Assembly: GCA_024276605.1 (NCBI GenBank)
Contig: JAJRWX010000008.1
Coordinates: forward strand, 62,001 to 126,000
Length of the DNA stretch: 64,000 nucleotides
From: Planctomycetota bacterium
GTDB lineage: Bacteria; Planctomycetota; Phycisphaerae; UBA1845
Direction of reading: 5' to 3'
In this document: in pieces, positions 1 to 64,000 of the stretch
Numbering within the stretch: the stretch's first letter is position 1
Layout of the letters: each line of letters starts with the position of its first letter
Translations under genes and position numbers: made by a program
Notes under the pieces: model-generated
Database searches by the model: none
What the model saw: the letters and a program-made list of their open reading frames with translations, nothing else
What the model was told of the DNA's origin: nothing

Positions 1-1416
1 ACCGCTGTTTTGGGGCGCGAAGATGATCGCTCCTTCCGCGGTCCAAGTGCCGCCGCGCATCGTGGGCGCGTCGCATAGCGTAATCGGCGAGCCACCGCGC
101 ATGGAGATCTTTTTCAGCTTGTCGTCTTTTACGAAAGCCAACCACTCACCATTTGGGGAGAAGAACGGTGCGTGTAAGAAACTTATTCCGGCCAGAGAGC
201 GGAACTCAGGCTGATCCATGGTACGTACGATCATGCCGATCTCATCGCTGAGCATGGTCTTCGCTTTGAACACAGCGTATTGACCGCCGGGTGAGAGTGT
301 TGGGAACGGCCATCTGCTCAACTTGTATTGCGGCGGAATCGACATGGTGAGTCGAGCGACGCGCCTGACCGGGATGGGCGTTAGGAGCCAAGTCGATGCT
401 GCGCCAATGGCGGCGAATACTAGGGCTGCCCCGATGACCCATCGCCATGGGATACGCCCCCGCGGCAAGTCCAAGGCCACGGCAGCCAAACCGAGGGACG
501 TGCTGTTTGGGTCAATCAGGGCGTTCTCAAGTTCGATTCGTGCATCGGCAATATCGTGCAGTCTTCGTTTGCGGTCTTTTGTTAGGCAGCGACGAAGAAG
601 GAGCTGAATCGTCGGTGGGGTATGGGGTGGTAGTAACGACCACTCCGGGTCTTTGTGCATGATCGCACCCATCGAGTCGTTGGCTGTTTCACCTTGAAAC
701 AACCGATGCCCGGTCAGGCATTCAAACAACAAGATCCCGAACGACCAGATGTCGGTTCGTTTGTCTAGTGCTCGACCACGCGCCTGCTCGGGACTCATGT
801 ACGCGGCGGTTCCAAGCACAACACCTGGACGAGTGAAGTTTGCGGTGATCGTTGGCGAGTTGGCGTCAGCCCCTCCTGATGGATCATCAGACATCGCTTT
901 GGCTAAACCGAAGTCGAGAACTTTGACCACACCATCCGGGCGTATCATCACGTTGGCGGGCTTGAGATCGCGATGGATCACGCCTTGACCATGAGCGGCT
1001 TCGAGCGCCTCGGCGATTTGCTTCGCGATATCAAGCGCGTCCTCGACTGCGACGGGTCCGTTCTTGAGATGACCACCGAGCGTCTCACCTTCGACGAGTT
1101 CCATGACGATGAAGTGTAGGGCGGGCTTCGCCCGCCTTTGCACATCGGAATCTTCGGCGGGCGAAGCCCGCCCTACGGTTTCAAATCCGTAGATAGCGGC
1201 AATATTTGGATGATTCAGCGAAGCGAGCAGCTTGGCTTCCCGCTGGAAGCGGGCGATTCGCTCTTTGTCTCGAGTCATCACCTCGGGCAGCACCTTGATC
1301 GCAACTCTTCGATCAAGCTTGGCATCGTTGGCAAGATAGACCTCACCCATGCCGCCCGCCCCGAGGGGAGAGAGGATTTCGTAGGGACCGAGCTTGGTTC
1401 CTGTGGCGAGGGTCAT
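1..1416 (-). CDS. Ser/Thr protein kinase with transmembrane segment and beta-propeller, C-terminus cut by window edge
   Basis: Membrane-anchored Hanks-type kinase with about 472 residues visible; it runs off base 1 with no stop. The glycine loop GAGGMGEV is at residues 19-26, the VAIK lysine at 41, the HRDLKPAN catalytic loop near 148-155 and DFG at 168-170. A C-terminal transmembrane helix follows, then PD40/WD40-like strands. The start is the ATG at 1416, which overlaps the TGA of the upstream kinase (ATGA), so translation is probably coupled. Compared with its neighbour the kinase domain carries about 16 extra residues (roughly 80-100), encoded by a perfect inverted repeat at 1116-1176. 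Such kinases sense extracytoplasmic signals; the ligand here is unknown. Family assignment is very secure, substrate unknown. Confidence 0.93.
   Translation of the reverse strand, partial: MTLATGTKLGPYEILSPLGAGGMGEVYLANDAKLDRRVAIKVLPEVMTRDKERIARFQREAKLLASLNHPNIAAIYGFETVGRASPAEDSDVQRRAKPALHFIVMELVEGETLGGHLKNGPVAVEDALDIAKQIAEALEAAHGQGVIHRDLKPANVMIRPDGVVKVLDFGLAKAMSDDPSGGADANSPTITANFTRPGVVLGTAAYMSPEQARGRALDKRTDIWSFGILLFECLTGHRLFQGETANDSMGAIMHKDPEWSLLPPHTPPTIQLLLRRCLTKDRKRRLHDIADARIELENALIDPNSTSLGLAAVALDLPRGRIPWRWVIGAALVFAAIGAASTWLLTPIPVRRVARLTMSIPPQYKLSRWPFPTLSPGGQYAVFKAKTMLSDEIGMIVRTMDQPEFRSLAGISFLHAPFFSPNGEWLAFVKDDKLKKISMRGGSPITLCDAPTMRGGTWTAEGAIIFAPQNSG
1116..1176. repeat. Palindromic element inserted in frame in the kinase gene
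   Basis: Two 21-bp arms, 1116-1136 and 1156-1176, are perfect reverse complements separated by 19 bp. Each arm is itself a hairpin with core GGCGGGCTTCGCCCGCC (7-bp stem, TTC loop). The kinase frame stays open through it. A single arm of the same family with a compensated stem change is at 58233-58253. Confidence 0.85.
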
Positions 1417-4226
1417 TGTTTCGCTCCGACAGGCACCTTAGCCTTGAGTTCCTCAAACCAGTTTAATATCACTTCGACGTGCGTTGGCTTTGCTTCTTCC
1501 GGTCCCTTATGAATCATTAGCAGTCTGCCTCCCGGGAGCGTTGAGAAATCATAGGCGATTAGCAAATTGGATTCGAGATCAACGGCAACGCGTGGCGTGG
1601 ATGTCGGTCTTCCCTCGGTCGTGTCAATATCCATGACCATGAGTTCTTTTGATTTCAAGTAGTAGATCAGCTTGCCATCTGGCGACCAGCGAGGACGTCC
1701 GCCGCCTTGGGTGGTCGCAGGGATCGCTTTGCCGAGTGAGCCGTCTGCGCTGAATGATCGAATGTATATCTCGTTGCGGCCCGATTCATTGGAGCCATAG
1801 GCGAGCCATTTCCCGTCAAACGAGAGGTCGGCTCCGTCGGTGTCATAGGAGTCTCCCAGAAGCGGCTCGAGAGAGACTACCTTTGCGTCCGCGTCGTTTA
1901 GTCGTAGAAGTTGAAGCGATTTACTTCCGGAAATCGATTGTTCCACGATGAGCAAGCTGTCGTCAGGAGAGAAAGCGTGTGGTTTCAAGAACCCACGTCC
2001 TCCAAAAGCTAGAATAACCTTCTCGGCATCGCCGCTTCCGTCGGTCCGCCTTCGATAGATGCCATTTCGTGCGCTTTCACCCGTGAACTTATAGTAAAGA
2101 TATTCTCCGTCACTCGACCACAACGCATCCCAACAGTCACCATCATCCTCCGCTACGAGTCGCCTCAATCTCGGCACATCAAACTCAGTGATCCACAGTT
2201 CGTAAAGACCAGCGGAGTTGGCAATGACCACGGCTGCGAGCTTGCCGTTGCGCGACGCATTTACCGACGCCTCCATGGCCCGCCCAGGATGGACGAGGTC
2301 CGTGAGCTTGCCATCGCTATCAACGATGGTCAGGTGGCGCTGCGTGCCCACGCGTCCGCCTGGAAGAAAAATGAGTGTTCCATCATCGCTAAGACCGTAC
2401 GCTCCGTTGTCCCAAGTCTCTCTTGTGCGCAGGCCGTCAACCATCGCTACGGGGCCGCCGATGGTTTGGAGACGCTCGGTATTGAATCGTGTGGCCAGCA
2501 GCCGTTGTCCTCGCGTGTACAACAAATGCCCGGTCGAGGTCACCGTCCCAGACGATCCATCCTCAGTGAGCATTTGTAGCTGACTCTCTCCCGGGACCAT
2601 CGCCCTGACACTCAATTGCCACACGCCGCCCGTGTACTTGCCGACGCTGTACAGCGTCACGTCGCGATCCGGAATATGGGAATAGGCGATCATGGAAGCG
2701 ATTATGTCGTCGATCTCCGTTAAATCGAATATGTTCGCGTCGCCGGTTTGCGCGGAAATGTGCAAAATCGCTTGGGCAGTCGTGGTATTATCCACCATTA
2801 AGACTTCGTTCTGACGATTCCAGGAAAAACCGGCAAACGAGCCCGTTTCCGTCTGCCACTTCAGACCGACTGTCGCCAGGTGAAGCGGTGGCGATGATCC
2901 ATCAACGGCAACTTTTGACAGTTCGTAGCCATCTTCCAACCTGTCCGCTTGCGTTGTAAACGCAAGCCATTTCCCGTCGGGCGAAAAGCAGAAACGGATC
3001 GCCCCTGATGTTCCGCTAACGGGGCGAAAGACATTGTCATTGAACAATCGAGTGAAAACCTGCCTAGACTTTGCCACTGAACCACGCGCGTCAACATCAC
3101 CGACCGCAGCAAATAGTCCGCCCGTAGGTGAAATCCGGATACTGTCGGGTTGAATGAACTCCGGAATCGTGATGGACATGCGCGTCACGCGGCGATCTTG
3201 AATGTTGGTGGTTGATGGCGCCACATCCTTATTGACGAGCGAAGTCCCAAGCCAACCTATGATCGCACCCAACGCAATCAATAAGCACCATGTGATCATC
3301 GCCGGTCGCTTCGATCCTGCATACATCGGTCCAGATGCTGCCATGATCGCAGAAGTTGTCCACGACCGCGTGCTTATAGCTTCATCCAGTTCGAGCACGG
3401 CATCGCCGATGTCCCGTAAGCGGCGTCCCGTAGACTTTTCCAGGCACCGGCGAACAAGGTCGATGATCTTCGACGGTGTATTTGGCGGGAGTGCCGACAT
3501 GTCTGGATCACGCTCCAAGATCTTAGCCAAGACATCGGAAGTAGTCTGTCCGTCGAACGTACGTTTGCCCGTCAGTAATTCGTAGAGCACACATCCGAAA
3601 GACCAAATGTCCGTGCGTTTATCGAGAGATCGGCCGCGAGCTTGTTCTGGGCTCATGTACGTCGCCGTGCCAAGTACAACCCCGGGACGTGTGTAGTTAG
3701 CGGTGATTGTTGGTGAGTTGGCATTGACGGCGATGGAAGATTCCTCTGCCATAGCCTTGGCTAGGCCAAAGTCCAGCACTTTGACAGTGCCGTCCTCTCG
3801 GATCATCACGTTGGCGGGTTTGAGATCACGATGGATCACGCCTTGCTCGTGGGCGGCTTCGAGTGCTTCCGCGATCTGTTTGGCAATATCGAGGGCATCT
3901 TCGACAGCAACGGGACCATTCTTCAAATGGCTTCCGAGTGTTTCACCTTCGACGTACTCCATGACGAGGAAACGAGCGCCATCAGAATCGTCGAATCCGT
4001 AGATCGCGGCGATGTTTGGGTGGTTGAGTGATGCGAGGAGTTTCGCTTCACGTTCGAAGCGAGCGACCCGTTCCTTGTCTCGTGTCATCAACTCCGGCAA
4101 CACTTTGATCGCGACTTTTCGATCTAACTTGGAATCGTTCGCAAGCGACACTTCGCCCATGCCGCCCGCGCCAAGGGGTGAGAGGATTTCATACGGACCG
4201 AGTTTCGTACCCGTCTTCAAGGTCAT
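1413..4226 (-). CDS. Ser/Thr protein kinase with TM helix and TolB/PD40-type beta-propeller
   Basis: Full-length receptor-type kinase of about 937 residues, close paralogue of the downstream partial kinase. The glycine loop GAGGMGEV is near residues 20-27, VAIK lysine near 42, HRDLKPAN near 133-140, DFG near 153-155 and the activation-segment motif MSPEQARG near 192. One transmembrane helix lies at about 311-332. About 600 residues of repeated strands of the type 'SPDGKWLAF' and 'SFDGKWLAYGSNESG' follow and should fold as a propeller outside the cytoplasm. ATG at 4226 is chosen; a TTG lies one codon upstream. Its TGA overlaps the next kinase ATG. Tandem duplication is likely. Signal and targets are not visible. 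Confidence 0.94.
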   Translation of the reverse strand: MTLKTGTKLGPYEILSPLGAGGMGEVSLANDSKLDRKVAIKVLPELMTRDKERVARFEREAKLLASLNHPNIAAIYGFDDSDGARFLVMEYVEGETLGSHLKNGPVAVEDALDIAKQIAEALEAAHEQGVIHRDLKPANVMIREDGTVKVLDFGLAKAMAEESSIAVNANSPTITANYTRPGVVLGTATYMSPEQARGRSLDKRTDIWSFGCVLYELLTGKRTFDGQTTSDVLAKILERDPDMSALPPNTPSKIIDLVRRCLEKSTGRRLRDIGDAVLELDEAISTRSWTTSAIMAASGPMYAGSKRPAMITWCLLIALGAIIGWLGTSLVNKDVAPSTTNIQDRRVTRMSITIPEFIQPDSIRISPTGGLFAAVGDVDARGSVAKSRQVFTRLFNDNVFRPVSGTSGAIRFCFSPDGKWLAFTTQADRLEDGYELSKVAVDGSSPPLHLATVGLKWQTETGSFAGFSWNRQNEVLMVDNTTTAQAILHISAQTGDANIFDLTEIDDIIASMIAYSHIPDRDVTLYSVGKYTGGVWQLSVRAMVPGESQLQMLTEDGSSGTVTSTGHLLYTRGQRLLATRFNTERLQTIGGPVAMVDGLRTRETWDNGAYGLSDDGTLIFLPGGRVGTQRHLTIVDSDGKLTDLVHPGRAMEASVNASRNGKLAAVVIANSAGLYELWITEFDVPRLRRLVAEDDGDCWDALWSSDGEYLYYKFTGESARNGIYRRRTDGSGDAEKVILAFGGRGFLKPHAFSPDDSLLIVEQSISGSKSLQLLRLNDADAKVVSLEPLLGDSYDTDGADLSFDGKWLAYGSNESGRNEIYIRSFSADGSLGKAIPATTQGGGRPRWSPDGKLIYYLKSKELMVMDIDTTEGRPTSTPRVAVDLESNLLIAYDFSTLPGGRLLMIHKGPEEAKPTHVEVILNWFEELKAKVPVGAKQ

Positions 4227-4329
4227 CAATATCTCAATGTTTAATGAATGGCCGAACGACCTACTATTATGCGGTTATACGTGGACATGGCAAATGGCTT
4301 ATTCCAGTATCGTCGCTGAAAAAACGACT

Positions 4330-4458
4330 GGGTGGGTAGCCCAGGTCCTTCTTTTTGGACCTGGGGGAGTCGATGATGGTGATGCACTTTCCTTCTTGAT
4401 GCGATTCGCCCGCAATCATCGACTCCCCCACCTCGAACCGAGATGGGGCACCCGCCCG
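4330..4458. repeat. Palindromic dispersed element between kinase and gatD
   Basis: The 4227-4466 gap holds nested inverted repeats. CCCAGGTCC and GGACCTGGG form a hairpin near 4340-4366. The 15-bp arms GGGGGAGTCGATGAT (4363-4377) and ATCATCGACTCCCCC (4415-4429) pair perfectly. The right end GATGGGGCACCCGCC resembles the end of the 58687-58795 element and imperfectly mirrors the left end GGTGGGTAGCCCA. It could also act as a transcription stop after gatD, but there is no U-tract. Confidence 0.7.
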
Positions 4459-4466
4459 TAAGCGAT

Positions 4467-5852
4467 TTAACGTTTAATGGTGCGCAAGAATTCTTGAACT
4501 TCGGGAATCGCACCTTGAAAGATGAGATAGCCGTTATATGGTTCGCGGTCGGTGATTTCGTCGCTTATGGGCGTAAGCATAATGCGGCGCACTTCGTTGC
4601 GGTCGTCGGTTTGGCCTAGCGTCCAACATAGTTTCATGTATGCGACTTCCGGTAGCATGTTAGCTGCGGGAACTACGCCAAGTTCCATAATCTCCCGCCC
4701 GGTTTCATACACATACATCTGCACATAACCCCATAGCGTTTGCACGGTCATGAAGATGTGTACGCCCTTGTCAGTTGCGCGTTTGACGGCTTCATAGATA
4801 GGTTTGTTGATATGTCCTAAGCCGGTGCCGGCGATAACTATACCGCGATACCCTTTTTCGACGATGGCATCGATGATGTCGGGTTTCATGTTGGGATAGT
4901 AATAGACCATCGTCACCTTTTCTTCAAAGGCTGTGTTGATGATGACGTCGCGATCAGTGCGACGACGGCGATAGTCATCGCGCAATTGGTGGATACCGTG
5001 CAGATCGACCATAGCAAGCGGAATGTCGCTGATGGTGCGAAAAGCGGAACGATAGCTGGAGTGCATTTTTCGCACGCGCGTACCTCGGTGGAGCAGGTCG
5101 TAATGATCAGAAGTCGGCCCGAACATGCACACTAAAACCTCTGCGAAGTCTCCTTCTGCGGCGACTTTGACTGCTTTGATTAAGTTCAGGGCTGCGTCCG
5201 AAGAGGGTCTGTCCGAGGATCGTTGCGAGCCGACCATGATGATGGGTATAGGTGGTCGCTGCACCATGAAGGTGAGAATCGCGGCGGTGTGGTGCATGGT
5301 GTCCGTGCCATGGCCGATGACAATGCCGTCAACACCTTTGGCGATTTCTTCTCCGATTTTTTCGGCGAGTTTGATGTATTGCACCGGCCCCATATTCTCG
5401 CTGAAAACGCCGTAGAGTTTTTCGGTGCGCAAATTGCATGCGTCGGCTAATTCCGGTACCGAGCCGTACAATTCACCCGGTGAGAATGCCGGGATGACGG
5501 CGCCCGTGCGATAGTCGAGTCGGCTGGCGATGGTACCGCCGGTGCCAAAGAGTGTAATGTTGGGTTTGTTGGGGTCAGTCGGAAATTCTTGTTCGGTGAT
5601 TTTATACTGTACCTCGCGCCGGCCATGTTCGGTGATGTTGGTGATGGTCGCCACCGCGATGCCGATGTTGTAACCCGTTTTAAGTTTAATCACGATATGC
5701 GCGTCGTCGGCTGTCTCGGAGCGTGGCAGAATCAACCCTCGGAATCGGCCATGAGTGGCTTGAATTTCCACATCACTCCATATACCCACATCGTATTGAC
5801 TTATCACCGTGCGAGCGGTGCCGCGATAGCCTTTAAGGCGGTCCTCAACCAT
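4467..5852 (-). CDS. gatD: Archaeal-type Glu-tRNA(Gln) amidotransferase subunit D (asparaginase-like)
   Basis: With GatE it should convert Glu-tRNA(Gln) to Gln-tRNA(Gln); GatD releases ammonia from an amide donor (Asn/Gln). The 461 residues match the family length. A GatD N-terminal beta domain occupies about 20-75 and is followed by a type I L-asparaginase core. The expected catalytic tetrad is visible: T104 in FGTGGTIAS, T183 and D184 in HGTDTMHHTA, and K262 in RKMHSSYRSAF. The ATG at 5852 shares one base with the gatE stop (TAATG), so the subunits are translationally coupled. The N-terminal domain and the GatE partner separate it from an ordinary asparaginase. GatDE is regarded as archaeal, so its presence beside planctomycete-type genes suggests transfer. 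Confidence 0.93.
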   Translation of the reverse strand: MVEDRLKGYRGTARTVISQYDVGIWSDVEIQATHGRFRGLILPRSETADDAHIVIKLKTGYNIGIAVATITNITEHGRREVQYKITEQEFPTDPNKPNITLFGTGGTIASRLDYRTGAVIPAFSPGELYGSVPELADACNLRTEKLYGVFSENMGPVQYIKLAEKIGEEIAKGVDGIVIGHGTDTMHHTAAILTFMVQRPPIPIIMVGSQRSSDRPSSDAALNLIKAVKVAAEGDFAEVLVCMFGPTSDHYDLLHRGTRVRKMHSSYRSAFRTISDIPLAMVDLHGIHQLRDDYRRRRTDRDVIINTAFEEKVTMVYYYPNMKPDIIDAIVEKGYRGIVIAGTGLGHINKPIYEAVKRATDKGVHIFMTVQTLWGYVQMYVYETGREIMELGVVPAANMLPEVAYMKLCWTLGQTDDRNEVRRIMLTPISDEITDREPYNGYLIFQGAIPEVQEFLRTIKR

Positions 5853-7831
5853 TACGCTACTTCTTCCTGTTTATCCTGACGGGTATGGTCAATCATCATG
5901 TTTCCGATGAGGTGTAGTACCCGTGAACTTTCCACCACGCTGCCCACTTCACGCATGATAATGCCAATGACAAAGCGGTGACGTGCGCCGCTGTCCGGAA
6001 AGGCCATTGTACGGATTTGCTCTATTGTTTGCGTGACGATAGCAATCAGTTCGTCTTGGGTATATGACCTTGTGGACAAATCTGCAATCACCTGTGCTAT
6101 ATCGATGGCATCGTGATGATGGTGTTGTGTGGCGCGCAGATACGTCCGAAATACCCGGACCACACCTCGGCGTGTTAGCTTGCCTTGAACATGGAAAGCA
6201 AACACGCTATGAATCTGTTGATCGGTAAGCGATTCGGGATGCAGACCATCACGGCGGAAACGCTTGAACCTTTGCATGAACACGACGGCTGCGAATACTG
6301 GATCGACATGCAGGTTATCGATAAGCTTCTCAAACAAGTTCGCCCGTGGTGAAGCGGATAATGGTGTGATCGTTTCCGCAGGGAGGTTTAGTGTACGATA
6401 GCGCTCTTGCCTTTCCCAGGACGGTGTAGATAGCTGATCACGGATGCGTTGAAGCCGGTCTGCGTCGATGGTGATGGGCGGCAGGTCGGTATCGGGGTAC
6501 ATACGTTCTGCGCCGGGTAGTACCCGTTCAAATCCGGTGGTGCCATCCTTGTGCGCTTGCCTGGTATCCTTCGGCACACCGATGGTTGCTTCCCGGGCAC
6601 GCAAGATAATTTCTTGACACGCTGTTGTCGCGTCAGCTTCATCTCCCCAGACGAGTATCAGTGCGTCGTTGTCTCCCGCTTGGGTGCGTTTACGAATACT
6701 TTTCCAATCCCGCACGGTGAGTTGTTCGGACGCTGTGTCGGAGTGTACCATATTCGGTAATTTGGTTAAGCAGGCTATGACGCGCACGCGGTCCGCAAAT
6801 TCTTTTGCGAAGATGGTATGTTCTTGCGTAGGGTAATTGAGCAAACCGGCGAAACCGTTGAGCGTGACGCATTTGACGCGATGTCCTCGATCGACCGCTT
6901 TACGGATTGGCCCATACGGCGTGCGGAAGAGGGCCTGCGTGACGTCGTGGGTTCTGCATTTGAGTGTGTCCTTGGTGATGCCGCGTTGTTTGAGTGTGTC
7001 GCGAATATGTAATAACGCGCACTGGCGTATGGCTTCGTTGTAAACCAGTAGCGGGATGCGCGTAATTTGCGGCACACCTTTGATTTCGATTCGTGTACCG
7101 CCTTCCACGCTGACATTGACATCTTCACGGGCTGCGCCGTATCCGGTGCGCACCTTACCCGTGCTACGACATAGCCAACGAATGACCTGGCACACTTCGG
7201 CTAATTCTTGCGGCGTGTGCATGTCCGGGTCAGTCACCACTTCGATGAGCGGCATACCGAGTCGATCCGTCAGGTAGATGCGGTCATGGCCTATGTCGGA
7301 AACTTCACGGCAGGAATCTTCTTCGATGGACAGTTGTGTAATACCAATGCGGCGATCCAGGTAGGGTATCGACCCGGTCACACCGATGATAGCCGTGCGC
7401 TGAAAACCGGCGGGGATCGAACCGTCGAGATATTGTTTTCTAGCGATATGTATTTCACTCACGATTCCCAGACCCAAGAGCAACGAAAGTTCCAGTGCAA
7501 TATCAATGGCGTAGGGGTCGGGGAAAAACGGTGGTGAATCGTCGATGTCATAGGTGCAGACGGTATCTCGATGGACGCGATAGTGGATATTTTTGCGCGT
7601 CTTTTTTTCCATGAGCGCCGTACCGTCATACTCGCCAAGTTCGGACAGTGTGGGCCTCATGTGGCGTAGGATTTCCGCGTCGTAATCACTTCCATAGCGA
7701 CCGGCGGGGCAACGGCAAAAGAGTTTGCGGTTGGTGAGTAGTTGTTGGTGGACTTCAAGTCCGCATGTTAACCCGATAGCGGCGTAGTCCTCAGCCGTCA
7801 TCTGATCGAAGGATTTGAAAGGTGTCATCAT
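5852..7831 (-). CDS. gatE: Archaeal-type Glu-tRNA(Gln) amidotransferase subunit E
   Basis: Partner of GatD. It binds Glu-tRNA(Gln), phosphorylates the glutamyl group and transfers ammonia. The GatB/E cradle begins with GLTCGLEVHQQL and contains CRCPAG, YDIDDSPPF and SIEEDSCRE. GatE, unlike GatB, has an AspRS-like insertion ending in GTTGFERVLPGAERMYPD, a characteristic GatE motif. A YqeY-like helical tail closes the protein. ATG 7831 (or 7828) is preferred because GGAGAG lies about 9-10 bases upstream. A further in-frame ATG at 7900 would add 23 residues that do not look conserved. About 659 residues, slightly longer than archaeal GatE. GlnRS or GatCAB elsewhere in the genome cannot be assessed. 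Confidence 0.93.
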   Translation of the reverse strand: MMTPFKSFDQMTAEDYAAIGLTCGLEVHQQLLTNRKLFCRCPAGRYGSDYDAEILRHMRPTLSELGEYDGTALMEKKTRKNIHYRVHRDTVCTYDIDDSPPFFPDPYAIDIALELSLLLGLGIVSEIHIARKQYLDGSIPAGFQRTAIIGVTGSIPYLDRRIGITQLSIEEDSCREVSDIGHDRIYLTDRLGMPLIEVVTDPDMHTPQELAEVCQVIRWLCRSTGKVRTGYGAAREDVNVSVEGGTRIEIKGVPQITRIPLLVYNEAIRQCALLHIRDTLKQRGITKDTLKCRTHDVTQALFRTPYGPIRKAVDRGHRVKCVTLNGFAGLLNYPTQEHTIFAKEFADRVRVIACLTKLPNMVHSDTASEQLTVRDWKSIRKRTQAGDNDALILVWGDEADATTACQEIILRAREATIGVPKDTRQAHKDGTTGFERVLPGAERMYPDTDLPPITIDADRLQRIRDQLSTPSWERQERYRTLNLPAETITPLSASPRANLFEKLIDNLHVDPVFAAVVFMQRFKRFRRDGLHPESLTDQQIHSVFAFHVQGKLTRRGVVRVFRTYLRATQHHHHDAIDIAQVIADLSTRSYTQDELIAIVTQTIEQIRTMAFPDSGARHRFVIGIIMREVGSVVESSRVLHLIGNMMIDHTRQDKQEEVA

Positions 7832-7931
7832 GGGTACGTGCTCTCCATCGCGGCTATATGCGCGAGTGAAAAGTTTACTCAAGCGGCGATGCGACGGCAA
7901 ATGTCTAGTGATTCGTCACAACTGAGAATTC

Positions 7932-8101
7932 GGGTGACCTGGACAAGCGTCGCGTTGAAGGGATCACGGATGAAAAGAGGCGTATGGGGCGACGCTTGCC
8001 CGTGCTTTTCCTCGGTTGCACCTGCACGGGCAAACGCCGCGAGCAGCATCCATTGGACATTCGACAGCCCGATTCCGCAGCGTTTGTCCATGCCACCCAC
8101 C
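7932..8101. repeat. 170-bp MITE-like element, copy A
   Basis: Near-identical by eye (about nine bases in ten), in reverse orientation, to 52768-52936. The ends are inverted repeats of type GGGTGGCATGGACAA. Inside are the inverted arms TTGCCCGTGC and GCACGGGCAA. The left end in this copy has decayed (GGTGACCTGGACAA). It lies between the gatE start and the DUF2723 gene stop. Small open frames inside it are not genes. Confidence 0.8.
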
Positions 8102-8120
8102 TGCCGCGATGTGTCCGGCA

Positions 8121-9656
8121 TCACTTGGGTAGACTGACGCGATAAATGAGGCCGGATTCTTCAAACTGATAGTATTCGACTAGCCAGTCAGGACAGTACG
8201 GCACTTGGGGAGTGACTACGTAGACGCGGCCTTGGGATATGGTTTCGGATAGCGCAGCCCGGCCAAAGCGAACATCTACACTTTTGTCTATGACGATTGG
8301 GGGATATAGCCGCACGTCCGGTCGCCAGGATTCGGTCAAGCGCATATATTGCAGCGGTCGAACGGTCGTGTTATCGGCGAATAGCACAGCCTGCGGTGGT
8401 AGCAAATCCCCAAGGTGCTCGGCGAAAAGTCGTGGTCCGTTTTCTCCGGTCTTCCACGGGTGTAGAAAGTATTCATAGTTATCACGAAACGGTATCTCCC
8501 GTTGCGTACCCATGTTAATACCGCCGGCACGTACGATGTTTGGCAGCGCGACATAGACCACTAGGGGTAGCATAGCTGCGCAAAGCAGAAGGATACCCCT
8601 ACCAGGTGATCTGGGGTCAACGAATGACTTGGCACCGAGTCCGATGAGAAGCGCTGTCAGTACGATACCGGGAATGAAAAAAGTGTACTGGTCCGGCACA
8701 TCGTATCGGATGGCAAATATCATATGAACAAGCCACAACCATGCGCAAACCGTTAGGTCCAAGTTGCGTGGTTTACGCCAAATGATGTGTAGACCCACCA
8801 CAGCCAATATGGCTAATGGCGTGGGAAAATTCATGCCCATGTATAACACGCTGTTGATCAATTGCTGCGCGCTGGGTGTGATGTTGAGTACGTAGGGGGC
8901 GTAGCGATAGCCAAACAAGGCGGAGTGGATGACCGGCCCTACATCTTCGCCCTGCCGTATGTGCGAGACAATAAGGCTAAGATAGAAGGATGCCCCGATG
9001 ATCCAGGCTATAGCGAGTAGCGGTAACCATCTCGGGCGGAGTTGTTGCCGAGCGATCAACACGACGATCATCACCGCGTAACAACCCAAACTTAATGTGG
9101 CTAGCATGTGATTGCTTGTCCCGAGTCCGTTCAGCAGCATGAGCGCGATAAGCCATGTAGGGCTACGATGCTGCACGAACTGTTGCAAACAAAGAAGCTC
9201 AAGGACCAGTAGTGCCGTACTGAGCGTGTATACTTCCGCCAGTGCGCAATGCTGCCAAAACGTGTAGGCGATACCCAGCGAGATGGCACCTATGACAGCC
9301 GGCAGTCGTTGCCGGGTAGCTTGATATAAGAATAGAAATAGCCCCGCGACGGTGATAGCGCCGAACACGGCGCTAACTAGGTTGGTTCGCCAGGCGGGGT
9401 TACCAATGGGTATCCATTGAAATATCCCCGTCAGTCGGTAATAAAGCGGGTGACTAAGCGCCAAGCCAAGCGATCCTTCAATGTCGCCTTGAAGGGTGCG
9501 CACCTGAGCCATGCCGCTATCCTGCCAGAGCGGGCCGGGTGCCAGTGAAATGACATAAATAATAAGTGCAGTACCGAAAACAATCGCGGTTGGTGGCCAT
9601 GTCGGCGCAGCACCCCGTAACGTAGTGGCAAGCTGGTTTGCGTTGGTATGCGGCAT
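8121..9656 (-). CDS. DUF2723 / TMEM260-like polytopic membrane protein
   Basis: 511 residues with roughly 10-12 hydrophobic segments. An N-terminal helix is followed by a loop with WQDSGMAQVRTLQ, and then the region LSHPLYYRLTGIFQWIPIGN. This matches the DUF2723 pattern of an acidic residue after the first helix and an 'HP.YP'-like loop, as in GT-C glycosyltransferases. A soluble C-terminal domain begins around residue 380. Family knowledge points to a lipid-linked-sugar O-glycosyltransferase; acceptor and sugar cannot be read from sequence. Single gene, start ATG 9656. The fold is fairly sure; activity is inference. Confidence 0.75.
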   Translation of the reverse strand: MPHTNANQLATTLRGAAPTWPPTAIVFGTALIIYVISLAPGPLWQDSGMAQVRTLQGDIEGSLGLALSHPLYYRLTGIFQWIPIGNPAWRTNLVSAVFGAITVAGLFLFLYQATRQRLPAVIGAISLGIAYTFWQHCALAEVYTLSTALLVLELLCLQQFVQHRSPTWLIALMLLNGLGTSNHMLATLSLGCYAVMIVVLIARQQLRPRWLPLLAIAWIIGASFYLSLIVSHIRQGEDVGPVIHSALFGYRYAPYVLNITPSAQQLINSVLYMGMNFPTPLAILAVVGLHIIWRKPRNLDLTVCAWLWLVHMIFAIRYDVPDQYTFFIPGIVLTALLIGLGAKSFVDPRSPGRGILLLCAAMLPLVVYVALPNIVRAGGINMGTQREIPFRDNYEYFLHPWKTGENGPRLFAEHLGDLLPPQAVLFADNTTVRPLQYMRLTESWRPDVRLYPPIVIDKSVDVRFGRAALSETISQGRVYVVTPQVPYCPDWLVEYYQFEESGLIYRVSLPK

Positions 9657-10084
9657 AGTCGCTTAGCGTTCCCACTTATCAAAATCTATGTCGTTTGATG
9701 CCAAGTGTCGCGTGGCAACGCCATCTCCGGCATAAATCTATTCCAGAACACTACAAAAGATATAGCGCCGGCCCGGGCCAACCACGATCCACCGCCAGTA
9801 AATGGTTAATCATCGACCCGGACGATATTGTACTTTTTCCTCAATAAGTCACTTCAGTTGCATTATCGGTCATCAGCCACATGGCAAGAACCGCAAGAGT
9901 TGAAGTGTAACGGCATCGATGTAAAGTCCGATACAGTAAGGAGATAGCTCGCCATTTGCCTGGTCGGATATCGATACGCATGCAATCAGTCTGGATTTAG
10001 CGTGTATAATAAAGGTGCGTGATTGAGGTGCAGGGTGGAGTAGTGCATCTATAATCTATTGTGAAATATAAGGTTATATAACAA
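9657..10084. other. 428-bp divergent intergenic region
   Basis: No open frame or RNA gene recognised. It separates the minus-strand DUF2723 gene from the plus-strand T2SS operon and must carry the promoters of both. The only clear signal is a TATAAT at 10005-10010. Confidence 0.6.
9981..10010 (+). promoter_or_regulatory. Candidate sigma-70-type promoter for the T2SS operon
   Basis: A perfect -10 hexamer TATAAT lies at 10005-10010, about 75 bases before the gspF start. A weak -35 (TGCAAT, 9981-9986) sits at 18-base spacing. Position and -10 support it; the poor -35 limits confidence. Confidence 0.35.
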
Positions 10085-11287
10085 GTGCCTAGTTTTACTT
10101 ACAGAGCGATTGATACGGGAGGCAAGCCGGTGGCCGGTGTGGTGACGGCTGAGAATTATCAGGTGGCCCTGCGGATGTTGGAAGAGCAGGCGCTGTATCC
10201 GGTAAAGGTGTCCGAAGGGAGCGATGCCAGTGTAACTTCGATGGGCCGGCGTCGCCGGGTTAAATCTTCGCAACTGACCATTTTTTTTAGTCAGCTATCC
10301 GATTTGCTCAAGGCTGGAGTGCCTATGCTTCGCTCGTTAGACGTGCTTGGTAGGCAGGATACGGGCAGTGCGCTCTCAGCTGTTGTGAAAGAATTGCGGG
10401 AAGATGTGGCTGGTGGTGCGTCACTGGGAGATGCGATGGCTAAGCATCCTCACGCGTTTTCAAAGTTGCATGCCTCGATGGTGCGTGCAGGTGAGCAGGG
10501 TGGTTTTCTTGAAGATGTGTTACAGCGTGCTTCGATTTTTGCAGAAAAGCAGGATGAACTGCGAAATAAAGTCGTCGGCGCTATGATCTATCCCTGTATT
10601 CTGGTTTTTGCCGGGGTGGGTGTGGTGTCGGTGCTGATGATTGTGGTTGTGCCCAAGTTGGGACAATTTCTTCGGCCTGAAAATTACAATGCACTCACAC
10701 ATATCGTGCTGGGATCGGCGAACTTCATGAAGGCGAATTATGTGTTCATGCTATTTGGGGTGACAGCAGTAGTTATAGCGGTGACTGCTTTTCTTAAAAC
10801 CGATTATGGAAAGTTGCAGGTCGATCGGTTCAAACTCAAGGCGCCGGTACTGGGCAAAATTATGACGTTGGTGGCTATTTGCCGGTTCTGCCGCATTCAA
10901 GGCACGATGCTGCAAAATGGTGTACAAATTCTATCGGCGTTGAAAATAGCCAAGGACTCCGCTGGGAATTCAATTTTGGCTGCGGTTATTGAAGACGCGG
11001 CTGAGAGTGTGAGAAAAGGTGCTGCGTTATCAGCGCCGCTGGCGGAATGTGGCTATTTTCCCGCGACCATTGTGGATATGATATCCGTAGCGGAAGAAAG
11101 TAATAATCTGGAGTCTGTGTTGGTCCAAATTGCTGACACTTACGAAAGGCGTACAGCTCGATCGGTTGATTTAGGTGTGCGTATCATCGAGCCTATTTTA
11201 CTCATTATTATGGCTGTGGTGGTTTTGGCGATTATGATCGCACTGCTACTGCCTATTTTGACCATGAGCCAGGGTATGATGGCGTAG
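10085..11287 (+). CDS. gspF: T2SS / type IV pilus inner-membrane platform protein GspF (PilC family)
   Basis: The polytopic platform protein of type II secretion; it couples the cytoplasmic ATPase to pseudopilus assembly. The 400 residues are normal for the family. The N-terminus MPSFTYRAIDTGGK is typical. Two T2SSF domains are visible, the first with LKAGVPMLRSLDVLGRQ and the second with MLQNGVQILSALKIAKD. Three long hydrophobic helices lie at about 170-195, 215-235 and 370-393. The start is GTG at 10085 with only a weak upstream AAGG. First gene of the operon; no gspE precedes it, so the ATPase must lie elsewhere. Identification is secure. Confidence 0.95.
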   Translation: MPSFTYRAIDTGGKPVAGVVTAENYQVALRMLEEQALYPVKVSEGSDASVTSMGRRRRVKSSQLTIFFSQLSDLLKAGVPMLRSLDVLGRQDTGSALSAVVKELREDVAGGASLGDAMAKHPHAFSKLHASMVRAGEQGGFLEDVLQRASIFAEKQDELRNKVVGAMIYPCILVFAGVGVVSVLMIVVVPKLGQFLRPENYNALTHIVLGSANFMKANYVFMLFGVTAVVIAVTAFLKTDYGKLQVDRFKLKAPVLGKIMTLVAICRFCRIQGTMLQNGVQILSALKIAKDSAGNSILAAVIEDAAESVRKGAALSAPLAECGYFPATIVDMISVAEESNNLESVLVQIADTYERRTARSVDLGVRIIEPILLIIMAVVVLAIMIALLLPILTMSQGMMA

Positions 11288-11362
11288 TATAGTTATTTAA
11301 TGAAGGAATTAATCGGATATGGGCAAGTGCAAGCTTGTCACCTTAACATTTGGAGATACATC

Positions 11363-11824
11363 ATGAAACCTAAGACACGAAGAAGACGACACGGATTTAC
11401 GCTTATCGAATTGCTGTTGGTAGCGGGTATTTTGGCGGTGCTCGCAGCCTTTGCGATTCCGAGTCTGATGGGAACTGCACAACAGGCCAACATTAGCATT
11501 GCCAAAGCCGGGATTGGTCGCAATGGTCCAATTGCCAAGGCATTGAAGTCTTACAAGTGGGACACAGGGCGTTACCCGGATACGGATGAAGGGTTGCAAG
11601 CGCTATATGTGCTCAAGGGTCAGGCCGATAACGACAACTACAAAGGCCCTTACATGGAAGGCGCGTATGAAGAACTCGTCGATCCTTGGGGTAACCCTTA
11701 TGAGTATCGTTCACCCGGCGACATGAACCAGGAAGAGTTCGATCTGTGGAGTTGGGGGCCTGACCGTGAAGATAATGGCGGCAAAGCGGGTAGCGACGAC
11801 GTAAAGAACTGGATCGAAAAGTAG
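11363..11824 (+). CDS. gspG: T2SS major pseudopilin GspG
   Basis: Major subunit of the pseudopilus. ATG 11363 has a good GGAG seven to ten bases upstream, giving 153 residues; an upstream in-frame ATG at 11300 is not favoured. The prepilin signal RRRRHG cleaves after G11, giving FTLIE with Glu at +5 of the mature protein, followed by a hydrophobic helix. The GspG C-terminal pattern is present: RYPDTDEGLQAL, a DPWGNPYEY box, and a final Asp/Trp region (LWSWGPDREDN) that binds calcium in homologues. It is the only pseudopilin here with Gly at -1. Secure. Confidence 0.95.
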   Translation: MKPKTRRRRHGFTLIELLLVAGILAVLAAFAIPSLMGTAQQANISIAKAGIGRNGPIAKALKSYKWDTGRYPDTDEGLQALYVLKGQADNDNYKGPYMEGAYEELVDPWGNPYEYRSPGDMNQEEFDLWSWGPDREDNGGKAGSDDVKNWIEK

Positions 11825-11882
11825 TGCCGGATGGTTGGCATGGGTAAGCGATCCAGATGTAACCTGACGTAAAGTCGGGATA

Positions 11883-11901
11883 CCCCGAACTAGCTTCGGG
11901 G
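11883..11901 (+). terminator. Hairpin between gspG and gspH, possible attenuator
   Basis: CCCCGAA-ctagc-TTCGGGG gives a perfect 7-bp stem in the 112-base gap after gspG. No U-tract follows, so full termination is unlikely. It could stabilise the upstream gspG message or lower readthrough, fitting a need for more major than minor pseudopilin. That role is inferred. Confidence 0.4.
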
Positions 11902-11936
11902 CGCAACGGGATCCGTGATGTTCGATGGGATGACGT

Positions 11937-12698
11937 ATGAGTTGCGCATATCGTAATCATCGACGTAGTGCATTTACGTTGCTGGAGATGTCGTTGGTGC
12001 TGGGCATCCTGTTGGTGGTTGCAGCCATGGTGATGCCTTCCTTTATGGATGAGTATCAGCGCACGCTGCTTCCCGGTTCCGGGCGACAGTTACGTTCGCT
12101 CATTACCATGACAAGGGCACAGGCGGCGCTGGATGGAAAGCGATATCGCATTCGCTTCGCCGAAGAAGATGAGGAAGATGCGCTGGGCGGCTGGCAGCAG
12201 CCTATGATCGAACGCGAAGATGATCCTATCGACAATCCCGGTGAGTATGTGCTGGTGACATCGCCTTGGGCGGTCGGTCGAACGTTGTTGGGGAATGTCT
12301 GGTGTGCTGAGATTCGACACGGTCGACCTACCATAGAGATGCTCCAGGATAAGCGTAGCCAAATCGAAGACACGGTGGACAAAGCTTTGGAGGAATTCGA
12401 ACCCCAGCGTCGGCCATTGATGATAGACCCCGATGGTTCCAGTGGATGGGCGACGTTTGTGTTGACGGATGCTGATAGAGGAACGAGCTATGAACAATTG
12501 GCGTCGGAGCCACGGATAGAGGTTATTTTAGAAGGTCCGACCGGACAGGCTTGGCTTCAGCGCCCTTTATATGATGAAGAAATTGATCTATTTGAGGAAA
12601 AGAATTGGCCCGTCGTGCTCCGCCAGGATTTTCTTACGACGCGGATGCTCACTGAAAATGACGTGCTCGAGTTGCGCGAGGCCAATTACAAGCGATGA
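11937..12698 (+). CDS. gspH: Minor pseudopilin GspH-like
   Basis: 253 residues with a class III signal HRRSA then FTLLEMSLVLGIL; mature residue +5 is Glu17 in precursor numbering, and the residue at -1 is Ala12. The remainder is a beta-rich acidic domain with features typical of planctomycete GspH (AQAALDGKRYRIRF). It would sit at the tip or along the pseudopilus and nucleate assembly with GspI/J/K. Position after gspG and before the other minor pseudopilins supports the call; sequence beyond the helix is divergent. Confidence 0.8.
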   Translation: MSCAYRNHRRSAFTLLEMSLVLGILLVVAAMVMPSFMDEYQRTLLPGSGRQLRSLITMTRAQAALDGKRYRIRFAEEDEEDALGGWQQPMIEREDDPIDNPGEYVLVTSPWAVGRTLLGNVWCAEIRHGRPTIEMLQDKRSQIEDTVDKALEEFEPQRRPLMIDPDGSSGWATFVLTDADRGTSYEQLASEPRIEVILEGPTGQAWLQRPLYDEEIDLFEEKNWPVVLRQDFLTTRMLTENDVLELREANYKR

Positions 12699-12710
12699 AT
12701 CGTCCCAGCT

Positions 12711-13571
12711 ATGAATTATACACCCAGCAGTCAATTAGGCTATCACAGATGGCGCCGACGGGCGTCTGCTCTTGGCGCTGGTAAACATATCATCCCTTCT
12801 CGATTTCATGCGCATCGTGCATCTCACCCTTCTGAATTTCGAGCCGCAGGCTTCAGCCCGCGTGGTGCGTATGTCTTGTTGGAGACCGTCGTCGCTACGG
12901 GTTTGTTGGTGGTTGGTCTGGGCGTGATTGGGGCACAGATTCAAGGGGCGGTGGATGGCGTGCGCAACATGGAGCGACGCCTTCAGGCGATGATGTTAGC
13001 TGAGATGAAGCTGGCGGAGCTTGACCTGGGACTTGTTCAATTGGAGTCGTTTGATGAGGTAGAAGAAAGCGACTTTGGTCCGCGCTATCCGGACTGGGGT
13101 TGGCGTCTCATCACCGAGAAGACCGGTCTTGAACAAGTATATTCGCTCACGTTGGAAGTGTTATACACGCAGCGTGAGGATGAGTATAAAGAGGATTCGT
13201 ATGATTACGACATAGCTGAATTGGTCTTTACCCTGCACGCCATGAGTTCAGGGCCTCGCCCGTTGGACCTTGGTATTGATTTTGGTCTTGACGAAGAGCG
13301 TTTTGATGAGGTCAGCTCACAACTCGACGATTTGGGTATTGATGGGTTAGACGCAGCCTCGTTGGACCCCTCCATTCTTGCGAAGCTGGACATTGAAGAT
13401 TTTCTCGAAGTGCTTCCGATCCTGGCGGATGTGATGGGTATTGACGTGTCTGACATGTTAGGTGGTCTTCCTCCGGAATTACGTTCGTTGTTTGATGGTT
13501 TGACAGACGACCAGAATGGAACACCGGGACAAGGCGATGATGGTCAGCCAGGGGAGCGGCCAAACCCATGA
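12711..13571 (+). CDS. gspI: Minor pseudopilin GspI-like with long leader
   Basis: 286 residues. The helix starts unusually late: residues 48-60 read SPRGA then YVLLETVVA, so cleavage after A53 puts Glu58 at +5. The pattern LQAMMLAEMKLAELDL after the helix is GspI-like. The first 50 residues form a basic leader far longer than usual and include a short palindrome at 12845-12864. ATG 12711 is the only standard early start, with no clear Shine-Dalgarno. The acidic C-terminal half (many Asp/Glu/Leu, ending in a Gly/Pro/Asp-rich tail) has no recognised domain. Its stop overlaps gspJ (ATGA). Confidence 0.72.
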   Translation: MNYTPSSQLGYHRWRRRASALGAGKHIIPSRFHAHRASHPSEFRAAGFSPRGAYVLLETVVATGLLVVGLGVIGAQIQGAVDGVRNMERRLQAMMLAEMKLAELDLGLVQLESFDEVEESDFGPRYPDWGWRLITEKTGLEQVYSLTLEVLYTQREDEYKEDSYDYDIAELVFTLHAMSSGPRPLDLGIDFGLDEERFDEVSSQLDDLGIDGLDAASLDPSILAKLDIEDFLEVLPILADVMGIDVSDMLGGLPPELRSLFDGLTDDQNGTPGQGDDGQPGERPNP

Positions 13572-14518
13572 CAGGGTGTCGAATGAATCAGAAGTGCCAT
13601 CGTGCTGTCACGTTGTTGGAAATCATCCTGGCGACGGGCTTGCTGGTGGCGCTGGCAGGCATGACGTTTTGGTTCTATGCATCATCACTTGAGACACATC
13701 GCCGCGAAAGCGCTGCAGCCTATCGATTACGCATGGTGCGCACCACACTGGATAGACTGACGGAGGAGATTCGACAGGCGAGTATTATTACCACGAATGA
13801 TCGCGCGGGCATTCGCGGCGAGCCTGAGCGCATCTGGTTATCCACGATAAGATTGCCCTCGCGCGAGACCACGGAACGGTTGCAGGTACGTAGCGATCAG
13901 CCCGTACTCGAAACAGATCTAGTGAAAATCGAATACAAGATTGCCCGCCATCCGGATATTCTTACTGAAGAAGGCTATCCGCAGGCTCTAGGTCTTGCGC
14001 GGGTTGAGATTCGTGTACCTCGGGCCAATAGCGCGGAAACAGGGGCTGCTTTTGAGAAGGACGAACGTCGCGAGCGGATTGTCGATCAGGAAGCGATTGA
14101 CGATGTTCTCGCCCAGGAGGAGGTGTTCGACGACTTTGAGGGTGGCGCCAACCAGGAATTGGAAGAAATTCAGTGGGAAGAACTGTATGCTCCTGAGGTT
14201 CGCTTTTTGCGGTTTTGTTATTACGACGGCAAACGATGGTGGGATAGTTGGGATGTGGGTGGTGAAAATGCATTGCCTCAATTGGTACAGGTGACGATCG
14301 GATTTGATTCCGTAGCCCCGTACGAAGAGGAGTTGAGCGATCCAGCTATTCGTGAGTATTGCACATGCATGAACGAAGATCCCGTCAATTGCCTTCCCGA
14401 ACCGGGAGGTCGATATACGAAGTTGATACGCGTACCCCAGGCTGACCATCTTTTTCGATCCCGCATTACGCGGGAATCGCAATCCATTTTCGAGAAACTT
14501 GGTGAGACGGCACCATGA
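13568..14518 (+). CDS. gspJ: Minor pseudopilin GspJ-like
   Basis: 316 residues. The class III signal is CHRA then VTLLEIILATGLL, giving Ala at -1 and Glu at +5. The next segment, RTTLDRLTEEIRQASI, resembles the GspJ N-terminal domain. ATG 13568 overlaps the gspI stop by four bases; a second ATG at 13583 is also possible. The soluble domain is acidic with a Cys pair (EYCTCMNED) near residue 260. Its own stop overlaps gspK (ATGA), so I-J-K are translationally chained. GspJ is the best fit by order and by the helix region. Confidence 0.75.
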   Translation: MTGCRMNQKCHRAVTLLEIILATGLLVALAGMTFWFYASSLETHRRESAAAYRLRMVRTTLDRLTEEIRQASIITTNDRAGIRGEPERIWLSTIRLPSRETTERLQVRSDQPVLETDLVKIEYKIARHPDILTEEGYPQALGLARVEIRVPRANSAETGAAFEKDERRERIVDQEAIDDVLAQEEVFDDFEGGANQELEEIQWEELYAPEVRFLRFCYYDGKRWWDSWDVGGENALPQLVQVTIGFDSVAPYEEELSDPAIREYCTCMNEDPVNCLPEPGGRYTKLIRVPQADHLFRSRITRESQSIFEKLGETAP

Positions 14519-16290
14519 ACAATAGAAGAGATGCTGCAATCTTGCCAGTTGTACTTGCCGTTATCCTACTTCTTGGACTCATGGCGGGAATGTTGGCCTT
14601 TCGAGTGAATGCAGACCTGACTTCCATGCAGGCGGTTTCCCAGCGCATTCAAACGAGATTAGCCGCGGAGGCGGGCATCGATTATGTGAAACGGTCTCTA
14701 CCTCTCTGGCGTACGGATATGGACCTGTGGTACCGCAATCCGGACATGATGCATCGCATTATCATTTGGGCGGATGATGTTGATCCTCAGGTGTGGGGCA
14801 CCAACGAGGAGTTGGACGAGGGAGCCTTGGCATATCGCTTCAGCATTGTGGCGGATGATTTAACGGACGATGAGGATTTTATACGTTTTGGTTTAACCGA
14901 CGAATCATCGAAGCTCAATCTCAACACAGCTACGACGGAGCAGTTGATGATCTTGGTATCGGCTGCCGCTGGGGACGATGCGGAGATCGATGCTGAAGAG
15001 ATTGTCAGTGCGATATTGGATTGGCGGGATACGGACAATAATTCGCGGAGCAAGACAGGGGAAACGGAAGCTCAATACTACCGTACACTCGATCGTCCGT
15101 ATCACATTAAGAATGGCCCGTTTGATACGGTTGAAGAGCTGCTGTTAGTCAAGGGGGTTACCGGTTCGTTGCTTTACGGTGAGGATTTCGATCGCAATGG
15201 CTTGTTGGGTTTGCACGAGGATGACGGCGATCTGACCTTTCCGCCGGATAATGAAGACAATCGACTCAATCGTGGGTTGTATCCCTATCTGACCGTTTGG
15301 TCGTCTGAAACGCAGACGAGTAACGACAATCGGCCACGAATTTATCTTTTTGATGATCAATCTACGGTGACTTCGGCGCTGGAATTGGAGTTTCCGGAGG
15401 AACCAACGGTAGTGAATTACATCGTGAGCGCGACGCGCGGTCAGGGCGGTGGTAGTGGTACTGGTAACAACGCCAATGATGGACGCGGTACGAATAACAA
15501 TACTGGCGACGATGGTGGTCTCGGCGGCGATCAGGGTGAGGACACCTCAAACAGCCCAAACAGTACTGATAAGGATGATGGGAATTCGCGCGGTAAGCTT
15601 GGCCCGCGACAGCAGGTCAGGGAGGAGGGGGGGGGCGCGGACGGAGAAAGTGGTGCAGCGCAGGAGGATCAAGACAATCAACAGGCCCAGGAAGGTCAGG
15701 CAGAGGGTGGATCGACTGATAATGAGTCCCAAGAGGGTGAAGAAACGAATGATGCCCAAGGCGGCTTGGGACCGATCGAAACACCAGCGGCGCTGCTATT
15801 ACAGCGTGAAACAGATACCGGCGCGTTGTTAAGCCCGATGGGCGTGGAGCATCTGGCGATCCTGATGGACCGGACAACGGTGGTGCGTCCCGGCGAGCCG
15901 GACGTGGTGGGCTTGATCAATGTGAATACTGCACCGGCGCTGGTATTGAGGTGTATAAATGGACTGACGGATGAACAGATTGAAGGCATCGTTGACACGC
16001 GTGATTCGCTTGGCGCAGAGTCTCTGTCGACGACGGCTTGGTTGGTAGAGGAGGAAGTGCTGGATTTGGAGACCTATGTACGCATCGCACCGCAGATCAC
16101 GGCGCGAGGGCAACAATTTACGATCGACGCTCTAGGTTATGCGGATCATTTGGGCATGGTGACGCGTTTGCAGGTAGTGGTGGATATGGTCGGGCCGATA
16201 GCACAGACGATTTATTATCGGGACTTAACGAAGTTGGGGGCACAGTTCCCGATTCGTGAGAAGGACAAGGAGAACGTGCGTGTCCGCTAG
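14515..16290 (+). CDS. gspK: Minor pseudopilin GspK with long disordered insertion
   Basis: 591 residues against about 320 in typical GspK. The signal is NNRRDA then AILPVVLAVILLLG, with no Glu at +5, as is normal for GspK. Two helix-hairpin-helix-like segments typical of GspK are present: LNLNTATTEQLMILVSAA (near residue 140) and GLINVNTAPALVLRCING (near 465). Between them, about residues 310-425 are Gly/Asn/Asp/Gln/Glu-rich and probably disordered. That stretch includes nine consecutive G at 15627-15635, a possible slippage site. GspK caps the pseudopilus with I and J. Confidence 0.85.
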   Translation: MNNRRDAAILPVVLAVILLLGLMAGMLAFRVNADLTSMQAVSQRIQTRLAAEAGIDYVKRSLPLWRTDMDLWYRNPDMMHRIIIWADDVDPQVWGTNEELDEGALAYRFSIVADDLTDDEDFIRFGLTDESSKLNLNTATTEQLMILVSAAAGDDAEIDAEEIVSAILDWRDTDNNSRSKTGETEAQYYRTLDRPYHIKNGPFDTVEELLLVKGVTGSLLYGEDFDRNGLLGLHEDDGDLTFPPDNEDNRLNRGLYPYLTVWSSETQTSNDNRPRIYLFDDQSTVTSALELEFPEEPTVVNYIVSATRGQGGGSGTGNNANDGRGTNNNTGDDGGLGGDQGEDTSNSPNSTDKDDGNSRGKLGPRQQVREEGGGADGESGAAQEDQDNQQAQEGQAEGGSTDNESQEGEETNDAQGGLGPIETPAALLLQRETDTGALLSPMGVEHLAILMDRTTVVRPGEPDVVGLINVNTAPALVLRCINGLTDEQIEGIVDTRDSLGAESLSTTAWLVEEEVLDLETYVRIAPQITARGQQFTIDALGYADHLGMVTRLQVVVDMVGPIAQTIYYRDLTKLGAQFPIREKDKENVRVR

Positions 16291-17905
16291 GCGGGGAAAA
16301 CGCAAGGTTTTAGCGATTGATTGGGATACGCGTACACTGCGCATCGCGCACGCGTTGGTCTCCAGTCGCGGTGTGAAGATCGATCGCCTGCTCAACGTGG
16401 GCATTCCTACCGAGGTTGATCCGAATGATGCACAACAATTTGGCGCACATATTCGTCGTGCGCTGGATCAGGAAGGCATCACCACCAAACACGCGGCTGT
16501 GGATATTCCGCGCGATCAGGCGGTGCTTAACACGTTGACTTTGCCCATGGCTGTGCCGGATGAACTGCCCGGCATGGTACAGATTCAGATAGCCAAGGAA
16601 CTTCCCTTTCCGGTGATCGATGCGGCGGTGGATTACACGGTGGGGTTTCCGGTAGGCGACGGCATGTCCTCGGAAGTGTTGGTGGCTGCGATTCGTCGCG
16701 AGGTGTTATCACAGTATGAAGCGATATTTTCAGCAGCGGATTTGAAGCTCGAACGGGTTGGTCTTCGCCCTTATGCCAACAAAGTGGCGGTGTGTGAACT
16801 GCTCAAGCATGCGATGCCTCATCTTGTGTTGTTTATCGATGTACGCCCGACGTTTATGGAAATTTCCGTATTGCGTCAGGGCGCGTTGGTCTTTTCGCGG
16901 GCTGCGTCGGTGGCGATGTCGGCTGGCGAGGATTTAACCGGTGCCTCTGCGTCGCTTAGTGAACCTATACCTCTAGCCACGAATGCCGTTGATGCGACAC
17001 TAAAATTTACGAATGTTGAGGCTCAGCCATCGAGTGCTTCTGCGATGGTGGCGTTGCTTATGGAAGTCACGCGATCGATTGAAGCGTATCGTGCATCAGA
17101 CGCTGGGGCTGAAATTGACCATGTGGTGATCGCAGGTGATACCGGTATGGAATCGCTGTTGTCGGATGCGATTCAAGCTCGTTTGCATGTGACGACGGAA
17201 ATGTACAACCCGGCGCGGACGTTTGGCTGGGAGCCTGATGAAGGGGCGGACGCGGCGGCCTTTGCGGCGGTGATGGGGTTGGTTCTGTCGGATGCCGGCG
17301 AGGACCAGCTTCATTTTGACTTTTTGCATCCTAAGAAAACGGAATCAGCCGCACGTAAGCGACTCAAGAAAGCGCCTTTGATCGCGGCGGCAGCGATGCT
17401 GTTTATCGTGGCCGGCGTCGTTGGCGTGGTGAAATTTACGGCGAACGATCGTGCCCGTTTAACTGATTTGGATGCACGAATAGCTGAGTTGACAGGTCAT
17501 CGCAAAGATAACAGAAAATTTCTTAAGCTTTACGAACAGTTGAATGATTTTGATAAGAGCCAGCGCGTGTGGGTGGATGTGCTGTTGGATGTGCTGTCGA
17601 ATTTTCCCTCGAATGAGGAAATGATTTTTGATCGTATTGATTTGAAGCAGTCAAAAGTCGGGGCTAAGGCCGACGAGCCGGCGCGCATCATCATTAGAAC
17701 CCGATGTAAACATCGTGCGACACCGGGTGAGTTGATCGAGAGTTTGCATGCGTATGTGCCGGAACAAGGCCATTGGCGAATTCGGGCAAACATGGGTTCC
17801 CAGTCTCCCAATATGAGAGAGAGTTATCCTTATGCGCAGGATATACGGATTGAGATTGTGTCAGTGAAGGAGAGCGGGAAGAAACGTCGCAAGGGTGTGA
17901 GTTAA
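16280..17905 (+). CDS. PilM-PilN fusion (GspL-role inner-membrane protein)
   Basis: Platform protein that links the cytoplasmic actin-like PilM module to the periplasmic PilN module. Residues about 8-330 show the PilM ATPase-like fold (VLAIDWDTRTLRIAHA at the start, AAVDIPRDQAVLNTL near 70). One transmembrane helix follows at about 364-386 (LIAAAAMLFIVAGVVGVV), then a short coiled coil and a PilN-like periplasmic domain. The GTG at 16280 is chosen because AAGGAG lies seven bases upstream; an ATG at 16256 would give eight more residues. It overlaps the gspK end. The fused arrangement equals GspL of classical T2SS. Confidence 0.85.
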   Translation: MSARRGKRKVLAIDWDTRTLRIAHALVSSRGVKIDRLLNVGIPTEVDPNDAQQFGAHIRRALDQEGITTKHAAVDIPRDQAVLNTLTLPMAVPDELPGMVQIQIAKELPFPVIDAAVDYTVGFPVGDGMSSEVLVAAIRREVLSQYEAIFSAADLKLERVGLRPYANKVAVCELLKHAMPHLVLFIDVRPTFMEISVLRQGALVFSRAASVAMSAGEDLTGASASLSEPIPLATNAVDATLKFTNVEAQPSSASAMVALLMEVTRSIEAYRASDAGAEIDHVVIAGDTGMESLLSDAIQARLHVTTEMYNPARTFGWEPDEGADAAAFAAVMGLVLSDAGEDQLHFDFLHPKKTESAARKRLKKAPLIAAAAMLFIVAGVVGVVKFTANDRARLTDLDARIAELTGHRKDNRKFLKLYEQLNDFDKSQRVWVDVLLDVLSNFPSNEEMIFDRIDLKQSKVGAKADEPARIIIRTRCKHRATPGELIESLHAYVPEQGHWRIRANMGSQSPNMRESYPYAQDIRIEIVSVKESGKKRRKGVS

Positions 17906-17935
17906 GACGGCATAAAGAAAAGCACTTGGTTGTTG

Positions 17936-19594
17936 ATGGACAAGAAAACGAAGATCCTGGCTGGTGTATTTGGTGTGATGGTGTTGTACATCATCGCCAC
18001 GAAAACGGTTTACCCGTGGCTGATTGAGCCTCTGGTGACGCTGGGGGATCGTGTCGTGCGTCGTGAGCTTGAGCTTGAAAAACTGGAGGAAAAGCAGGAG
18101 AAAGTAGCGTGGGCGGTTCGTGAGTATCGACGTTTGATGGATCGCATCGGGTCAGGTGATGTGGGTAAGGTTGAAAATGCCATACGTCAGCGGTTAAACA
18201 CACTGTTTGCCACACATAAACTTGAAGAAGCATCGACTTCTCCGACTAAACCACATGCCGACCGAAAGACTGGTGTCACCAAGATGACGCTTACGGTCAC
18301 GGCTGTTGGTTCATTGGAATCGGTGGTCTCGTTCATGCGTGACGTGAGCGAGTTACCTCAATTAATACGCATAGGAAATGCCTCAATCTTTCCAAAGAGT
18401 TCATCCCGCCGAGGTAAAAAAGCCAATCGTGAGCATGTCAATCTTCGGGTGCCGCTTGAGGTGTGGTTACTTCCTCAGCATAAAATGCTTGGCCGTAAGG
18501 TGGCGGATGCTGATTTGGATCAACCTGAAAAGATAGTTCGTCATACGCAGCGTGATTACTCATCGATATGGAAGCGGACGCCTTTTACGGAATTTGTGCC
18601 GTATAAGCCGTTGATTGCCTTCGCCGGTAAAAATCGATCCGTTGTGGTGGGCGAGAAGGTGACCCTGGCCGGTAGTGCGAAGGGTGGGGACGGTAAGTAC
18701 ACATTTGAGTGGTCCGGTGATCCCGGTTTGACGGGGGCGGAAACCAAGCGTGCTACGGTTGATACGTCGAAGGTGGGTACGTTTCATTATTCACTGACCG
18801 TGGCTGATGATAGTGATCATGTTTCTACGGCTCAAGTGACGGTGGATGTGAAGGAGAAGCCTAAGCCGGCCTTGGCGGAGGTGCCGCCGGAGGATAAGCC
18901 TGTACCGCAGCCGGTTGCGCCGGTGAAACGACGCGAGCGTTGGCCTAACGGTAAGCAAATGAAGATTCATGTGGCGTTGGTGCGCAGTCATGCGCAGGAT
19001 CGCTCGGGAGAAATACAGGTCTACGATTCCAAGCGTCGTGAGCGTTCGTATTATACGACCGGTGATGAGCTTGACGGGGGTACATTGGTTTTCGTTCATC
19101 CGCGTGCGGCGCTGGTACGCTGGGAAGATGAGTTTTTTGTCTATCCGGTCGGTGCGAAGTTAAGCGATGATCTACAGATAGCGGATGCGTCCGACTATCC
19201 TCGTTTTCAGACCATGGCTGAGCAAATACTAGCCTCGGAAAAAGTTCCGATTGAGACCCCCCGGGAGATCGTAGGGCCAACCGTAGGGGATGCTTCTGAT
19301 CATGCAGATTTGGTTGGTCCGCCCGCCCCGAAAGCGAAACCTGCGGAGGGTGCGCCGGTACAACAAGGTGGTGCCGGTATTCAGGTCGGTGGTGTGCCGG
19401 TAGTCGTACCTGCGAAAAGCCTTGAGGCTGCTTCGGTGCCGGCTCGGGGGGGTAAGCCGGTAGTTTTGCCGGGTCAGGCTGGTGAAGCTGAACAGTCTAA
19501 AGCGACCACGGCAAAGAAGAAACCTCAACCCACGAAAAAGCGTCCTAAGAAGCGCCGATCAAAGAAATTCAATAAACGTCGAGGTAGGCGGTAA
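17936..19594 (+). CDS. PilO-PKD-GspC/PilP HR-type fusion protein
   Basis: 552 residues from ATG 17936. Residues 1-200 resemble PilO/GspM: a TM helix at about 6-23, a charged coiled coil at 40-70, and a ferredoxin-like segment. Residues about 222-305 form a PKD/Ig-like domain (VTLAGSAKGGDGKYTFEWSG). Residues about 342-408 look like the homology region of GspC/PilP (RSYYTTGDELDGG, then LVFVHPRAALVRW), the part that binds the first secretin N-domain. A Pro/Ala-rich linker and a very basic Lys/Arg tail finish it. Family knowledge places it between the inner-membrane platform and the secretin. PilO and HR calls are by eye; PKD is clearer. Confidence 0.75.
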   Translation: MDKKTKILAGVFGVMVLYIIATKTVYPWLIEPLVTLGDRVVRRELELEKLEEKQEKVAWAVREYRRLMDRIGSGDVGKVENAIRQRLNTLFATHKLEEASTSPTKPHADRKTGVTKMTLTVTAVGSLESVVSFMRDVSELPQLIRIGNASIFPKSSSRRGKKANREHVNLRVPLEVWLLPQHKMLGRKVADADLDQPEKIVRHTQRDYSSIWKRTPFTEFVPYKPLIAFAGKNRSVVVGEKVTLAGSAKGGDGKYTFEWSGDPGLTGAETKRATVDTSKVGTFHYSLTVADDSDHVSTAQVTVDVKEKPKPALAEVPPEDKPVPQPVAPVKRRERWPNGKQMKIHVALVRSHAQDRSGEIQVYDSKRRERSYYTTGDELDGGTLVFVHPRAALVRWEDEFFVYPVGAKLSDDLQIADASDYPRFQTMAEQILASEKVPIETPREIVGPTVGDASDHADLVGPPAPKAKPAEGAPVQQGGAGIQVGGVPVVVPAKSLEAASVPARGGKPVVLPGQAGEAEQSKATTAKKKPQPTKKRPKKRRSKKFNKRRGRR

Positions 19595-19615
19595 GACATT
19601 GAGGAAGTTAACAAG

Positions 19616-22600
19616 ATGATAAGCCATCTGCAGAAACACGTTAAGCGTTTACAGGCTCAGTCTTTAGCACGCGCGCGGGGGTTGGATTGGTGGAAAACGG
19701 CGCTGATGGTTGCGTTTCTTTTTCCTTCGACTTCATTTGGACAGACACCTGCGAAGCGTCCGACAACGTTACCGAAACCTACTGCTCAAGATGCTGCTGA
19801 TAAACAGCGTAAGACTACAACTCGGCGGGTGAGTCCGCAGCGTCGTCGCACATCCAAGGCCGCGAAAAAAGGCGGCGTGCAGATACCGCCGGCTTCGGCC
19901 AGGGCACCGGGGAAGTCTGTCGTCAAGCCTGAAGATGCCAAAAGCAAAGCTACGATGACTGCGGCGGAGCGTGCGCAGCAGCGGCGCGAGGAAATTAAGG
20001 AGCGAAGACGCAAGGATAAGGCATCAAAGGCGGCAGGTGCATCGCGCAAACCACGCCTGCGCGATGGTCGTGTGGGTGGTAGCCAGGGTGGTTCATCTGC
20101 GAAAGATGCGACGATCAATATTCCACCGACGTTTTCTTCGATCACGCCGGAAGAGGGTAAATATCAATTCAGCATCGTTGACGGCACGTATGAAGATTTG
20201 ATTTCGATGGTGGCCAGGCAAACCGGTTTGGGTGTGATCGGTGTGAAGCCTCCGGATGGTAAGGTGAGCTTTGTTACGGAGGAAGAACTTTCGTTTGCCG
20301 AGCTGCTCAAGCGGATTCGTATGTTGTTGTTTAATTACAAGCCGTTGGAGCCTTATTGGTTGTTGCGACGGGAGACGCATCTGGAAGTGATTCGCGTGAA
20401 TGATTATTTGCGTGAGCTTGAGCCGGGGATGATGTATCGCAGCGTCGCTGAGTTTCGTGAGGCTAAACTGGCAGATGAAGAACTGGTGTTGGTCTTGTAT
20501 ACGCCGAAGTCCGGATCGTTAGCGGATTTGAAAATTGTTCGTGATTTCATGCCGGATTATGTACGGGTGACGCCGCTACAGAATTCCAATACGGTGGCGA
20601 TTTTTGCGCTGGCGAGTGATATTCGTAAATATCTGGATCTGGTGCCCATTTTGGTTTCACCGCAGGGACAGGATCCTCGTACGCTTGAAGTGATTAAGGT
20701 CAATCATATACCGCCGTCACAGGCTTATGAGAAACTGCAGGCGCTGATGGATTTGGGTGATGCTGGTGCACGTCCTCGGGCGCGGGCGGTGCGGGGTGTT
20801 AATAAGAGCGCGCTGGAAGGTGTCGCAGAACCGGCACTTAGCGTGGTACCTTCGGATGATCAGGGCGTGCTGATTGTTCGCGGGATGCGTAATAAGATTG
20901 ACGAGATCAAGTTGTTGTTGCCCTTTGTTGACGTAGATACAACAACTGATTTTCACCCTGTTGTCATCGATGTGAAGTATGCTGATCCTGAAGCGTTGGT
21001 GACCACATTACAGGATATATTAACACCGGTTGATCAAACGCCGAAGGTGAAACGACCGACACGCGGCAAGAAGCCTTCCGGAGGGCGCTCCGCTACGATG
21101 GATAAAATTCGCTTAATCACGCATCCGGTTGCGCGGGCGATTATTGTGATGGCTTCGAAAGAAGATGTAGCCCGCGTACGCCAACTGATTGAATCTTTTG
21201 ACATTGAAACGCAAGTCGGTCCGATTCGATTGGCGCTCGAGTATGCGGAAGCGGAAGATATTGTGGGGACCATATCCAAATTGATTGGTGGGCAGATTGG
21301 AAAGAAACCCAAGAAGGCCCGAACGCCGAGTGAAATGAAATCGGAAGTCGTGGCTGCGCCGAATGGTGATGCGATCTACTTCACCGGTACGCCGGAAGAT
21401 TTAGAGCAAGTGAAGCTTCTTCTTGTGGAACTTGATGTGGCGGGTGGTGAGGTCAAGCTCCATATCGTACTTTTGAAAAATCAGCTTCCTTCTTTTGTGG
21501 CGGGTATTTTACTGGAATATGAGAGTGGACGGGCCGGCTTGGCGGCAGGGCCTAGGCGTCCCGCGCGACCGAAAAGGCCGACGGGCAAGGTCAACACAAA
21601 AGGTAAGTTTACATCGGACGATGATAGCGGGCGTTTGTTTGTGCTGTGCAATGACGAGGAATGGGAAGCCTTTCAGCCGTTGATTGATGATCTTGAGTCA
21701 CTGCCGCAGGGAGCGGAGTTTGTTGTATTGCCGGTCGAACATATCTCGCCTGAGGTGGCGATTGAAAAAGTGTCGGCGCTGGTTGGAAGTAAAGAGACTA
21801 AGAGAGGCGCTGCGGCTTCGCTGGGTATACGTTATGAGACAGCGGATGGGGGGATGGTGGTGATTGGGGCGACGAATGCTCAGATTGCGCTGCTCAAGAA
21901 ATTGCTTACGCAGTTCGATCATCCTTCAGATATTATTCAGCGCGTCTTTGTCATCAAGCATCGGGGTGCGGCAGATATGATGGAGACGATCGAATCGCTG
22001 TTGGTGGATAGTGCGGGTGGTGGGCCGAAAAAGCCTCGACGAGGTAAGCCCAAGCCTGGGACGCCGAACACGGGTATAGACGACGGCCAGTTGAAAATCG
22101 TGCAGCTCGACAATCGCCTGATTGTGCGTACGTCTCCTGAGCAAATGGAAGAGGTGGCTAAGCTGATTCAGGAGTTTGATGTGGCGCGTGATACGCGCGA
22201 GATTCGCGTGTATGAGGATTTTCCCCCTGGTACGGATATTGTCGCTATCGCTGATTCGTTGCAGTCTTTGGTTTCATCCAAGGAAGGCGGTCCGGCGGTC
22301 AGGCCTAAGGTAGGCAAGAAGAATTCGAAGGCGATTGAAGGCGTAGAGTTTTTGCCTCAACCTTCTTCGGGCAAGTTGATTGTGATTGCTGCGTCGGCGC
22401 GATTCGCTGAGATCGAAGAACTTCTTGAAATCATCAGACCTACGGAAGACATTTTAGAGGTTGTTGTTGAATATGTTGACGTTACGCATGCCGACTCTGA
22501 GCAAATTGTGACTTTGATTGAACCTTTGCTGGCGATCAAAGTGCAACATTTGATTTTGACGGGTGTCATTAAAGAAGCGAGTGGGCGAACAGAATCTATG

Positions 22601-25600
22601 ACGCGTGTTGGCAAGAAGAAGAAACCGACGAGGTCGGCGGGTACGGGCGGTGATCTTTACGAATTGATACCTGATGCCCGTAACCATCGGATTGTCGTAG
22701 CGGCTGTTGAGCCGATTGTGGTTGAGGCGCGGAAGTTGATTCAGTCGTTTGATACGCCCTCTCAAGGGGATGAGATTCAGACGGTCTTTATTAAGATTCA
22801 ACATGCCGACCCGGCGGGACTGATTGAACTGATTGAACCACTGTTATCACTGAAGGTGCAGCAGATGGTGAGTGAAGGGCAGTTAGCTGACATGGTTGAT
22901 TCCGTGGGGGCTAGTAAGCCTAAAAAGCCCGGCATACGTATCGCCGGTCGAGCGGCGAAGGTGGATGATAAGCGGTTTCACATCATCGCGGATGATCGGA
23001 ATCGGCGTATCGTGATCGCGGCTCCGGAATCGATTATCGAAGAGGCGCGTCTGCTGGTATCGCAGTTTGATTTGCCGACGGAAAGTGGTGATGAGGTTGA
23101 GGTTGTCACGTTGGCTGTGCAGCATGTTGAGGTGGGTGAAATCGTTGAGCAGATTACTCCGCTCTTGGATATGAAAGTGCAGCAATTGGTGTTAGCGGGG
23201 ACGCTTTCAAGGGATGACGTGGTTGTGAGTCCGCCGAAGAGTAAACGTAAAGGCGGCAAAGTGACCGTTCCACGAAATCAAAGCTCGAAGCAGCCTGAGC
23301 GATATCATATGCAGGCTGATGAGCGCAATGGTCAGATTGTCCTGGCTGCTCCTCGTGCGATTATTGATGAGGCCCGCAGGTTGGTAGAGATGTTTGATAA
23401 GCCCGGTGACGATTCGGCGGCATTTGAGACTATTACGTTGCAAAACGCCGACGCCGGCGAGATGGTTAGTTCCATCCAGTCGCTGATGGGAAGTGACTCA
23501 CGTAGGAAGTCACCTAATTCCAGACTCAAGGGACAGGTGAAAATGCCGACTTCGACGGGTGAGTTTCGGATTGTCGAAGCACCCGGCGGGGCGGCTGTGG
23601 TTCTTCAGGGACCGGTCAAGCTTGTGGCGCAGGCTAAGGAATGGATTGCCCATCTGGATAGCATTGCCGGCGGCGCGCGGAGTTTGAAGATTTTTCAAAT
23701 TCAGCACATCGACATGAAAATGTTAGTGGACCTGATTGTGAATACGGTATCCGTACCGGCTAAGCGTACGGGTGTGCGGCGACCTAAGGCGAAAGCTCGA
23801 CCGACCGCCGGTGGTGGGCGTCAAATGCTGGCTGCGATGGAAGATGAAGAAGATGATGTGTTTGTAACCACGATTACACGAACGACGGATGATCTTTATC
23901 TGCGGGCGGATTTGATTGATCAAACGTTGATTGTCTCGGCTAGTCCATCGAAACTGACGGAAGTGGATCGCATCATTTCTAATTTGGATACGACGGATTC
24001 GCAGGAGTTAATCAACCCAGCGCCGGTCCCCAAATTTACATACACGTTAGAACATGTTGATGCCTACGATGCATCATATGAATTAGATGGCGTGTTATCC
24101 GTCTTGTGGGAACCCAGTGATGAGTTGCCTCATGTGGATTATGCCTCTTTTGGTGACATGTTGATTGTGCGCTACCCGCATGAGGAACGATTTGAAGAAA
24201 TCAGAGCGTTGATTCGTAAATATGTGGACAAGCCTAGCTCGTTAGCCCGCAGTCGCCCCAAGGCTTTTGCGGTGCCGGCTGGTATTAGTCCTAAGGATGT
24301 GGCGCTTTGGATGAAGATCAATCATCCGGAATTGGATATTGTAGTCGAGGATATAACGCCGCGCGAGGATCAAACGCATGGTGTGCAGGAGCTTGGTCCG
24401 CGGACGGGTGCGGTGAATCGATGTGTGATGCCACTTTCTTTTTCGGCAGCGTTGCAGGGGTTGATGGTGCCGGTCATAGGGCAAAAAGAGCCGCCGCCGT
24501 CGGGCAAAGCCTCATCGACTGATGGTGGTAAAGTTCCAGGCAAGAAATCGCCCCCAGTGAAAAAAGCCAAGCCTTCGGGTGATAGAGATGCGTTGTCCGA
24601 TTTAGTGCGGGATAAAGGGCGTGTCTTGCTTGACTCAGAGCCGGTGGAAAGTCACGACGTCGAGACAGTGACGACGGAACGTATGCCCACTAAAACCAAG
24701 AAAATCGCCTCGGCTGAGCAGGTGATTATTAAGTATGATGAATCCACCGGTGGCATGATCGTTGTTGGCAATCGGTCGGTATTGGAGGCTGTGCCGGATT
24801 GGCTTGAAGAATTAGAAGAGGAAATGAAAGACCTTCCTCGTCCGCCGGATATTCGCATTTATCGTGTTAAGTACATTGACGTATATAGCGCGACGGACAT
24901 TATCAATGAGATGTTCAATGCGACGCGACAGCAACGACAGCAAGCTTCGCGTGCGCAACAGCAGCAACAGCAACGAGCGCGACAGCAGCAAAAGCAGCAA
25001 CAGGGCAACAAGCGTCAAGCACAGCAGCAGAAGACTCAGCCTCAAGCGGTACCTCAGTTACCGCCGACTGCGGTGCGGGTGATGCCGAATCCGCGTGATC
25101 GGTCGCTGATTTTGCGTGCAGATACGAATCAGTATCCAGCTATTTTGAAGCTGTTATCTACGGTAGACCAACCTCGTCCCATCAACAGTGAGATGCGCAT
25201 TTTTCCGCTGGAGAAACTGAATGCTGCTGAGGTGGAAGCGCTATTAAAGGATTGGTTGGGCATGACCGCCACGCCGGCTCGTCCAACGTCGTCACGTGCG
25301 AAAAGTGGAGGTGCTCGTCGCCCTGGGACTCCGACGGCTCCGACTCGTAATAGTAGCAGTGGCGGACAGTTTCCCAGGCCGATCATGCAGCGGACGATTG
25401 CTGGTGATGAATTGGGTATTGATCCCAAGGACATCAAGCTTACGAGTAGCCCACGTAACAATACGATTATGGCGCTTGGTCCTAAGGCTGCGTTGGATTT
25501 CATTGGGGAGTTAATCGAAGACCTCGAAAGTAACGAGACCGCTGAGCGTACTTGGGTGCAATATAAGCTTGTGCATGCTGATGTGCCGACACTGATTTCT

Positions 25601-28396
25601 TATTTGCGTGGCCGGTATGCTGAAGGTGATGCGAAAAGTTCCGCCGGTCGCCGAAAAGACGATAGTGAATCGACGACGATTGCATCTACGGGTGGTTGGA
25701 ATTCTCCCACGGTGATTGGTTATCCGCCGTTAAAGATTCTATCCGTCGAAGGGACTACAAAGCAGCAAGAAGAAATTGCCGAGTTGATCACCGAGTTTGA
25801 CCGACCCGCCCAATCCGATTTTGAGGTAATCAACTTGGTCCATGCCGATGCCGCCTTAGTGGCAGAAACATTGACCTCGATATTTCGTGGAGTGAATTTG
25901 ACGCCGGAGAAGAAGCGTAGAAAAAAGAAATCCAAAACCAGCGGTACGACGCAGTCGCGATTCATCGGCCAAGAAGGCGGACGCATGGTGTTTTATAGTG
26001 CGCCTAAGCATTTACACAAGAAAATTCATGAGACGGTGCAGCAGCTTGAGGAGGCGGCTAAGGAGCGGGCTACGCTTCGAATTATTTCGCTGGCGCATGC
26101 TCGTCCCAGTGAAGTTTCGAAGGCGATCAATCAAGCCTATGCGTCGTCAGGATCGGATAAAAAAGGCGCCATGCCGGCCTTTACCGTGACGGGGGATGAT
26201 AGCACGAAACAGTTACTGGTGATGACTGATGACGACATGTTTTTAGAAATTGAGTCTCTGGTGAAATCGTTGGATAAGCCGCGCGAGATGGCTGCGGAGT
26301 TTCGTGTGTTTCGCCTGCAGTATGCTAATGCGCGTCGTATCTACGATACGTTAAGCAAGCTTATTGAAGATTACATCAGAGGTCTACCATCCGGAGAAAA
26401 GTTAGACGCCTTTGGGGCTGAGGTAGATGAAGAAGCCAATGCGATTATTGTGCTAGGCGGTCCGCTGATTTTTGGTTTTGTTGAGCACGCCTTGAAGCGT
26501 ATCGATACGCCTGAAAATGCTGAGCAACCGCCTGGGTTTTTTATGATCGCGCTGAAAAACGCAGATGCTAGAGAAGTAGCTGCCAACATTGCGCGCTTGT
26601 GGAGCGGAGAGGTGGGTGCCGCGGGTGAAAATCCGCCGGTTGTGGAGGCGAATGCTTCGCTCAATGTGTTGGTTGTTCGGGGTACACAGGAACAAGTCGA
26701 CCAGATCAGAAAGGATTTTGTTGATCCGCTGGAGGGTAACACGGCGGTGCAGCTTGTGACCGAGACGATCGTTTTGCAGCATATTCGTGCGGAAGAAGCG
26801 GCTGAGTTGATGACCACGATTTACGATAAGCGGCGGGAAGCGATGATAGAAATCAGCAAGGGGAGTCTGATTTCTCCGCATGAGTTTACGGTGGTAGTAA
26901 CTCCGGATAGCAGTACGAACACGCTTATTGTGCAGGCGAGCGAGGCAAACTTGGCTGACATCAAAGCGCGTGTCGCTGAGATGGATCAGGCTGATGTAGC
27001 CGCTCGATATGCGGTGACGACGAAGGTTTATGGTTTGATGTTCGCAGACCCGGGCGCTGTGGTGACAATTATTCGTGAACGTTCTCGCATGAAAGAGCAG
27101 CGCGGCGGGAAAAATAAGGTTTCCCTACAGGATTTAGTACTTGCGGTAGAAGAGCCGGCGACACAATCGGTAGCCGTGACGGCTAATGCAAATAATCACG
27201 AATGGGTTGAGACACTTATTGGTCAGCTTGATGATGAAGAAACGGCGTTAAGTCGCATCGATCAAGTAAAGACGATCAAACTAACTTACGCTGATCCGTT
27301 TATTGTTTCGGAAGCCATTACGCAACTATTTCGTGGCGGCGGCAAAGGCTCACAGTCCCAAGTGACGGCTGTGGCTGAGCCTGTGGCGCGTGTCGTTATT
27401 GTGACGGCTTCACAAGCGAACTTGAAGCGGATTGAGCGTTTGGTGGCGGAGCTGGATACCGAAGGCAGTAGTCAGCAAACCGTGCAAGTCGTGCACTTGG
27501 ACAATGCCGATGCGGAGTCCGTGGCTCGGACCTTGGATGATATATTCATTAAGTCTCAACCTAGCCGTCAGGGAAGTCAGGCGCCGCCGATTTCGATTTC
27601 AGCGCTAGGTGGTTCCAAGGCGGTATTGATTAAATCCAGTGCGGAAGATTATGCGGACATCAAGGCCGTTGTGTCGCAGTTGGACTCGGAGGAGGCGGGT
27701 ATCGGTGAATCGGTGCGTGTGATTACCCTATTGTATGCTGATGCCACCGAGGTGCAGCAGGCGATGCAGGAATATCTCAAAAAATCCGGAAAACAGAGTT
27801 CGGATGAATTGGTGGGCGATACGCGCATCAGCGTGTTGACGCAAAGTAACGGCTTGGTGGTTAGTGGTGGCAAGAGCCGTATTGATCAGATTGAGCAGTT
27901 GGTTCGTAAGTTGGATGAAGAAAGCGAAAAGGGCGTCGTTCCGCAGATCATCAAATTAAAATATGCAGAAGTTAAATATATTTTACCGCAACTCCAGGAA
28001 ATGTTTGTGGAGCAAAAGGGCGGCGGTCAACGTGAACGTGTTGTGCCGGTGATCGTGTCGAATGATTTGATGAATAGTCTCATCATCCGAGCTGCACCGG
28101 CTGATATAGCTGCGATTGAAGCGATCGTAAGCAAGCTGGATACCGAAGATGCTGCGTCGGTGACACCGTTTAAGATTGTTAAGGTGGCTTCGGGTATTAA
28201 TGTTGAAGATTTGGCGATGCTGTTGGAGACGAGTGTGAATGAAGGCATCAGGGCCTCCGCTCCGAAAGGAAAAGGACAGGGACGTAACGTCATCTCTTCG
28301 GTTACGATTCTGGCGGACAAGCGGACGAGTACATTGTTGTTGGGTGGTGATCCGTCTCATTTCAAAGAGATCGAAGAAATGGTTCAAGCGTATTAA
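19616..28396 (+). CDS. Giant secretin N-domain repeat protein without secretin barrel (2926 aa)
   Basis: A signal peptide (cleavage about G42, after LFPSTSFG) and a basic linker lead to an N0-like domain near residues 175-270 and then about 29 N1-type modules of 70-110 residues. Each has the pattern beta strand, 'ADA..V...L..L', a linker often rich in Lys/Arg/Gly, a 'D...N.LIV.A' strand, a helix, then 'LD' and frequently Pro. Linkers differ: one near residues 1772-1810 is almost pure Gln/Arg. No C-terminal secretin (PF00263-like) domain is seen. The reading frame stops at TAA 28394-28396 but continues in the same frame to 28648. Likely periplasmic, associated with the adjacent secretin; exact role unknown. 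Confidence 0.85.
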   Translation: MISHLQKHVKRLQAQSLARARGLDWWKTALMVAFLFPSTSFGQTPAKRPTTLPKPTAQDAADKQRKTTTRRVSPQRRRTSKAAKKGGVQIPPASARAPGKSVVKPEDAKSKATMTAAERAQQRREEIKERRRKDKASKAAGASRKPRLRDGRVGGSQGGSSAKDATINIPPTFSSITPEEGKYQFSIVDGTYEDLISMVARQTGLGVIGVKPPDGKVSFVTEEELSFAELLKRIRMLLFNYKPLEPYWLLRRETHLEVIRVNDYLRELEPGMMYRSVAEFREAKLADEELVLVLYTPKSGSLADLKIVRDFMPDYVRVTPLQNSNTVAIFALASDIRKYLDLVPILVSPQGQDPRTLEVIKVNHIPPSQAYEKLQALMDLGDAGARPRARAVRGVNKSALEGVAEPALSVVPSDDQGVLIVRGMRNKIDEIKLLLPFVDVDTTTDFHPVVIDVKYADPEALVTTLQDILTPVDQTPKVKRPTRGKKPSGGRSATMDKIRLITHPVARAIIVMASKEDVARVRQLIESFDIETQVGPIRLALEYAEAEDIVGTISKLIGGQIGKKPKKARTPSEMKSEVVAAPNGDAIYFTGTPEDLEQVKLLLVELDVAGGEVKLHIVLLKNQLPSFVAGILLEYESGRAGLAAGPRRPARPKRPTGKVNTKGKFTSDDDSGRLFVLCNDEEWEAFQPLIDDLESLPQGAEFVVLPVEHISPEVAIEKVSALVGSKETKRGAAASLGIRYETADGGMVVIGATNAQIALLKKLLTQFDHPSDIIQRVFVIKHRGAADMMETIESLLVDSAGGGPKKPRRGKPKPGTPNTGIDDGQLKIVQLDNRLIVRTSPEQMEEVAKLIQEFDVARDTREIRVYEDFPPGTDIVAIADSLQSLVSSKEGGPAVRPKVGKKNSKAIEGVEFLPQPSSGKLIVIAASARFAEIEELLEIIRPTEDILEVVVEYVDVTHADSEQIVTLIEPLLAIKVQHLILTGVIKEASGRTESMTRVGKKKKPTRSAGTGGDLYELIPDARNHRIVVAAVEPIVVEARKLIQSFDTPSQGDEIQTVFIKIQHADPAGLIELIEPLLSLKVQQMVSEGQLADMVDSVGASKPKKPGIRIAGRAAKVDDKRFHIIADDRNRRIVIAAPESIIEEARLLVSQFDLPTESGDEVEVVTLAVQHVEVGEIVEQITPLLDMKVQQLVLAGTLSRDDVVVSPPKSKRKGGKVTVPRNQSSKQPERYHMQADERNGQIVLAAPRAIIDEARRLVEMFDKPGDDSAAFETITLQNADAGEMVSSIQSLMGSDSRRKSPNSRLKGQVKMPTSTGEFRIVEAPGGAAVVLQGPVKLVAQAKEWIAHLDSIAGGARSLKIFQIQHIDMKMLVDLIVNTVSVPAKRTGVRRPKAKARPTAGGGRQMLAAMEDEEDDVFVTTITRTTDDLYLRADLIDQTLIVSASPSKLTEVDRIISNLDTTDSQELINPAPVPKFTYTLEHVDAYDASYELDGVLSVLWEPSDELPHVDYASFGDMLIVRYPHEERFEEIRALIRKYVDKPSSLARSRPKAFAVPAGISPKDVALWMKINHPELDIVVEDITPREDQTHGVQELGPRTGAVNRCVMPLSFSAALQGLMVPVIGQKEPPPSGKASSTDGGKVPGKKSPPVKKAKPSGDRDALSDLVRDKGRVLLDSEPVESHDVETVTTERMPTKTKKIASAEQVIIKYDESTGGMIVVGNRSVLEAVPDWLEELEEEMKDLPRPPDIRIYRVKYIDVYSATDIINEMFNATRQQRQQASRAQQQQQQRARQQQKQQQGNKRQAQQQKTQPQAVPQLPPTAVRVMPNPRDRSLILRADTNQYPAILKLLSTVDQPRPINSEMRIFPLEKLNAAEVEALLKDWLGMTATPARPTSSRAKSGGARRPGTPTAPTRNSSSGGQFPRPIMQRTIAGDELGIDPKDIKLTSSPRNNTIMALGPKAALDFIGELIEDLESNETAERTWVQYKLVHADVPTLISYLRGRYAEGDAKSSAGRRKDDSESTTIASTGGWNSPTVIGYPPLKILSVEGTTKQQEEIAELITEFDRPAQSDFEVINLVHADAALVAETLTSIFRGVNLTPEKKRRKKKSKTSGTTQSRFIGQEGGRMVFYSAPKHLHKKIHETVQQLEEAAKERATLRIISLAHARPSEVSKAINQAYASSGSDKKGAMPAFTVTGDDSTKQLLVMTDDDMFLEIESLVKSLDKPREMAAEFRVFRLQYANARRIYDTLSKLIEDYIRGLPSGEKLDAFGAEVDEEANAIIVLGGPLIFGFVEHALKRIDTPENAEQPPGFFMIALKNADAREVAANIARLWSGEVGAAGENPPVVEANASLNVLVVRGTQEQVDQIRKDFVDPLEGNTAVQLVTETIVLQHIRAEEAAELMTTIYDKRREAMIEISKGSLISPHEFTVVVTPDSSTNTLIVQASEANLADIKARVAEMDQADVAARYAVTTKVYGLMFADPGAVVTIIRERSRMKEQRGGKNKVSLQDLVLAVEEPATQSVAVTANANNHEWVETLIGQLDDEETALSRIDQVKTIKLTYADPFIVSEAITQLFRGGGKGSQSQVTAVAEPVARVVIVTASQANLKRIERLVAELDTEGSSQQTVQVVHLDNADAESVARTLDDIFIKSQPSRQGSQAPPISISALGGSKAVLIKSSAEDYADIKAVVSQLDSEEAGIGESVRVITLLYADATEVQQAMQEYLKKSGKQSSDELVGDTRISVLTQSNGLVVSGGKSRIDQIEQLVRKLDEESEKGVVPQIIKLKYAEVKYILPQLQEMFVEQKGGGQRERVVPVIVSNDLMNSLIIRAAPADIAAIEAIVSKLDTEDAASVTPFKIVKVASGINVEDLAMLLETSVNEGIRASAPKGKGQGRNVISSVTILADKRTSTLLLGGDPSHFKEIEEMVQAY

Positions 28397-28648
28397 CGTC
28401 TTGGACCCACCGGCGAGACGATCAAAATTATTCAACTTGGTTCAACGCCTGCCAACGAGGTGATTGCGCTGATCGATCAACTGAAAGGTACCTCGAGCCG
28501 AAGTCGGTCGGGTGGTCGATCGGGCAGTAGTGCAGGTAGAAGAGGTAGACGTAGCGGCCAAGGTAGCTCTAATCGACAAATGGGTGGTTCACGAAATTCA
28601 GGCTCAAGATCACGCGGTTCTCAGAGTCGACCTAATCGAAGACGGTAA
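28397..28648 (+). pseudogene. In-frame continuation of the giant protein after a TAA
   Basis: Directly after TAA 28394-28396, in the same frame, 83 codons continue a normal module: RLGPTGETIKIIQLGSTPAN and EVIALIDQLKG form the first half of an N1 unit. A Ser/Arg/Gly-rich basic tail follows, ending at TAA 28646-28648. GAA to TAA would be one change. The piece is therefore a lost C-terminus, a readthrough extension or the result of a sequence error. It has no good start of its own. Confidence 0.7.
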
Positions 28649-28751
28649 GGTTAGTGGATAAGAGATGCTGATATGTTTGTGTTTGGATGGTGTGCGTAGG
28701 AAAGAAGCGGAAATAAGTTTATAAGGTAGCCGGCTGTCATGGAGGACGCCG

Positions 28752-31700
28752 GTGATAATAGTAAGGGCAACGATGATGAAGAAGTTGCAAAAGCGGCGCA
28801 AAGGATCGGTATGGCGGATCGACAATGATGATGTCGATCAGAGGCGAAAGGTGCATCATAAAACGCAGGTCTATGGGCTTCGCGTAGGAGTAGGACGTGT
28901 GCTGCTCTCGATGTGCGCGCTCATGGCTTATGCGTTATCCAGTTCTTGCGCGTTTGGACAACCACAACAAGATGCCGCACCATCGGCTGAAAAACAACCT
29001 GCTGAGCCGACTGATGCAGGAAAGTCGAAGACCGGCCATCGAATAGATACGACCAATGTCAAGCTTTCCGGCGCTGATCTGTATTATGAGGTGGTTGGTA
29101 AGCAATTGATCTTGAAGGGTAATCAAGCCGACCTGGATTTAGTGGATGCGCTGATTACGGTATTGGAAGATGCGACGGAAGTCCCTGAACTTCGTGTGAT
29201 AACGGTGACGAGGAAGGATGCCAACGATATTGCATCAACGGTGGGGCCTGCGCTACGTAAAGTATTGTATGATCCGAACATTCGATCAGAGCATGAAGTG
29301 TCGGTGACGGCATTATCTTCGAATATTATTCTTATCTCAGCGTTACCGCGACATATCGATTTTGCCGTTCAGACTATCCTGCAGGTTGACGAAGTGGTGG
29401 ACACGCTTGGCCAATATGAGCAATTGGTGTTTACGATTAAGCATCGCCAAGCTTCTGAAGTGGCGGATGAGTTACGTGATATTTTAGGCAAGTTGAAAGA
29501 AAAGACGGGAGCGCAAGGGCCTAAGGGTGAAATACAAATCATTCCCAACAATGCGAACAATACGATTCTCGTCATCGCGCCGGAGTCGGACCGACTCACC
29601 ATACAGAATTTTATCAACACGATTGATGTAGAGCCGGCTAAGGGTTGGGGCGAGGTGAAGTTGACCGTGTTTCCGTTGCTACATTCCAAGCCTGAAGAGA
29701 TGTCGAAGGTCATCACCGATTTGTTAGCTACTGAGCAAGGGCAACAAGAAGCAGCTGAAGTGATCTTTCGGTTGAGCATAAGTAAAGCGATGCCCGACGG
29801 CAGTATGTTGGATATGTCGCCGATCGATTTGGGTAAACCGATGCGCATCATTGCCCATGCCGGAACCAATAGTTTGATTATCGCGACGGTGGAAGAAAAC
29901 GTCGGACCGATGAGCGAACTCATTCGTATGTTGGACGGCGTGGCGATCAGTGAGGAGGTTGATGTTCAACTGTTCCCGCTACGTTTTGCTGATGCTGAAA
30001 CGGTACGGGATGTACTGCGAAGTATGTTTGATGACGGCAAGACGCTGCCGGAGGATCCCGACGGTAGCGGGAACACTTCCGTACCGCAGGGCGATCAAGG
30101 TAAAGCGTTATCTTACAACATAGGTATTGGCGCAGACGCCCGGACCAACACGTTGATTATTTCCGGTAGACCTGAGCAGTTGCAATTGGCTGAGGTGGTG
30201 ATCAATAAGCTGGATCAACCTTCTTCCACGCTGAAGTTTCCTATTCGCTTCGTGCAGCTTGAATATACCGATGCAAGCCGTGTGGGTGATATTATCAAGG
30301 ATTTATTTGCTCAGCGACTGGAAACGGCTCAAACGATCAATGCCGGTCAGGTGGCATTAGCGCGAGACGATCTTTTCCTGACGGTTGATATGCGAAGTAA
30401 CTCATTGATCGTATCTGCGTCGGAAGAAAACTTTGCCGAGATTGAAAAAATTGTGCGTCAGCTTGATACGAAGCCGGCGAAATTGTTTGATCAGATTCGT
30501 ATCGTGAAGTGTGATCGACTGTCGGCGAAGAATATGAAGGAAAAAATAGACGAACTCTGGCAGCGCAAGGCGAGTCTGCGCCAGAATGAAGAATTGTTGG
30601 AAGACACGCCCATCCTCGTGGCGGATGGACGTAGTAACTCACTGGTTGTGGCTTCGAGTGTGGAGGATTTTGAAGAAATCCGTCGGTTAATCAAGCGTCT
30701 GGAAGCTCAACCGTTAATTGAGGATACGCGTATTTTCAAACTCACTTTTGCAGACACAGCCGTGTTGGCGGGTATGTTGGAAGAATTGTTTCAGGGTATG
30801 GAGGGGGCGTCAGAGTCGTTTACGGCACCGACGGTCATTGCTGATTCACGAAGTAATGCGTTGTTAGTGGCTGGGACGCGCGATAGTCTGGAGCGGGCTG
30901 CTGAGATTATCCCCAGGCTTGATGTCAAAGCCGGACCTAACACGGCAGCGATCAGAGTGTATCCATTGCATCATGGTAGTGCCATCAAATTGGCTCCACG
31001 TATGCAGGAATTGTTTGATTCACGGTCTGAGGGGCAGGATGTAGCGAGTACGCCGGTGGTGCTATTGGCTGATGAAGCTACAAACACCGTGGTGGGTAGC
31101 GCGTCGCGCGACGATCACGAGATCATCGTTGAGTTGTTACAGAAATTGGACCAACCCTCGACGCTGGCTAAGCAGTTCCAGATATTCCCGCTCAAGATGG
31201 CCAAAGCTGCACCGATTGCTGAAAAGCTGGAGAGCTTGTTTCAATCACAGGGAAGTGAGGGTCGAGCGGATGTGATTGCGATTGAAATCGATGAACGCAT
31301 CAATGCACTGATCGTCTGGGCGTCTCAGTCTGAAATGGACAATATTTCCAATATTATTACACGACTTGATTCTGCGAAGCCGGTGTTGGAGATGAAGGTG
31401 AAAGTGATTCAGTTGCGACAGGCGCTAGCTGAGGATTTTGCTGACGTGCTTGAGCAGACGCTCATTGGTGAAGAAGGCGGTGAAGAGGGTGAGGAAGCCA
31501 TCATCATCACCTTTGATGAGAAGCAGCCTGACGGCACCTACATTACACGCAAGTTATTGCGACAGGATATTCGCATTCAACCAGATCCGCGTACGAATTC
31601 GCTCATGGTCATGGCCCCGGCTGAGAGTATGGATATGCTGGAATCAATGATTTTGGATTTCGACCGGGTACATCCGATACGTTCCGAGCTTCGCTTGTTT

Positions 31701-33278
31701 CAATTGATCAACGCGGATGCTGAAACGATGGTTGATCGTTTGGAGGAGTTGTTCCAAACGGATGGCGGGGAGGATGGGCCTCAATCGCAGATTCAGTTTG
31801 GTATGCTGGGTGAATTTGAAATAGCCAGTGTAGGTCAAGACCTTCGATTTACCGCGGATGTGCGTACGAATACGCTCATTGCTGCCGGGGCGGAGGTTGA
31901 TTTGCGTATGGTCGAGTCCCTGGTGCAGTATCTCGATGCCCAGGAAGCTGAGGTTCGGGTGGTGGAAGTGATGCAGACAAACTACCGCGAAGCTTCACAG
32001 ATTGCTGATGCGTATCAAAACTTCATCCAACAAGAAGAAGATGTCTACGGTGATATTGATGATGAAGAAGCTCAGCGCCGTCGTATGGAGCGTCAGGTTT
32101 CCATCGAGGCGATTGGCGATGAAGAAGGTGGTACGAGTCATTTGATGATCGGGGCCAGTCGGGGGGCTTTTGAGCAAACGATGGATATGATTCAGCGGTT
32201 GGACCAACCGGAGCCTCAGGTGATGATCTCGGTGGTTATTGCGGAGATTACGCAAACGGATGATCTGGAGCTGGGTATTGAAATTGCCGGCCAGGATTTG
32301 CATTTTTCGGAAGAAGCGATTGTCGGGCCGAACGGTATTATTCAAGGGTCAGACTTTGACTTCGTGTCCGGGACTGATCTTGGCGCCGCGGGTTTGGGGC
32401 TTGGCGGTTTTAATTTTACAATTACTGGCGCAGATTTCAGCTTCTTGTTTCGCGCACTTCAGCAGGAAAGTCGGCTGGAAGTGTTGTCGCGTCCAGCCTT
32501 ACTCGTGCGTAACGGCGAGGAGGGTAGTATTACGATTGCTGATGAGGTGCCGATTGTTGAATCCTCGCGATTAAATGATACCGGTCAGACACAGTCTACG
32601 ATTGGTCGGGAAGATGTGGGTATTGTTTTGACAGCCACGCCGCAGATTAGTCCTGATGGTTATGTAACCATCGCGTTGACCCAAGAAATTTCTAACATTG
32701 GTGAGAATATTGTGCTCACTGAAGGTGTAGCCTCACCGATTTTCCAAACACGTGAGGTAGTGACCAATGTTACGGTGCGAGATGGCGAGACGGTGATCAT
32801 TGGTGGATTAATCCAAAAGCGTGTCTCACGAGGTGTAAATAAAGTACCGATTCTGGGTGATTTACCGTATATAGGTGTACTGTTTCGATCGATGAGTTCG
32901 AGTGAATCCAAGACTGAATTGGTCGTTGTGATGACGGTTGATATTCTTCGCACCGACGAGGATCTACATGATATGTCCATTGAAGAGCGTGACAATGCAG
33001 ATTTACCTGACTGGTTAAGGCAGAGTCCGTTAATGAAGAGTCTGAGGATTATGCCGGAAGATTCTGCGATGGGTCCGGAACCTGTAGATCTGCCTCTAGA
33101 TTATGGTCAGAAAAAGCCAACGCCGCAAAAACGACAAGAATTGAAACAGTACGGGCCTAAGCCAAAAACTTACGGCCCGATTATTTCCAGGCCTGAGCCT
33201 GTTACACGCGCAGAGCGGGCAGTGTATGGTCCCCGGATACTATCGAATCAGACCTTGGTTCAGGATTCCAGGCAATAG
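28752..33278 (+). CDS. gspD: T2SS outer-membrane secretin GspD with about 12 N-domain modules
   Basis: Forms the multimeric outer-membrane channel. 1508 residues against about 650-750 in classical GspD. GTG 28752 has GGAGG six bases upstream; ATG 28773 is an alternative. The signal segment ends SSSCAFG. Then about 12 N1-like modules, each ending in '..LD', run to about residue 1150. The secretin domain covers about 1155-1405 with VMISVVIAEI, EVLSRPALLVRNGEEG, VGIVLTATPQIS, FQTREVVTNVTVRDGETV and VPILGDLPYIGVLFR. A proline-rich tail with three YGP motifs may be the pilotin-binding S-domain (inference). Its modules resemble those of the 2926-residue neighbour. Confidence 0.95.
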   Translation: MIIVRATMMKKLQKRRKGSVWRIDNDDVDQRRKVHHKTQVYGLRVGVGRVLLSMCALMAYALSSSCAFGQPQQDAAPSAEKQPAEPTDAGKSKTGHRIDTTNVKLSGADLYYEVVGKQLILKGNQADLDLVDALITVLEDATEVPELRVITVTRKDANDIASTVGPALRKVLYDPNIRSEHEVSVTALSSNIILISALPRHIDFAVQTILQVDEVVDTLGQYEQLVFTIKHRQASEVADELRDILGKLKEKTGAQGPKGEIQIIPNNANNTILVIAPESDRLTIQNFINTIDVEPAKGWGEVKLTVFPLLHSKPEEMSKVITDLLATEQGQQEAAEVIFRLSISKAMPDGSMLDMSPIDLGKPMRIIAHAGTNSLIIATVEENVGPMSELIRMLDGVAISEEVDVQLFPLRFADAETVRDVLRSMFDDGKTLPEDPDGSGNTSVPQGDQGKALSYNIGIGADARTNTLIISGRPEQLQLAEVVINKLDQPSSTLKFPIRFVQLEYTDASRVGDIIKDLFAQRLETAQTINAGQVALARDDLFLTVDMRSNSLIVSASEENFAEIEKIVRQLDTKPAKLFDQIRIVKCDRLSAKNMKEKIDELWQRKASLRQNEELLEDTPILVADGRSNSLVVASSVEDFEEIRRLIKRLEAQPLIEDTRIFKLTFADTAVLAGMLEELFQGMEGASESFTAPTVIADSRSNALLVAGTRDSLERAAEIIPRLDVKAGPNTAAIRVYPLHHGSAIKLAPRMQELFDSRSEGQDVASTPVVLLADEATNTVVGSASRDDHEIIVELLQKLDQPSTLAKQFQIFPLKMAKAAPIAEKLESLFQSQGSEGRADVIAIEIDERINALIVWASQSEMDNISNIITRLDSAKPVLEMKVKVIQLRQALAEDFADVLEQTLIGEEGGEEGEEAIIITFDEKQPDGTYITRKLLRQDIRIQPDPRTNSLMVMAPAESMDMLESMILDFDRVHPIRSELRLFQLINADAETMVDRLEELFQTDGGEDGPQSQIQFGMLGEFEIASVGQDLRFTADVRTNTLIAAGAEVDLRMVESLVQYLDAQEAEVRVVEVMQTNYREASQIADAYQNFIQQEEDVYGDIDDEEAQRRRMERQVSIEAIGDEEGGTSHLMIGASRGAFEQTMDMIQRLDQPEPQVMISVVIAEITQTDDLELGIEIAGQDLHFSEEAIVGPNGIIQGSDFDFVSGTDLGAAGLGLGGFNFTITGADFSFLFRALQQESRLEVLSRPALLVRNGEEGSITIADEVPIVESSRLNDTGQTQSTIGREDVGIVLTATPQISPDGYVTIALTQEISNIGENIVLTEGVASPIFQTREVVTNVTVRDGETVIIGGLIQKRVSRGVNKVPILGDLPYIGVLFRSMSSSESKTELVVVMTVDILRTDEDLHDMSIEERDNADLPDWLRQSPLMKSLRIMPEDSAMGPEPVDLPLDYGQKKPTPQKRQELKQYGPKPKTYGPIISRPEPVTRAERAVYGPRILSNQTLVQDSRQ

Positions 33279-33288
33279 GTGAGGTATT

Positions 33289-33885
33289 GTGGCGACTTAT
33301 CAAAGTAAGCAAGCAGCTCTGTGTGTTGGTTTGATCGTTATGAGTGCCCTTTGCGGTTGCCAGACCGATGGCACGCGCAGTGCTTCCTACGCCATTGTCG
33401 GTTCGTCTGATGGTCACAAGAAATCGACTGCACGGTTGACGAAGAAAAGTCGGCGTGATCGAACCGGAAGAATCCGTTATATTCGGTGTTTATATGATCA
33501 AAAGCCGTGGGTCAGCGCGGATAAAGCCGGCGATCGTGACCCGGAAGGCATTCATTATCGCGTATTTCTCCAGCCGGTGAGTAAGGATGGCTTTAGTAAG
33601 AGTGTCCTACAGGATGGCGAATTATACATCGAAATGTACCGTATCGATCGTGAGAGGGATGGTACCACTACTCGCGTATTGGTTAGCGATTGGCGGTATC
33701 CAACGAGCACGTTCCAACCCCTTCGCTCGAAAGTTCTCGGCATGGGATACCATATATGGTTACGTTGGGCGAAAAAGAGCTTAGCCGGTAAGGATGTCGA
33801 ATTTGTTACCTGGTTTGAAGACTCTTACGGCAAAAAAGTCCGTTCGAGTACGAAACGTTTTCTAGTTCCCAGCTATGTGCCTTAG
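33289..33885 (+). CDS. Small lipoprotein after gspD, possible pilotin
   Basis: 198 residues from GTG 33289, with GAGG four bases upstream. The lipoprotein signal VMSALCGC places the lipidated Cys at residue 24. The mature part is basic at first, then a compact mixed domain with many aromatic residues (GMGYHIWLRWAKKSL, EFVTWFEDSYGKKVR). I do not recognise the family. Ten bases after gspD in the same direction, it is placed where outer-membrane pilotins or accessory lipoproteins often are; that function is inference only. Confidence 0.7.
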   Translation: MATYQSKQAALCVGLIVMSALCGCQTDGTRSASYAIVGSSDGHKKSTARLTKKSRRDRTGRIRYIRCLYDQKPWVSADKAGDRDPEGIHYRVFLQPVSKDGFSKSVLQDGELYIEMYRIDRERDGTTTRVLVSDWRYPTSTFQPLRSKVLGMGYHIWLRWAKKSLAGKDVEFVTWFEDSYGKKVRSSTKRFLVPSYVP

Positions 33886-34034
33886 CCCATGGGTGATGCA
33901 CATTCAACTATCTCACTTTACTATCATGTATCATGGGCCGTATGTATTTAGCTTTCGCATCGGTCGGCATGTTGTACCACATTTAATAGCAGCTTCATGT
34001 AGCTCGCAGTGTATGTCTAGTCACTGCTAAGCAT

Positions 34035-34108
34035 GTGGGTGGCATGGGCCTTGCCCGTGTTGTTCCATAGGCTGCCACGGGCAAAAAACTCCTTGCCCGT
34101 GCCAACCT
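34035..34108. repeat. Partial or related copy of the GGGTGGCATG palindromic family
   Basis: Begins GTGGGTGGCATGGGCC and contains three CTTGCCCGTG-type blocks, two direct and one inverted. The right end GCCAACC imperfectly mirrors the left. It lies between the T2SS lipoprotein and the cytochrome gene. Short open frames across it are not credible genes. Confidence 0.6.
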
Positions 34109-34140
34109 CGAGGACTCCGAAAATTAACTGTGTTACAACT

Positions 34141-34812
34141 CTAATTGTCTCGTTGTTTAAGCGGAATGTGCTTGTGCGTACCTTCTTCTTTCTTCTTTTC
34201 GTAGTCGAATTCGCCTGAGAATGTTGGGCCTTGATCGTTGTGGCACGTTGTACAGACTGTGACGTCAATTTTCTTCAAGCCGGCTGCGTACAATTCCTCG
34301 ACTTTGTATTTTCGCTTCGATTTGAAAATGTCGGTGAAAATTTTGATGTATTCGCTGCCGGGACCGTGACACGCCTCGCAACCGACGCCTGCGAGTTTCT
34401 TGGCTTTGCGTACGGCTTTCTTGTCATTGGGATCGGGGACAAAGTATCCACCTTACGCCCCGAAACCCGTCGTGTGACACTTTAGGCATTCAGCGTCCGT
34501 CGAGTAGTCCTTTTTTGGGTCAAGCCCGTACTTGGTCTTGATCTCAGCGACCGCGCCGGGTTTGAGCGTCTCCAAGGCTAGGGCCATTTTTGTTTTTTTC
34601 CAGCTTTTATGCTGTTTGGAGTGACATTTCTTACATTTGTTGGATCCTACATAGGCATAGCCGCTACCGCCGTCATCCCCATCCATGACCATAGGGGCCA
34701 TGCTCATATCAGCAGGTTCAGCTGAGGCGGTATCCGATATGTTGGACAAGCAAGCGACTAAAATAAAACAAGAAAACAAGACCGCTGTGAAACCGATAGC
34801 TTTGTGTGTCAT
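34141..34812 (-). pseudogene. Tetraheme c-type cytochrome lipoprotein interrupted by in-frame TAA
   Basis: A lipobox ILVAC (Cys21) is followed by four CXXCH heme sites: CKKCH, CLKCH, CEACH and CTTCH. The first two precede, and the last two follow, a TAA at 34453-34455 in the same frame. The context is TTGFGA-stop-GGYFVPDPND; members of this cytochrome c554-like family normally read through this point. After the TAA the frame stays open for 103 codons to TAG at 34141 and has no Met, so it cannot be expressed separately. Truncated product 119 residues, full product about 223 with the stop position counted. Extracytoplasmic electron transfer is the family role. Either a recent nonsense mutation or an error. 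Confidence 0.8.
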
Positions 34813-35016
34813 TTGACTCCCTCGACAGGAAAAAGGTCCATGGCTGAAAAGATACTAAAAAACCAGATACTCATCCCCCAATTAGGAGGGTGGATCATAC
34901 ATCGGGCGGGCAAAACCTACAACGCCCCCTGCCGCAAAGGCTGCAATATCCGTGCCAGGCGCGGCGTTGCTGATCGGCGGTGGGCACCATGTCGCAGTTT
35001 TATGCGTTCATCTGCG

Positions 35017-35895
35017 TTATGACGAAGTAAGCGATGGTTTGTCCGTGTTTGCGGAGCGGGCGCGGGTGCAGAAGGCTTCATATAGCTTATTAGTGACCGG
35101 GCCTGGTATACCCTGGCCAATGATCTTGTCGTCGATCGACGTAACACCGAGCACTTCTACCATAGTATTAGACATAAAAACTTCATCGCTGGTGTGTAAT
35201 GCGGTGACGTCGATGCGGGCTTCCTTGATACCAATGCCTGCGTCGTTGGCACATAACATCAAAAAACCCTGTGTGATACCATGAAGCACGGCATGCGTTC
35301 GGGGGGGGAAGACAATGTGACCTTCGTTGACGATATAGATATTAGCTGATGTACATTCGCGTACGCTGCCATCACCGGCGACGAAAATGGCATCGTCGTA
35401 GCCGCGGCGTTTAGCCTCGCTTTTAGCCAAGACGTTTGGTAATAAGGTCGTCGCTTTGATGTAACAATTCGCCCATCGATCGTCGGGTAGCGTCACCATG
35501 CGCAGGCCTTTTTCACGCTGCTCGATAGAAACAGGGGGCAGGGGCTTAAATGTCATGACGATGGTGGGTGATATACCGTCTGGAATGCTATGCGTTCGGG
35601 GTGCAGTACCGCGCGAAATCTGGATATATACGTAAGCGTCTTGAAGTTGGCTTTTGGCGAGGCCTTCACGGATGATGGGATCGAGTGGGTTGTTATCAAA
35701 GTCATAGGTCAAACCGATAGCCTGGGCACCGATGCGCAATCGTTGGATATGCTCGGGAAGTAGAAAAGGCCTACCATCATAAACGGCAATGACTTCATAT
35801 AGAGAGTCGCCGAATTGAAAACCCCGATCTTCGATCGAGACTTTAGCCTCGCTGATAGGCCCGAAAGCGCCGTTGAGATATGCCAGTTCCGTCAT
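35017..35895 (-). CDS. D-amino-acid transaminase (class IV aminotransferase)
   Basis: PLP enzyme that interconverts D-Ala/2-oxoglutarate and D-Glu/pyruvate, supplying peptidoglycan precursors. The 292 residues are normal. PLP lysine is K147 in NCYIKATTLLPNVLAKSEA, matching the position in Bacillus D-amino-acid transaminase. The DAAT-type signature YIQISRGTAPR, with ECTSANIYIV and later conserved blocks, is visible. ATG 35895 has AGGGGG five bases upstream. Class IV also holds branched-chain aminotransferases and ADC lyase; the YIQISRG box favours DAAT. Confidence 0.88.
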   Translation of the reverse strand: MTELAYLNGAFGPISEAKVSIEDRGFQFGDSLYEVIAVYDGRPFLLPEHIQRLRIGAQAIGLTYDFDNNPLDPIIREGLAKSQLQDAYVYIQISRGTAPRTHSIPDGISPTIVMTFKPLPPVSIEQREKGLRMVTLPDDRWANCYIKATTLLPNVLAKSEAKRRGYDDAIFVAGDGSVRECTSANIYIVNEGHIVFPPRTHAVLHGITQGFLMLCANDAGIGIKEARIDVTALHTSDEVFMSNTMVEVLGVTSIDDKIIGQGIPGPVTNKLYEAFCTRARSANTDKPSLTSS

Positions 35896-35911
35896 GGTCC
35901 CCCTTTACCCG

Positions 35912-37117
35912 CTAGCTGTTTTGTTGACTTTCTATGGCTTGTACTTTGGCGAGCCATTGTTCACACTGTTGCAGTCGGTTGTCATCTCGCAACGCGGTTT
36001 TGGCTCTGTTGAGATAGGACTCCGCGACGTCGTGTTTACCCAGGTCGCGGGTGCTGATAATGCCTAATAATAAGAGCACGTCTCCGAGGTCGCGTGCGTT
36101 GGGATAGCAGCTGACGTACCGATCGTAGGCTGCAGCAGCCTGTGTTTGCTTGCCCTGTTTGAATAGCTCACGAGCGATTTCGAGTTGCTGCGCTTCTGGC
36201 ATGCACTGCGTGGCGTCGAGGACGATCAGTTGCTCAAAGGCTTGCATGGCCTGGGTCATATCCTTGCGTTCCAGGGCTTCACTCACGCGCAGGCGTGTTT
36301 GGGCTAATTGATCAATACGCCTATCTTCTTCAAGTTGCTGGGCGACGTTGGCAGCTGGCAAACGGGCTACGGAGCCGAACTGTGCTCGGGCGGCGTTGGC
36401 GGGATCAGCCATAGCTGCGGCAAATTCACGTCGTTTATACCAGCGTTTCCACAGCGAAAGGATGTCGAATTGGTCACGTGGCAAGGCTCGAAAGAATAGT
36501 AATAACAGGGCGGCGAAAAACCCGAACAAATAGCCGGCCAGGTGCGCCTGGTGGGCGACGTTGCTAGGACTTGCGAGCATAGTGGACACGATATTGTCCC
36601 ATAGGACGATCTTCACGCCGATGATGATCATAGCTGGTAGTTCAAAAAAGTAGATGAAGAAAAACCATACGAGTACCGTGACGCGAGATCGTGGAAATAG
36701 CACCAGATACGCGGTTGTTACTGCGGCGATGGAACCGGATGCGCCAATGAGCTGAAAGTATTCGGTTTTGAGCGTGGCGTATCCCCAGGCTGCGAATACG
36801 CCTCCGGCTATGTAAAACAAAAAGTACGGCCAATCACCCATCTTGGCGTTTACCCCGTTGCCGAAGACCCACAGGAAAAGTAAATTGCCCAGCAAGTGAG
36901 AGGCGTCGGCGTGAAGGAATTGGTACGTGAAAAACTGTAGCAAGGATGGAGTATCAGAGTGGAACACCATGTACTGATCACGCACACCTGCAACGGCCCT
37001 GCCGAAATAGCCTTCGTTGAACACGATGTACATCAAGAGGTTCGCCCCGATCAACGCGTAGTTGACCATAGGCATTCGATGCGAACCGGATTCTGTGCGA
37101 ATGGGAAGAACTAACAT
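35912..37117 (-). CDS. Rhomboid intramembrane serine protease with soluble TPR-like tail
   Basis: Six or so membrane helices in residues 20-210. The rhomboid dyad is visible: Ser128 in GASGSIAAV and His192 in HQAHLAGYLFG, with the HLLGN loop at 74-78. Residues about 245-400 are soluble, helical and Ala/Gln-rich, with TPR-like spacing (AMQAFEQLIVLDA, AAAAYDRYVSCYPNA). Rhomboids cleave transmembrane substrates; the tail probably recruits partners in the cytoplasm. It lies 16 bases upstream of the transaminase on the same strand, perhaps only by chance. Family secure, substrate unknown. Confidence 0.9.
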   Translation of the reverse strand: MLVLPIRTESGSHRMPMVNYALIGANLLMYIVFNEGYFGRAVAGVRDQYMVFHSDTPSLLQFFTYQFLHADASHLLGNLLFLWVFGNGVNAKMGDWPYFLFYIAGGVFAAWGYATLKTEYFQLIGASGSIAAVTTAYLVLFPRSRVTVLVWFFFIYFFELPAMIIIGVKIVLWDNIVSTMLASPSNVAHQAHLAGYLFGFFAALLLLFFRALPRDQFDILSLWKRWYKRREFAAAMADPANAARAQFGSVARLPAANVAQQLEEDRRIDQLAQTRLRVSEALERKDMTQAMQAFEQLIVLDATQCMPEAQQLEIARELFKQGKQTQAAAAYDRYVSCYPNARDLGDVLLLLGIISTRDLGKHDVAESYLNRAKTALRDDNRLQQCEQWLAKVQAIESQQNS

Positions 37118-37228
37118 ATCAGTCTGCTTGTTAGCGTAAGCTCTATTTGTGTAGCGACGACGAGGCCATTTTGTAAGCCTGCTATCGCGGGTTAAACTTC
37201 CGGGGTGTCTCTATTGTAGTATCACTCT

Positions 37229-37310
37229 GTCATTCCCGGGCAGGCGGTAATCCAGCAATAGCCAAGCAGTGTACAGCCTGAAACTGGGTTCTCGCCTGCG
37301 CGGGAACGAC
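37229..37310. repeat. 82-bp palindromic element with 27-bp imperfect arms
   Basis: The left arm 37229-37255 starts GTCATTCCCGGGCAGGCGG. The right arm 37284-37310 ends GCGCGGGAACGAC and is its imperfect reverse complement. It is of the type GTCATTCCCGC..AATCCAG, seen widely as a dispersed bacterial repeat. It lies between the rhomboid and DUF1844 genes. Confidence 0.7.
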
Positions 37311-37356
37311 GGTATCGCCACCAGTGTCCATGCGTAGCCGGGTGTCGTTTCGATGC

Positions 37357-37791
37357 TTACGCTGGAGAAGCACCCTCCGGCGCAGGCGCACTTGATGGGT
37401 CTGCGCCCGTGGTCATTTGCACGTATATCATGCGTAGTTCGTACAGCACGGCATCCAACGCTTTTTGTTCATCGTCCGTGAGATTCCCCTTGGTTTTTAT
37501 CGACAGAACTTCCAGTAAATCGATATGATGTTTTGCCGCGATGGGATTCGCAGGAACTTTTTCGCCGTTGGGGCCTTGCATGCCGCCCAGCGCATACATG
37601 GCCTGCATAGCCATGAGATTGATTAACTCGATAAACGGCGGTGCACCACTAGGAGATTCGCCGTCAGTGGCGGTCTGCTTAGCCGCTGAACGTTGTTCCT
37701 GTTCCACCAGTTTTTCTTTTTCGCGTGCGGCCTCCTCTTTCCAATCTGAATCAATGTGAATGCGGCCTGCGTCGCCTGATTGCTCTGTCAT
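37357..37791 (-). CDS. DUF1844 protein
   Basis: 144 residues. The core FIELINLMAMQAMYALGG, followed by NPIAAKHHIDLLEVLSIKTKGNLT and EEQKALDAVLYELRMIYVQ-like text, is the DUF1844 signature. A charged N-terminal arm and a Pro/Ala/Glu tail flank it. ATG 37791 has GAGG six bases upstream. Function unknown; common in planctomycetes and other bacteria. Confidence 0.85.
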   Translation of the reverse strand: MTEQSGDAGRIHIDSDWKEEAAREKEKLVEQEQRSAAKQTATDGESPSGAPPFIELINLMAMQAMYALGGMQGPNGEKVPANPIAAKHHIDLLEVLSIKTKGNLTDDEQKALDAVLYELRMIYVQMTTGADPSSAPAPEGASPA

Positions 37792-37844
37792 GTGAACCTC
37801 GATCTACTGTAGGGTCGTTTCGTATCTTCAATTACTGTTGGGTA

Positions 37845-39428
37845 TTATACTGCAAAATCCTGCTCTGCGGGAAGTGCAGCCAAAAGCTGTCGTAACGCGG
37901 CGGTATCATAAAGACCAAAGAAATACTCCCGCCCCTTGGCTATCTCATTTTCCAGTATCGCCTGCCGCGTTTGGGTTATTTGGGTGTCAATAGCGGCTTG
38001 GCGTTCGGGCTGAAGCTGTTGTAACCGGGCATTTAATTGTCTGAGGTCATCAAAAACTTTCCGGCGTGCCCGATGGTCTTTGGGTGATGTTGTGCGGAGT
38101 TGTTGTGATTGGGTTATCAAAGCCTGGCGGGTTGCAAGTAGCTCTTTGGTCGACGGTTGGTCGATTAGCGCAAGATGGGGGTTGTACTGCCAGTCTCGCG
38201 CGTCCCGGTAGAGCCGGTGCAGATGCGCAGCGTTGGCTTTGTGGGTGGGTAGTGGTAGGTGTAGGGTAGCGGATACGCAGGCCATGGTGGGTGCTTCGAT
38301 GTTGTAGTAGTCGCGCATGATGCTGTCCGTGATGCGGTCGTATTTAGCGCCACCGATGCCGTGGATGAAAAGATCTGCTAGAAGTAGCCTGGCCCACAAA
38401 GTCAGGGTGAGGGCGCGATGTCGAAGTTCCCAGCCGCTTTGCTGGAGATGTGCCGCAAGTTCTTTGCAGGCTGAGCACTGATGGCTGCGTAATGTGGTTA
38501 GTGGCAGGTTGGCGATTAGTGTCTCGTCGGCGAAGAGATGTACCTGATTATCGTCGGTGGTTACAAATAGGCGCTGCCGTGGGGCATCAGCTGTATGCGC
38601 CCACAGGGCGACTTCGCATCGATCGTCAGATACTAGAAGGTCCGGGATCGGTCGCGAATGGCCGGAGATTTTATTTTCCTTGCGATATGTTTTAAGTGCA
38701 CGGTTGTAGCTAGCTGCAAATGTGCGCGCGTTAAGCAACATGTCAACTACGAACGGTGTACACCAGTGGGCGCTGACGCGTGTATCGAGGACCGAGATTC
38801 CGTAACCCGCTTCGATCTCACGTCTACCAGCGACGGCTTGATCCACCCAATCATTGGCGTCTTTCGCTTGGCGAATGCCGGATAAAAATGCCGGCCATTG
38901 TGACTGCTGGTAGTTCCGACCTATCGTCTCACGGGCCAACGAGGCAAAGGTGTCTATTTGTTCATCGCTTAATTTGGGTATTTGTTCGTAGGATAGTGCT
39001 TTGCCTGCGTGGGTGTAGGGCAAACGCTTGAGCGTTACGCGGCCATCGCGCTCAACTGGAACAGGCAGCGACCTACGTTTCACGACGTCTGAATCGACGA
39101 CGAGGTTTACGACCATTCCGCGCAAGGCCTTGGCTAGGCGTGCGGATACGACATGTTTTGCCCAGACGCCGGGGTGAATGAAGTCCGGTTGATGTCCGGT
39201 GACGATGATAAAATCTTCGTCATTGCCTACGAATTTTTGCCGCGTTTGACTCCGCCAGTGGGCAAGCGTTTGACCGGCGATGATCGTAGTGGCTTGGGAT
39301 AAGGATTGGTGATTGTGCTGGACGGCTGAGGGGAGTGCATTGGGGTCCGGTGTGATGAGCACATCACCATGTTTAGGCGGCGTCTTTAGGGTCGTGAAAT
39401 CAAGCATCATCGAACAAGTTAATGGCAT
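37845..39428 (-). CDS. Uncharacterised 527-residue protein with GHQP motif
   Basis: No confident family. The N-terminal third contains FIIVTGHQPDFIHPGVWAKH and then VNLVVDSDVV, recalling the HQP/nucleotide-fold start of BshC-like ligases, but overall similarity is not clear by eye. A Cys pair (HQCSACKELAAH) lies in the middle. The C-terminal part is a long helical Arg/Gln-rich stretch (about residues 430-490) likely to be coiled coil. Cytoplasmic, no signal peptide. The start at 39428 overlaps the end of the glycosyltransferase gene by 10 bases; Met at residues 7 or 8 is possible. Function unknown. Confidence 0.65.
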   Translation of the reverse strand: MPLTCSMMLDFTTLKTPPKHGDVLITPDPNALPSAVQHNHQSLSQATTIIAGQTLAHWRSQTRQKFVGNDEDFIIVTGHQPDFIHPGVWAKHVVSARLAKALRGMVVNLVVDSDVVKRRSLPVPVERDGRVTLKRLPYTHAGKALSYEQIPKLSDEQIDTFASLARETIGRNYQQSQWPAFLSGIRQAKDANDWVDQAVAGRREIEAGYGISVLDTRVSAHWCTPFVVDMLLNARTFAASYNRALKTYRKENKISGHSRPIPDLLVSDDRCEVALWAHTADAPRQRLFVTTDDNQVHLFADETLIANLPLTTLRSHQCSACKELAAHLQQSGWELRHRALTLTLWARLLLADLFIHGIGGAKYDRITDSIMRDYYNIEAPTMACVSATLHLPLPTHKANAAHLHRLYRDARDWQYNPHLALIDQPSTKELLATRQALITQSQQLRTTSPKDHRARRKVFDDLRQLNARLQQLQPERQAAIDTQITQTRQAILENEIAKGREYFFGLYDTAALRQLLAALPAEQDFAV

Positions 39429-40165
39429 GGTTGACAGTCAGTACGAGAGGGTTGTTTGTTATGACAACCTAGGGCTAACTCAGCCTCAAAAACTTGAATG
39501 TAGTGATTGAGTCGGACCGTCGGGTCGTCGAGCAGGCCTCCGAAATGGCGCGTCGGGTCGTGGTATATGAGACGAATTGGTATTTCGGCGACGCTAAGGT
39601 TCGCACGCGAGACCTGCACCCACCATTGCATGGGCATGGCGTAGCCGGGTATGCTGACCTCAAAGTTAGAGAGAATAGCCACCCGATAGGCTTTGAAGCC
39701 GCAAAAGGCGTCGGTAATGCTGAGACCAAGTCGTTCGTTGATGGTCGCTGTGATGGTCTTGTTGATGCGTCGTCGGTCGGCGGGGACTGATGCGTCTATT
39801 TCATGGCCGGTAGGATATCGCGTACCGCTGATGATATCCGCCGTACCCGTTAAAGCGGCGTGAACGAACACGGGAATTTGTTCGGGTTCATGCTGTTCGT
39901 CGCAGTCCATGGTGATGAGCCAATCATAGCCTGCTTGTTGGGCGTATTTGAACGCGGAAGATAAGCTTTGCCCGTATCCTCTGTTTTCGGGGTGCGAGAG
40001 TACGCGAATGTCGTGTTGCGAGCGAAGAATGTGGGGCGTATCGTCCGTGGATCCGTCGTCAATGACGAGCACGTCGTGGCCAATGGGTTTAACCTGGGAT
40101 AGAACACGATCCAAGTAGGCTTGCTCGTTGTAAACGGGAATAGCGATCAGTACATCACCTGACAT
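39419..40165 (-). CDS. Family 2 glycosyltransferase (dolichol-phosphate mannosyltransferase-like)
   Basis: About 248 residues from ATG 40165, which has AAGGA about ten bases upstream; a longer frame to 40213 lacks support. GT-A motifs: VLIAIPVYNEQ at the start, VIDDGSTDDTP near 38, and the metal-binding D-C-D in MDCDEQHEPEQ. No membrane helices, so it is a soluble or peripheral enzyme of the DPM/GtrB-like group. Transfers a sugar from NDP-sugar to a lipid or glycan; specificity is not readable. Overlaps the next gene by ten bases. Confidence 0.85.
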   Translation of the reverse strand: MSGDVLIAIPVYNEQAYLDRVLSQVKPIGHDVLVIDDGSTDDTPHILRSQHDIRVLSHPENRGYGQSLSSAFKYAQQAGYDWLITMDCDEQHEPEQIPVFVHAALTGTADIISGTRYPTGHEIDASVPADRRRINKTITATINERLGLSITDAFCGFKAYRVAILSNFEVSIPGYAMPMQWWVQVSRANLSVAEIPIRLIYHDPTRHFGGLLDDPTVRLNHYIQVFEAELALGCHNKQPSRTDCQPCH

Positions 40166-40391
40166 GACTAGGATTTCCTTAATATTGAACAGCTTACCAT
40201 CGGCCCATAGCAATTATCTTCAGTATGGTAGCGCAGGCGAGGTAAAAATCAAACCATAGGGTACGTCTTGGAGTCTGGTAGGGATTTCATCCGTGTTATG
40301 CCAGATTGGGGAGGATGTAGCAACTTGTCATTTTTGGTCTAAGTGTGATAGGCTTGGGTCGATGCGGTGAGTCTTGAGAGTTGGATACGGC

Positions 40392-41411
40392 ATGACATTT
40401 CATATAAGAACAATCTCCGGTCTATCGTTGCTCGGTATGGTAGCTTGCTCATTGAGCTGTACGGTCGTCCGCGACGTGCGAACCGATTGGCATATGTACC
40501 AGGGGGAGAGGCTGCTCAAGCGGGAATCGTTGGATGAAGCGCTGGCAGAGTTTGAGTTAGCCGCGAAGATAAACCCGCATTTGGCGCTCGCTCATTCGAA
40601 GATGGGCACGATTTATCGACTTCGTGGTGAGATCAGTTTAGCCATTGAAGCGTTCGTGGAGGCTGTCCGTCAGAACCCACTATCGTTTGACGATACGCTG
40701 AATCTTGCTCAGTTGTACCACTTTACGCAACGATTGCACGATGCCATTCAAGCATATTTACACGCAGTGGAACTTCAGCCGGATAGTTATAGTGCGCAAC
40801 TTAATTTGGGGGCTTGTTATCAGCAGGTGGGTGACCTGGCACAGGCGGCTGAGCGATTTGAAGCGGCGATTGAACTCGATCCGGAAAACCCCAATGCTTA
40901 TGTGAATCTGGGTGTCGCACTGGATGCCCAGGGCAGGCACTATGAGGCGATTCATGCCTATAAGAATGCGTTGGAGCGTGACAATCGTCAGCCATTGGTG
41001 CTCGTCAATTTGGCGCAGACTTATCTGAACCAGGGTCGATTGAAGATGGCCCGCCAAGCGTTGCAACAGGCGATCACGATTGATTCAACGCTGGCGGCGG
41101 CTCATGAGGCGATGGGGTATTGTTTGTTTAGAATGCGGCAGTTCGATGAGGCGGCGGATAGTTATACCTCGGCATTGGCTTACGATTGGAAGCTAGCCCG
41201 CGCACACGCCGGGCTTGGGTCTATTTATATGCTGAAGTATTTGGATGAACAGGCCACTGATCGAGAGCAGCATCGTGATCGTGCGATTGAGCATTGGCAT
41301 CAATCGTTGGAAATCGATCCCGATCAGCCAAGAATACGTCACCTGCTGGAGAAATATGCCAAACCCCAAGATAACCCCGAGGCGTTGCTGGATGCCCCAA
41401 CTGGTTACTGA
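40392..41411 (+). CDS. TPR-repeat lipoprotein
   Basis: 339 residues from ATG 40392, with GGA six bases before it; a TTG at 40374 is less likely. The signal peptide ends with a lipobox-like LLGMVACS. About eight tetratricopeptide repeats follow, for example ALAEFELAAKINPHLALAHSKMGTIY-type units (34-residue period with 'NLG.....G....A' cores such as AYVNLGVALDAQGRHYEA). Probably a periplasm-facing scaffold. The partner is unknown, and no neighbour specifies one. Confidence 0.85.
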   Translation: MTFHIRTISGLSLLGMVACSLSCTVVRDVRTDWHMYQGERLLKRESLDEALAEFELAAKINPHLALAHSKMGTIYRLRGEISLAIEAFVEAVRQNPLSFDDTLNLAQLYHFTQRLHDAIQAYLHAVELQPDSYSAQLNLGACYQQVGDLAQAAERFEAAIELDPENPNAYVNLGVALDAQGRHYEAIHAYKNALERDNRQPLVLVNLAQTYLNQGRLKMARQALQQAITIDSTLAAAHEAMGYCLFRMRQFDEAADSYTSALAYDWKLARAHAGLGSIYMLKYLDEQATDREQHRDRAIEHWHQSLEIDPDQPRIRHLLEKYAKPQDNPEALLDAPTGY

Positions 41412-41483
41412 TGATACCGACTCACATGATTCACCAATTTCGGTTACCATCCACGTCGAACATGTTGTCAGGATGACTGTGAC

Positions 41484-42665
41484 ATGACCAAAGCATCAGA
41501 GCAACCAACCATAACCGACCTGGCGCGTCAGTATCTACGCATCCACTTAACACCGGACGTCGGCCCTTTGCGTCTGAAAAAATTGCTAAGCTATTTCGGG
41601 TCGATGGATGATGTACTCGCGGCATCGATGCAGGGTTTACAAAAAGTTGATGGTATAGGCCCTGCCATGGCCCGTGCGTTGATTGAATCGCGTAACGATG
41701 ATCGCATCGAGCGAGAAATTGAGCAAGCGTCGGCTCATGGTGTGTGCATTTATTGTGTTGAGGACGAAGCCTATCCTGCGCCTTTGCGTAACATTTCCGA
41801 TCCGCCGATTTGTATATATGTGCGTGGCGAACTGCGCCGGACGGATACGATTGCGATAGCTATTGTGGGGTCAAGACGATGTTCGCATTATGGTCGCGAA
41901 CAGGCTATGCGCTTCGCAGAAACATTAGCCAACGCCGGTTTCACGATTGTCTCCGGTCTTGCTTACGGCATTGATGGCACGGCCCATCGCGGTGCGGTTC
42001 GCGCCGGTGGTAGAACCATCGCTGTACTGGGTAACGGTCTGGCGTCTGTCTACCCCGCGGAGCATGTGTCTTTAGCGGAAGAAGTGGCTTGTGCTGGGGC
42101 GATCGTAAGCGAATACCCGATGGATACACCTCCTGATGCGAAAAATTTTCCGCCGCGTAATCGTATTATCATCGGCTTATCACTGGGTGTGATTGTGGTT
42201 GAAGCGGGTAAAAGAAGCGGTGCGCTCATCACGGCTCGCTGTGCGCACGATTATGGTCGTGAGGTTTTTGCCGTACCCGGACGGGTTGACCGGCCCGAGT
42301 TTAGTGCGGGCGTAAACGGACTCATTCGCGAAAGCAGTGCCAAGTTGGTCACGTGTCTTGATGATGTGCTTGATGAGTTGCAAGAGGTTGGACAGATCAT
42401 GCGTGCTCAAGCGGAAGATGCACAGTCAGTTCCAGGCAACGCAACCGTGATCGAAGAGTCCACGAAGCCGTCGTCTACACTGCTCGACACGTTATCAGCT
42501 CAGGAGCGGGCGATTGTGGATGCGGTCACCAAGGGCAGCGCTGATGCCGACGCCATTTGCGAAGCGACACAGATGGATATGGCCCGTGTGACTTCGCTCC
42601 TGACCTCCCTTCAACTCAAGGGGCAGCTTCGCCGTCTGCCGGGTAATGAATTTGCCATGCGTTGA
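41484..42665 (+). CDS. dprA: DNA processing protein DprA (Smf)
   Basis: Binds incoming single-stranded DNA and loads RecA during natural transformation; it may also act in general recombination. 393 residues. An N-terminal helix-hairpin-helix (LQKVDGIGPAMARAL) is followed by the Rossmann core with IAIVGSRRCSHYGRE, SGLAYGIDGTAHRGA, LGNGLASVYPAEH, NFPPRNRIIIGLS and EAGKRSGALITA. A DprA-type winged helix ends it (about 335-393). ATG 41484 with CAGGA upstream. Secure. Confidence 0.95.
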   Translation: MTKASEQPTITDLARQYLRIHLTPDVGPLRLKKLLSYFGSMDDVLAASMQGLQKVDGIGPAMARALIESRNDDRIEREIEQASAHGVCIYCVEDEAYPAPLRNISDPPICIYVRGELRRTDTIAIAIVGSRRCSHYGREQAMRFAETLANAGFTIVSGLAYGIDGTAHRGAVRAGGRTIAVLGNGLASVYPAEHVSLAEEVACAGAIVSEYPMDTPPDAKNFPPRNRIIIGLSLGVIVVEAGKRSGALITARCAHDYGREVFAVPGRVDRPEFSAGVNGLIRESSAKLVTCLDDVLDELQEVGQIMRAQAEDAQSVPGNATVIEESTKPSSTLLDTLSAQERAIVDAVTKGSADADAICEATQMDMARVTSLLTSLQLKGQLRRLPGNEFAMR

Positions 42666-42794
42666 CGCATTTCCCTACGGTAGCCACAATAAAACCAATA
42701 CGCAGCCGAGTGCAAAATTCAAAGCACCGCGCAAGCTAAATTCATGCGGCTCGGGTAGGTGTTATTTGGTTTTATTGAGAAGGGTTAATTCGTC

Positions 42795-44732
42795 ATGAGC
42801 CAACCTCAGCTTCTTTGGCAACCGTCACCGCAACGCATAGCGCAATCGCAAATGCACGCCTTTATGCTACTGGCGTCGAAAAAATATCATTTCGATGCCG
42901 ATTGGCCATCTCTACATGCTTGGTCGGTGAAACATCTGGACCAATTCTGGCAGGAGATGCTCGACTTCGCCGACATTGTTGCAGACGAACCGGCCATGTT
43001 TACTTGCATGGGTGAGGGCATGCTGTTAACGCAATGGTTTCCGGGGATGACGTTTAACTTTGCCCAACACCTGCTGAGATTTAACGACGATCATATCGCC
43101 ATCGCTGCAGAGGATGAGCGCGGACGATCGTGTACATTGACCTATCGTCAATTGCGTGAACAGGTAGCCCGATGTGCAACAGGATTGCGGTCTATCGGCG
43201 TACAGCGTGGGGACCGGGTAGTCGGTTATTTGCCCAACACGGTTGAAGCAATTATCGCCATGTTAGCCAGTGCGAGTATGGGAGCCGTTTGGTCATCCTG
43301 TTCGCCGGATTTTGGTATCAACGGGGTATTCGATCGCTTCGGTCAGATAGAACCCAAAGTACTTATCGCTGCGGATGGCTATACCTACAACGAAAAACGT
43401 ATCGACTGCTTTGAACGGGTTAAAGCTATCGTCGATCGTATTCCAAGTATTGAACAAGTCGTCATCGTACCCTTTGTTGAAGATGAGCCGGATTTGGGCG
43501 CATTGGACAAAGCGACTTCTTGGCCCAGTTTTCTTTCGAGCGAGGCTGAACTGGTTTTTGAGCAGCTTCCTTTCGATCATCCGCTTTACATCATGTATTC
43601 CTCGGGCACGACCGGCGTACCCAAGTGCATTATACATGGTGCAGGCGGAACGCTGTTGCAACATATGAAGGAGTTGATGCTGCACTGTGACTTGCGCCGC
43701 GAGGACAACATATTTTATTTTACGACCTGCGGCTGGATGATGTGGAATTGGCTGGTGAGTTCGCTTGGGGTTGGTGCGACTGTTGTTCTCTATGAAGGAA
43801 GCCCCGCTTATCCCTCTGTTGATCGACTCTGGCAAATGGCTGACAAGCTTGGTGTCACGATATTCGGTACGAGTCCCAAGTTCCTATCCGCTGGTGAAAA
43901 GGCGGGTCTTACGCCGGGTAAGCAACACGATTTATCCAAACTTCGTACCATACTTTCGACCGGGTCACCGCTGACGATCGAAAACTTCCGATGGGTTTAC
44001 GATAATATCAAAGAAGATGTGCAACTTTCCAGCATTTGTGGTGGTACGGATATTATTAGTTGTTTCATGCTGGGCAATCCGATATTGCCGGTCTATGCGG
44101 GTGAGATTCAATGCACGGGCCTTGGTATGGATGTGCATGCGTTCGATGCAGATGGTACATCAGTGATTGACCAAAAGGGTGAACTCGTCTGTTGCAGCCC
44201 GTTCCCATCTCAGCCGACGGGTTTTTGGCATGATCTCGATGGTAGCAAGTATACACGCGCTTATTTTGAACGCTTTCCCAATGTCTGGACACATGGTGAC
44301 TTTATCGAAATAACCAACCACGGCGGGGTTATCGTGTATGGTCGATCCGACGCTACGCTTAATCCCGGCGGTGTGCGTATTGGCACGGCTGAGATATATC
44401 GACAAGTCGAAAGCCTAGACGAGGTTGTTGATAGCGTAGTCATCGGTAAACGAACCCAAGACGCTGACGTGGAGGTATGCCTGTTTGTGGTATTGCGCGA
44501 TGGTGTGTCGCTCGATGATGAACTGATTGCGACGATCAAAAAGCAAGTGGCTGAGGGTGCCACCAAACGACACGTGCCTCGTCACATCAAACAAGTGTCC
44601 GCTGTTCCCTATACCATTAGCGGTAAGAAAGTAGAACTCGCCGTATCCAACATGATCCACGGCGAGCCGGTCCTAAACCGCGATGCTCTAGCTAATCCCG
44701 AGGCGTTGGAGCAGTATAGGGACATTATTTAA
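42795..44732 (+). CDS. Acetoacetyl-CoA synthetase
   Basis: Acyl-adenylate-forming enzyme: acetoacetate + ATP + CoA to acetoacetyl-CoA, feeding ketone-body or polyhydroxybutyrate metabolism. 645 residues. The AMP-binding P-loop is YSSGTTGVPKCIIHG near residue 270. Further motifs are FYFTTCGWMMWNWLVSSL, SICGGTDIISCF and the hinge YGRSDATLNPGGVRIGTAE. The GWMMWN box and SICGGTD separate acetoacetyl- from acetyl-CoA synthetase. C-terminal catalytic lysine in ISGKKVE. ATG 42795 has GAGAAGGG about 11 bases upstream. Confidence 0.9.
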   Translation: MSQPQLLWQPSPQRIAQSQMHAFMLLASKKYHFDADWPSLHAWSVKHLDQFWQEMLDFADIVADEPAMFTCMGEGMLLTQWFPGMTFNFAQHLLRFNDDHIAIAAEDERGRSCTLTYRQLREQVARCATGLRSIGVQRGDRVVGYLPNTVEAIIAMLASASMGAVWSSCSPDFGINGVFDRFGQIEPKVLIAADGYTYNEKRIDCFERVKAIVDRIPSIEQVVIVPFVEDEPDLGALDKATSWPSFLSSEAELVFEQLPFDHPLYIMYSSGTTGVPKCIIHGAGGTLLQHMKELMLHCDLRREDNIFYFTTCGWMMWNWLVSSLGVGATVVLYEGSPAYPSVDRLWQMADKLGVTIFGTSPKFLSAGEKAGLTPGKQHDLSKLRTILSTGSPLTIENFRWVYDNIKEDVQLSSICGGTDIISCFMLGNPILPVYAGEIQCTGLGMDVHAFDADGTSVIDQKGELVCCSPFPSQPTGFWHDLDGSKYTRAYFERFPNVWTHGDFIEITNHGGVIVYGRSDATLNPGGVRIGTAEIYRQVESLDEVVDSVVIGKRTQDADVEVCLFVVLRDGVSLDDELIATIKKQVAEGATKRHVPRHIKQVSAVPYTISGKKVELAVSNMIHGEPVLNRDALANPEALEQYRDII

Positions 44733-44763
44733 TCAAGGGTTATTGGCTGGTAAAAAAGAATTA

Positions 44764-45192
44764 TCATCTGTGTACGGTCATGGAAAAGGGCCCCAATACT
44801 TCTAAACAAGATTCTGCAAGATTGAATTGCAATTCATCGGTGTCCCTACGGTTATCTGAGCGCAGATTTGTGATTTCAACGTGTCCTGGCTTATTCTCAT
44901 CCGGGCATGGTTCAATAATGGCACCTAAAGCACGGACATCACCTGCACGTAGAACAGCAATAAAGTATTTGGCCTCTCGATCGTTTTCTGCCACTTGTTG
45001 AGGACGGATGTATTTGGCGCGGTATAGTGACAACCCTGTCAGGTCAAATTTATGATTTGGTCGAAATGCTTTCGGCGAAGGGTTTGGGTCAATGTCTGGA
45101 TTATAGTAGTTCAGTTGCTTGTTAGTACTAATGCGACGATAGAGTAGCTCATCGTCAGAGATTGGATCGTATGCCTCAGTCATTTGAAGCAT
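44764..45192 (-). CDS. Small hypothetical, third gene of the TIGR04255 cassette
   Basis: 142 residues; ATG 45192 directly abuts the TAA of the previous gene, with a second ATG at 45183. It has no signal peptide. Recognisable text is ISDDELLYRRI, then LSLYRAKYI and YFIAVLRAGDVRALGAI, a pattern shared by hypothetical proteins. Probably cytoplasmic and co-expressed with the two upstream genes. No function is assigned. Confidence 0.7.
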   Translation of the reverse strand: MLQMTEAYDPISDDELLYRRISTNKQLNYYNPDIDPNPSPKAFRPNHKFDLTGLSLYRAKYIRPQQVAENDREAKYFIAVLRAGDVRALGAIIEPCPDENKPGHVEITNLRSDNRRDTDELQFNLAESCLEVLGPFSMTVHR

Positions 45193-45636
45193 TTAATCCA
45201 TAAAAAGCGGTGGAACCGAAAAGTTTTCTCTGGCGACCAACTTAGAGTTTTGAAAGGTGAGGAGTTCAACGATGCCTTCAGCTAGGAAATTGAGCGACTG
45301 GAAACCCGACTCAGATTTTCGTTCGAATGATATACCACCTTCACCATCCGGTACAATACGTAATGGAGGGGCTAGGCCTGCATCTCTGGATTCACGTGCT
45401 AGGCGACATGCCAAGTGGATGATAGATTTTGATGGCGGCTTAATTTCGGTGGTGTCAAACAGACTGGGATTTCTGCCCCATTCGACCAAGTAATTATCGA
45501 TCCAGAAGTCCCACTTTTGCGAACGGTTGTGTCCATCAGCATGTGTAGATGAAAGCTCATCATGGGATGCGCCCTTAGTCTGTAAGGGTGGGGACATGAT
45601 CTCAGTTATAGTGATATTCGCTTCAACCGTCGTCAT
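45193..45636 (-). CDS. Small hypothetical, second gene of the TIGR04255 cassette
   Basis: 147 residues. The N-terminal 50 residues look disordered. The C-terminal half has RESRDAGLAPPLRIVPDGEG, then GISFERKSE and a final LLTFQNSKLVARENFSV, suggesting a small alpha/beta fold. ATG 45636 overlaps the TIGR04255 stop by 14 bases, so it is coupled to that gene. No family recognised. Confidence 0.7.
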   Translation of the reverse strand: MTTVEANITITEIMSPPLQTKGASHDELSSTHADGHNRSQKWDFWIDNYLVEWGRNPSLFDTTEIKPPSKSIIHLACRLARESRDAGLAPPLRIVPDGEGGISFERKSESGFQSLNFLAEGIVELLTFQNSKLVARENFSVPPLFMD

Positions 45637-46444
45637 TGGATGGCTCCCAATAGTTGTGTGCTTCTTGCGAAGTTAGATCTACGAACGAAAGAACGATGGT
45701 CTCGTGGCCTAGGTCCAGGCCGTCTCCGAAAGACAACGAATCAGACAAAGGGCCTCGTGCCGTTAGTTGCATACGAATGATTTCTTTGTCATCTTTCTCA
45801 GAGGGTTTCCCATGTTTTATTTCCACGTGAAGACGCCCGCGTTGCGGTGGTATTTCGTAGTGCCATTCCCCCTCTATGCTTTCGATCGTAGCCATTCGCA
45901 TTTTAGGTGTTACTGAAAATAACCCTCGGAATAACTTGGATACATCTGACAGATCATTCCACACAGTGCCCTGTCGGATGTGATTGACATAAGTCACCTC
46001 CCATTGATTGGGTTTTAGATCACCAAGATTATTGGCACTAACGAAATCAAGGAATGATTGGTACACCGTATCGAACCGTTCTTTTACTAGTGTATATCGT
46101 GGGTAGGAGGCATTCTCGGTACTGATCCAATTGAAATGCAGGCGCCCGTTCTGAATTTGAATCATCTGCGTCTTGTCTTGGTTTTGAAATCGTAAACGAC
46201 AAGATGGATCCTGGGAAATCGAAAAGTGACTGCCAAACAGCGACCAAGACTGTTCGCCACCAAAATGTTCATATACCGGTGGAATCGCTGATGCGTGCTT
46301 CGCAATAGGCCAACCCTCTTGTATGCCAGCCCAGAAAGCGCCTAATTGTGCATTAGTAAGCGCCCGCAACGGAGCAAACTGAACGCCGAGAACCGTTTCA
46401 ATAACTGGTGGGCGTTTGAACGATGGTAGTTTGGTTTTAGTCAT
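45623..46444 (-). CDS. TIGR04255 family protein
   Basis: About 273 residues from ATG 46444 (a TTG five codons upstream is less likely). The N-terminus PPVIETVLGVQFAPLRALTN, then LGAFWAGIQEGWPIA, matches the TIGR04255 pattern. The remainder is mostly beta, with WEVTYVNHI near the middle and GHETIVLSFVDLT near the end. No signal or TM segment. First of three tightly overlapping minus-strand genes. Function of the family is unknown; the compact layout suggests a single unit, perhaps acquired. Confidence 0.8.
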   Translation of the reverse strand: MTKTKLPSFKRPPVIETVLGVQFAPLRALTNAQLGAFWAGIQEGWPIAKHASAIPPVYEHFGGEQSWSLFGSHFSISQDPSCRLRFQNQDKTQMIQIQNGRLHFNWISTENASYPRYTLVKERFDTVYQSFLDFVSANNLGDLKPNQWEVTYVNHIRQGTVWNDLSDVSKLFRGLFSVTPKMRMATIESIEGEWHYEIPPQRGRLHVEIKHGKPSEKDDKEIIRMQLTARGPLSDSLSFGDGLDLGHETIVLSFVDLTSQEAHNYWEPSNDDG

Positions 46445-46655
46445 TTGAACTTCTACCAATTAACCTTGGCATTTTGCATCGAGAATCCAATAGGCGTAAG
46501 ATTGTTCTAGGGTGCTGTGTGCAATCCTACACCATTACAGTATATCGCCCAATCTTGCTCTCGTCCTCAAGGACTTGTAACTCTATGTCACGATTTGGAG
46601 TGAAGTTGGCCAATACGTCTATCGAGTGTCGTCTCTTTGATTATCACCTAATAAG

Positions 46656-47948
46656 TCAATCTGTGATTTTCGTCGTTTCTGCTGCATATAGCAGTACGAA
46701 TCTACGGTAGTAGGCGATCATCAAACACGTTAGCGGGATGGCTAAGAGTAAGCCCAAAAAGCCGAGTAACTTGCCCCAGATAAAGACGCCGAGCAATATG
46801 GCTACCGGACTAAGCCCGGTTGTTTTGCCCATCACGCGCGGTGTGATGAGCGTATCTTGAATGAGTTGAGCCACGGCAAATACAGCCAGGGTTAGCAGCA
46901 CCGACATCGCAAAACTGGAATCCTGCTCCACGGCCCGCAGTCCGGCTAACAGTATGGCGGGTACAGTTCCGACGGTTTGCAGATAGGGTACCATGTTCAA
47001 CAGTCCGATCAGTAACCCCAACGGTACAGCCATAGGAAGTCCGATGAGTGTGAAACCGATGATAAAAAGAATCGCCATGAGCATGGCTACGAGGGACTGA
47101 CCGCGAAAATAGCGACGCATGGCTGCGTTAAATTGTTGCAGAAAATCGACGATCGAATCTCGGTATTGTGGAGGAAGAAATGTCTGCCAGGTTTTTTGGT
47201 AGCTGGGAAAATCCAACAATAAAAAGATAAGATACAGCAAGACAATAATTAGCCCGGTCAAACCCAGCAGCAAATTAATGCCAAAACTTAATATGGACCA
47301 TCCTCCCTTGACCACACGCTTAGCCGTTTCAATCATCAGTAGACTGAACTGGTCTGACCTGGAATATTCAATTAAATTATCAAGCTGTGTTCCGAGATAG
47401 GTTCCTTCCATTTGATGGCGTAGCAAAGCAAACCGCTGGGGACGATCCATGGTAGCGGCGTCTCGTCGATACAGCTCCCATCCCTCTCTCAACTCAGACC
47501 AACCAATAGCGGTTTTTTGTTTAGACTTTGCCGGCTCGGTATCATCATCCGCCTTAATTTCTGCATGGGTATCAGGTTTAGAGGGTGTAACATGTGCTGA
47601 GCTGGCGGTGGTGGCTTGTCCGAAATCATCGCGCAGTTGGATCAAGCTTTTCTGAAATCGACCGACTTGACTGAGCATGAGTGGCACAATGAGCACCACC
47701 ATCGATGCGCCGATGACGGTAAGCCCGGTAAGTGTAATGGCCACAGCCGTGCTACGCTTGCCGGTCTTTTTCTCAAACATGGTGACCAGCGGATTGAGCA
47801 AATATGCCAGCACAACCGCAGCAGCAAAGGGCAGAAGCACATCGGCTAAGTGGCGAATCAGCAAAAAGACCACGACGAGCACGATCGCGCTGAGCACCAT
47901 CCGTACCACGCGGTCGAAGGTGTACTTGGATTGGTCTTCAGTCATCAT
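46656..47948 (-). CDS. AI-2E / PerM family transporter-like membrane protein
   Basis: 430 residues with about eight TM helices, two at the N-terminus (LSAIVLVVVFLLIRHL; LPFAAAVVLAYLLNP) and the rest after residue 200. A charged soluble loop of about 90 residues (EIKADDDTEPAKSK) separates them. The family C-terminal signature reads IGLLNMVPYLQTVGTVPA, then QDTLITPRVMGKTTGLSPV. Named for AI-2 export in E. coli, but most members have other or unknown substrates, including Na+/H+ antiport. ATG 47948 with GAGAGG upstream. Confidence 0.9.
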   Translation of the reverse strand: MMTEDQSKYTFDRVVRMVLSAIVLVVVFLLIRHLADVLLPFAAAVVLAYLLNPLVTMFEKKTGKRSTAVAITLTGLTVIGASMVVLIVPLMLSQVGRFQKSLIQLRDDFGQATTASSAHVTPSKPDTHAEIKADDDTEPAKSKQKTAIGWSELREGWELYRRDAATMDRPQRFALLRHQMEGTYLGTQLDNLIEYSRSDQFSLLMIETAKRVVKGGWSILSFGINLLLGLTGLIIVLLYLIFLLLDFPSYQKTWQTFLPPQYRDSIVDFLQQFNAAMRRYFRGQSLVAMLMAILFIIGFTLIGLPMAVPLGLLIGLLNMVPYLQTVGTVPAILLAGLRAVEQDSSFAMSVLLTLAVFAVAQLIQDTLITPRVMGKTTGLSPVAILLGVFIWGKLLGFLGLLLAIPLTCLMIAYYRRFVLLYAAETTKITD

Positions 47949-48052
47949 GTTGACCTCTCATAAGGTGAATTGAACCCGTATCATCGCAGCTTGGCAATCT
48001 CAACAACGATTGCCTTGTGAAATAATGTAGTCTTGTCTCGCCGGATGCTATT

Positions 48053-49045
48053 TCAAGGGACATGAATATGCCGGCTTCTGCGAATAGGTTCTTGACCGGG
48101 GTTGTCGATAGTGACGGTTACGAGGTATCGGCCCGGTTTGGCATAGGTGTGTACAGGCTCTGCGACCGGCGCACTATCGCCATCACCAAACGTCCATTCG
48201 TATCGCCGAGGTTCTAACGAAGTTCGCAGGAAAAACTTCACATCCAACGGTCCGCCGCCGGGCACAGGCAATTGACGGATCACGGCCCAGGGGTGCTCAC
48301 GGATGACATCCTCGAAAAATTCTACATCGTAGCGCCGCCCATCGGTATTGGTAGACGCGGTTCGGTCCTCATCCAGTGTCACGCCGTGCGAGCGAAGCCA
48401 TGTCGCACAAGCCTGACCCTTTTTACCCCATAATATATCATCAATACTATATTGCAGGTACACGGGTTGGGCGTGGTCGATATCGTCGTCAGCTTCGCGC
48501 ATTACTTCCACAATAAATTTTGGCTGTGCTAGTGATATGGCACGAAACAACTCCGGGTGTCGCAGGCCGGTATGAAGGGCAGCGTGAACACCTTTCCCCC
48601 AACCGGCGATAAAGATGCGATCTTTGGATATGTTGTGTCCAGCGCGAATATGGTTGATCACGCCTAGCAGGTGTTTCTCATCTGCCTGTAGTTGTTGAAT
48701 ATAGGCTTCGGCCTTTTTGGGGCTAACACGGTGAGCGCTGGTAAGTTCCGGTGCAACCACTAGGAAGCCGCGCGACTCAGCCAACCTGGTCCACTGACGA
48801 AGCTGTTTATTCGGTGAATCCCCAAAGCCACCGTGACACACGACGATCAAAGGCCAGGATTGGTTGCGATCGTATCCGGCGGGGCGATACAGTAAGTATT
48901 GTCCACCGTAACGAGGTTCGACGGCCTGTAATATCGGTTCAGGTACGGAGGGGTCAATCAGGCTCGCGCAACCATAGCCGTTACACGCTAGCAATCCAAG
49001 CAAGGTGCTATAACACATCTTCACGATATATGATCGACGTAACAT
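48053..49045 (-). CDS. Alpha/beta-hydrolase-like lipoprotein with PKD domain; nucleophile replaced
   Basis: 330 residues. Lipobox LLGLLAC with Cys21. The esterase-like core has PLIVVCHGGFG (oxyanion strand) and, where G-x-S-x-G is expected, IAGWGKGVHAAL, so the nucleophilic Ser is a Lys. A PKD-like domain is at the C-terminus (YEWTFGDGDSAPV, HTYAKPGRYLVTVTID). Probably a binding protein or pseudo-enzyme anchored in an envelope membrane. It lies next to pheT but has no obvious link to it. Confidence 0.75.
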   Translation of the reverse strand: MLRRSYIVKMCYSTLLGLLACNGYGCASLIDPSVPEPILQAVEPRYGGQYLLYRPAGYDRNQSWPLIVVCHGGFGDSPNKQLRQWTRLAESRGFLVVAPELTSAHRVSPKKAEAYIQQLQADEKHLLGVINHIRAGHNISKDRIFIAGWGKGVHAALHTGLRHPELFRAISLAQPKFIVEVMREADDDIDHAQPVYLQYSIDDILWGKKGQACATWLRSHGVTLDEDRTASTNTDGRRYDVEFFEDVIREHPWAVIRQLPVPGGGPLDVKFFLRTSLEPRRYEWTFGDGDSAPVAEPVHTYAKPGRYLVTVTIDNPGQEPIRRSRHIHVP

Positions 49046-49089
49046 CTCTGCCCATCCTTACGCTGCCGGTGCTACAACAGTCGCAACAA

Positions 49090-51492
49090 TTATTTTCGCA
49101 GTGCATAGCCGAGCTTCGCTATGTACGATTCAAACGCATTTAGGAATCCGTTCGTATCCTCGTCAGATAGGGTTCTTTCATGGCTTCCAATGATCGTGCG
49201 AAACGTCAGGCTACGCTGACCTTTATCGATCGAGTCACCTTCGTAACTGTCTACGAACCGTATTTGTTTTAGTAAATCATGTTCAAACCCTGCCATCTGA
49301 TCGGCTACTTCGGTATAGCAAATTGAAGCCGGGACGAGAACCGAAAAATCCATATCGATCTGAGGATGATCAGGGATGGTCCCCAATGTTTCCGTGGTCG
49401 CCGTTAGCGATACTAATTCATCGAGTCTAAGTTCAGCGATAGCAATTGACCAAACGCTCAGGTGCTCATCCATGGCTCGTCTTGTCGCAGGATTCACGAC
49501 AGACAAACGTCCGATGTTGATGTCGCCTACGTTAACGGTCGCGGTGTGATGCGGATTTTCCCACGGGCACTCATCCAATGCCGTGGTTGTCGTATACGCA
49601 ACCTGTTGACCGAATCGCAGCCATGCCCACTGACGAATCGCACGTTTGATATGGTTCAGGCAGGCGCTTTCTTGTTTTTTACCGCGACAGGCACTCACCA
49701 GCGCCAGATGGCGGTGCTCTTGGTCGCCTGCTTTATGAGGCTCAAACACGCTACCCAATTCCATCAGATTGAACGAAGAAAAGTGAAATCGATTGCGTTG
49801 CACAGCCGCTAACATGCCGGGCATGAGCAGACGACGTAACTGATGAAGGCCCTGAGCGGAGGGGTTATGCAACTCGATACAATGACCCGCTTGAGCGCCC
49901 AACTGTTTGAGCCAATCCGAGTTGTACCAGATATACATGTTGATCTCATGGAAACGCTCAGCCGTGCAAAAAAACTCAAGCGAACGCATTTCCAGTTCAT
50001 GCAGCGGGTTCATCTCGAAATCGCGCATAGCCACACATGGCATCGACGGTTCGACGGCGTCAAAGCCGACGCGACGTACAATTTCTTCGATCACATCCGC
50101 TTCGATAGACACATCACCCGTGGCGCGAAAAGAGGGGACGACCACGCGCCAGGCACTACCATCCTCTTCGACGGAAAATCCCAACGGTGTCAATAGTTTG
50201 ACAGCCTCATCTCGACTGCACGGGCGACCTAGTGTTCGCTCAACGTGTTTTGGATTTACCGTCACAGTGATCGGGGCTGGTTTGCCGGGATAATTGTCCG
50301 AAAGCCGACACGTGAGCTTCATCTGAGGATACATATCCTTAGCCAATAGATGAAACCGTTGGATCGATAGTATGGTGTTCGCCGGGTCCAGGGATTTTTC
50401 AAATCGCGCTGCAGCGTCGGTGCGAAGCGCTAGTCTGTGCGCGGTGCGACGAATAGTAGCCGGATTCCAATTGGCTGATTCCAGGAGTAACGAATCCGTA
50501 GTATCCACAACCTCGGTATCCAACCCACCCATCACCCCGGCTAGCGACAATGACTTACCCTGAGATTGCACCACAAGCATGTCCTTGGTCAGCGTGCGTT
50601 CCATGCCGTCCAGCGTTTGAAGAGTCTCAGCATCAAGAGCCCAGTTCACCTCAATGTCCGGCACGTGATCAGCGTCAAAAGCGTGCATGGGTTGACCTAA
50701 ATCAGCCATGACATAGTTGGTTAAATCAACCAAACTGGAAATAGGTCTCATACCAATTCGACCGATGCGAAGCTGCATCCACAATGGTGCTGGTATGGTC
50801 GGAACACCCACTAAACGTAGCGCTGTAAAGCGGCGACACGCATGAGGGTCAGCAATGGTAATGGCTACTTCCGGTAAATCGGGTGAGGACAACTCGTTTT
50901 CAGGCGTCACCGGATACGGCGATAAAGGCAGGGAGTAAATCGCAGCGATCTCACGAGCCATGCCATAATGTCCCCAAAGATCGGGACGGTGGGTGATCGA
51001 TTTATTATCAATCTCAATCACCCAATCCTCGAACAGTTCTGCGGGCAATGCCTGGCCAGGTTGAAATTCGTCACTCAGAAATACGGCTTCCTGCATGGCG
51101 AGTGTGATGCCGAGGGCTTCACCGGGTAGGATCATACCTTCGCTAGGTGAACCGGCTACCGTGGTTGCTTTGATGGTACCCGTGGCTGCGACAGAGGCGC
51201 CCACTGGTGCAAACACGATATTGGAGCCGACATGTAACACAGGGGCAGCCGTGGTTGTGCGCACGGTATTTCCCTCACCGACATCAAGCTCGACCAGTCG
51301 TAAGTTGCGTTTTTCTGGTAGCTCAGTGGCAGATAACACTTTGGCGGTGATTAAGCCTTGGGCGTCGATGTGAATCGGCTCTATCTTTTCAACCTCAGCC
51401 GTCGATACCGTCACGCGCTCGGCAAGCTCGCGCGGATCTAGGTCTGATGGTAAATCAACGAAGTCGCGAATCCATTGAAGTGAAATAAGCAT
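49090..51492 (-). CDS. pheT: Phenylalanyl-tRNA synthetase beta subunit
   Basis: Beta chain of the alpha2beta2 enzyme; tRNA binding, editing and structural roles. The 800 residues are normal. N-terminus MLISLQWIRDFVDLPSDL, B3/B4 editing region with DNKSITHRPDLWGHYGMARE, B5, the synthetase-like B6/7 region, and a C-terminal FDX-ACB anticodon-binding domain (VDSYEGDSIDKGQRSLTFR). It starts at ATG 51492, 38 bases after pheS, in the usual order pheS-pheT. Secure. Confidence 0.96.
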   Translation of the reverse strand: MLISLQWIRDFVDLPSDLDPRELAERVTVSTAEVEKIEPIHIDAQGLITAKVLSATELPEKRNLRLVELDVGEGNTVRTTTAAPVLHVGSNIVFAPVGASVAATGTIKATTVAGSPSEGMILPGEALGITLAMQEAVFLSDEFQPGQALPAELFEDWVIEIDNKSITHRPDLWGHYGMAREIAAIYSLPLSPYPVTPENELSSPDLPEVAITIADPHACRRFTALRLVGVPTIPAPLWMQLRIGRIGMRPISSLVDLTNYVMADLGQPMHAFDADHVPDIEVNWALDAETLQTLDGMERTLTKDMLVVQSQGKSLSLAGVMGGLDTEVVDTTDSLLLESANWNPATIRRTAHRLALRTDAAARFEKSLDPANTILSIQRFHLLAKDMYPQMKLTCRLSDNYPGKPAPITVTVNPKHVERTLGRPCSRDEAVKLLTPLGFSVEEDGSAWRVVVPSFRATGDVSIEADVIEEIVRRVGFDAVEPSMPCVAMRDFEMNPLHELEMRSLEFFCTAERFHEINMYIWYNSDWLKQLGAQAGHCIELHNPSAQGLHQLRRLLMPGMLAAVQRNRFHFSSFNLMELGSVFEPHKAGDQEHRHLALVSACRGKKQESACLNHIKRAIRQWAWLRFGQQVAYTTTTALDECPWENPHHTATVNVGDINIGRLSVVNPATRRAMDEHLSVWSIAIAELRLDELVSLTATTETLGTIPDHPQIDMDFSVLVPASICYTEVADQMAGFEHDLLKQIRFVDSYEGDSIDKGQRSLTFRTIIGSHERTLSDEDTNGFLNAFESYIAKLGYALRK

Positions 51493-51530
51493 ATATATTC
51501 GCCGGGCAATCAGGTCTTATCGCAACGAGA

Positions 51531-52607
51531 TCAAGTCGTTTTGTTCATCAGCGTTGGACCACCCAATCGCTGCGGGCACACAATCGGTCGTAAATCACCG
51601 CTGTTGAGCACACGTATATCTCGAATACCGTATTTCATCATGGCTAATCGCGTCAGACCAAGTCCGAAGGCAAAGCCGCTATATCGATGCGGGTCAATAC
51701 CACCGGCCACTAGCACGTTGGGATGCACCATGCCCGCCGGAAGTATTTCAATCCAACCTGACTGCTTACACGTCGCACAACCCTGGCCATCGCATATCTG
51801 GCAGTTCATGTCAATTTCCAAACCAGGCTCGACGAAGGGAAAAAATCCCGGGCGCACGCGCAGCTTCACATCTCGCTGCATCACTTCGCGCAATAGTGCT
51901 TTGGACATGGCGATGAGGTTGGGTATTGAAATCTCATCGTCGATGACCAAGCCTTCGACCTGATGAAACGTATTCTCGTGCGAGGCGTCCAATGTTTCGT
52001 ATCTAAAGCATCGCCCCGGCGCAATAATCCGCAATGGCGCACCAAACTTTTTCATGGCTCGATGCTGAACAGGCGACGTATGCGTGCGCAACACCTTACC
52101 ATTGTTAAGCCAAAAAGTGTCTTGCATATCCCTGGCGGGGTGATCCGCAGGAATGTTGAGGGCGTCAAAATTATTGTATTCCGCCTCCATTTCCGGGCCG
52201 GCTTCCACCGTAAAACCAAACCGCTCGAAGATTCGCTCGATTTCAAGTTGAACCATGGTGACCGGATGCAAACTGCCCATCGATTCGACTGATCCGGGAA
52301 GCGTGGGATCGACAGCCGAAGTGTTCTGGGATTCTTTAGTCAGGGTCTCGCGCTGGATCTCATCGAGGCGGGCGTCGATCATCGCCTTGGCTTTGGCTTT
52401 AGCTTCATTGATGATCTGCCCCACTTGACCACGCTGCTCGGGGGGGTAGTTACGAATGTTTTTTAGCAGCAAACCAATCGAGCCTTGCTTACCTAGCACG
52501 CTACTCTCGAAGCTGCGGACACAGTCAATCTGATCCAGTTCGCACACCCCGGATGATACTTGAAGCTCGATCTGCACAAGTTGTTTACGTAGTTCGTCGA
52601 GTGTCAC
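51531..52607 (-). CDS. pheS: Phenylalanyl-tRNA synthetase alpha subunit
   Basis: Catalytic chain that charges tRNA(Phe). 358 residues. N-terminal coiled coil, then LGKQGSIGLLLKNI, motif 2 in GRCFRYETLDASHENTFHQ, a Cys cluster (CQICDGQGCATCKQSGW) usual in many PheS, and motif 3 FAFGLGLTRLAMMKYGI. The start is GTG 52607, with only a weak Shine-Dalgarno. Secure. Confidence 0.96.
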   Translation of the reverse strand: MTLDELRKQLVQIELQVSSGVCELDQIDCVRSFESSVLGKQGSIGLLLKNIRNYPPEQRGQVGQIINEAKAKAKAMIDARLDEIQRETLTKESQNTSAVDPTLPGSVESMGSLHPVTMVQLEIERIFERFGFTVEAGPEMEAEYNNFDALNIPADHPARDMQDTFWLNNGKVLRTHTSPVQHRAMKKFGAPLRIIAPGRCFRYETLDASHENTFHQVEGLVIDDEISIPNLIAMSKALLREVMQRDVKLRVRPGFFPFVEPGLEIDMNCQICDGQGCATCKQSGWIEILPAGMVHPNVLVAGGIDPHRYSGFAFGLGLTRLAMMKYGIRDIRVLNSGDLRPIVCPQRLGGPTLMNKTT

Positions 52608-52767
52608 GTCTTATCCAAGAAAGCCTACTCCCCATCGATACGCTATCGCTTCGACGGGTGTATCCGCGCAAAGAGAAACTTACGCGGGCAAGCTTAGACG
52701 CCTCCTATATCCTTGGCAAGAACCCCTGACCAACCAATAAAAAAGGGGGTGCATGACAAAATTGGCG

Positions 52768-52936
52768 GGTGGGTGGCATGGACAAACGCCGCGGAATCGG
52801 ACTGTCGAATGTCCAATGGATGCTACGCGCGGCTTTTGCCCGTGCAGGCGCAACCGAGGAAAAGCACGGGCAAGCGTCGCTCCATACGCCTCTTTTCATC
52901 CGCGATCCCTTCAACGCGACGCTTGTCCATGCCACC
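52768..52936. repeat. 170-bp MITE-like element, copy B
   Basis: Both ends carry the inverted repeat GGGTGGCATGGACAA. The interior matches the reverse complement of copy A (7932-8101) along its whole length. The internal arms TTGCCCGTGC and GCACGGGCAA can form a long stem. It sits between pheS and the gdhA terminator, and the small frames inside are not genes. Confidence 0.85.
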
Positions 52937-52969
52937 CCACTCAAGCCCGCCTAATCTGTCTTGCAGCCT

Positions 52970-53003
52970 AAAAAAAGAGCATCGCCGGACGGTGACGATG
53001 CTC
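52970..53003 (-). terminator. Rho-independent terminator of gdhA
   Basis: On the minus strand: GAGCATCG, an 11-base loop, CGATGCTC, then seven U. The 8-bp stem (52996-53003 with 52977-52984) is perfect. It begins 58 bases after the gdhA stop. Confidence 0.9.
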
Positions 53004-53060
53004 CTTATCTGATTTCAGTACCGGCGTCATCGCCACCGGCTATGCACCAGGTGCGAAGGG

Positions 53061-54311
53061 TTAGACCCAGCCTCGCATCTTGCACGCCTCGGCTACGCGC
53101 GAGACGGATACCATATAGGCTACGAGTCGGTTGTGTGCCTTGGCTTTTTTAGACATATCTAGGACCGCATTGAATGCATCCGTCATTCTACGATCGAGTT
53201 GACTATGCACATCTTCAAGCGACCAGTAGTAGTTGTAGGTGTTTTGCACTTGCTCGAAGTAGGAAACGGTTACACCACCGGCATTAGCCAAGAAGTCCGG
53301 CAGGATATAAATGCCTTTCTCGAAGAGAATTTTATCCGCTTCCGGCGTGGTCGGCCCGTTGGCTAGTTCACATACGATTTTCGCCTTGATATTGTCGGCG
53401 TTTTTTGCGGTGATCGCCCCTTCGAGCGCTGACGGGTAGAGCACGTCTACATCCAGCTCCAACAAATCTTCGTTACTAATGGGTTGTGAGCCTGGGAAAT
53501 TAGCTACGCTGCCTGTTTCCAGCTTATGACGAACAAGCGCCGCTGCGTCCATCCCATCCTTGCACATCACGCCGCCGCGAGAATCCGAAGCGGCGACTAA
53601 CGCACCTCCACCCAAAATTTCAATATGCAAAGTTGCTGCGAATTGGCCGGCGTTGCCGAAGCCTTGAATCGCATAGGTTGATTTTGCCATGTCCATGTTG
53701 AGGTGCTTGGCTGTCTCACGCACACAATACACGCCGCCTCGCGCGGTTGCGTCGCCACGTCCTTGCGACCCACCTACGCAGATCGGTTTGCCGGTAATCA
53801 TCCCGGGATGCGACTGGCCAACCATTGTCTCATATTCATCCATCATCCAGGCCATAATCTGCGGTGTGGTATATACGTCGGGTGCAGGTACGTCGCGATG
53901 AACACCCAGCTCGCGTCCCACAGCCCGAATATACGCCCGGGCCAACCGCTCCTTTTCACTATCGGAAAGCTCTTTTGGATTACAAGTTATGCCACCCTTG
54001 CCGCCGCCCAGTGGAATATCAACCACAGCTGTCTTCCAGGTCATCCAGGCTGCCAGCGCCCGCACGGTGTCAATCGTCTCTTCCGGGTGCCAACGCAATC
54101 CGCCCTTGGTGGGGCCTCGCGCATTGTTGTATTGCACGCGATAACCTTTGAAGACCTTTGTGATGCCATTGTCCATCTTCAATGGCAGTGTGAAGTGGTA
54201 TTCGCGCATCGGCCAACGTAAAAACTCATGTGTGGCTTGATCCAGCCCCAATCGCTCAGCCGCCTCGTCAAGTTGTGCTTGGGCGACAGCAAACGGATTA
54301 TACTCCGACAT
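53061..54311 (-). CDS. gdhA: Glutamate dehydrogenase (Glu/Leu/Phe/Val dehydrogenase family)
   Basis: Catalyses oxidative deamination of Glu to 2-oxoglutarate, or the reverse ammonia assimilation. 416 residues. Substrate lysine region [16 protein letters not shown], catalytic Asp in [13 protein letters not shown], and nucleotide-fold motif [12 protein letters not shown]. The start ATG 54311 has AGGAG about nine bases upstream. Length and motifs fit hexameric GDH rather than leucine dehydrogenase. Cofactor choice was not determined. Confidence 0.93.
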
Positions 54312-54698
54312 GTCCTATAGCTCCTTTTCTTCGTGTTTTTGGATGTAGACCCGCGTTCGATTACCCATCATGGCATAACTCACAGCAAGAACCATGCCAT
54401 CCGATAAAAACTGACACCGATGGAGTATTGTAGCAGGATCGAATAGGACTGGCGAGTGAGTAAAGGAGTCGTTTGCACCCATCATTCAGACGATTAAACA
54501 CACTATAGTCCGGTAGTATTTGTAAATAGCTGCTGGAAATAACGATTGGTAACATCGCGTACTCTATTGTAGGATTTGCCCTATTGTACGCCATGAACGC
54601 TGGCACTTAGTCGCCTTTGCTCGGACCGGTATCGTGGGCCGACCAAACAGATTAAGCGCTCAGCCATATTACACATTTGGGAAATGGGGAGGGAAGCA
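54312..54698. other. 387-bp divergent intergenic region
   Basis: No gene recognised. It holds the promoters of gdhA (minus) and the DUF4382 gene (plus). The unusually strong ribosome binding site GGGGAGGG (54686-54693) precedes the ATG at 54699. Several minus-strand TACAAT hexamers occur; one is listed as a candidate promoter. Confidence 0.6.
54427..54455 (-). promoter_or_regulatory. Candidate gdhA promoter
   Basis: On the minus strand TACAAT (54427-54432) with TCGCCA 17 bases upstream (54450-54455); four of six match the -35 consensus. It sits about 115 bases before gdhA. Weak support. Confidence 0.3.
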
Positions 54699-56210
54699 AT
54701 GAAAGATAGAAGTTTCGGTTTCGGCGTTGCATTGGCGAGCATACCAGTATGTATGTTCGCCATGCATTGCGATATGCCGGCCAGTCAGTTGATGGGCGCA
54801 TCGGTTTCAGCCAATCAAAAAGGTACGTTACAATTACTGCTGACTGAACAGCTTGAACCTTTCGAGTTCATCGAAAGTGCCATCATCACCATTACCCGTA
54901 TTGAGGTGCGACGGGATGGGGCATTGGACGTTAACGATACCATCGATTTTTGCACAACCCATACATGTGTGGATAGTGCCTGCATCCCGATAGCCAGGGA
55001 TTGTGACGATGGCGATGCGTGTACCGAAGATGCCTGTGATCCATCCACCGGTGCGTGTAGCCATATATCCATGACCTGTGCGGCTGACGAGGCTTGTGTG
55101 CTTGGTCAATGTCTGAATACGTGCGCTAACGACGAGGCGTGTGATGACGGTGATCCATGCACCAATGACACGTGCATCAATGGTGTGTGTGTGTTGTTGG
55201 ACAAATGCGTATCCTCAGATGCATGTCTCGATGTATCGTGTCATCCCGATACCGGGGCATGTACTTTTGCCCCCACACTTTGTGACGCCGGCCAAGTCTG
55301 TATCGACGGTGGTTGTGTGGCTCTTTGTACTACGGATGGCGATTGCGACGATAACGATTTATGTACCTCTGATGTTTGCGGGTCTCATTTTGCCTGCGAA
55401 TACATCACCATCGACTGTGACGACGGAGATGCTTGTACTACCGATGCCTGTGATCCTGCTACGGGCGTGTGCATAAATGACGACATGGTATGCGCCGCTC
55501 ATGAGCTTTGTGTAGAGGGTAGCTGCTATACGGCTTGTATGGACAGTCCTGAATGCGGCAGTGCGGACAGTGATTCCGATGATTCCGACGATAGTGATTC
55601 CGGGGACAATGACAGCGACGATTCGGACGACTCCGACGAAAATGACGATGATTCCGCAAATAGCGACTTTGACGACCATGATGACTTGCATGTTGAAGAT
55701 GAGAAGTCGGTGAGTGCTGGTAAGATGAACAAGGATGAAGATGACGACTCCGATGATGACATGAACGCCGAAGATGACAGAGACGATTCGGGTGATGACG
55801 AAGATTCAGACGACGATAGCGGCGATGACGACAATTCGTTCACCGTCATTTTTGAAGGCGAGCGGGATTTGGATTTGCTCGCACTACAGGACGGTCGCAC
55901 GGACCTATTAGCCGAGACGGACATCCCGGCGGGTAAGTATTCTCAGATGAGATTGATCGTTACCGAAGGCGAAGTAACGCTTACCGATGGTCGGGTTTTT
56001 CCGCTACGTGTGCCTAGCGGTGAACAAACCGGGATTAAGTTGCATTTCGATTTTGACATTTATGACGGCGAAGAGACTACTTTACTGCTGGATGTAGATT
56101 TGAGTCAGGCATTTCAGCCGATTCCAGGTGGAGTTGTTCAAAGTGTAAGCGATATTACAGACTTTATTTTCCGTCCATCCATAGCCATGAGTCTCATCCA
56201 TGTAGAGTAA
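54699..56210 (+). CDS. Secreted acidic DUF4382 protein with Cys-rich and Asp/Ser-rich insertion
   Basis: 503 residues. The signal peptide may end near the Cys in FAMHC, so a lipoprotein is possible. The first half of a DUF4382-like beta domain (GTLQLLLTEQLEPFEFIESA) is split at residue about 82 by a Cys-rich block with four units of type CDDGDACTEDAC. An extremely Asp/Ser-rich stretch (about 286-380) follows. The DUF4382 half then resumes (FTVIFEGERDLDLLAL, IPAGKYSQMRLIV). The ATG at 54699 is fixed by GGGGAGGG. Probably a cell-surface calcium-binding protein; role unknown. Confidence 0.75.
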   Translation: MKDRSFGFGVALASIPVCMFAMHCDMPASQLMGASVSANQKGTLQLLLTEQLEPFEFIESAIITITRIEVRRDGALDVNDTIDFCTTHTCVDSACIPIARDCDDGDACTEDACDPSTGACSHISMTCAADEACVLGQCLNTCANDEACDDGDPCTNDTCINGVCVLLDKCVSSDACLDVSCHPDTGACTFAPTLCDAGQVCIDGGCVALCTTDGDCDDNDLCTSDVCGSHFACEYITIDCDDGDACTTDACDPATGVCINDDMVCAAHELCVEGSCYTACMDSPECGSADSDSDDSDDSDSGDNDSDDSDDSDENDDDSANSDFDDHDDLHVEDEKSVSAGKMNKDEDDDSDDDMNAEDDRDDSGDDEDSDDDSGDDDNSFTVIFEGERDLDLLALQDGRTDLLAETDIPAGKYSQMRLIVTEGEVTLTDGRVFPLRVPSGEQTGIKLHFDFDIYDGEETTLLLDVDLSQAFQPIPGGVVQSVSDITDFIFRPSIAMSLIHVE

Positions 56211-56373
56211 ATGGGTAGCATCCGTGGTGTGGCTTCCGATAGTGGATGGTACCTGCGTGCTTATAAACCACGAAGCATGTTAGGCCGCGAGTTGGCGCAA
56301 TAGTGCGTGAACTAGCTACCGTTTTTTGTGAGTGCGACCTGACGATCGACGCGACATAGTCTATCATGGTTTT

Positions 56374-57084
56374 ATGTCATCCATTTCCGACGAGGCTATT
56401 GTACTGAGTCGCATTGACTACTCTGAAACCTCACAGGTACTCGTTTGTTTTACGCGTAATCACGGCAAAGTGCGCGTGATCGGAAAGGGATTGAAAAAAA
56501 GTACCAAAACGCGATTCGCTGCCGGGATTGATCTTCTCGACATCGGCCATTTGACCATCAGTGCTCGTCATGCGCGTACCGAACAACTGAGCACGATCAT
56601 CGAGTGGAAACAGACCAAGAGCCTTGGCGGTTTGCGTGATTCGTTGCAACGCCTATACGCAGCGCAGTACATCGCAGACATTACATCGCGCTTGACCGAA
56701 GATTGGGATCCGCACGAAACGCTCTTCCTCGCCTTGGTGAATGCCTTAAAGGCCACATCCACTGCCGATCAAGTATTACTATCCGTTGTTGAGTACCAAA
56801 GACAACTACTTCAAGAGATCGGATCGTATCCGCGCTTCGACTGCTGCATGTTGTGCCAACGGCGCGATCATCTATCGCATTTCTCGTCATTTGAGGGAGG
56901 TATGATCTGTCAACACTGTCAGACTCAGCAGGTGGAAAAAAAGCGACTTCTCCCAGCCACTCTTAGCGCTTTGCAACATCGGGCTTCCGCTGATAATTAC
57001 GCCGGAGCCTTCAAAACACTCAATTATCACATCTCCCATCAGATGGGAAAAGAGTCAGCCCTGGCTGGCAAACTCCTTGTTTAG
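56374..57084 (+). CDS. recO: DNA repair protein RecO
   Basis: Mediator that helps load RecA on gapped single-stranded DNA. 236 residues from ATG 56374; a GTG at 56332 would add 14 unlikely residues. N-terminal OB fold (EAIVLSRIDYSETSQVLVCF, HGKVRVIGKGLKK), a helical middle and a four-Cys zinc site (CCMLCQRRD and GMICQHC). No recR or recF nearby. Confidence 0.93.
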   Translation: MSSISDEAIVLSRIDYSETSQVLVCFTRNHGKVRVIGKGLKKSTKTRFAAGIDLLDIGHLTISARHARTEQLSTIIEWKQTKSLGGLRDSLQRLYAAQYIADITSRLTEDWDPHETLFLALVNALKATSTADQVLLSVVEYQRQLLQEIGSYPRFDCCMLCQRRDHLSHFSSFEGGMICQHCQTQQVEKKRLLPATLSALQHRASADNYAGAFKTLNYHISHQMGKESALAGKLLV

Positions 57085-57192
57085 CATCAAAGCACCTTTA
57101 CGAGCCGCAAGCTTTTAGCCTGTGCGGTCTTAAAACGACTTGGCGCTACCGGAAACCGGGACACCGCGCAGACTGAAGCTCGCGGCTCACTA

Positions 57193-58191
57193 CTAACGCC
57201 CCACGCTCGCATAGCCCTGCGGGTGAGCCTTGTGCCAGTTCCACGCGGTTTCAACGATGGGCATAATATTCGGATAAGCCGGTTGCCACGCTAGCTCGCG
57301 CATGATCTTACTGGGATCGGCGTAAAGCTCGGCTGGGTCTCCTTCGCGACGCGGTGCCTCGATAGCGGGAATGTCATGACCGGTCACTTTTCGAGCGGCG
57401 TCGATCACTTCGCGTACGCTTGCACCGTGGCCCGTACCCACATTGTAAAAGCGAAACTCGCCCGGTGCTTGCGACTCTATGGCTAATCGATGCACGACGG
57501 CTAGGTCTTCCACGTGAATGTAGTCGCGTACGCAGGTGCCGTCCGGTGTGGGATAGTCCGTGCCGAAAATTTTGATATGGTCGCGCTGACCTAGCGGTAC
57601 CTGCAAAATCAAAGGGATCAGGTGATATTCCGGGTCGCGGTCTTCGCCTAACGATCCATCTGCGGCTGCGCCGGAAGCGTTAAAATATCGCAGGGCCGTA
57701 GCGCCCAATCCCCAGGCAGCCGCTGAATCGCGCAGCACCCATTCGACAGCCAGCTTGGATCGGCCATAGGGCGTGATCGGCTCTTGTGGCAAGTCTTCCG
57801 TAAGCGGTGCAACAGGCGGTTCGCCATAGGTTGCGCAGGTGGAACTGAAAACGATTTTTTCCACCCCACAGGCTTTCATACTCTGCAATAAGGAAACCGT
57901 ATTCGACACGTTGTTGTGATAGTAGCGCAACGGCTCACTTACGGATTCGTTGACGTTGAGCATGGCCGCGAAGTGCATCACTGCGTCGAAGTGATCCTCG
58001 CTGAGTGTGCCTTGGACTAACTCAGCGTTCGCTAAATCGCCAACAACTAACGTAGCGCGATCATCAACCGCTTCGCGATGCCCGCCGCTAGTGAGGTTAT
58101 CGAAGACCATCACATCATGTCCGGCGCCGCACAACTCACGCACACAATGACTACCAACGTATCCCGCACCACCGGTCACAAATATTCTCAT
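57193..58191 (-). CDS. galE: UDP-glucose 4-epimerase
   Basis: Interconverts UDP-glucose and UDP-galactose for glycan synthesis. 332 residues. NAD-binding TGGAGYVGSHC at the N-terminus, Ser/Tyr/Lys triad with VFSSTCATYGEPP and ITPYGRSKLAVE, GalE blocks RYFNASGAAADGSLGE and NVGTGHGASVREV. ATG 58191 is used; a GTG just upstream at 58194 is also in frame. Glycan genes (deacetylase, glycosyltransferase) lie in the window. Confidence 0.93.
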   Translation of the reverse strand: MRIFVTGGAGYVGSHCVRELCGAGHDVMVFDNLTSGGHREAVDDRATLVVGDLANAELVQGTLSEDHFDAVMHFAAMLNVNESVSEPLRYYHNNVSNTVSLLQSMKACGVEKIVFSSTCATYGEPPVAPLTEDLPQEPITPYGRSKLAVEWVLRDSAAAWGLGATALRYFNASGAAADGSLGEDRDPEYHLIPLILQVPLGQRDHIKIFGTDYPTPDGTCVRDYIHVEDLAVVHRLAIESQAPGEFRFYNVGTGHGASVREVIDAARKVTGHDIPAIEAPRREGDPAELYADPSKIMRELAWQPAYPNIMPIVETAWNWHKAHPQGYASVGR

Positions 58192-58734
58192 CACAATTTC
58201 CTAAACGCTTATATTGTGTTATCCATTGCAAGGTAGGGCGGGTTCCACCCGCCTTCTTATCGTAAAGTGTACCGACGTACATTGGAATTAGGAAGCGGTC
58301 AAACCGAACTGTGCCCGTGAGGAAGCGGCCTTTTATGACACGCATGATAGCTGCTCCCTGATCCCGATGTGCATCGCGACGGTTCGGATTGAATCGACGT
58401 ACCGCATTCGGGGCACACACCCGATTCCTTGCTGGTCAATTCATAAGCACTGTAGGACAGGTCGTTATTTCACCAATGCTAATTGGCGAAAGGTTGACCT
58501 GCCTTTAGCCGTAGGCACGTGCGACCGCCGAGATAGTCAAATCAGAGCCGCACGGTGCCGGCCTGCAGGCACGCGAAGTCATGACACCGGCATCACAATC
58601 TACCCGCGTCACCAGGCTTACGCCAGGTGCTCTGACAAACCCGTCGCACTACCGGACTTAGGTGCTCAATCGTTCGGGTACTCCCGAAGGGTGGGGGACG
58701 GATCTTGTGTCGAAAGGCAATGTAAGTGTTATTG
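58192..58734. other. 543-bp region, no gene; holds repeat arms
   Basis: Between galE and the deacetylase end. It contains a 21-bp arm at 58233-58253 and the left part of the element at 58687-58795. No credible open frame or RNA gene was recognised in the remainder. Confidence 0.6.
58233..58253. repeat. Single arm of the GTAGGGCGGG hairpin family
   Basis: Core GGCGGGTTCCACCCGCC folds as a 7-bp stem. Against the kinase element (1116-1136) the two differences in the stem are compensatory (C-G to T-A), so pairing is preserved. Confidence 0.75.
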
Positions 58735-58795
58735 TCATGGCACGGCACATCCTTCCCCCACCCTTTGCCAGTAGGCAAAGGATGGGGCACCCACC
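58687..58795. repeat. Palindromic element covering the deacetylase 3' end
   Basis: AGGGTGGGGGACGGAT (starting at 58688) pairs, with one mismatch, with ATCCTTCCCCCACCCT (58748-58763). A second hairpin CCTTTGCC-agta-GGCAAAGG (58761-58780) follows and the end is GATGGGGCACCCACC, like the 4330-4458 element. It encodes roughly the last 19 residues of the deacetylase. Confidence 0.75.
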
Positions 58796-59658
58796 GCGAA
58801 AGAACGACCTTCCTTACCGTACTGTTGATACAGATCGCGCAGCGATGAAAAGTGATGATTGGCTAATAGCTGGTCGAGTCTAGTAACCGTTTTCGATAGG
58901 TTAGTGTAATGCGAGAGGCGACGCATGAATGGCACTTGTTGTCTGGGTTGGTCGGGGTCCAATTCCCACGGATGGACGTTGACCACCACGGGGCGATTGG
59001 CTTTCTCGTATTGCGAAAACGTTTGTCGCGTAATGATCATGGGCCAAAGGCGAAGATAGCCGCCGGTGGCTGCGGGTAAACGATGGTTACGCAATTGCCA
59101 GACCGGCAATGGAAACTCATACAGGCCGCTTTCTAGCATGGTAGGAGATAGAGGTGCGCCGGGTATTCCGTAATGGCCGTGGGGTGAGCGAACGGGATAG
59201 ATGCTCGAATCGTAACGTAAACCAAGCTCATACAATACGTCGAGTGCCCAGTGCGTTTGCGACCCGATAGTATAGGCCGGGGCGCGATAACCGATTACCG
59301 GCTCACCGATCAGAGATTCAAGCGTGTTTTTAGCACAAGCCACGTCGTCACGGAATTGCGATTCGCTGAGTTCGTCCACACGTTGATGCTTCATGCCGTG
59401 ACAGGCTATTTCGTGCCCGGCTTGATGAATCGTAGTAACCAAGGTCGGATGGCGCTTGGCTATGTATCCGAGCACGAAGAACGTAGCCTGGGTGTGGTAC
59501 TTATCCAGTAGTGACAACAATTGTTGGACCGGCTGATCAAGCCGAAGCGGTAGTTGATCCCATTTATGGGGTGCGATGTTAAGATTATGCGCGTGAAACC
59601 AAGCTTCCAGATCAACTGTGAAAGCGTGCGGCGATTGTCTTTGTTGTGTCGTGCTCAT
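58735..59658 (-). CDS. Polysaccharide deacetylase, XrtA/DUF3473 type
   Basis: Metal-dependent NodB-fold deacetylase of exopolysaccharide. 307 residues. Catalytic Asp region FTVDLEAWFHAH, ATFFVLGYIAKRHP, metal His pair in IACHGMKHQRV, and YRAPAYTIG. The DUF3473 tail has VVVNVHPWELDPDQPRQ. This type accompanies exosortase/PEP-CTERM polysaccharide loci, though no exosortase is in the window. The last 19 residues (VGAPSFAYWQRVGEGCAVP) are encoded by a dispersed palindromic element, so the native C-terminus has probably been replaced. Confidence 0.9.
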   Translation of the reverse strand: MSTTQQRQSPHAFTVDLEAWFHAHNLNIAPHKWDQLPLRLDQPVQQLLSLLDKYHTQATFFVLGYIAKRHPTLVTTIHQAGHEIACHGMKHQRVDELSESQFRDDVACAKNTLESLIGEPVIGYRAPAYTIGSQTHWALDVLYELGLRYDSSIYPVRSPHGHYGIPGAPLSPTMLESGLYEFPLPVWQLRNHRLPAATGGYLRLWPMIITRQTFSQYEKANRPVVVNVHPWELDPDQPRQQVPFMRRLSHYTNLSKTVTRLDQLLANHHFSSLRDLYQQYGKEGRSFAVGAPSFAYWQRVGEGCAVP

Positions 59659-60183
59659 ATCGTATGAAAACTAACTAGGGTCTGACATGGTCAGCCCAAC
59701 TAAACCGTTGATGGCAGTTCCGTGCTCCTAGATTCATCGGTTCAGGGACCGATAGAATCGAACAAGGTGCGCCCCTACAGCACAACCACATAGGGATGGT
59801 TGATGATGACAAGTACAGGCATCCCCGTGAACACACATAAACTATTGCAAATAAATAGCTTACGTGTTCTTGTAGGAGATAGGGTGATATGAAATGACCG
59901 TCGGGAAACTCGGTGTGAGTGGGGCAAAGGTCGATAAATAGGTTACGGGCGATAGGCCAGTGGTTGAGAAAGCTTAGCGGCGGGCATGTGAATGAGGCTA
60001 TGGTGAGCTTACTGAGCTTGTCTATAGTTGTGGGGATAAGGTATCACTCAATCATAACCGGGTCACAATCAGGGTCGTAGTAGTTAATATGATTGTGTAA
60101 TCACCGTAGGTATCCTCATCCTTCGTAAACGGTTCAGTTAAGGTGGTTTAAGGGATGTATGATGAGAAAAGAGGAGAAAGACC
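59659..60183. other. 525-bp intergenic region, nothing recognised
   Basis: Divergent gap between the deacetylase and the LOG-family gene. I see no credible ORF, tRNA or riboswitch. The strong GAGGAG at 60171-60176 belongs to the next gene. Confidence 0.55.
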
Positions 60184-61218
60184 ATTAGCCAATCGAAAAA
60201 AGAGTTTCGCAACGATCGCTCCGAAGCTATCGACAGATTTTTAGCCGACTTTGTACCGTCGGGTCATGACGATCTGTACGGACAAATGCTGGTGACGCTA
60301 TGTCGCATGGCTGCGGATGATGCTGATCGAGGCGATGTGAAAATAATCAACACGACCTTAAAAGAATTGCGCTACGCGTTCAAAGTTTTCGCCCCTTATA
60401 GCCATATTCCTAAAGTGTCTGTATTTGGATCAGCACGCACCCCCCAAGATCATCCGGAATATATCCAGGCTAAGAAGTTTGCGAGACTGATGCAGCAGCA
60501 GGGGTGGATGGTGATTACCGGTGCCGGTGATGGTATTATGCGGGCCGGGCATCAAGGCGCATCACGGGAGGCCAGCTTCGGCGTGGCTATCAGTTTACCC
60601 TTTGAGCAGAAAACTAATACCATTATCGCTGATGATCCAAAGTTGATTACGTTCAAATATTTTTTTACTCGAAAAGTTATTTTCGTGAAGGAAGCACGGG
60701 CTATCGTATTATTCCCCGGCGGGTTCGGCACCATGGACGAAGGCTTTGAATCGTTGACGCTGGTGCAAACGGGTAAGTCCCTGCCCACGCCGATTGTTAT
60801 GTGTGATGAGCCTGGTGGTAGTTATTGGCAAGCGTGGAAAGATTATGTGAAGCGGGAACTGCTGGCCAAGGGTATGATCGATGAGGCGGATATGAATCTG
60901 TTTCTGGTGACGGACAATGTACAAGATGCGGTGGACGAAATCCTTCGTTTCTATCGTCGCTATCATAGCTCGCGCTATGTATTCGACAACATGGTGATAC
61001 GCCTGCATAGTCCCGTGTCTGCCGGATTGTTGGAAGAGTTAAATGACACGTATGCAGACATACTTAATGACGGGCGCATTGAGCAGTTCAATGAGCCGTT
61101 GGATGGTGAAGAGGGTGAGTACCCGGGTAAAGCGCGGCTAGCTTTTCATTTTGATCGACGTAGCTCTGGGCGTTTGCGGATGCTGATCAATCGTATCAAT
61201 GCAGATGATGAGTCATGA
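60184..61218 (+). CDS. LOG-family Rossmann-fold protein with apparent ATT start
   Basis: Homologue of LOG / 'lysine decarboxylase' phosphoribohydrolases that release bases from nucleoside monophosphates. The PGGFGTMDEGFE motif and VSVFGSARTP are present. The first ATG (60286) is too late: the same frame is open back to a TGA at 60163 and encodes plausible sequence (EAIDRFLADFVPSGHDDLYG). No ATG, GTG or TTG lies between. The ATT at 60184 has GAGGAG seven bases upstream, so ATT initiation giving 344 residues is preferred. The shorter 310-residue start is the fallback. A C-terminal extension of about 90 residues is common in planctomycetes (inference). Confidence 0.8.
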   Translation: MSQSKKEFRNDRSEAIDRFLADFVPSGHDDLYGQMLVTLCRMAADDADRGDVKIINTTLKELRYAFKVFAPYSHIPKVSVFGSARTPQDHPEYIQAKKFARLMQQQGWMVITGAGDGIMRAGHQGASREASFGVAISLPFEQKTNTIIADDPKLITFKYFFTRKVIFVKEARAIVLFPGGFGTMDEGFESLTLVQTGKSLPTPIVMCDEPGGSYWQAWKDYVKRELLAKGMIDEADMNLFLVTDNVQDAVDEILRFYRRYHSSRYVFDNMVIRLHSPVSAGLLEELNDTYADILNDGRIEQFNEPLDGEEGEYPGKARLAFHFDRRSSGRLRMLINRINADDES

Positions 61219-61231
61219 TGAATACCATAGT

Positions 61232-61298
61232 CACGGGCGGTTCGGTGGGGCAAACTTGTTTGCCCGTGCATCTGGCGTTTCGAAAGACATGCCACCCA
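61232..61298. repeat. Partial palindromic element of the GGGTGGCATG family
   Basis: Contains a perfect hairpin GGGCAAAC-TT-GTTTGCCC (61248-61265) and ends ATGCCACCCA, the reverse complement of the family terminus. It lies between the LOG gene and moxR. Confidence 0.6.
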
Positions 61299-61363
61299 TC
61301 TAATCATCAGCCACTGAGCACGAACTCATGCGCAATAAACACATTTGACCAAGGATACATGAT

Positions 61364-62464
61364 ATGACTTCGGAACCGGCTAGCGAACATAATGGCGATG
61401 CAGCGGTAAGTGCTGACGAAATTGCGCTGGCGAAAAAGCTCGTCACGGCGCATGGTCAGATTCGCCAGCAGCTTCGTCAGGTGATTGTAGGGCAAGAGCG
61501 CGTCGTGGATGAGTTATTGATCGCCATGTTTTGCGGCGGGCATTGCATTCTCGAAGGTGTACCCGGACTGGCTAAGACGCTGATCATCAGCACCCTGTCA
61601 AAGTTGTTGTCACTGAGTTTTTCGCGCATTCAGTTCACGCCGGACCTCATGCCTTCTGATATTACGGGTACGGAAGTGATCGAAGAGGATCGCGGTACGG
61701 GTAGCCGATCCTTGCGCTTTGTTCAGGGGCCTATCTTCGCCAATATCGTGCTTGCGGACGAGATCAATCGAACGCCACCTAAAACACAAGCGGCACTGCT
61801 CGAAGCCATGCAGGAATATCAGGTAACGGCTGCCGGTTTTCCCCACAAACTACCCAAGCCGTTTTTTGTATTAGCTACGCAAAATCCTATCGAACAGGAG
61901 GGCACTTACCCATTGCCTGAAGCACAGTTGGATCGATTTATGTTCAAGGTCTTGGTGGATTATCCATCTGAGCAAGAGGAATTTGAAATCGTCAAGATGA
62001 CGACGTCATCGAGTGACATCACGTTGGATCGCACCTTATCAGCCCGCGATATTATGGAGTTGCAGAACATCGTGCGACAGGTACCCTGCGCGGATCATGT
62101 GATTACCTATGCCACGTCTCTGACGCGAGCTACGCGGATCGACAAGGGTGAGGTACCGGAATTTGTGCGTGATTATGTGTCATGGGGGGCCGGACCTCGT
62201 GCCTCGCAAAATCTCGTCCTCGCAGGGAAAGCGCGTGCGCTATTAAATGGAAGGTTCTACGTATCCATCGAAGATATTCGGGACATAGCTAAGCCGGTTT
62301 TACGCCATCGTATTCTGACTAATTTCAACGCTGAAGCTGAGAGTGTTTCCACTGACGACATCGTGGATCGACTCATCGCCATACTCCCTACAGAGCCTTC
62401 GTCGGGTATGAGTGACGCCATGGCCGGTCGCGTGTTTTCAGACAAACGTGATCCAAGCGAGTAA
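61364..62464 (+). CDS. MoxR-family AAA+ ATPase
   Basis: Chaperone-like ATPase usually acting with DUF58 and VWA proteins. 366 residues. Walker [10 protein letters not shown], Walker [14 protein letters not shown], sensor 1 [22 protein letters not shown]. The ATG at 61364 has AAGGA eight bases upstream. It begins a three-gene operon with DUF58 and BatA-like genes. Secure. Confidence 0.96.
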
Positions 62465-62521
62465 CGAGACCTGTTGAGTAACACGGGTGAGCCGTGACAC
62501 ACACATGTAGCGATCTTGCCA

Positions 62522-63472
62522 ATGATGACTGATGCGCCAACAACGACATCGACACTCCCGTCCTATTTCGATCCTCGCGTACTCGCCAAGCTTCACGGGT
62601 TGGAGCTTCGAGCACGGATGGTTGTGGAAGGCTTCTTTGCGGGTATGCACCATAGTCCCCATCGTGGGTTATCCATCGAATTTGCAGACCATCGAGCCTA
62701 TACGCAAGGTGACGACCTCCGGCATATCGATTGGAAAGTTTTCGCCAAGACCGACAAGTATTACATCAAGGAATACGAGCAAGAGACGAACATGCATGTC
62801 CTGCTCGTGGTCGATTGCAGCGAGTCGATGAACTATCGCTCCAGCGATGACCTATTGACCAAATACGAATATGCCTGTGTTGCCTCGGGCGCTATAGCTC
62901 ACTTGGCACTGCGTCAGCGAGACTTCGTGGGTTTGGCACTTTTTGACGAGCACATTACAGAATTTATTAAGCCCAGTGTTCGTCATGATCAATGGCATAC
63001 GCTGGTGCGGACAATGTCAAGCCATGATCGCCAAGGTAGTACTTCCCTAGGCGCTACCCTGGCTGAGCTTGGTGAGCGCCTCAGTCAGCGTACCCTGGTG
63101 ATCGTCATCAGCGATTTATTTGATGATCACGAGGCTATCCTCAAAGGGTTGACCCAGTTGCGATATCGTCGTCACGAGCCAATCGTGTGGAACCTTTGGG
63201 ATTGTGCGGAGTTGACGTTTCCTTTTAATGGTACGGTACTGTTTGAAGGGTTGGAACAGAGCGGCACGTTGGTGGCAGAGCCGGATGCCATACGTCGCCA
63301 ATACCTGGAGGAAGTGCAGCAATTTCAAAACGACATGCGGACCTCGTGCGGTCGGCAGCGTATTAGTTATTCGGTGTTTGACACCTCGCAGTCGTTAAGT
63401 GTCACCCTAACCAGTTATCTCGCAGCCAGAAGTAATCGATTGCGACAGCGCTCGTCGCGTGTGATGCGATAG
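62522..63472 (+). CDS. DUF58 domain protein
   Basis: 316 residues from ATG 62522 (a TTG two codons upstream is unlikely). The DUF58 signature HRGLSIEFADHRAYTQGDDLRHIDWK is at about 50-75 and is followed by a VWA-like fold with VVDCSESMNY (DxSxS) and LFDEHITEFI. Partner of MoxR and the following BatA-like protein. Cytoplasmic or membrane-associated; mechanism unknown. Confidence 0.93.
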   Translation: MMTDAPTTTSTLPSYFDPRVLAKLHGLELRARMVVEGFFAGMHHSPHRGLSIEFADHRAYTQGDDLRHIDWKVFAKTDKYYIKEYEQETNMHVLLVVDCSESMNYRSSDDLLTKYEYACVASGAIAHLALRQRDFVGLALFDEHITEFIKPSVRHDQWHTLVRTMSSHDRQGSTSLGATLAELGERLSQRTLVIVISDLFDDHEAILKGLTQLRYRRHEPIVWNLWDCAELTFPFNGTVLFEGLEQSGTLVAEPDAIRRQYLEEVQQFQNDMRTSCGRQRISYSVFDTSQSLSVTLTSYLAARSNRLRQRSSRVMR

Positions 63473-63491
63473 ATCGATAGCGACATTCAAC

Positions 63492-64000
63492 ATGCTAAGC
63501 CTTGCTCAATTTTGGCCGTTTGTTCATCCAGGCTTAGCCGCTGCGGGGCTGGCTGCCGGGACTGTGCCTATCATTATTCATCTCATCAATCGGCGCCGGT
63601 ATCGTCGTGTACCCTGGGCGGCTATGTCCTTTTTACTTCGGGCCAAACGCCGCGCCGCCCGAACGGTTTGGTTGGAACACTGGCTATTGCTATTGTTGCG
63701 TATCGTTTTGATCGTGCTGCTCGGATTGGCGGTGGCGCGACCATTTACGAGTTCGTCTCATTTGGCAGATTTAACAGGCAGCCGGGGACTTCGCATTATT
63801 TTGTTGGATAACTCGCTATCGATGCAGGCTGTTGATACAAGTGGTGTTAGCCGATTCGATCAAGCCAAGGCATACGTCGATCGGCTTATGGCATCATTTT
63901 CGGAAAAAGATACCGTGAGTCTTATTACCACGGCGTATCCCGCCAAAGCGGTGATCGGGCATCCTGAAAGTGATCGGCGGGTGATACGCGAGCGTATCAG
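63492..64000 (+). CDS. BatA-like membrane VWA protein, 3' end beyond window
   Basis: ATG 63492; 169 codons are visible, then the window ends in frame. The N-terminal BatA signature (MLSLAQFWPFVHPGLAAAG, PIIIHLINRRRYRRVPWAAM) is followed by a helix (LLLLLRIVLIVLLGLAVARP) and the start of a VWA domain (ILLDNSLSMQA, a DxSxS MIDAS). Third gene of the MoxR operon. Confidence 0.92.
   Translation, partial: MLSLAQFWPFVHPGLAAAGLAAGTVPIIIHLINRRRYRRVPWAAMSFLLRAKRRAARTVWLEHWLLLLLRIVLIVLLGLAVARPFTSSSHLADLTGSRGLRIILLDNSLSMQAVDTSGVSRFDQAKAYVDRLMASFSEKDTVSLITTAYPAKAVIGHPESDRRVIRERI

What the first reader, a model, noticed from the sequence alone, without database searches (positions are those of the whole stretch)
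19616..28396. A 2926-residue protein made of about 29 secretin N-type modules and no pore
Seen: repeated modules of strand, 'ADA..V..', linker, 'N.LIV.A', helix, 'LD(P)' from about residue 270 to the end, and no C-terminal secretin block. Known: ordinary GspD has an N0 and up to three N1-type domains. A standalone array this long, next to a true secretin, is outside the described T2SS parts list. Inference: it could build a long periplasmic tube, collar or sorting scaffold matched to a wide planctomycete periplasm. This is my best candidate for an undescribed system.
Basis: partly seen in the sequence, partly recalled or inferred. Interest (0 to 1): 0.88.

Follow-up and report, generated by a model that had tools for sequence, protein, structure and literature searches.

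The report
Giant secretin split across two genes
The 2926-residue protein is the inner part of an enormous type II secretion channel of uncultured planctomycete relatives; sister lineages make the whole channel subunit (about 40 ring-type domains plus the pore) as one protein of 4,100-5,000 residues, whereas here it is made as two proteins that seem to share one domain at their joint.

Summary
The idea of a free-standing array of an unknown system does not hold. A is the N-terminal two thirds of a giant secretin. In sister families of the same order one ORF of 4144-4890 aa contains the N-terminal region, 30-40+ N1 modules and the barrel. A plus the next gene B (1508 aa, 12 N1 + barrel) matches it module by module in the same order. 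Of 39 bounded barrel or array ORFs examined, 37 have an N1-array ORF just upstream. New here: (i) the A|B joint falls inside one N1 module, A-type proteins ending with its beta1-alpha1 half and B-type proteins starting with its beta2-beta3-alpha2 half; (ii) fused orthologues carry signal-peptide-like segments ([AG]x[AG]|Q) inside that loop, and a related segment lies inside A (1599-1623); (iii) the window's stop is lineage-specific (Glu codon to TAA), with 83 conserved-frame codons behind it. Likeliest function: periplasmic tube of a T2SS secretin matched to a very wide periplasm. The domain kind is known; size, split-domain joint and internal signal-peptide-like segments appear undescribed in the literature I could search.

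The parts
19616..19741 (+). A: N-terminal signal peptide, cleavage proposed after Gly42 (..STSFG|Q)
   Evidence: read from the sequence; no predictor available
20153..20398 (+). A: N0 domain (residues ~180-261)
   Evidence: AF2 model; 1.8 A over 77 residues to GspD N0 4jtm, Z 10.3
20474..28393 (+). A: 29 N1-type modules, residues ~287-2926 (block 1 to ~1579, block 2 from ~1702)
   Evidence: Pfam 22 stretches; profile modules; AF2
24260..24352 (+). A: beta1-alpha1 half of the N1 module split at the block 1/2 boundary (residues 1549-1579)
   Evidence: sequence; the three-gene forms L033/L142 and L129 end their first gene here
24410..24484 (+). A: internal conserved CVLP...GQ-type segment resembling a signal peptide (residues 1599-1623)
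24719..24826 (+). A: beta2-beta3-alpha2 half of the split module opening block 2 (residues 1702-1737)
28394..28396 (+). in-frame TAA ending A; a Glu codon in the two same-genus relatives
28397..28645 (+). 83 codons still open behind the stop: beta1-alpha1 half-module (28415-28489) and basic Arg/Ser/Gly tail, net charge +15; part of the ORF in congeners
28752..33278 (+). B: secretin subunit, 12 N1 modules + barrel (1508 aa)
28890..28958 (+). B: signal peptide core (..SSSCAFG|Q); the true start is probably downstream of 28752
   Evidence: read from the sequence
29070..29171 (+). B: orphan beta2-beta3-alpha2 half-module (residues 107-140), proposed complement of A's terminal half
32454..32951 (+). 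B: secretin barrel, PF00263 E 2.8e-44
10085..11287 (+). GspF (PF00482)
11300..11824 (+). GspG major pseudopilin (PF08334)
11937..12698 (+). GspH-like pseudopilin
   Evidence: GspH below cut-off, N_methyl at cut-off
12711..13571 (+). probable GspI-like pseudopilin
   Evidence: weak, E 0.13
13568..14518 (+). GspJ-like
   Evidence: weak, E 0.0057
14515..16290 (+). GspK (PF21687/PF03934)
16256..17905 (+). GspL/PilM-like (PF11104)
17930..19594 (+). GspM-like with a PKD domain and basic C-terminal tail
   Evidence: T2SSM_b below cut-off
33289..33885 (+). 198-aa ORF just behind B, no family

Best explanation
A and B together are one T2SS secretin of about 4,400 residues made as two chains. B forms the outer-membrane barrel and the outer third of the periplasmic stack; A forms the inner two thirds and places the N0 domain at the inner-membrane platform (GspL/M/F side). 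The two chains join in register because one N1 module is shared: the beta1-alpha1 half at the end of A-type proteins pairs with the beta2-beta3-alpha2 half at the start of B. If modules stack as rings, as in GspD and PilQ, the product is a tube of about 42 N1 layers plus N0, in the order of 100-170 nm, suited to a wide and variable periplasm. Shown here: modules, N0, collinearity with single-chain orthologues, operon, half-modules at the termini. Inferred: physical A-B pairing, ring stacking, tube length, secretion function.
For: Single-chain orthologues with array + barrel in 4144-4890 aa in six order-level relatives, and in more families of the class (ORFs 4217-5073 aa), including a one-contig genome (G134, 4634 aa). 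Module-by-module collinearity of A+B with fused proteins: path scores 74-95, shuffled module orders 34-38 on average with maxima 46-52. The split point falls at linker 2 of the fused proteins. 37 of 39 bounded ORFs have an N1-array ORF <900 bp upstream, median gap 161 bp; the two exceptions are a locus with a run of N (L123) and a probable chimeric contig (L126). Downstream proteins start with a C-half in 34 of 40; upstream tails end with an N-half in 24 of 40 by score, several others by eye. AF2 of a fused junction (L130): GspD N1-N2-N3 (5zdh) aligns over model 160..480 with 189 residues, which needs both halves of the split module to be counted. T2SS genes upstream in split and fused loci. 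N0 and N-domain folds.
Against: No experiment; no multimer prediction. The AF2 models have low pTM (0.30, 0.29), so the arrangement of neighbouring modules is undetermined and ring stacking is untested. The half-module at A's end lies behind the window's stop codon, so this particular genome may lack it, or the stop may be a sequencing or assembly error. Pfam T2SSC (GspC) was not found in the genome. Termini counts come from related sequences, not independent events.
Confidence: 0.8

Rival explanations
1. A is a free periplasmic scaffold, collar or sorting protein that only neighbours the secretin.
For: A has no pore and its own signal peptide; it is a separate gene in the window's clade.
Against: In a sister clade the same modules in the same order are covalently continuous with the barrel; A has an N0 domain and B shows none before its first module; the boundary cuts a module in half.
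Confidence: 0.1
2. The internal signal-peptide-like segments are functional: the long chains are polyproteins cut by signal peptidase I into two or three blocks that then dock through the split modules.
For: In fused subclade 1 all 11 distinct rows keep a hydrophobic core followed by [AG]x[AG]|Q in linker 2; shuffled linkers give a comparable pattern in 11-32%. Most linker-1 segments keep the CVLP...[AG]Q pattern in both clades. Same -3/-1/+1 residues as the apparent signal peptides of A, B and the three-gene forms. Three-gene genomes have gene boundaries with signal peptides at the same places.
Against: A segment in the middle of a chain under translocation faces the wrong way for signal peptidase unless a loop forms. 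In fused subclade 2 the cleavage motif is gone while a hydrophobic stretch stays. Sequence identity of the segment (0.31) is no higher than around it (0.28-0.36).
Confidence: 0.35
3. The internal segments are relics of gene fusion without present function.
For: Fused linker 2 reads as the tail of an A protein followed by the signal peptide of a B protein; basal lineages L119 and L128 are split; loss of the motif in subclade 2.
Against: Retention of hydrophobic core and cleavage motif in every subclade-1 lineage and of the CVLP element across split and fused clades is more than a decaying relic should show.
Confidence: 0.45
4. The blocks are made separately by translation starts inside the long frame.
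For: Some rows have ATG/GTG/TTG near the segments; the window has AGGAG-like DNA before the CVLP segment.
Against: No start codon position is conserved; several rows have none in the n-region (L095, L154, L156).
Confidence: 0.07
5. A is a degenerating fragment: the split and the stop mark a dying gene.
For: Lineage-specific TAA in the window; in-frame TAG in L097.
Against: The array is long, open and aligned one-to-one with a congener (39 of 39 modules best matches); A-type ORFs of 2384-3270 aa recur across the family.
Confidence: 0.05

Closest known systems
GspD, T2SS secretin (ETEC GspD, PulD, XcpQ)
   Same: N0 followed by N1-type modules, C-terminal barrel (in B or in fused orthologues), gspF/G/K/L-type neighbours; best fold matches 6hcg, 4jtm, 5zdh, 4e9j
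   Different: GspD has N0 plus three N-domains in one chain (my knowledge); here ~42 N1 modules over two genes, joint inside a module, signal-peptide-like segments between blocks
Thermus thermophilus PilQ (six rings N0-N5)
   Same: extra N-rings matched to a wide periplasm (~70 nm), tube ~35 nm (PMC4463427, PMC5745081)
   Different: six rings, one chain of 757 residues; T4P/DNA uptake; about seven times fewer modules
Other Planctomycetota secretins, mostly 400-1500 aa
   Same: same phylum, Secretin_N + barrel
   Different: at most 21 Secretin_N matches per genome in the sample, against 52-55 in the two f9 genomes that carry a giant; outside the giant clade in the tree

Membership tests
T2SS secretin GspD (for the pair A+B) | C-terminal secretin barrel | tested here: met
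   B: PF00263 E 2.8e-44
T2SS secretin GspD (for A alone) | C-terminal secretin barrel in the same chain | tested here: not met
   no PF00263 in A at E<=1; so A is not itself a secretin but a secretin segment
T2SS secretin GspD | N0 domain at the inner end | tested here: met
   A ~180-261, Z 10.3 and 1.8 A to 4jtm; not seen by Pfam
T2SS secretin GspD | N1-type (KH-like) modules | tested here: met
T2SS secretin GspD | T2SS operon with pseudopilins and platform proteins | tested here: met
   GspF, G, K, PilM/L above cut-off; GspK and PilM/L also in fused loci
T2SS secretin GspD | GspC partner for N0 | tested here: inconclusive
   no PF11356 match in the whole genome; may be too diverged
T2SS secretin GspD | GspE ATPase in the genome | tested here: met
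   several PF00437 ORFs, none beside the operon
T2SS secretin GspD | ring oligomer in the outer membrane | not testable with these tools
   needs cryo-EM/cryo-ET
T4P secretin PilQ | AMIN domains before N0 | tested here: not met
   none listed by Pfam for A or B at E<=1
Signal-peptidase-processed polyprotein | conserved cleavage-type motif behind a hydrophobic segment at block boundaries | tested here: inconclusive
   kept in fused subclade 1, lost in subclade 2
Signal-peptidase-processed polyprotein | cleavage in vivo | not testable with these tools
   needs N-terminal proteomics

The most novel reading that the evidence does not exclude
Phycisphaerae build a trans-periplasmic secretion tube of more than 100 nm from two or three consecutive chains (separate genes or a cut polyprotein) that join end to end by complementing halves of one N1 domain, so that the length of a secretin can be extended by adding blocks.
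Probability: 0.35. Interest if true: 0.88.

Novelty: new variant of a known kind. Interest (0 to 1): 0.74.

Why it matters
Secretins of known structure have N0 and up to about five further N-domains; here a subunit has about 42. It offers a concrete answer to how a T2SS could reach across the wide, variable planctomycete periplasm, a natural experiment (two-gene, three-gene and single-gene forms of the same machine) on how ring stacks are built, and an assembly rule, complementation of a split ring domain, that can be tested in vitro with two short peptides.

Tried and rejected
Charge gradient along the array as a lumen signal: B modules are more acidic than A modules, but fused orthologues show only a weak trend near the barrel, so I make no claim. 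Internal translation starts: no conserved start codon. GspC-like domain in the GspM protein: looked plausible by eye, not supported by Pfam. Geometry between modules from AlphaFold2: low pTM, module orientation not interpretable. L126 'split' label in the tree: its ORF is joined to an RpoB-like sequence, probably a misassembly, and is discounted; L155 carries a barrel without detectable N1 modules in its locus. The stronger claim that the signal-peptide-like segment is more conserved than its surroundings failed: identity 0.31 against 0.28-0.36. Literature searches for a giant or split secretin, or secretins in Phycisphaerae, returned nothing relevant; the library lacks most subscription journals and all preprints.

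Full report
WHAT IS THERE. ORF A (19616-28396, +, 2926 aa) is one open frame. Pfam finds Secretin_N with E 1e-167 in 22 stretches and no barrel; the next gene B (28752-33278, 1508 aa) has 11 Secretin_N stretches and the barrel PF00263, E 2.8e-44. In the whole genome 30 of 31 Secretin_N matches fall in these two ORFs; one is in a 639-aa ORF elsewhere. A profile built from the modules finds 27 modules in A and 12 in B. One more module right after N0 is seen in the AlphaFold2 model (residues ~287-349) and one diverged module at 1473-1540 (detected in congener L035; coordinates). Single modules fit N-domains of solved secretins at about 2 A over ~60 residues.

SURROUNDINGS. Upstream on the same strand lie GspF, GspG, a GspH-like, a weak GspI-like and GspJ-like, GspK, a PilM/GspL-like and a GspM-like protein with a PKD domain. 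GspE-type ATPases lie elsewhere in the genome. No Pfam GspC was found. Behind B is a 198-aa ORF without a family, then unrelated genes.

HOMOLOGUES. The first 428 residues of A have relatives in 34 of 40 related genomes. In the window's family the frames are mostly 2384-3270 aa (shorter ones, 1573-2085 aa, may be contig ends); in other families of the order many are 4144-5021 aa. Reading those loci shows why: in six relatives the frame is one protein of 4144-4890 aa with 30-38 modules at a strict threshold (37-45 at a relaxed one) and a barrel at its C terminus. In the window's family, wherever the locus is complete, the same content is two genes (~2700-3270 + ~1500-1720 aa). L033/L142 and L129 have three genes. 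G028 has a 5021-aa A with 55 modules plus an 1800-aa B.

COLLINEARITY. Aligning the order of modules, A+B against a congener pairs 39 of 39 modules, all row-best. Against fused proteins of other families the path scores are 74-95, shuffled module orders 34-38 on average with maxima of 46-52. The A/B break falls at or next to a long linker of the fused protein. A and B are therefore the two parts of one protein by descent.

DISTRIBUTION. In 294 genomes drawn from the phylum, most secretin frames are 400-1500 aa; listed frames above 4000 aa occur only in the same class, among them a one-contig genome, so they are not assembly products. A Secretin_N count over 59 genomes gives at most 21 matches except for two same-class genomes with 52 and 55. 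Named hits are mostly Phycisphaerae or otherwise unclassified Planctomycetota MAGs. A barrel tree puts the giants (82 rows, 100/98) apart from short secretins, with one split clade (41 rows, 100/96), one fused clade (35 rows, 98/92) and a few basal lineages of both kinds. L126 and L155 in that tree should be discounted.

THE JOINT. The N1 module is beta1-alpha1-loop-beta2-beta3-alpha2, and inserts sit in the alpha1-beta2 loop. With half-profiles, 34 of 40 downstream proteins begin with an orphan beta2-beta3-alpha2 half and 24 of 40 upstream tails end with a beta1-alpha1 half; several others end so by eye, followed by a basic Arg/Gly/Ser tail. Whole modules would give the opposite. In fused orthologues the two halves lie on either side of linker 2, e.g. 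L130: VSVIKLKSMRPEDAKKLIEDMKN - linker - LTIQTGPDGLIVIGNEEDRAVIAQMMALLD. AlphaFold2 of the L130 junction gives strands and helices of both halves, and the three N-domains of GspD (5zdh) align over 160..480 with 189 residues. The two intact modules in that range can supply only about 130 of these, so the halves are being matched as one N-domain. This is support, not proof.

INTERNAL SIGNAL-PEPTIDE-LIKE SEGMENTS. Fused linker 2 reads as the tail of an A protein (half-module, Arg/Gly-rich run, in subclade 1 an RGDxxWTxxRRYE motif) followed by the signal peptide of a B protein, e.g. L147 MIRTTTIAATLPVFMMNVALQSAVA|QTD. All 11 distinct rows of fused subclade 1 keep a hydrophobic core and [AG]x[AG]|Q; shuffled linkers show a comparable pattern in 11-32%. 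Subclade 2 keeps a hydrophobic stretch but not the motif. Linker 1, inside A in the window (1599-1623, AVNRCVMPLSFSAALQGLMVPVIG|Q), keeps a CVLP...GQ element in both clades, and the three-gene genomes have a gene start with a signal peptide at that boundary. So the long frames arose at least in part by fusion of separately secreted blocks. Whether the segments are still cut is open; internal starts are disfavoured.

THE STOP CODON. The window's TAA at 28394-28396 replaces a Glu codon of L034 (GAA) and L035 (GAG). The frame continues for 83 codons, ending like the congener's. It is a recent mutation or a sequence error; 2926 aa is thus a truncated length.

HOW IT PROBABLY WORKS. N0 of A faces the inner-membrane platform, A's and B's modules stack outward, B's barrel sits in the outer membrane, and pseudopilus-driven cargo moves through. 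T. thermophilus PilQ with six rings is ~35 nm long in a ~70 nm periplasm (PMC4463427; PMC5745081). By a similar rise per ring, about 42 layers would give 100-170 nm; this is arithmetic on an assumption. Planctomycetes have strongly enlarged periplasms and outer-membrane crateriform structures at contact sites with the inner membrane (PMC5394234); a link is speculation.

NOVELTY. Fold, barrel and operon are T2SS. The size, the split-module joint, the one/two/three-gene forms and the internal signal-peptide-like segments are, as far as I could search, not described.

Noticed in passing
window 28394-28645: Lineage-specific in-frame stop (Glu codon to TAA) with 83 conserved-frame codons behind it.
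   Followed up: yes
L097:3330-3345: In-frame TAG in the Gln-rich alpha1-beta2 loop of a block-2 module, splitting an A-type ORF; a second case of a lone in-frame stop in the array.
   Followed up: partly
window 24410-24484 and linker 1 of ~30 relatives: Conserved CVLP(A/L)(S/A)..GQ element in an otherwise variable linker; in some fused proteins a second copy follows with CPxC/CxLC motifs (L022, L158), hinting at a small metal-binding site.
   Followed up: partly
L022, L027, L147, L151, L154, L158 linker 2: RGDxxWTxxRRYE motif upstream of the internal signal-peptide-like segment, the best conserved part of the linker (mean identity 0.53).
   Followed up: partly
window 17930-19594: GspM-like protein with a PKD domain and a long basic tail resembling the basic tail of A-type proteins.
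   Followed up: no
L126:5576-11278: ORF joining an RpoB-like N-terminal part to a secretin C-terminal part in a MAG chromosome (CP070685.1), probably a misassembly.
   Followed up: partly
L021/L078 (G028): 5021-aa A-type ORF with 55 modules plus an 1800-aa barrel protein: the longest array seen.
   Followed up: partly

Follow-up and report, generated by a model that had tools for sequence, protein, structure and literature searches.

The window, by which we mean the whole stretch analysed, covers 64,000 nucleotides of a Planctomycetota bacterium (GCA_024276605.1, contig JAJRWX010000008.1, positions 62,001-126,000). On its forward strand, the T2SS core genes GspF, GspG, GspK and GspL/PilM-like lie in the same strand run as a long secretin gene and a neighbouring gene for a giant protein. 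The genes and the features within them are as follows (window coordinates, strand, basis in brackets).

10085-11287, +: GspF (profile matches)
11300-11824, +: GspG, major pseudopilin (TIGR01710, 104 bits, cut-off 89)
11937-14518, +: three minor-pseudopilin-like ORFs: GspH-like, one unassigned, GspJ-like (weak matches, below Pfam cut-offs except N_methyl)
14515-16290, +: GspK (Pfam)
16256-17905, +: GspL/PilM-like (Pfam, NCBIfam)
17930-19594, +: GspM-like with a PKD domain (T2SSM_b E 0.003, below cut-off; PKD 31.6 bits, cut-off 27)
19616-28396, +: giant N-terminal piece, 2926 aa, with signal peptide, N0 and 27 or more modules, and no barrel (ORF list, Pfam, own profiles)
20147-20419, +: N0 domain of the giant, residues 178-268 (N0 profile; profile A3 against PDB; model comparisons)
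20690-28387, +: the giant's 27 modules at E<1e-4, residues 359-2924 (own module profile)
24422-24484, +: internal joint A/B, marked by a conserved CVMPLSFSAALQGLMVPVIGQ stretch; family f2 is split into separate genes at this point and has an additional signal peptide there (comparison of relatives)
28394-28396, +: TAA stop of the giant, in place of the Glu codon of relatives L015 and L016 ('..AYERLGPTG..') (alignment with these two members of the genus)
28397-28648, +: open frame beyond the giant's stop, with an N-terminal half-module (IKIIQLGSTPANEVIALIDQLKG) and an Arg/Ser-rich tail, like the relatives' giants (homology to L015/L016/L034)
28752-33278, +: barrel-bearing piece, T2SS-type secretin (GspD), 1508 aa (ORF list, Pfam, TIGR02517)
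28881-28958, +: signal-peptide-like stretch of the secretin, hydrophobic residues ~43-67, ending ..AFGQ (hydropathy scan, by eye)
29064-29171, +: C-terminal half-module (beta-beta-alpha), residues ~105-140, opening the secretin (half-profile 11.3 against a shuffled 99% quantile of 4.3; model E15-19, E22-26, H29-43)
29196-32204, +: twelve N-modules, residues 149-1151 (own profile, E<1e-4 each; 10 by Pfam; model; Foldseek)
32454-32951, +: secretin barrel domain, residues 1235-1400 (Pfam PF00263; 156 bits in a genome-wide search)
33289-33885, +: lipoprotein-like ORF, 198 aa, 10 bases after the secretin stop (ALCGC lipobox by eye)

ATPases of the GspE/PilB/PilT family are encoded elsewhere in the genome. 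The 198-aa ORF has no Pfam, NCBIfam or PHROG match and is a candidate pilotin.

The 1508-aa protein is confirmed as a T2SS-type secretin with twelve N-modules and a leading half-module. Its listed start is a GTG, with an ATG 21 bases inside (28773). It scores 513.4 bits against the TIGR02517 gspD equivalog (cut-off 351.35) and 256.7 bits against the PilQ model, below that model's cut-off of 284.35, and it carries a C-terminal barrel (PF00263, 151 bits, cut-off 27.5). Ahead of the barrel, 10 stretches match Pfam Secretin_N significantly (379 bits), and our refined module profile gives 12 modules at E<1e-4 together with a half-module at residues 115-137 (E 0.008). This profile is partly circular, having been refined on 13 related chains that include the window's own; at E<1e-4 it matched nothing in either of two control sets of 59,040 residues, one reversed and one shuffled, and at E<0.01 there were 4 matches in the reversed set. 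A single-chain AlphaFold2 model of residues 97-1163 begins with one beta-beta-alpha half-module, after which come 12 beta-alpha-beta-beta-alpha units; with a mean pLDDT of 71.4 and a pTM of 0.24, it informs the folds of the modules and not their arrangement. In Foldseek this model matched GspD N-domains (E 3.7e-8). With our refined profile, each of 24 complete non-planctomycete GspD proteins yields 1-3 modules (median 3). The initial annotation, which had proposed about 12 N-modules before a C-terminal secretin, or three to four times as many as usual, is therefore borne out by these counts. In place of the three modules N1-N3 of GspD the secretin has twelve and a half, and the N0 profile finds no N0 on this chain.

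The N0 is instead on the giant. The N0 profile matches the giant, the N-termini of the single-chain relatives described below and the N0 of proteobacterial GspD (3e-9 in L108), and its best value in 8 barrel pieces is E 0.046. When profile A3 was compared with PDB, GspD N0 chains came out on top (E 0.0019), and the six best of 19 matches were GspD N0 chains. In a model of giant residues 172-732 (pLDDT 71.3) the domain has the N0 fold, aligning with the N0 of 4jtm at Z 10.8 (rmsd 2.4, 78 residues) and with 3oss_D at Z 9.9 (rmsd 1.9, 77 residues). Pfam PF21305 is present in 3 of the 17 N0 rows, the window's own row not among them. The A2 profile was too diverse for a genome scan. Behind the N0, Pfam counts 17 modules and our profile 27, leaving out weak modules at residues ~280-346 and ~1475-1540. 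The model of residues 172-732 also matches PulD (E 7.5e-11; Z 12.4). The pTM values of the two single-chain models, 0.24 and 0.35, leave them silent on module packing.

The pair is not an assembly oddity, because the same two genes occur in two other genomes of the genus (L015, L016). Immediately upstream of the secretin gene lies the giant, both in the window and in all 9 loci of the same family whose sequence reaches far enough; in L020 the contig ends. In other families of Phycisphaerae, all 22 complete single-chain relatives (3109-5073 aa) carry N0, 29-51 modules and a barrel on one polypeptide. Among the rows listed, single ORFs of at least 3109 aa occur in 15 genomes, all of the window's class. 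Across 14 single chains, 280 of 378 best matches of giant modules fall N-terminal of the joint, and 140 of 182 best matches of secretin modules fall C-terminal of it. A global alignment, which scores colinearity, does better than each of 20 module shuffles for 10 of 11 chains; the exception is L029/G044. Within the giant alone, a correlation of module order is seen with just 2 of the 14 single chains, and the order is too noisy for mapping modules one by one.

It could be argued that the extra modules are tandem-duplication noise in an ordinary GspD variant, without architectural effect, as modules 8-10 of the giant are recently expanded in tandem (neighbours 42-47% identical). We regard this as scarcely credible, as the expansion is kept across the whole class and the modules show position-specific conservation.

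The break between the two genes lies inside a module. The reading frame of the giant ends with a beta-alpha half, and the secretin, after its own signal peptide, opens with the beta-beta-alpha half. In half-profile tests, using the 95% quantile of shuffles as threshold, the C-terminal half was found in 18 of 19 secretin heads and the N-terminal half in 14 of 19 giant tails. As controls, the N-terminal half was found in 1 of 19 heads, and the C-terminal half in tails exceeded the 95% quantile in 9 of 19 cases and the 99% quantile in 2. The window's own half-module lies beyond the TAA stop, which makes its giant 84 codons shorter than those of relatives; if the base is right, this giant has lost its own half of the shared module. 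The score of this post-stop half-module (-0.5) is not above shuffles, and it is placed by homology to L015, L016 and L034. In some of the single-chain relatives the equivalent joints still bear stretches resembling signal peptides. In the 9 single chains read, no consistent start codon precedes these stretches, and separate translation of single-chain sections at internal starts appears not to be supported.

The modules of the two proteins are homologous, as the initial annotation had noticed, and 9 of the giant's 27 have their closest paralogue in the secretin. These similarities speak for the origin previously suggested, duplication of a secretin and loss of the barrel, with the giant now acting as a separate partner. 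We dropped that suggestion as very unlikely: the giant has an N0 and the secretin has none, one-chain relatives carry both parts, modules match by position and the genes divide within a module. Taken with the N0/barrel split, the one-chain relatives and the positional matching lead us to read the two proteins as complementary pieces of one chain, with the giant most plausibly supplying the N-terminal part of a super-secretin divided over two genes. The barrel tree groups the window's order together (90/94), and its inner forks between split and single-chain families are weak (80-94), so that in these sequences it would favour neither fission nor fusion.

We therefore propose, with a probability of roughly 0.6, that a single T2SS/pseudopilus super-secretin is built from the giant as its inner section and the secretin as its outer one. 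In GspD, N0 is the end facing the inner-membrane platform. The first chain would begin there with N0 and continue through about 27-29 N-modules, and the second would add 12 more and end in the outer-membrane barrel, each chain being exported by its own predicted signal peptide. At the joint, a composite module made of a beta-alpha half from the first chain and a beta-beta-alpha half from the second would knit the chains together. Secretins form 12-17-fold ring oligomers in the outer membrane, with 15 subunits usual in GspD; a secretin-type oligomer with one ring per module, stacked coaxially, would have about 40 rings in total. If every module is a ring, the length would be about 110-180 nm at 2.8-4.4 nm per ring, which would suit the wide, variable periplasm of Planctomycetota. 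The long periplasmic channel that the initial annotation attributed to both proteins together is thus supported, by inference.

The separate signal peptide of the giant and the strongly basic 134-aa stretch preceding its N0 (net +24) would also fit an independent periplasmic scaffold, for example one bound to peptidoglycan or the inner membrane, that stands outside the channel. This is improbable, given that in single-chain relatives the corresponding parts are continuous with the barrel and that the two genes are neighbours in the window and in relatives. A stronger competitor, though still doubtful, holds that most modules are beads rather than a tube: instead of stacking into rings, the chains would form long arms, flexible or elastic, linking the outer-membrane barrel with the inner membrane, and only barrel-proximal modules would form a channel. 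Module number varies freely among the 22 single chains, the modules are interrupted by long, variable, often charged loops, and the models give them no fixed arrangement. Against beads, the modules have the N-domain fold and are structurally closest to the N-domains of GspD, which form rings, and N0 at one end goes with a barrel at the other in all 22 complete single chains.

As a tentative extension of the two-section super-secretin, there may, in the window's order of Phycisphaerae, be three sections (A, N0 and ~10 modules; B, ~14; C, ~14 and the barrel), each with its own export signal, re-knit after export through split modules into ~40 rings and more than 100 nm. The stretches at the joints of single ORFs (..A[MIV][AG]Q at B/C; conserved PCVLPxSL...GQ at A/B) would then be polyprotein processing sites.

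With the T2SS secretins GspD, PulD and XcpQ the proposed super-secretin shares the C-terminal barrel, the N-domain fold, N0 and an operon with GspF/G/K/L/M-like genes. It differs in having 12 and at least 27 modules rather than N1-N3, in bearing N0 on another polypeptide, and in the absence of GspC, the usual N0 partner: PF11356 has 0 matches in the organism's own genome (96% complete), and this model matches in 2 of 14 control genomes. In type IVb pilus pairs of the BfpB-BfpG or TcpQ type, the N0-like domain is on a separate small protein. The likeness is an N0-like partner beside the secretin (structural match to PDB 9u5s_R, Z 7.8; Pfam TcpQ, weak, in 2 of 17 N0 rows), but here the partner also carries 27 modules and the secretin itself is without N0. 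Single-chain secretins of the same phylum have related barrels by the tree and are lengthened by degrees (Pirellulales type, 5-8 modules; Gemmataceae type, 8-11), yet have far fewer modules; among the sequences examined, the forty-module form occurs only in the window's class. We know of no tomogram of a planctomycete of the class Phycisphaerae.

A secretin family has a mean length of 555 +/- 151 aa (PMC4827864), the N3 ring of BfpB is ~25% of 113 A (PMC12114550), and Thermus thermophilus PilQ has six rings (N0-N5), called 'unusual' (PMC5745081), and is ~35 nm (PMC4463427). PilQ resembles the proposed super-secretin in being lengthened across a wide periplasm (~70 nm), but is one chain with six rings, whereas here about forty modules lie on two chains. 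We found no secretin with more than six N-rings, or split over two genes, in the open-licence papers searched (including PMC5745081, PMC4463427, PMC5394234, PMC3422733, PMC4827864 and PMC12114550).

Chains with up to 51 N-modules, or divided among two or three genes whose boundaries cut through a module, raise questions of export, assembly through peptidoglycan and gating, and of whether a pseudopilus can push cargo through so long a channel. The genes are a candidate for how Planctomycetota span their wide, variable periplasm, a question tied to crateriform structures and macromolecule traffic (PMC5394234). That source describes the membranes of P. limnophila as close together at crateriform structures, so a 100-nm tube is not called for at those sites.

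The secretin is acidic (net -96, pI 4.5). Charge complementarity between a basic giant and an acidic secretin, considered as a sign of stacking, was discarded, as the window's giant is near neutral (pI 6.1) and other giants of family f1 are acidic too (pI 5.05-6.28).

We identified the protein encoded at 28752-33278 as a secretin. Its 1508-aa ORF gave a Pfam Secretin match of 151 bits and 10 significant Secretin_N stretches (379 bits), while in NCBIfam TIGR02517 (GspD) scored 513 bits versus a cut-off of 351 and the PilQ model scored under the PilQ cut-off. A module profile seeded from the window proteins and then refined on 13 related chains found 12 modules at E<1e-4, a count that is partly circular as the refined profile includes window sequences.

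Secretin N-domain modules and gene pair (residues of the 1508-aa protein; modules by refined profile, E<1e-4)
19616-28396 (+): giant, 2926 aa
28752-33278 (+): secretin, 1508 aa
Residues 115-137: leading half-module (refined profile, E 0.008)
Residues 149-213, 226-292, 306-395, 408-488, 501-572, 584-650: modules 1-6
Residues 661-724, 736-800, 811-873, 885-971, 983-1062, 1073-1151: modules 7-12

Independent support for this count comes from the Pfam stretches, from null sets (at E<1e-4, no match in 59,040 reversed plus 59,040 shuffled residues; at 0.01, 4 in the reversed set), from 24 control GspD proteins outside the phylum, which have 1-3 modules each by the same profile, and from the predicted structure, in which a beta-beta-alpha half is followed by 12 beta-alpha-beta-beta-alpha units. 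Together, these analyses confirm the approximately 12 N-modules proposed in the initial annotation, and we conclude that this T2SS secretin is of a new and extreme form, a barrel protein with ~4 times the usual number of modules.

The refined profile found 27 modules (E<1e-4) in the giant, which has no barrel but contains an N0 domain at residues 178-268. When a profile of 17 N0 regions was compared with the whole PDB, the best matches were GspD N0 structures (E 0.0019), and the predicted giant N0 matched 4jtm (GspD N0; Z 10.8, rmsd 2.4 over 78 residues) and 3oss (Z 9.9, rmsd 1.9 over 77 residues). Pfam matched N0 in 3 of the 17 rows, the window's own row being among those without a match. The N0 profile detects proteobacterial GspD N0 as well (3e-9 in locus L108), and none of 8 barrel pieces matched it under E 0.046. 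Whereas GspD carries N0 and barrel on one chain, the presence of N0 in the giant and its absence from barrel pieces show that the two are divided between two proteins here, the giant probably being the other end of the same structure as the secretin.

We read 20 gene joints from families f1, f2, f5 and f6 and named relatives, and scored 19, leaving out the near-identical L041. Behind its signal peptide, the downstream protein begins with the C-half of a module (beta-beta-alpha; of 19 heads, 18 exceeded the 95% quantile of shuffles and 17 the 99% quantile), and the N-half (beta-alpha) closes the upstream protein (14 of 19 above 95%, 11 above 99%), mostly followed by a terminal Arg/Ser-rich tail. 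As controls, the N-half scored in heads gave 1 of 19, and the C-half scored in tails gave 9 of 19 above 95% and 2 above 99%. The window's own tail has an N-half score of -0.5 and was assigned as a half-module from its near-identity to L015 and L016, genus relatives with the same gene pair. Both relatives have Glu where the window giant has an in-frame TAA (28394-28396); beyond this codon, the frame has no further stop for 83 codons (to 28648), which code for the half-module and tail. The TAA may reflect either an error in sequencing or a true truncation. We conclude that the secretin and its partner comprise ~40 modules over two genes, with the break inside a module. Elsewhere, same-frame upstream and downstream pieces are separated by one stop codon (L054, 6251-6253) or nine bases (L025, 7989-7997), so that the two pieces at each locus either are genes with a minimal gap between them or are candidates for read-through.

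Other families of this order and class encode all parts in one ORF. Complete single chains number 22 (L028, L029, L031, L032, L115-L120, L122-L130, L132-L134; 3109-5073 aa), and each has N0 close to its N-terminus, between 29 and 51 modules (median 42) and a C-terminal barrel; as several are carried on contigs of 3.4-4.3 Mb, assembly error is unlikely. In end-to-end alignment, the true giant-secretin order outscored all 20 shuffles of the giant modules in 10 of 11 chains (z 3.1-19.4), the lone exception being G044, the single chain at L029 (z 1.2). When individual modules were compared with 14 single chains, the best match lay before the joint for giant modules in 280 of 378 cases and after it for secretin modules in 140 of 182, and module order within the giant alone correlated with only 2 of the 14. 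Block position is therefore kept but the positions of individual modules are blurred, which would be expected from gain and loss of modules through tandem duplication (giant modules 8-10 share 42-47% identity). The earlier proposal that the giant arose by duplication of the secretin and loss of the barrel is, in our judgement, wrong. In a barrel tree of 54 rows, the window's order is grouped (31 rows, 90/94), and within it families with a single chain (f3+f4; f8) are intermixed with split ones (f1, f2, f5, f6), the deep forks being weak. On this tree, both split and fusion are possible directions, and more than one change is needed.

In the window's order, the whole chain may consist of three sections, A (N0 and ~10 modules), B (~14) and C (~14 and barrel), the B/C joint corresponding to the giant/secretin border. 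In eight f8-clade chains (L031, L032, L051, L055, L115-L118), a hydrophobic, signal-peptide-like stretch lies between two half-modules at B/C and ends in [AG]Q in all eight; the A/B stretch ends in [GA]Q in 7 of 8. At A/B, the genes of family f2 are broken a second time, and a new signal peptide follows. A conserved motif at this joint, C-[VA]-[LM]-P-x-[SA]-[LFM] with a hydrophobic stretch behind it that ends in GQ/AQ, is shared by single chains L031, L051 and L115-L118 with window-family giants (window giant residues 1603-1623; 24422-24484), which makes it common to distant families with split and with unsplit chains. Its regular expression matched 22 times in 4.27 million six-frame residues of all loci analysed, 21 of them in these chains, although some loci overlap and the 21 are not all independent genes. 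Stretches are weaker in the f4 clade (best 15-residue hydropathy 0.90-2.12 at B/C, ≤0.95 at A/B), and no such joint was seen in the 13 chains of f9, f12, f15 and f16, apart from a 201-aa gap in L129 that contains a hydrophobic stretch. A start codon is not consistently present ahead of the signal-like stretches of single chains. These stretches are either relics of fused genes or functional, as polyprotein processing sites or hydrophobic channel loops; by textbook topology, a lone hydrophobic stretch inside an exported chain is poorly placed for signal peptidase, which argues against simple processing. CxxC motifs (CSLC, CPIC) directly follow the A/B stretch in f8 chains (L031 residues ~1342-1395; same region in L116-L118).

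Across the phylum, a secretin was found in 291 of 294 genomes, and single ORFs of at least 3109 aa occur in at least 15 genomes among the matches listed, all of the window's class. Barrel proteins carry 5-8 modules in the Pirellulales type (17 complete), 8-11 in the Gemmataceae type (6 complete) and 10-16 in the window family (14 complete); with the single-chain counts, these indicate a graded lengthening that is extreme in the window's class. At two loci of Planctomycetia type, a barrel-less giant (N0 and 13-14 modules) lies downstream of an N0-less secretin (giants at L070 13637-21361 and L085 8486-15424); another class may therefore also have two-piece secretins, with the gene order reversed.

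In secretins, every N-domain of the oligomer forms one ring, and N0 is directed to the inner membrane. The giant would thus build the inner part of the channel and the secretin the outer part, with the composite module as the coupling between them. Published reports describe T. thermophilus PilQ, with six rings and a length of ~35 nm in a ~70-nm periplasm, as one of the largest known (PMC5745081, PMC4463427). The BfpB N3 ring (PMC12114550) corresponds to a height of 2.8 nm; our own arithmetic, (35 nm - 8.5-nm barrel)/6, sets an upper height of 4.4 nm. Estimated from these other secretins' rings, 40 rings would span ~110-180 nm and the secretin piece alone ~35-55 nm; the planctomycete periplasm is described as wide and variable (PMC5394234). 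By analogy, we infer the existence of a long tube, and the initial annotation's idea of a long channel appears right.

The host genome (4.5 Mb, 96% complete) has four secretins, and named relatives of this gene lie in Phycisphaerae MAGs, including Phycisphaerales UBA1845 (L044) and isolates OFTM182/258/371. The secretin lies near the 3' end of a T2SS-like run ordered GspF, GspG, minor pseudopilin-like ORFs, GspK, GspL/PilM-like, GspM-like, giant and secretin; a lipoprotein-like ORF of 198 aa, which could be a pilotin, begins 10 bases downstream. ATPases of GspE/PilB/PilT type are encoded outside the run, and GspC was not found in this 96% complete genome. The GspM-like protein (17930-19594) carries a PKD domain; the platform in the inner membrane may also be elongated. 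Other genes in the window are as follows.

1413-4229 (-): Ser/Thr protein kinase with PD40 beta-propeller repeats
4467-5852 (-) and 5852-7900 (-): GatD and GatE, which make up the Glu-tRNA(Gln) amidotransferase known from archaea, here in a bacterial genome (GatE: PRK04028, 523.6 bits, cut-off 456)
35912-37117 (-): rhomboid-like protein with rhombosortase-like and BamD-like stretches, under curated cut-offs
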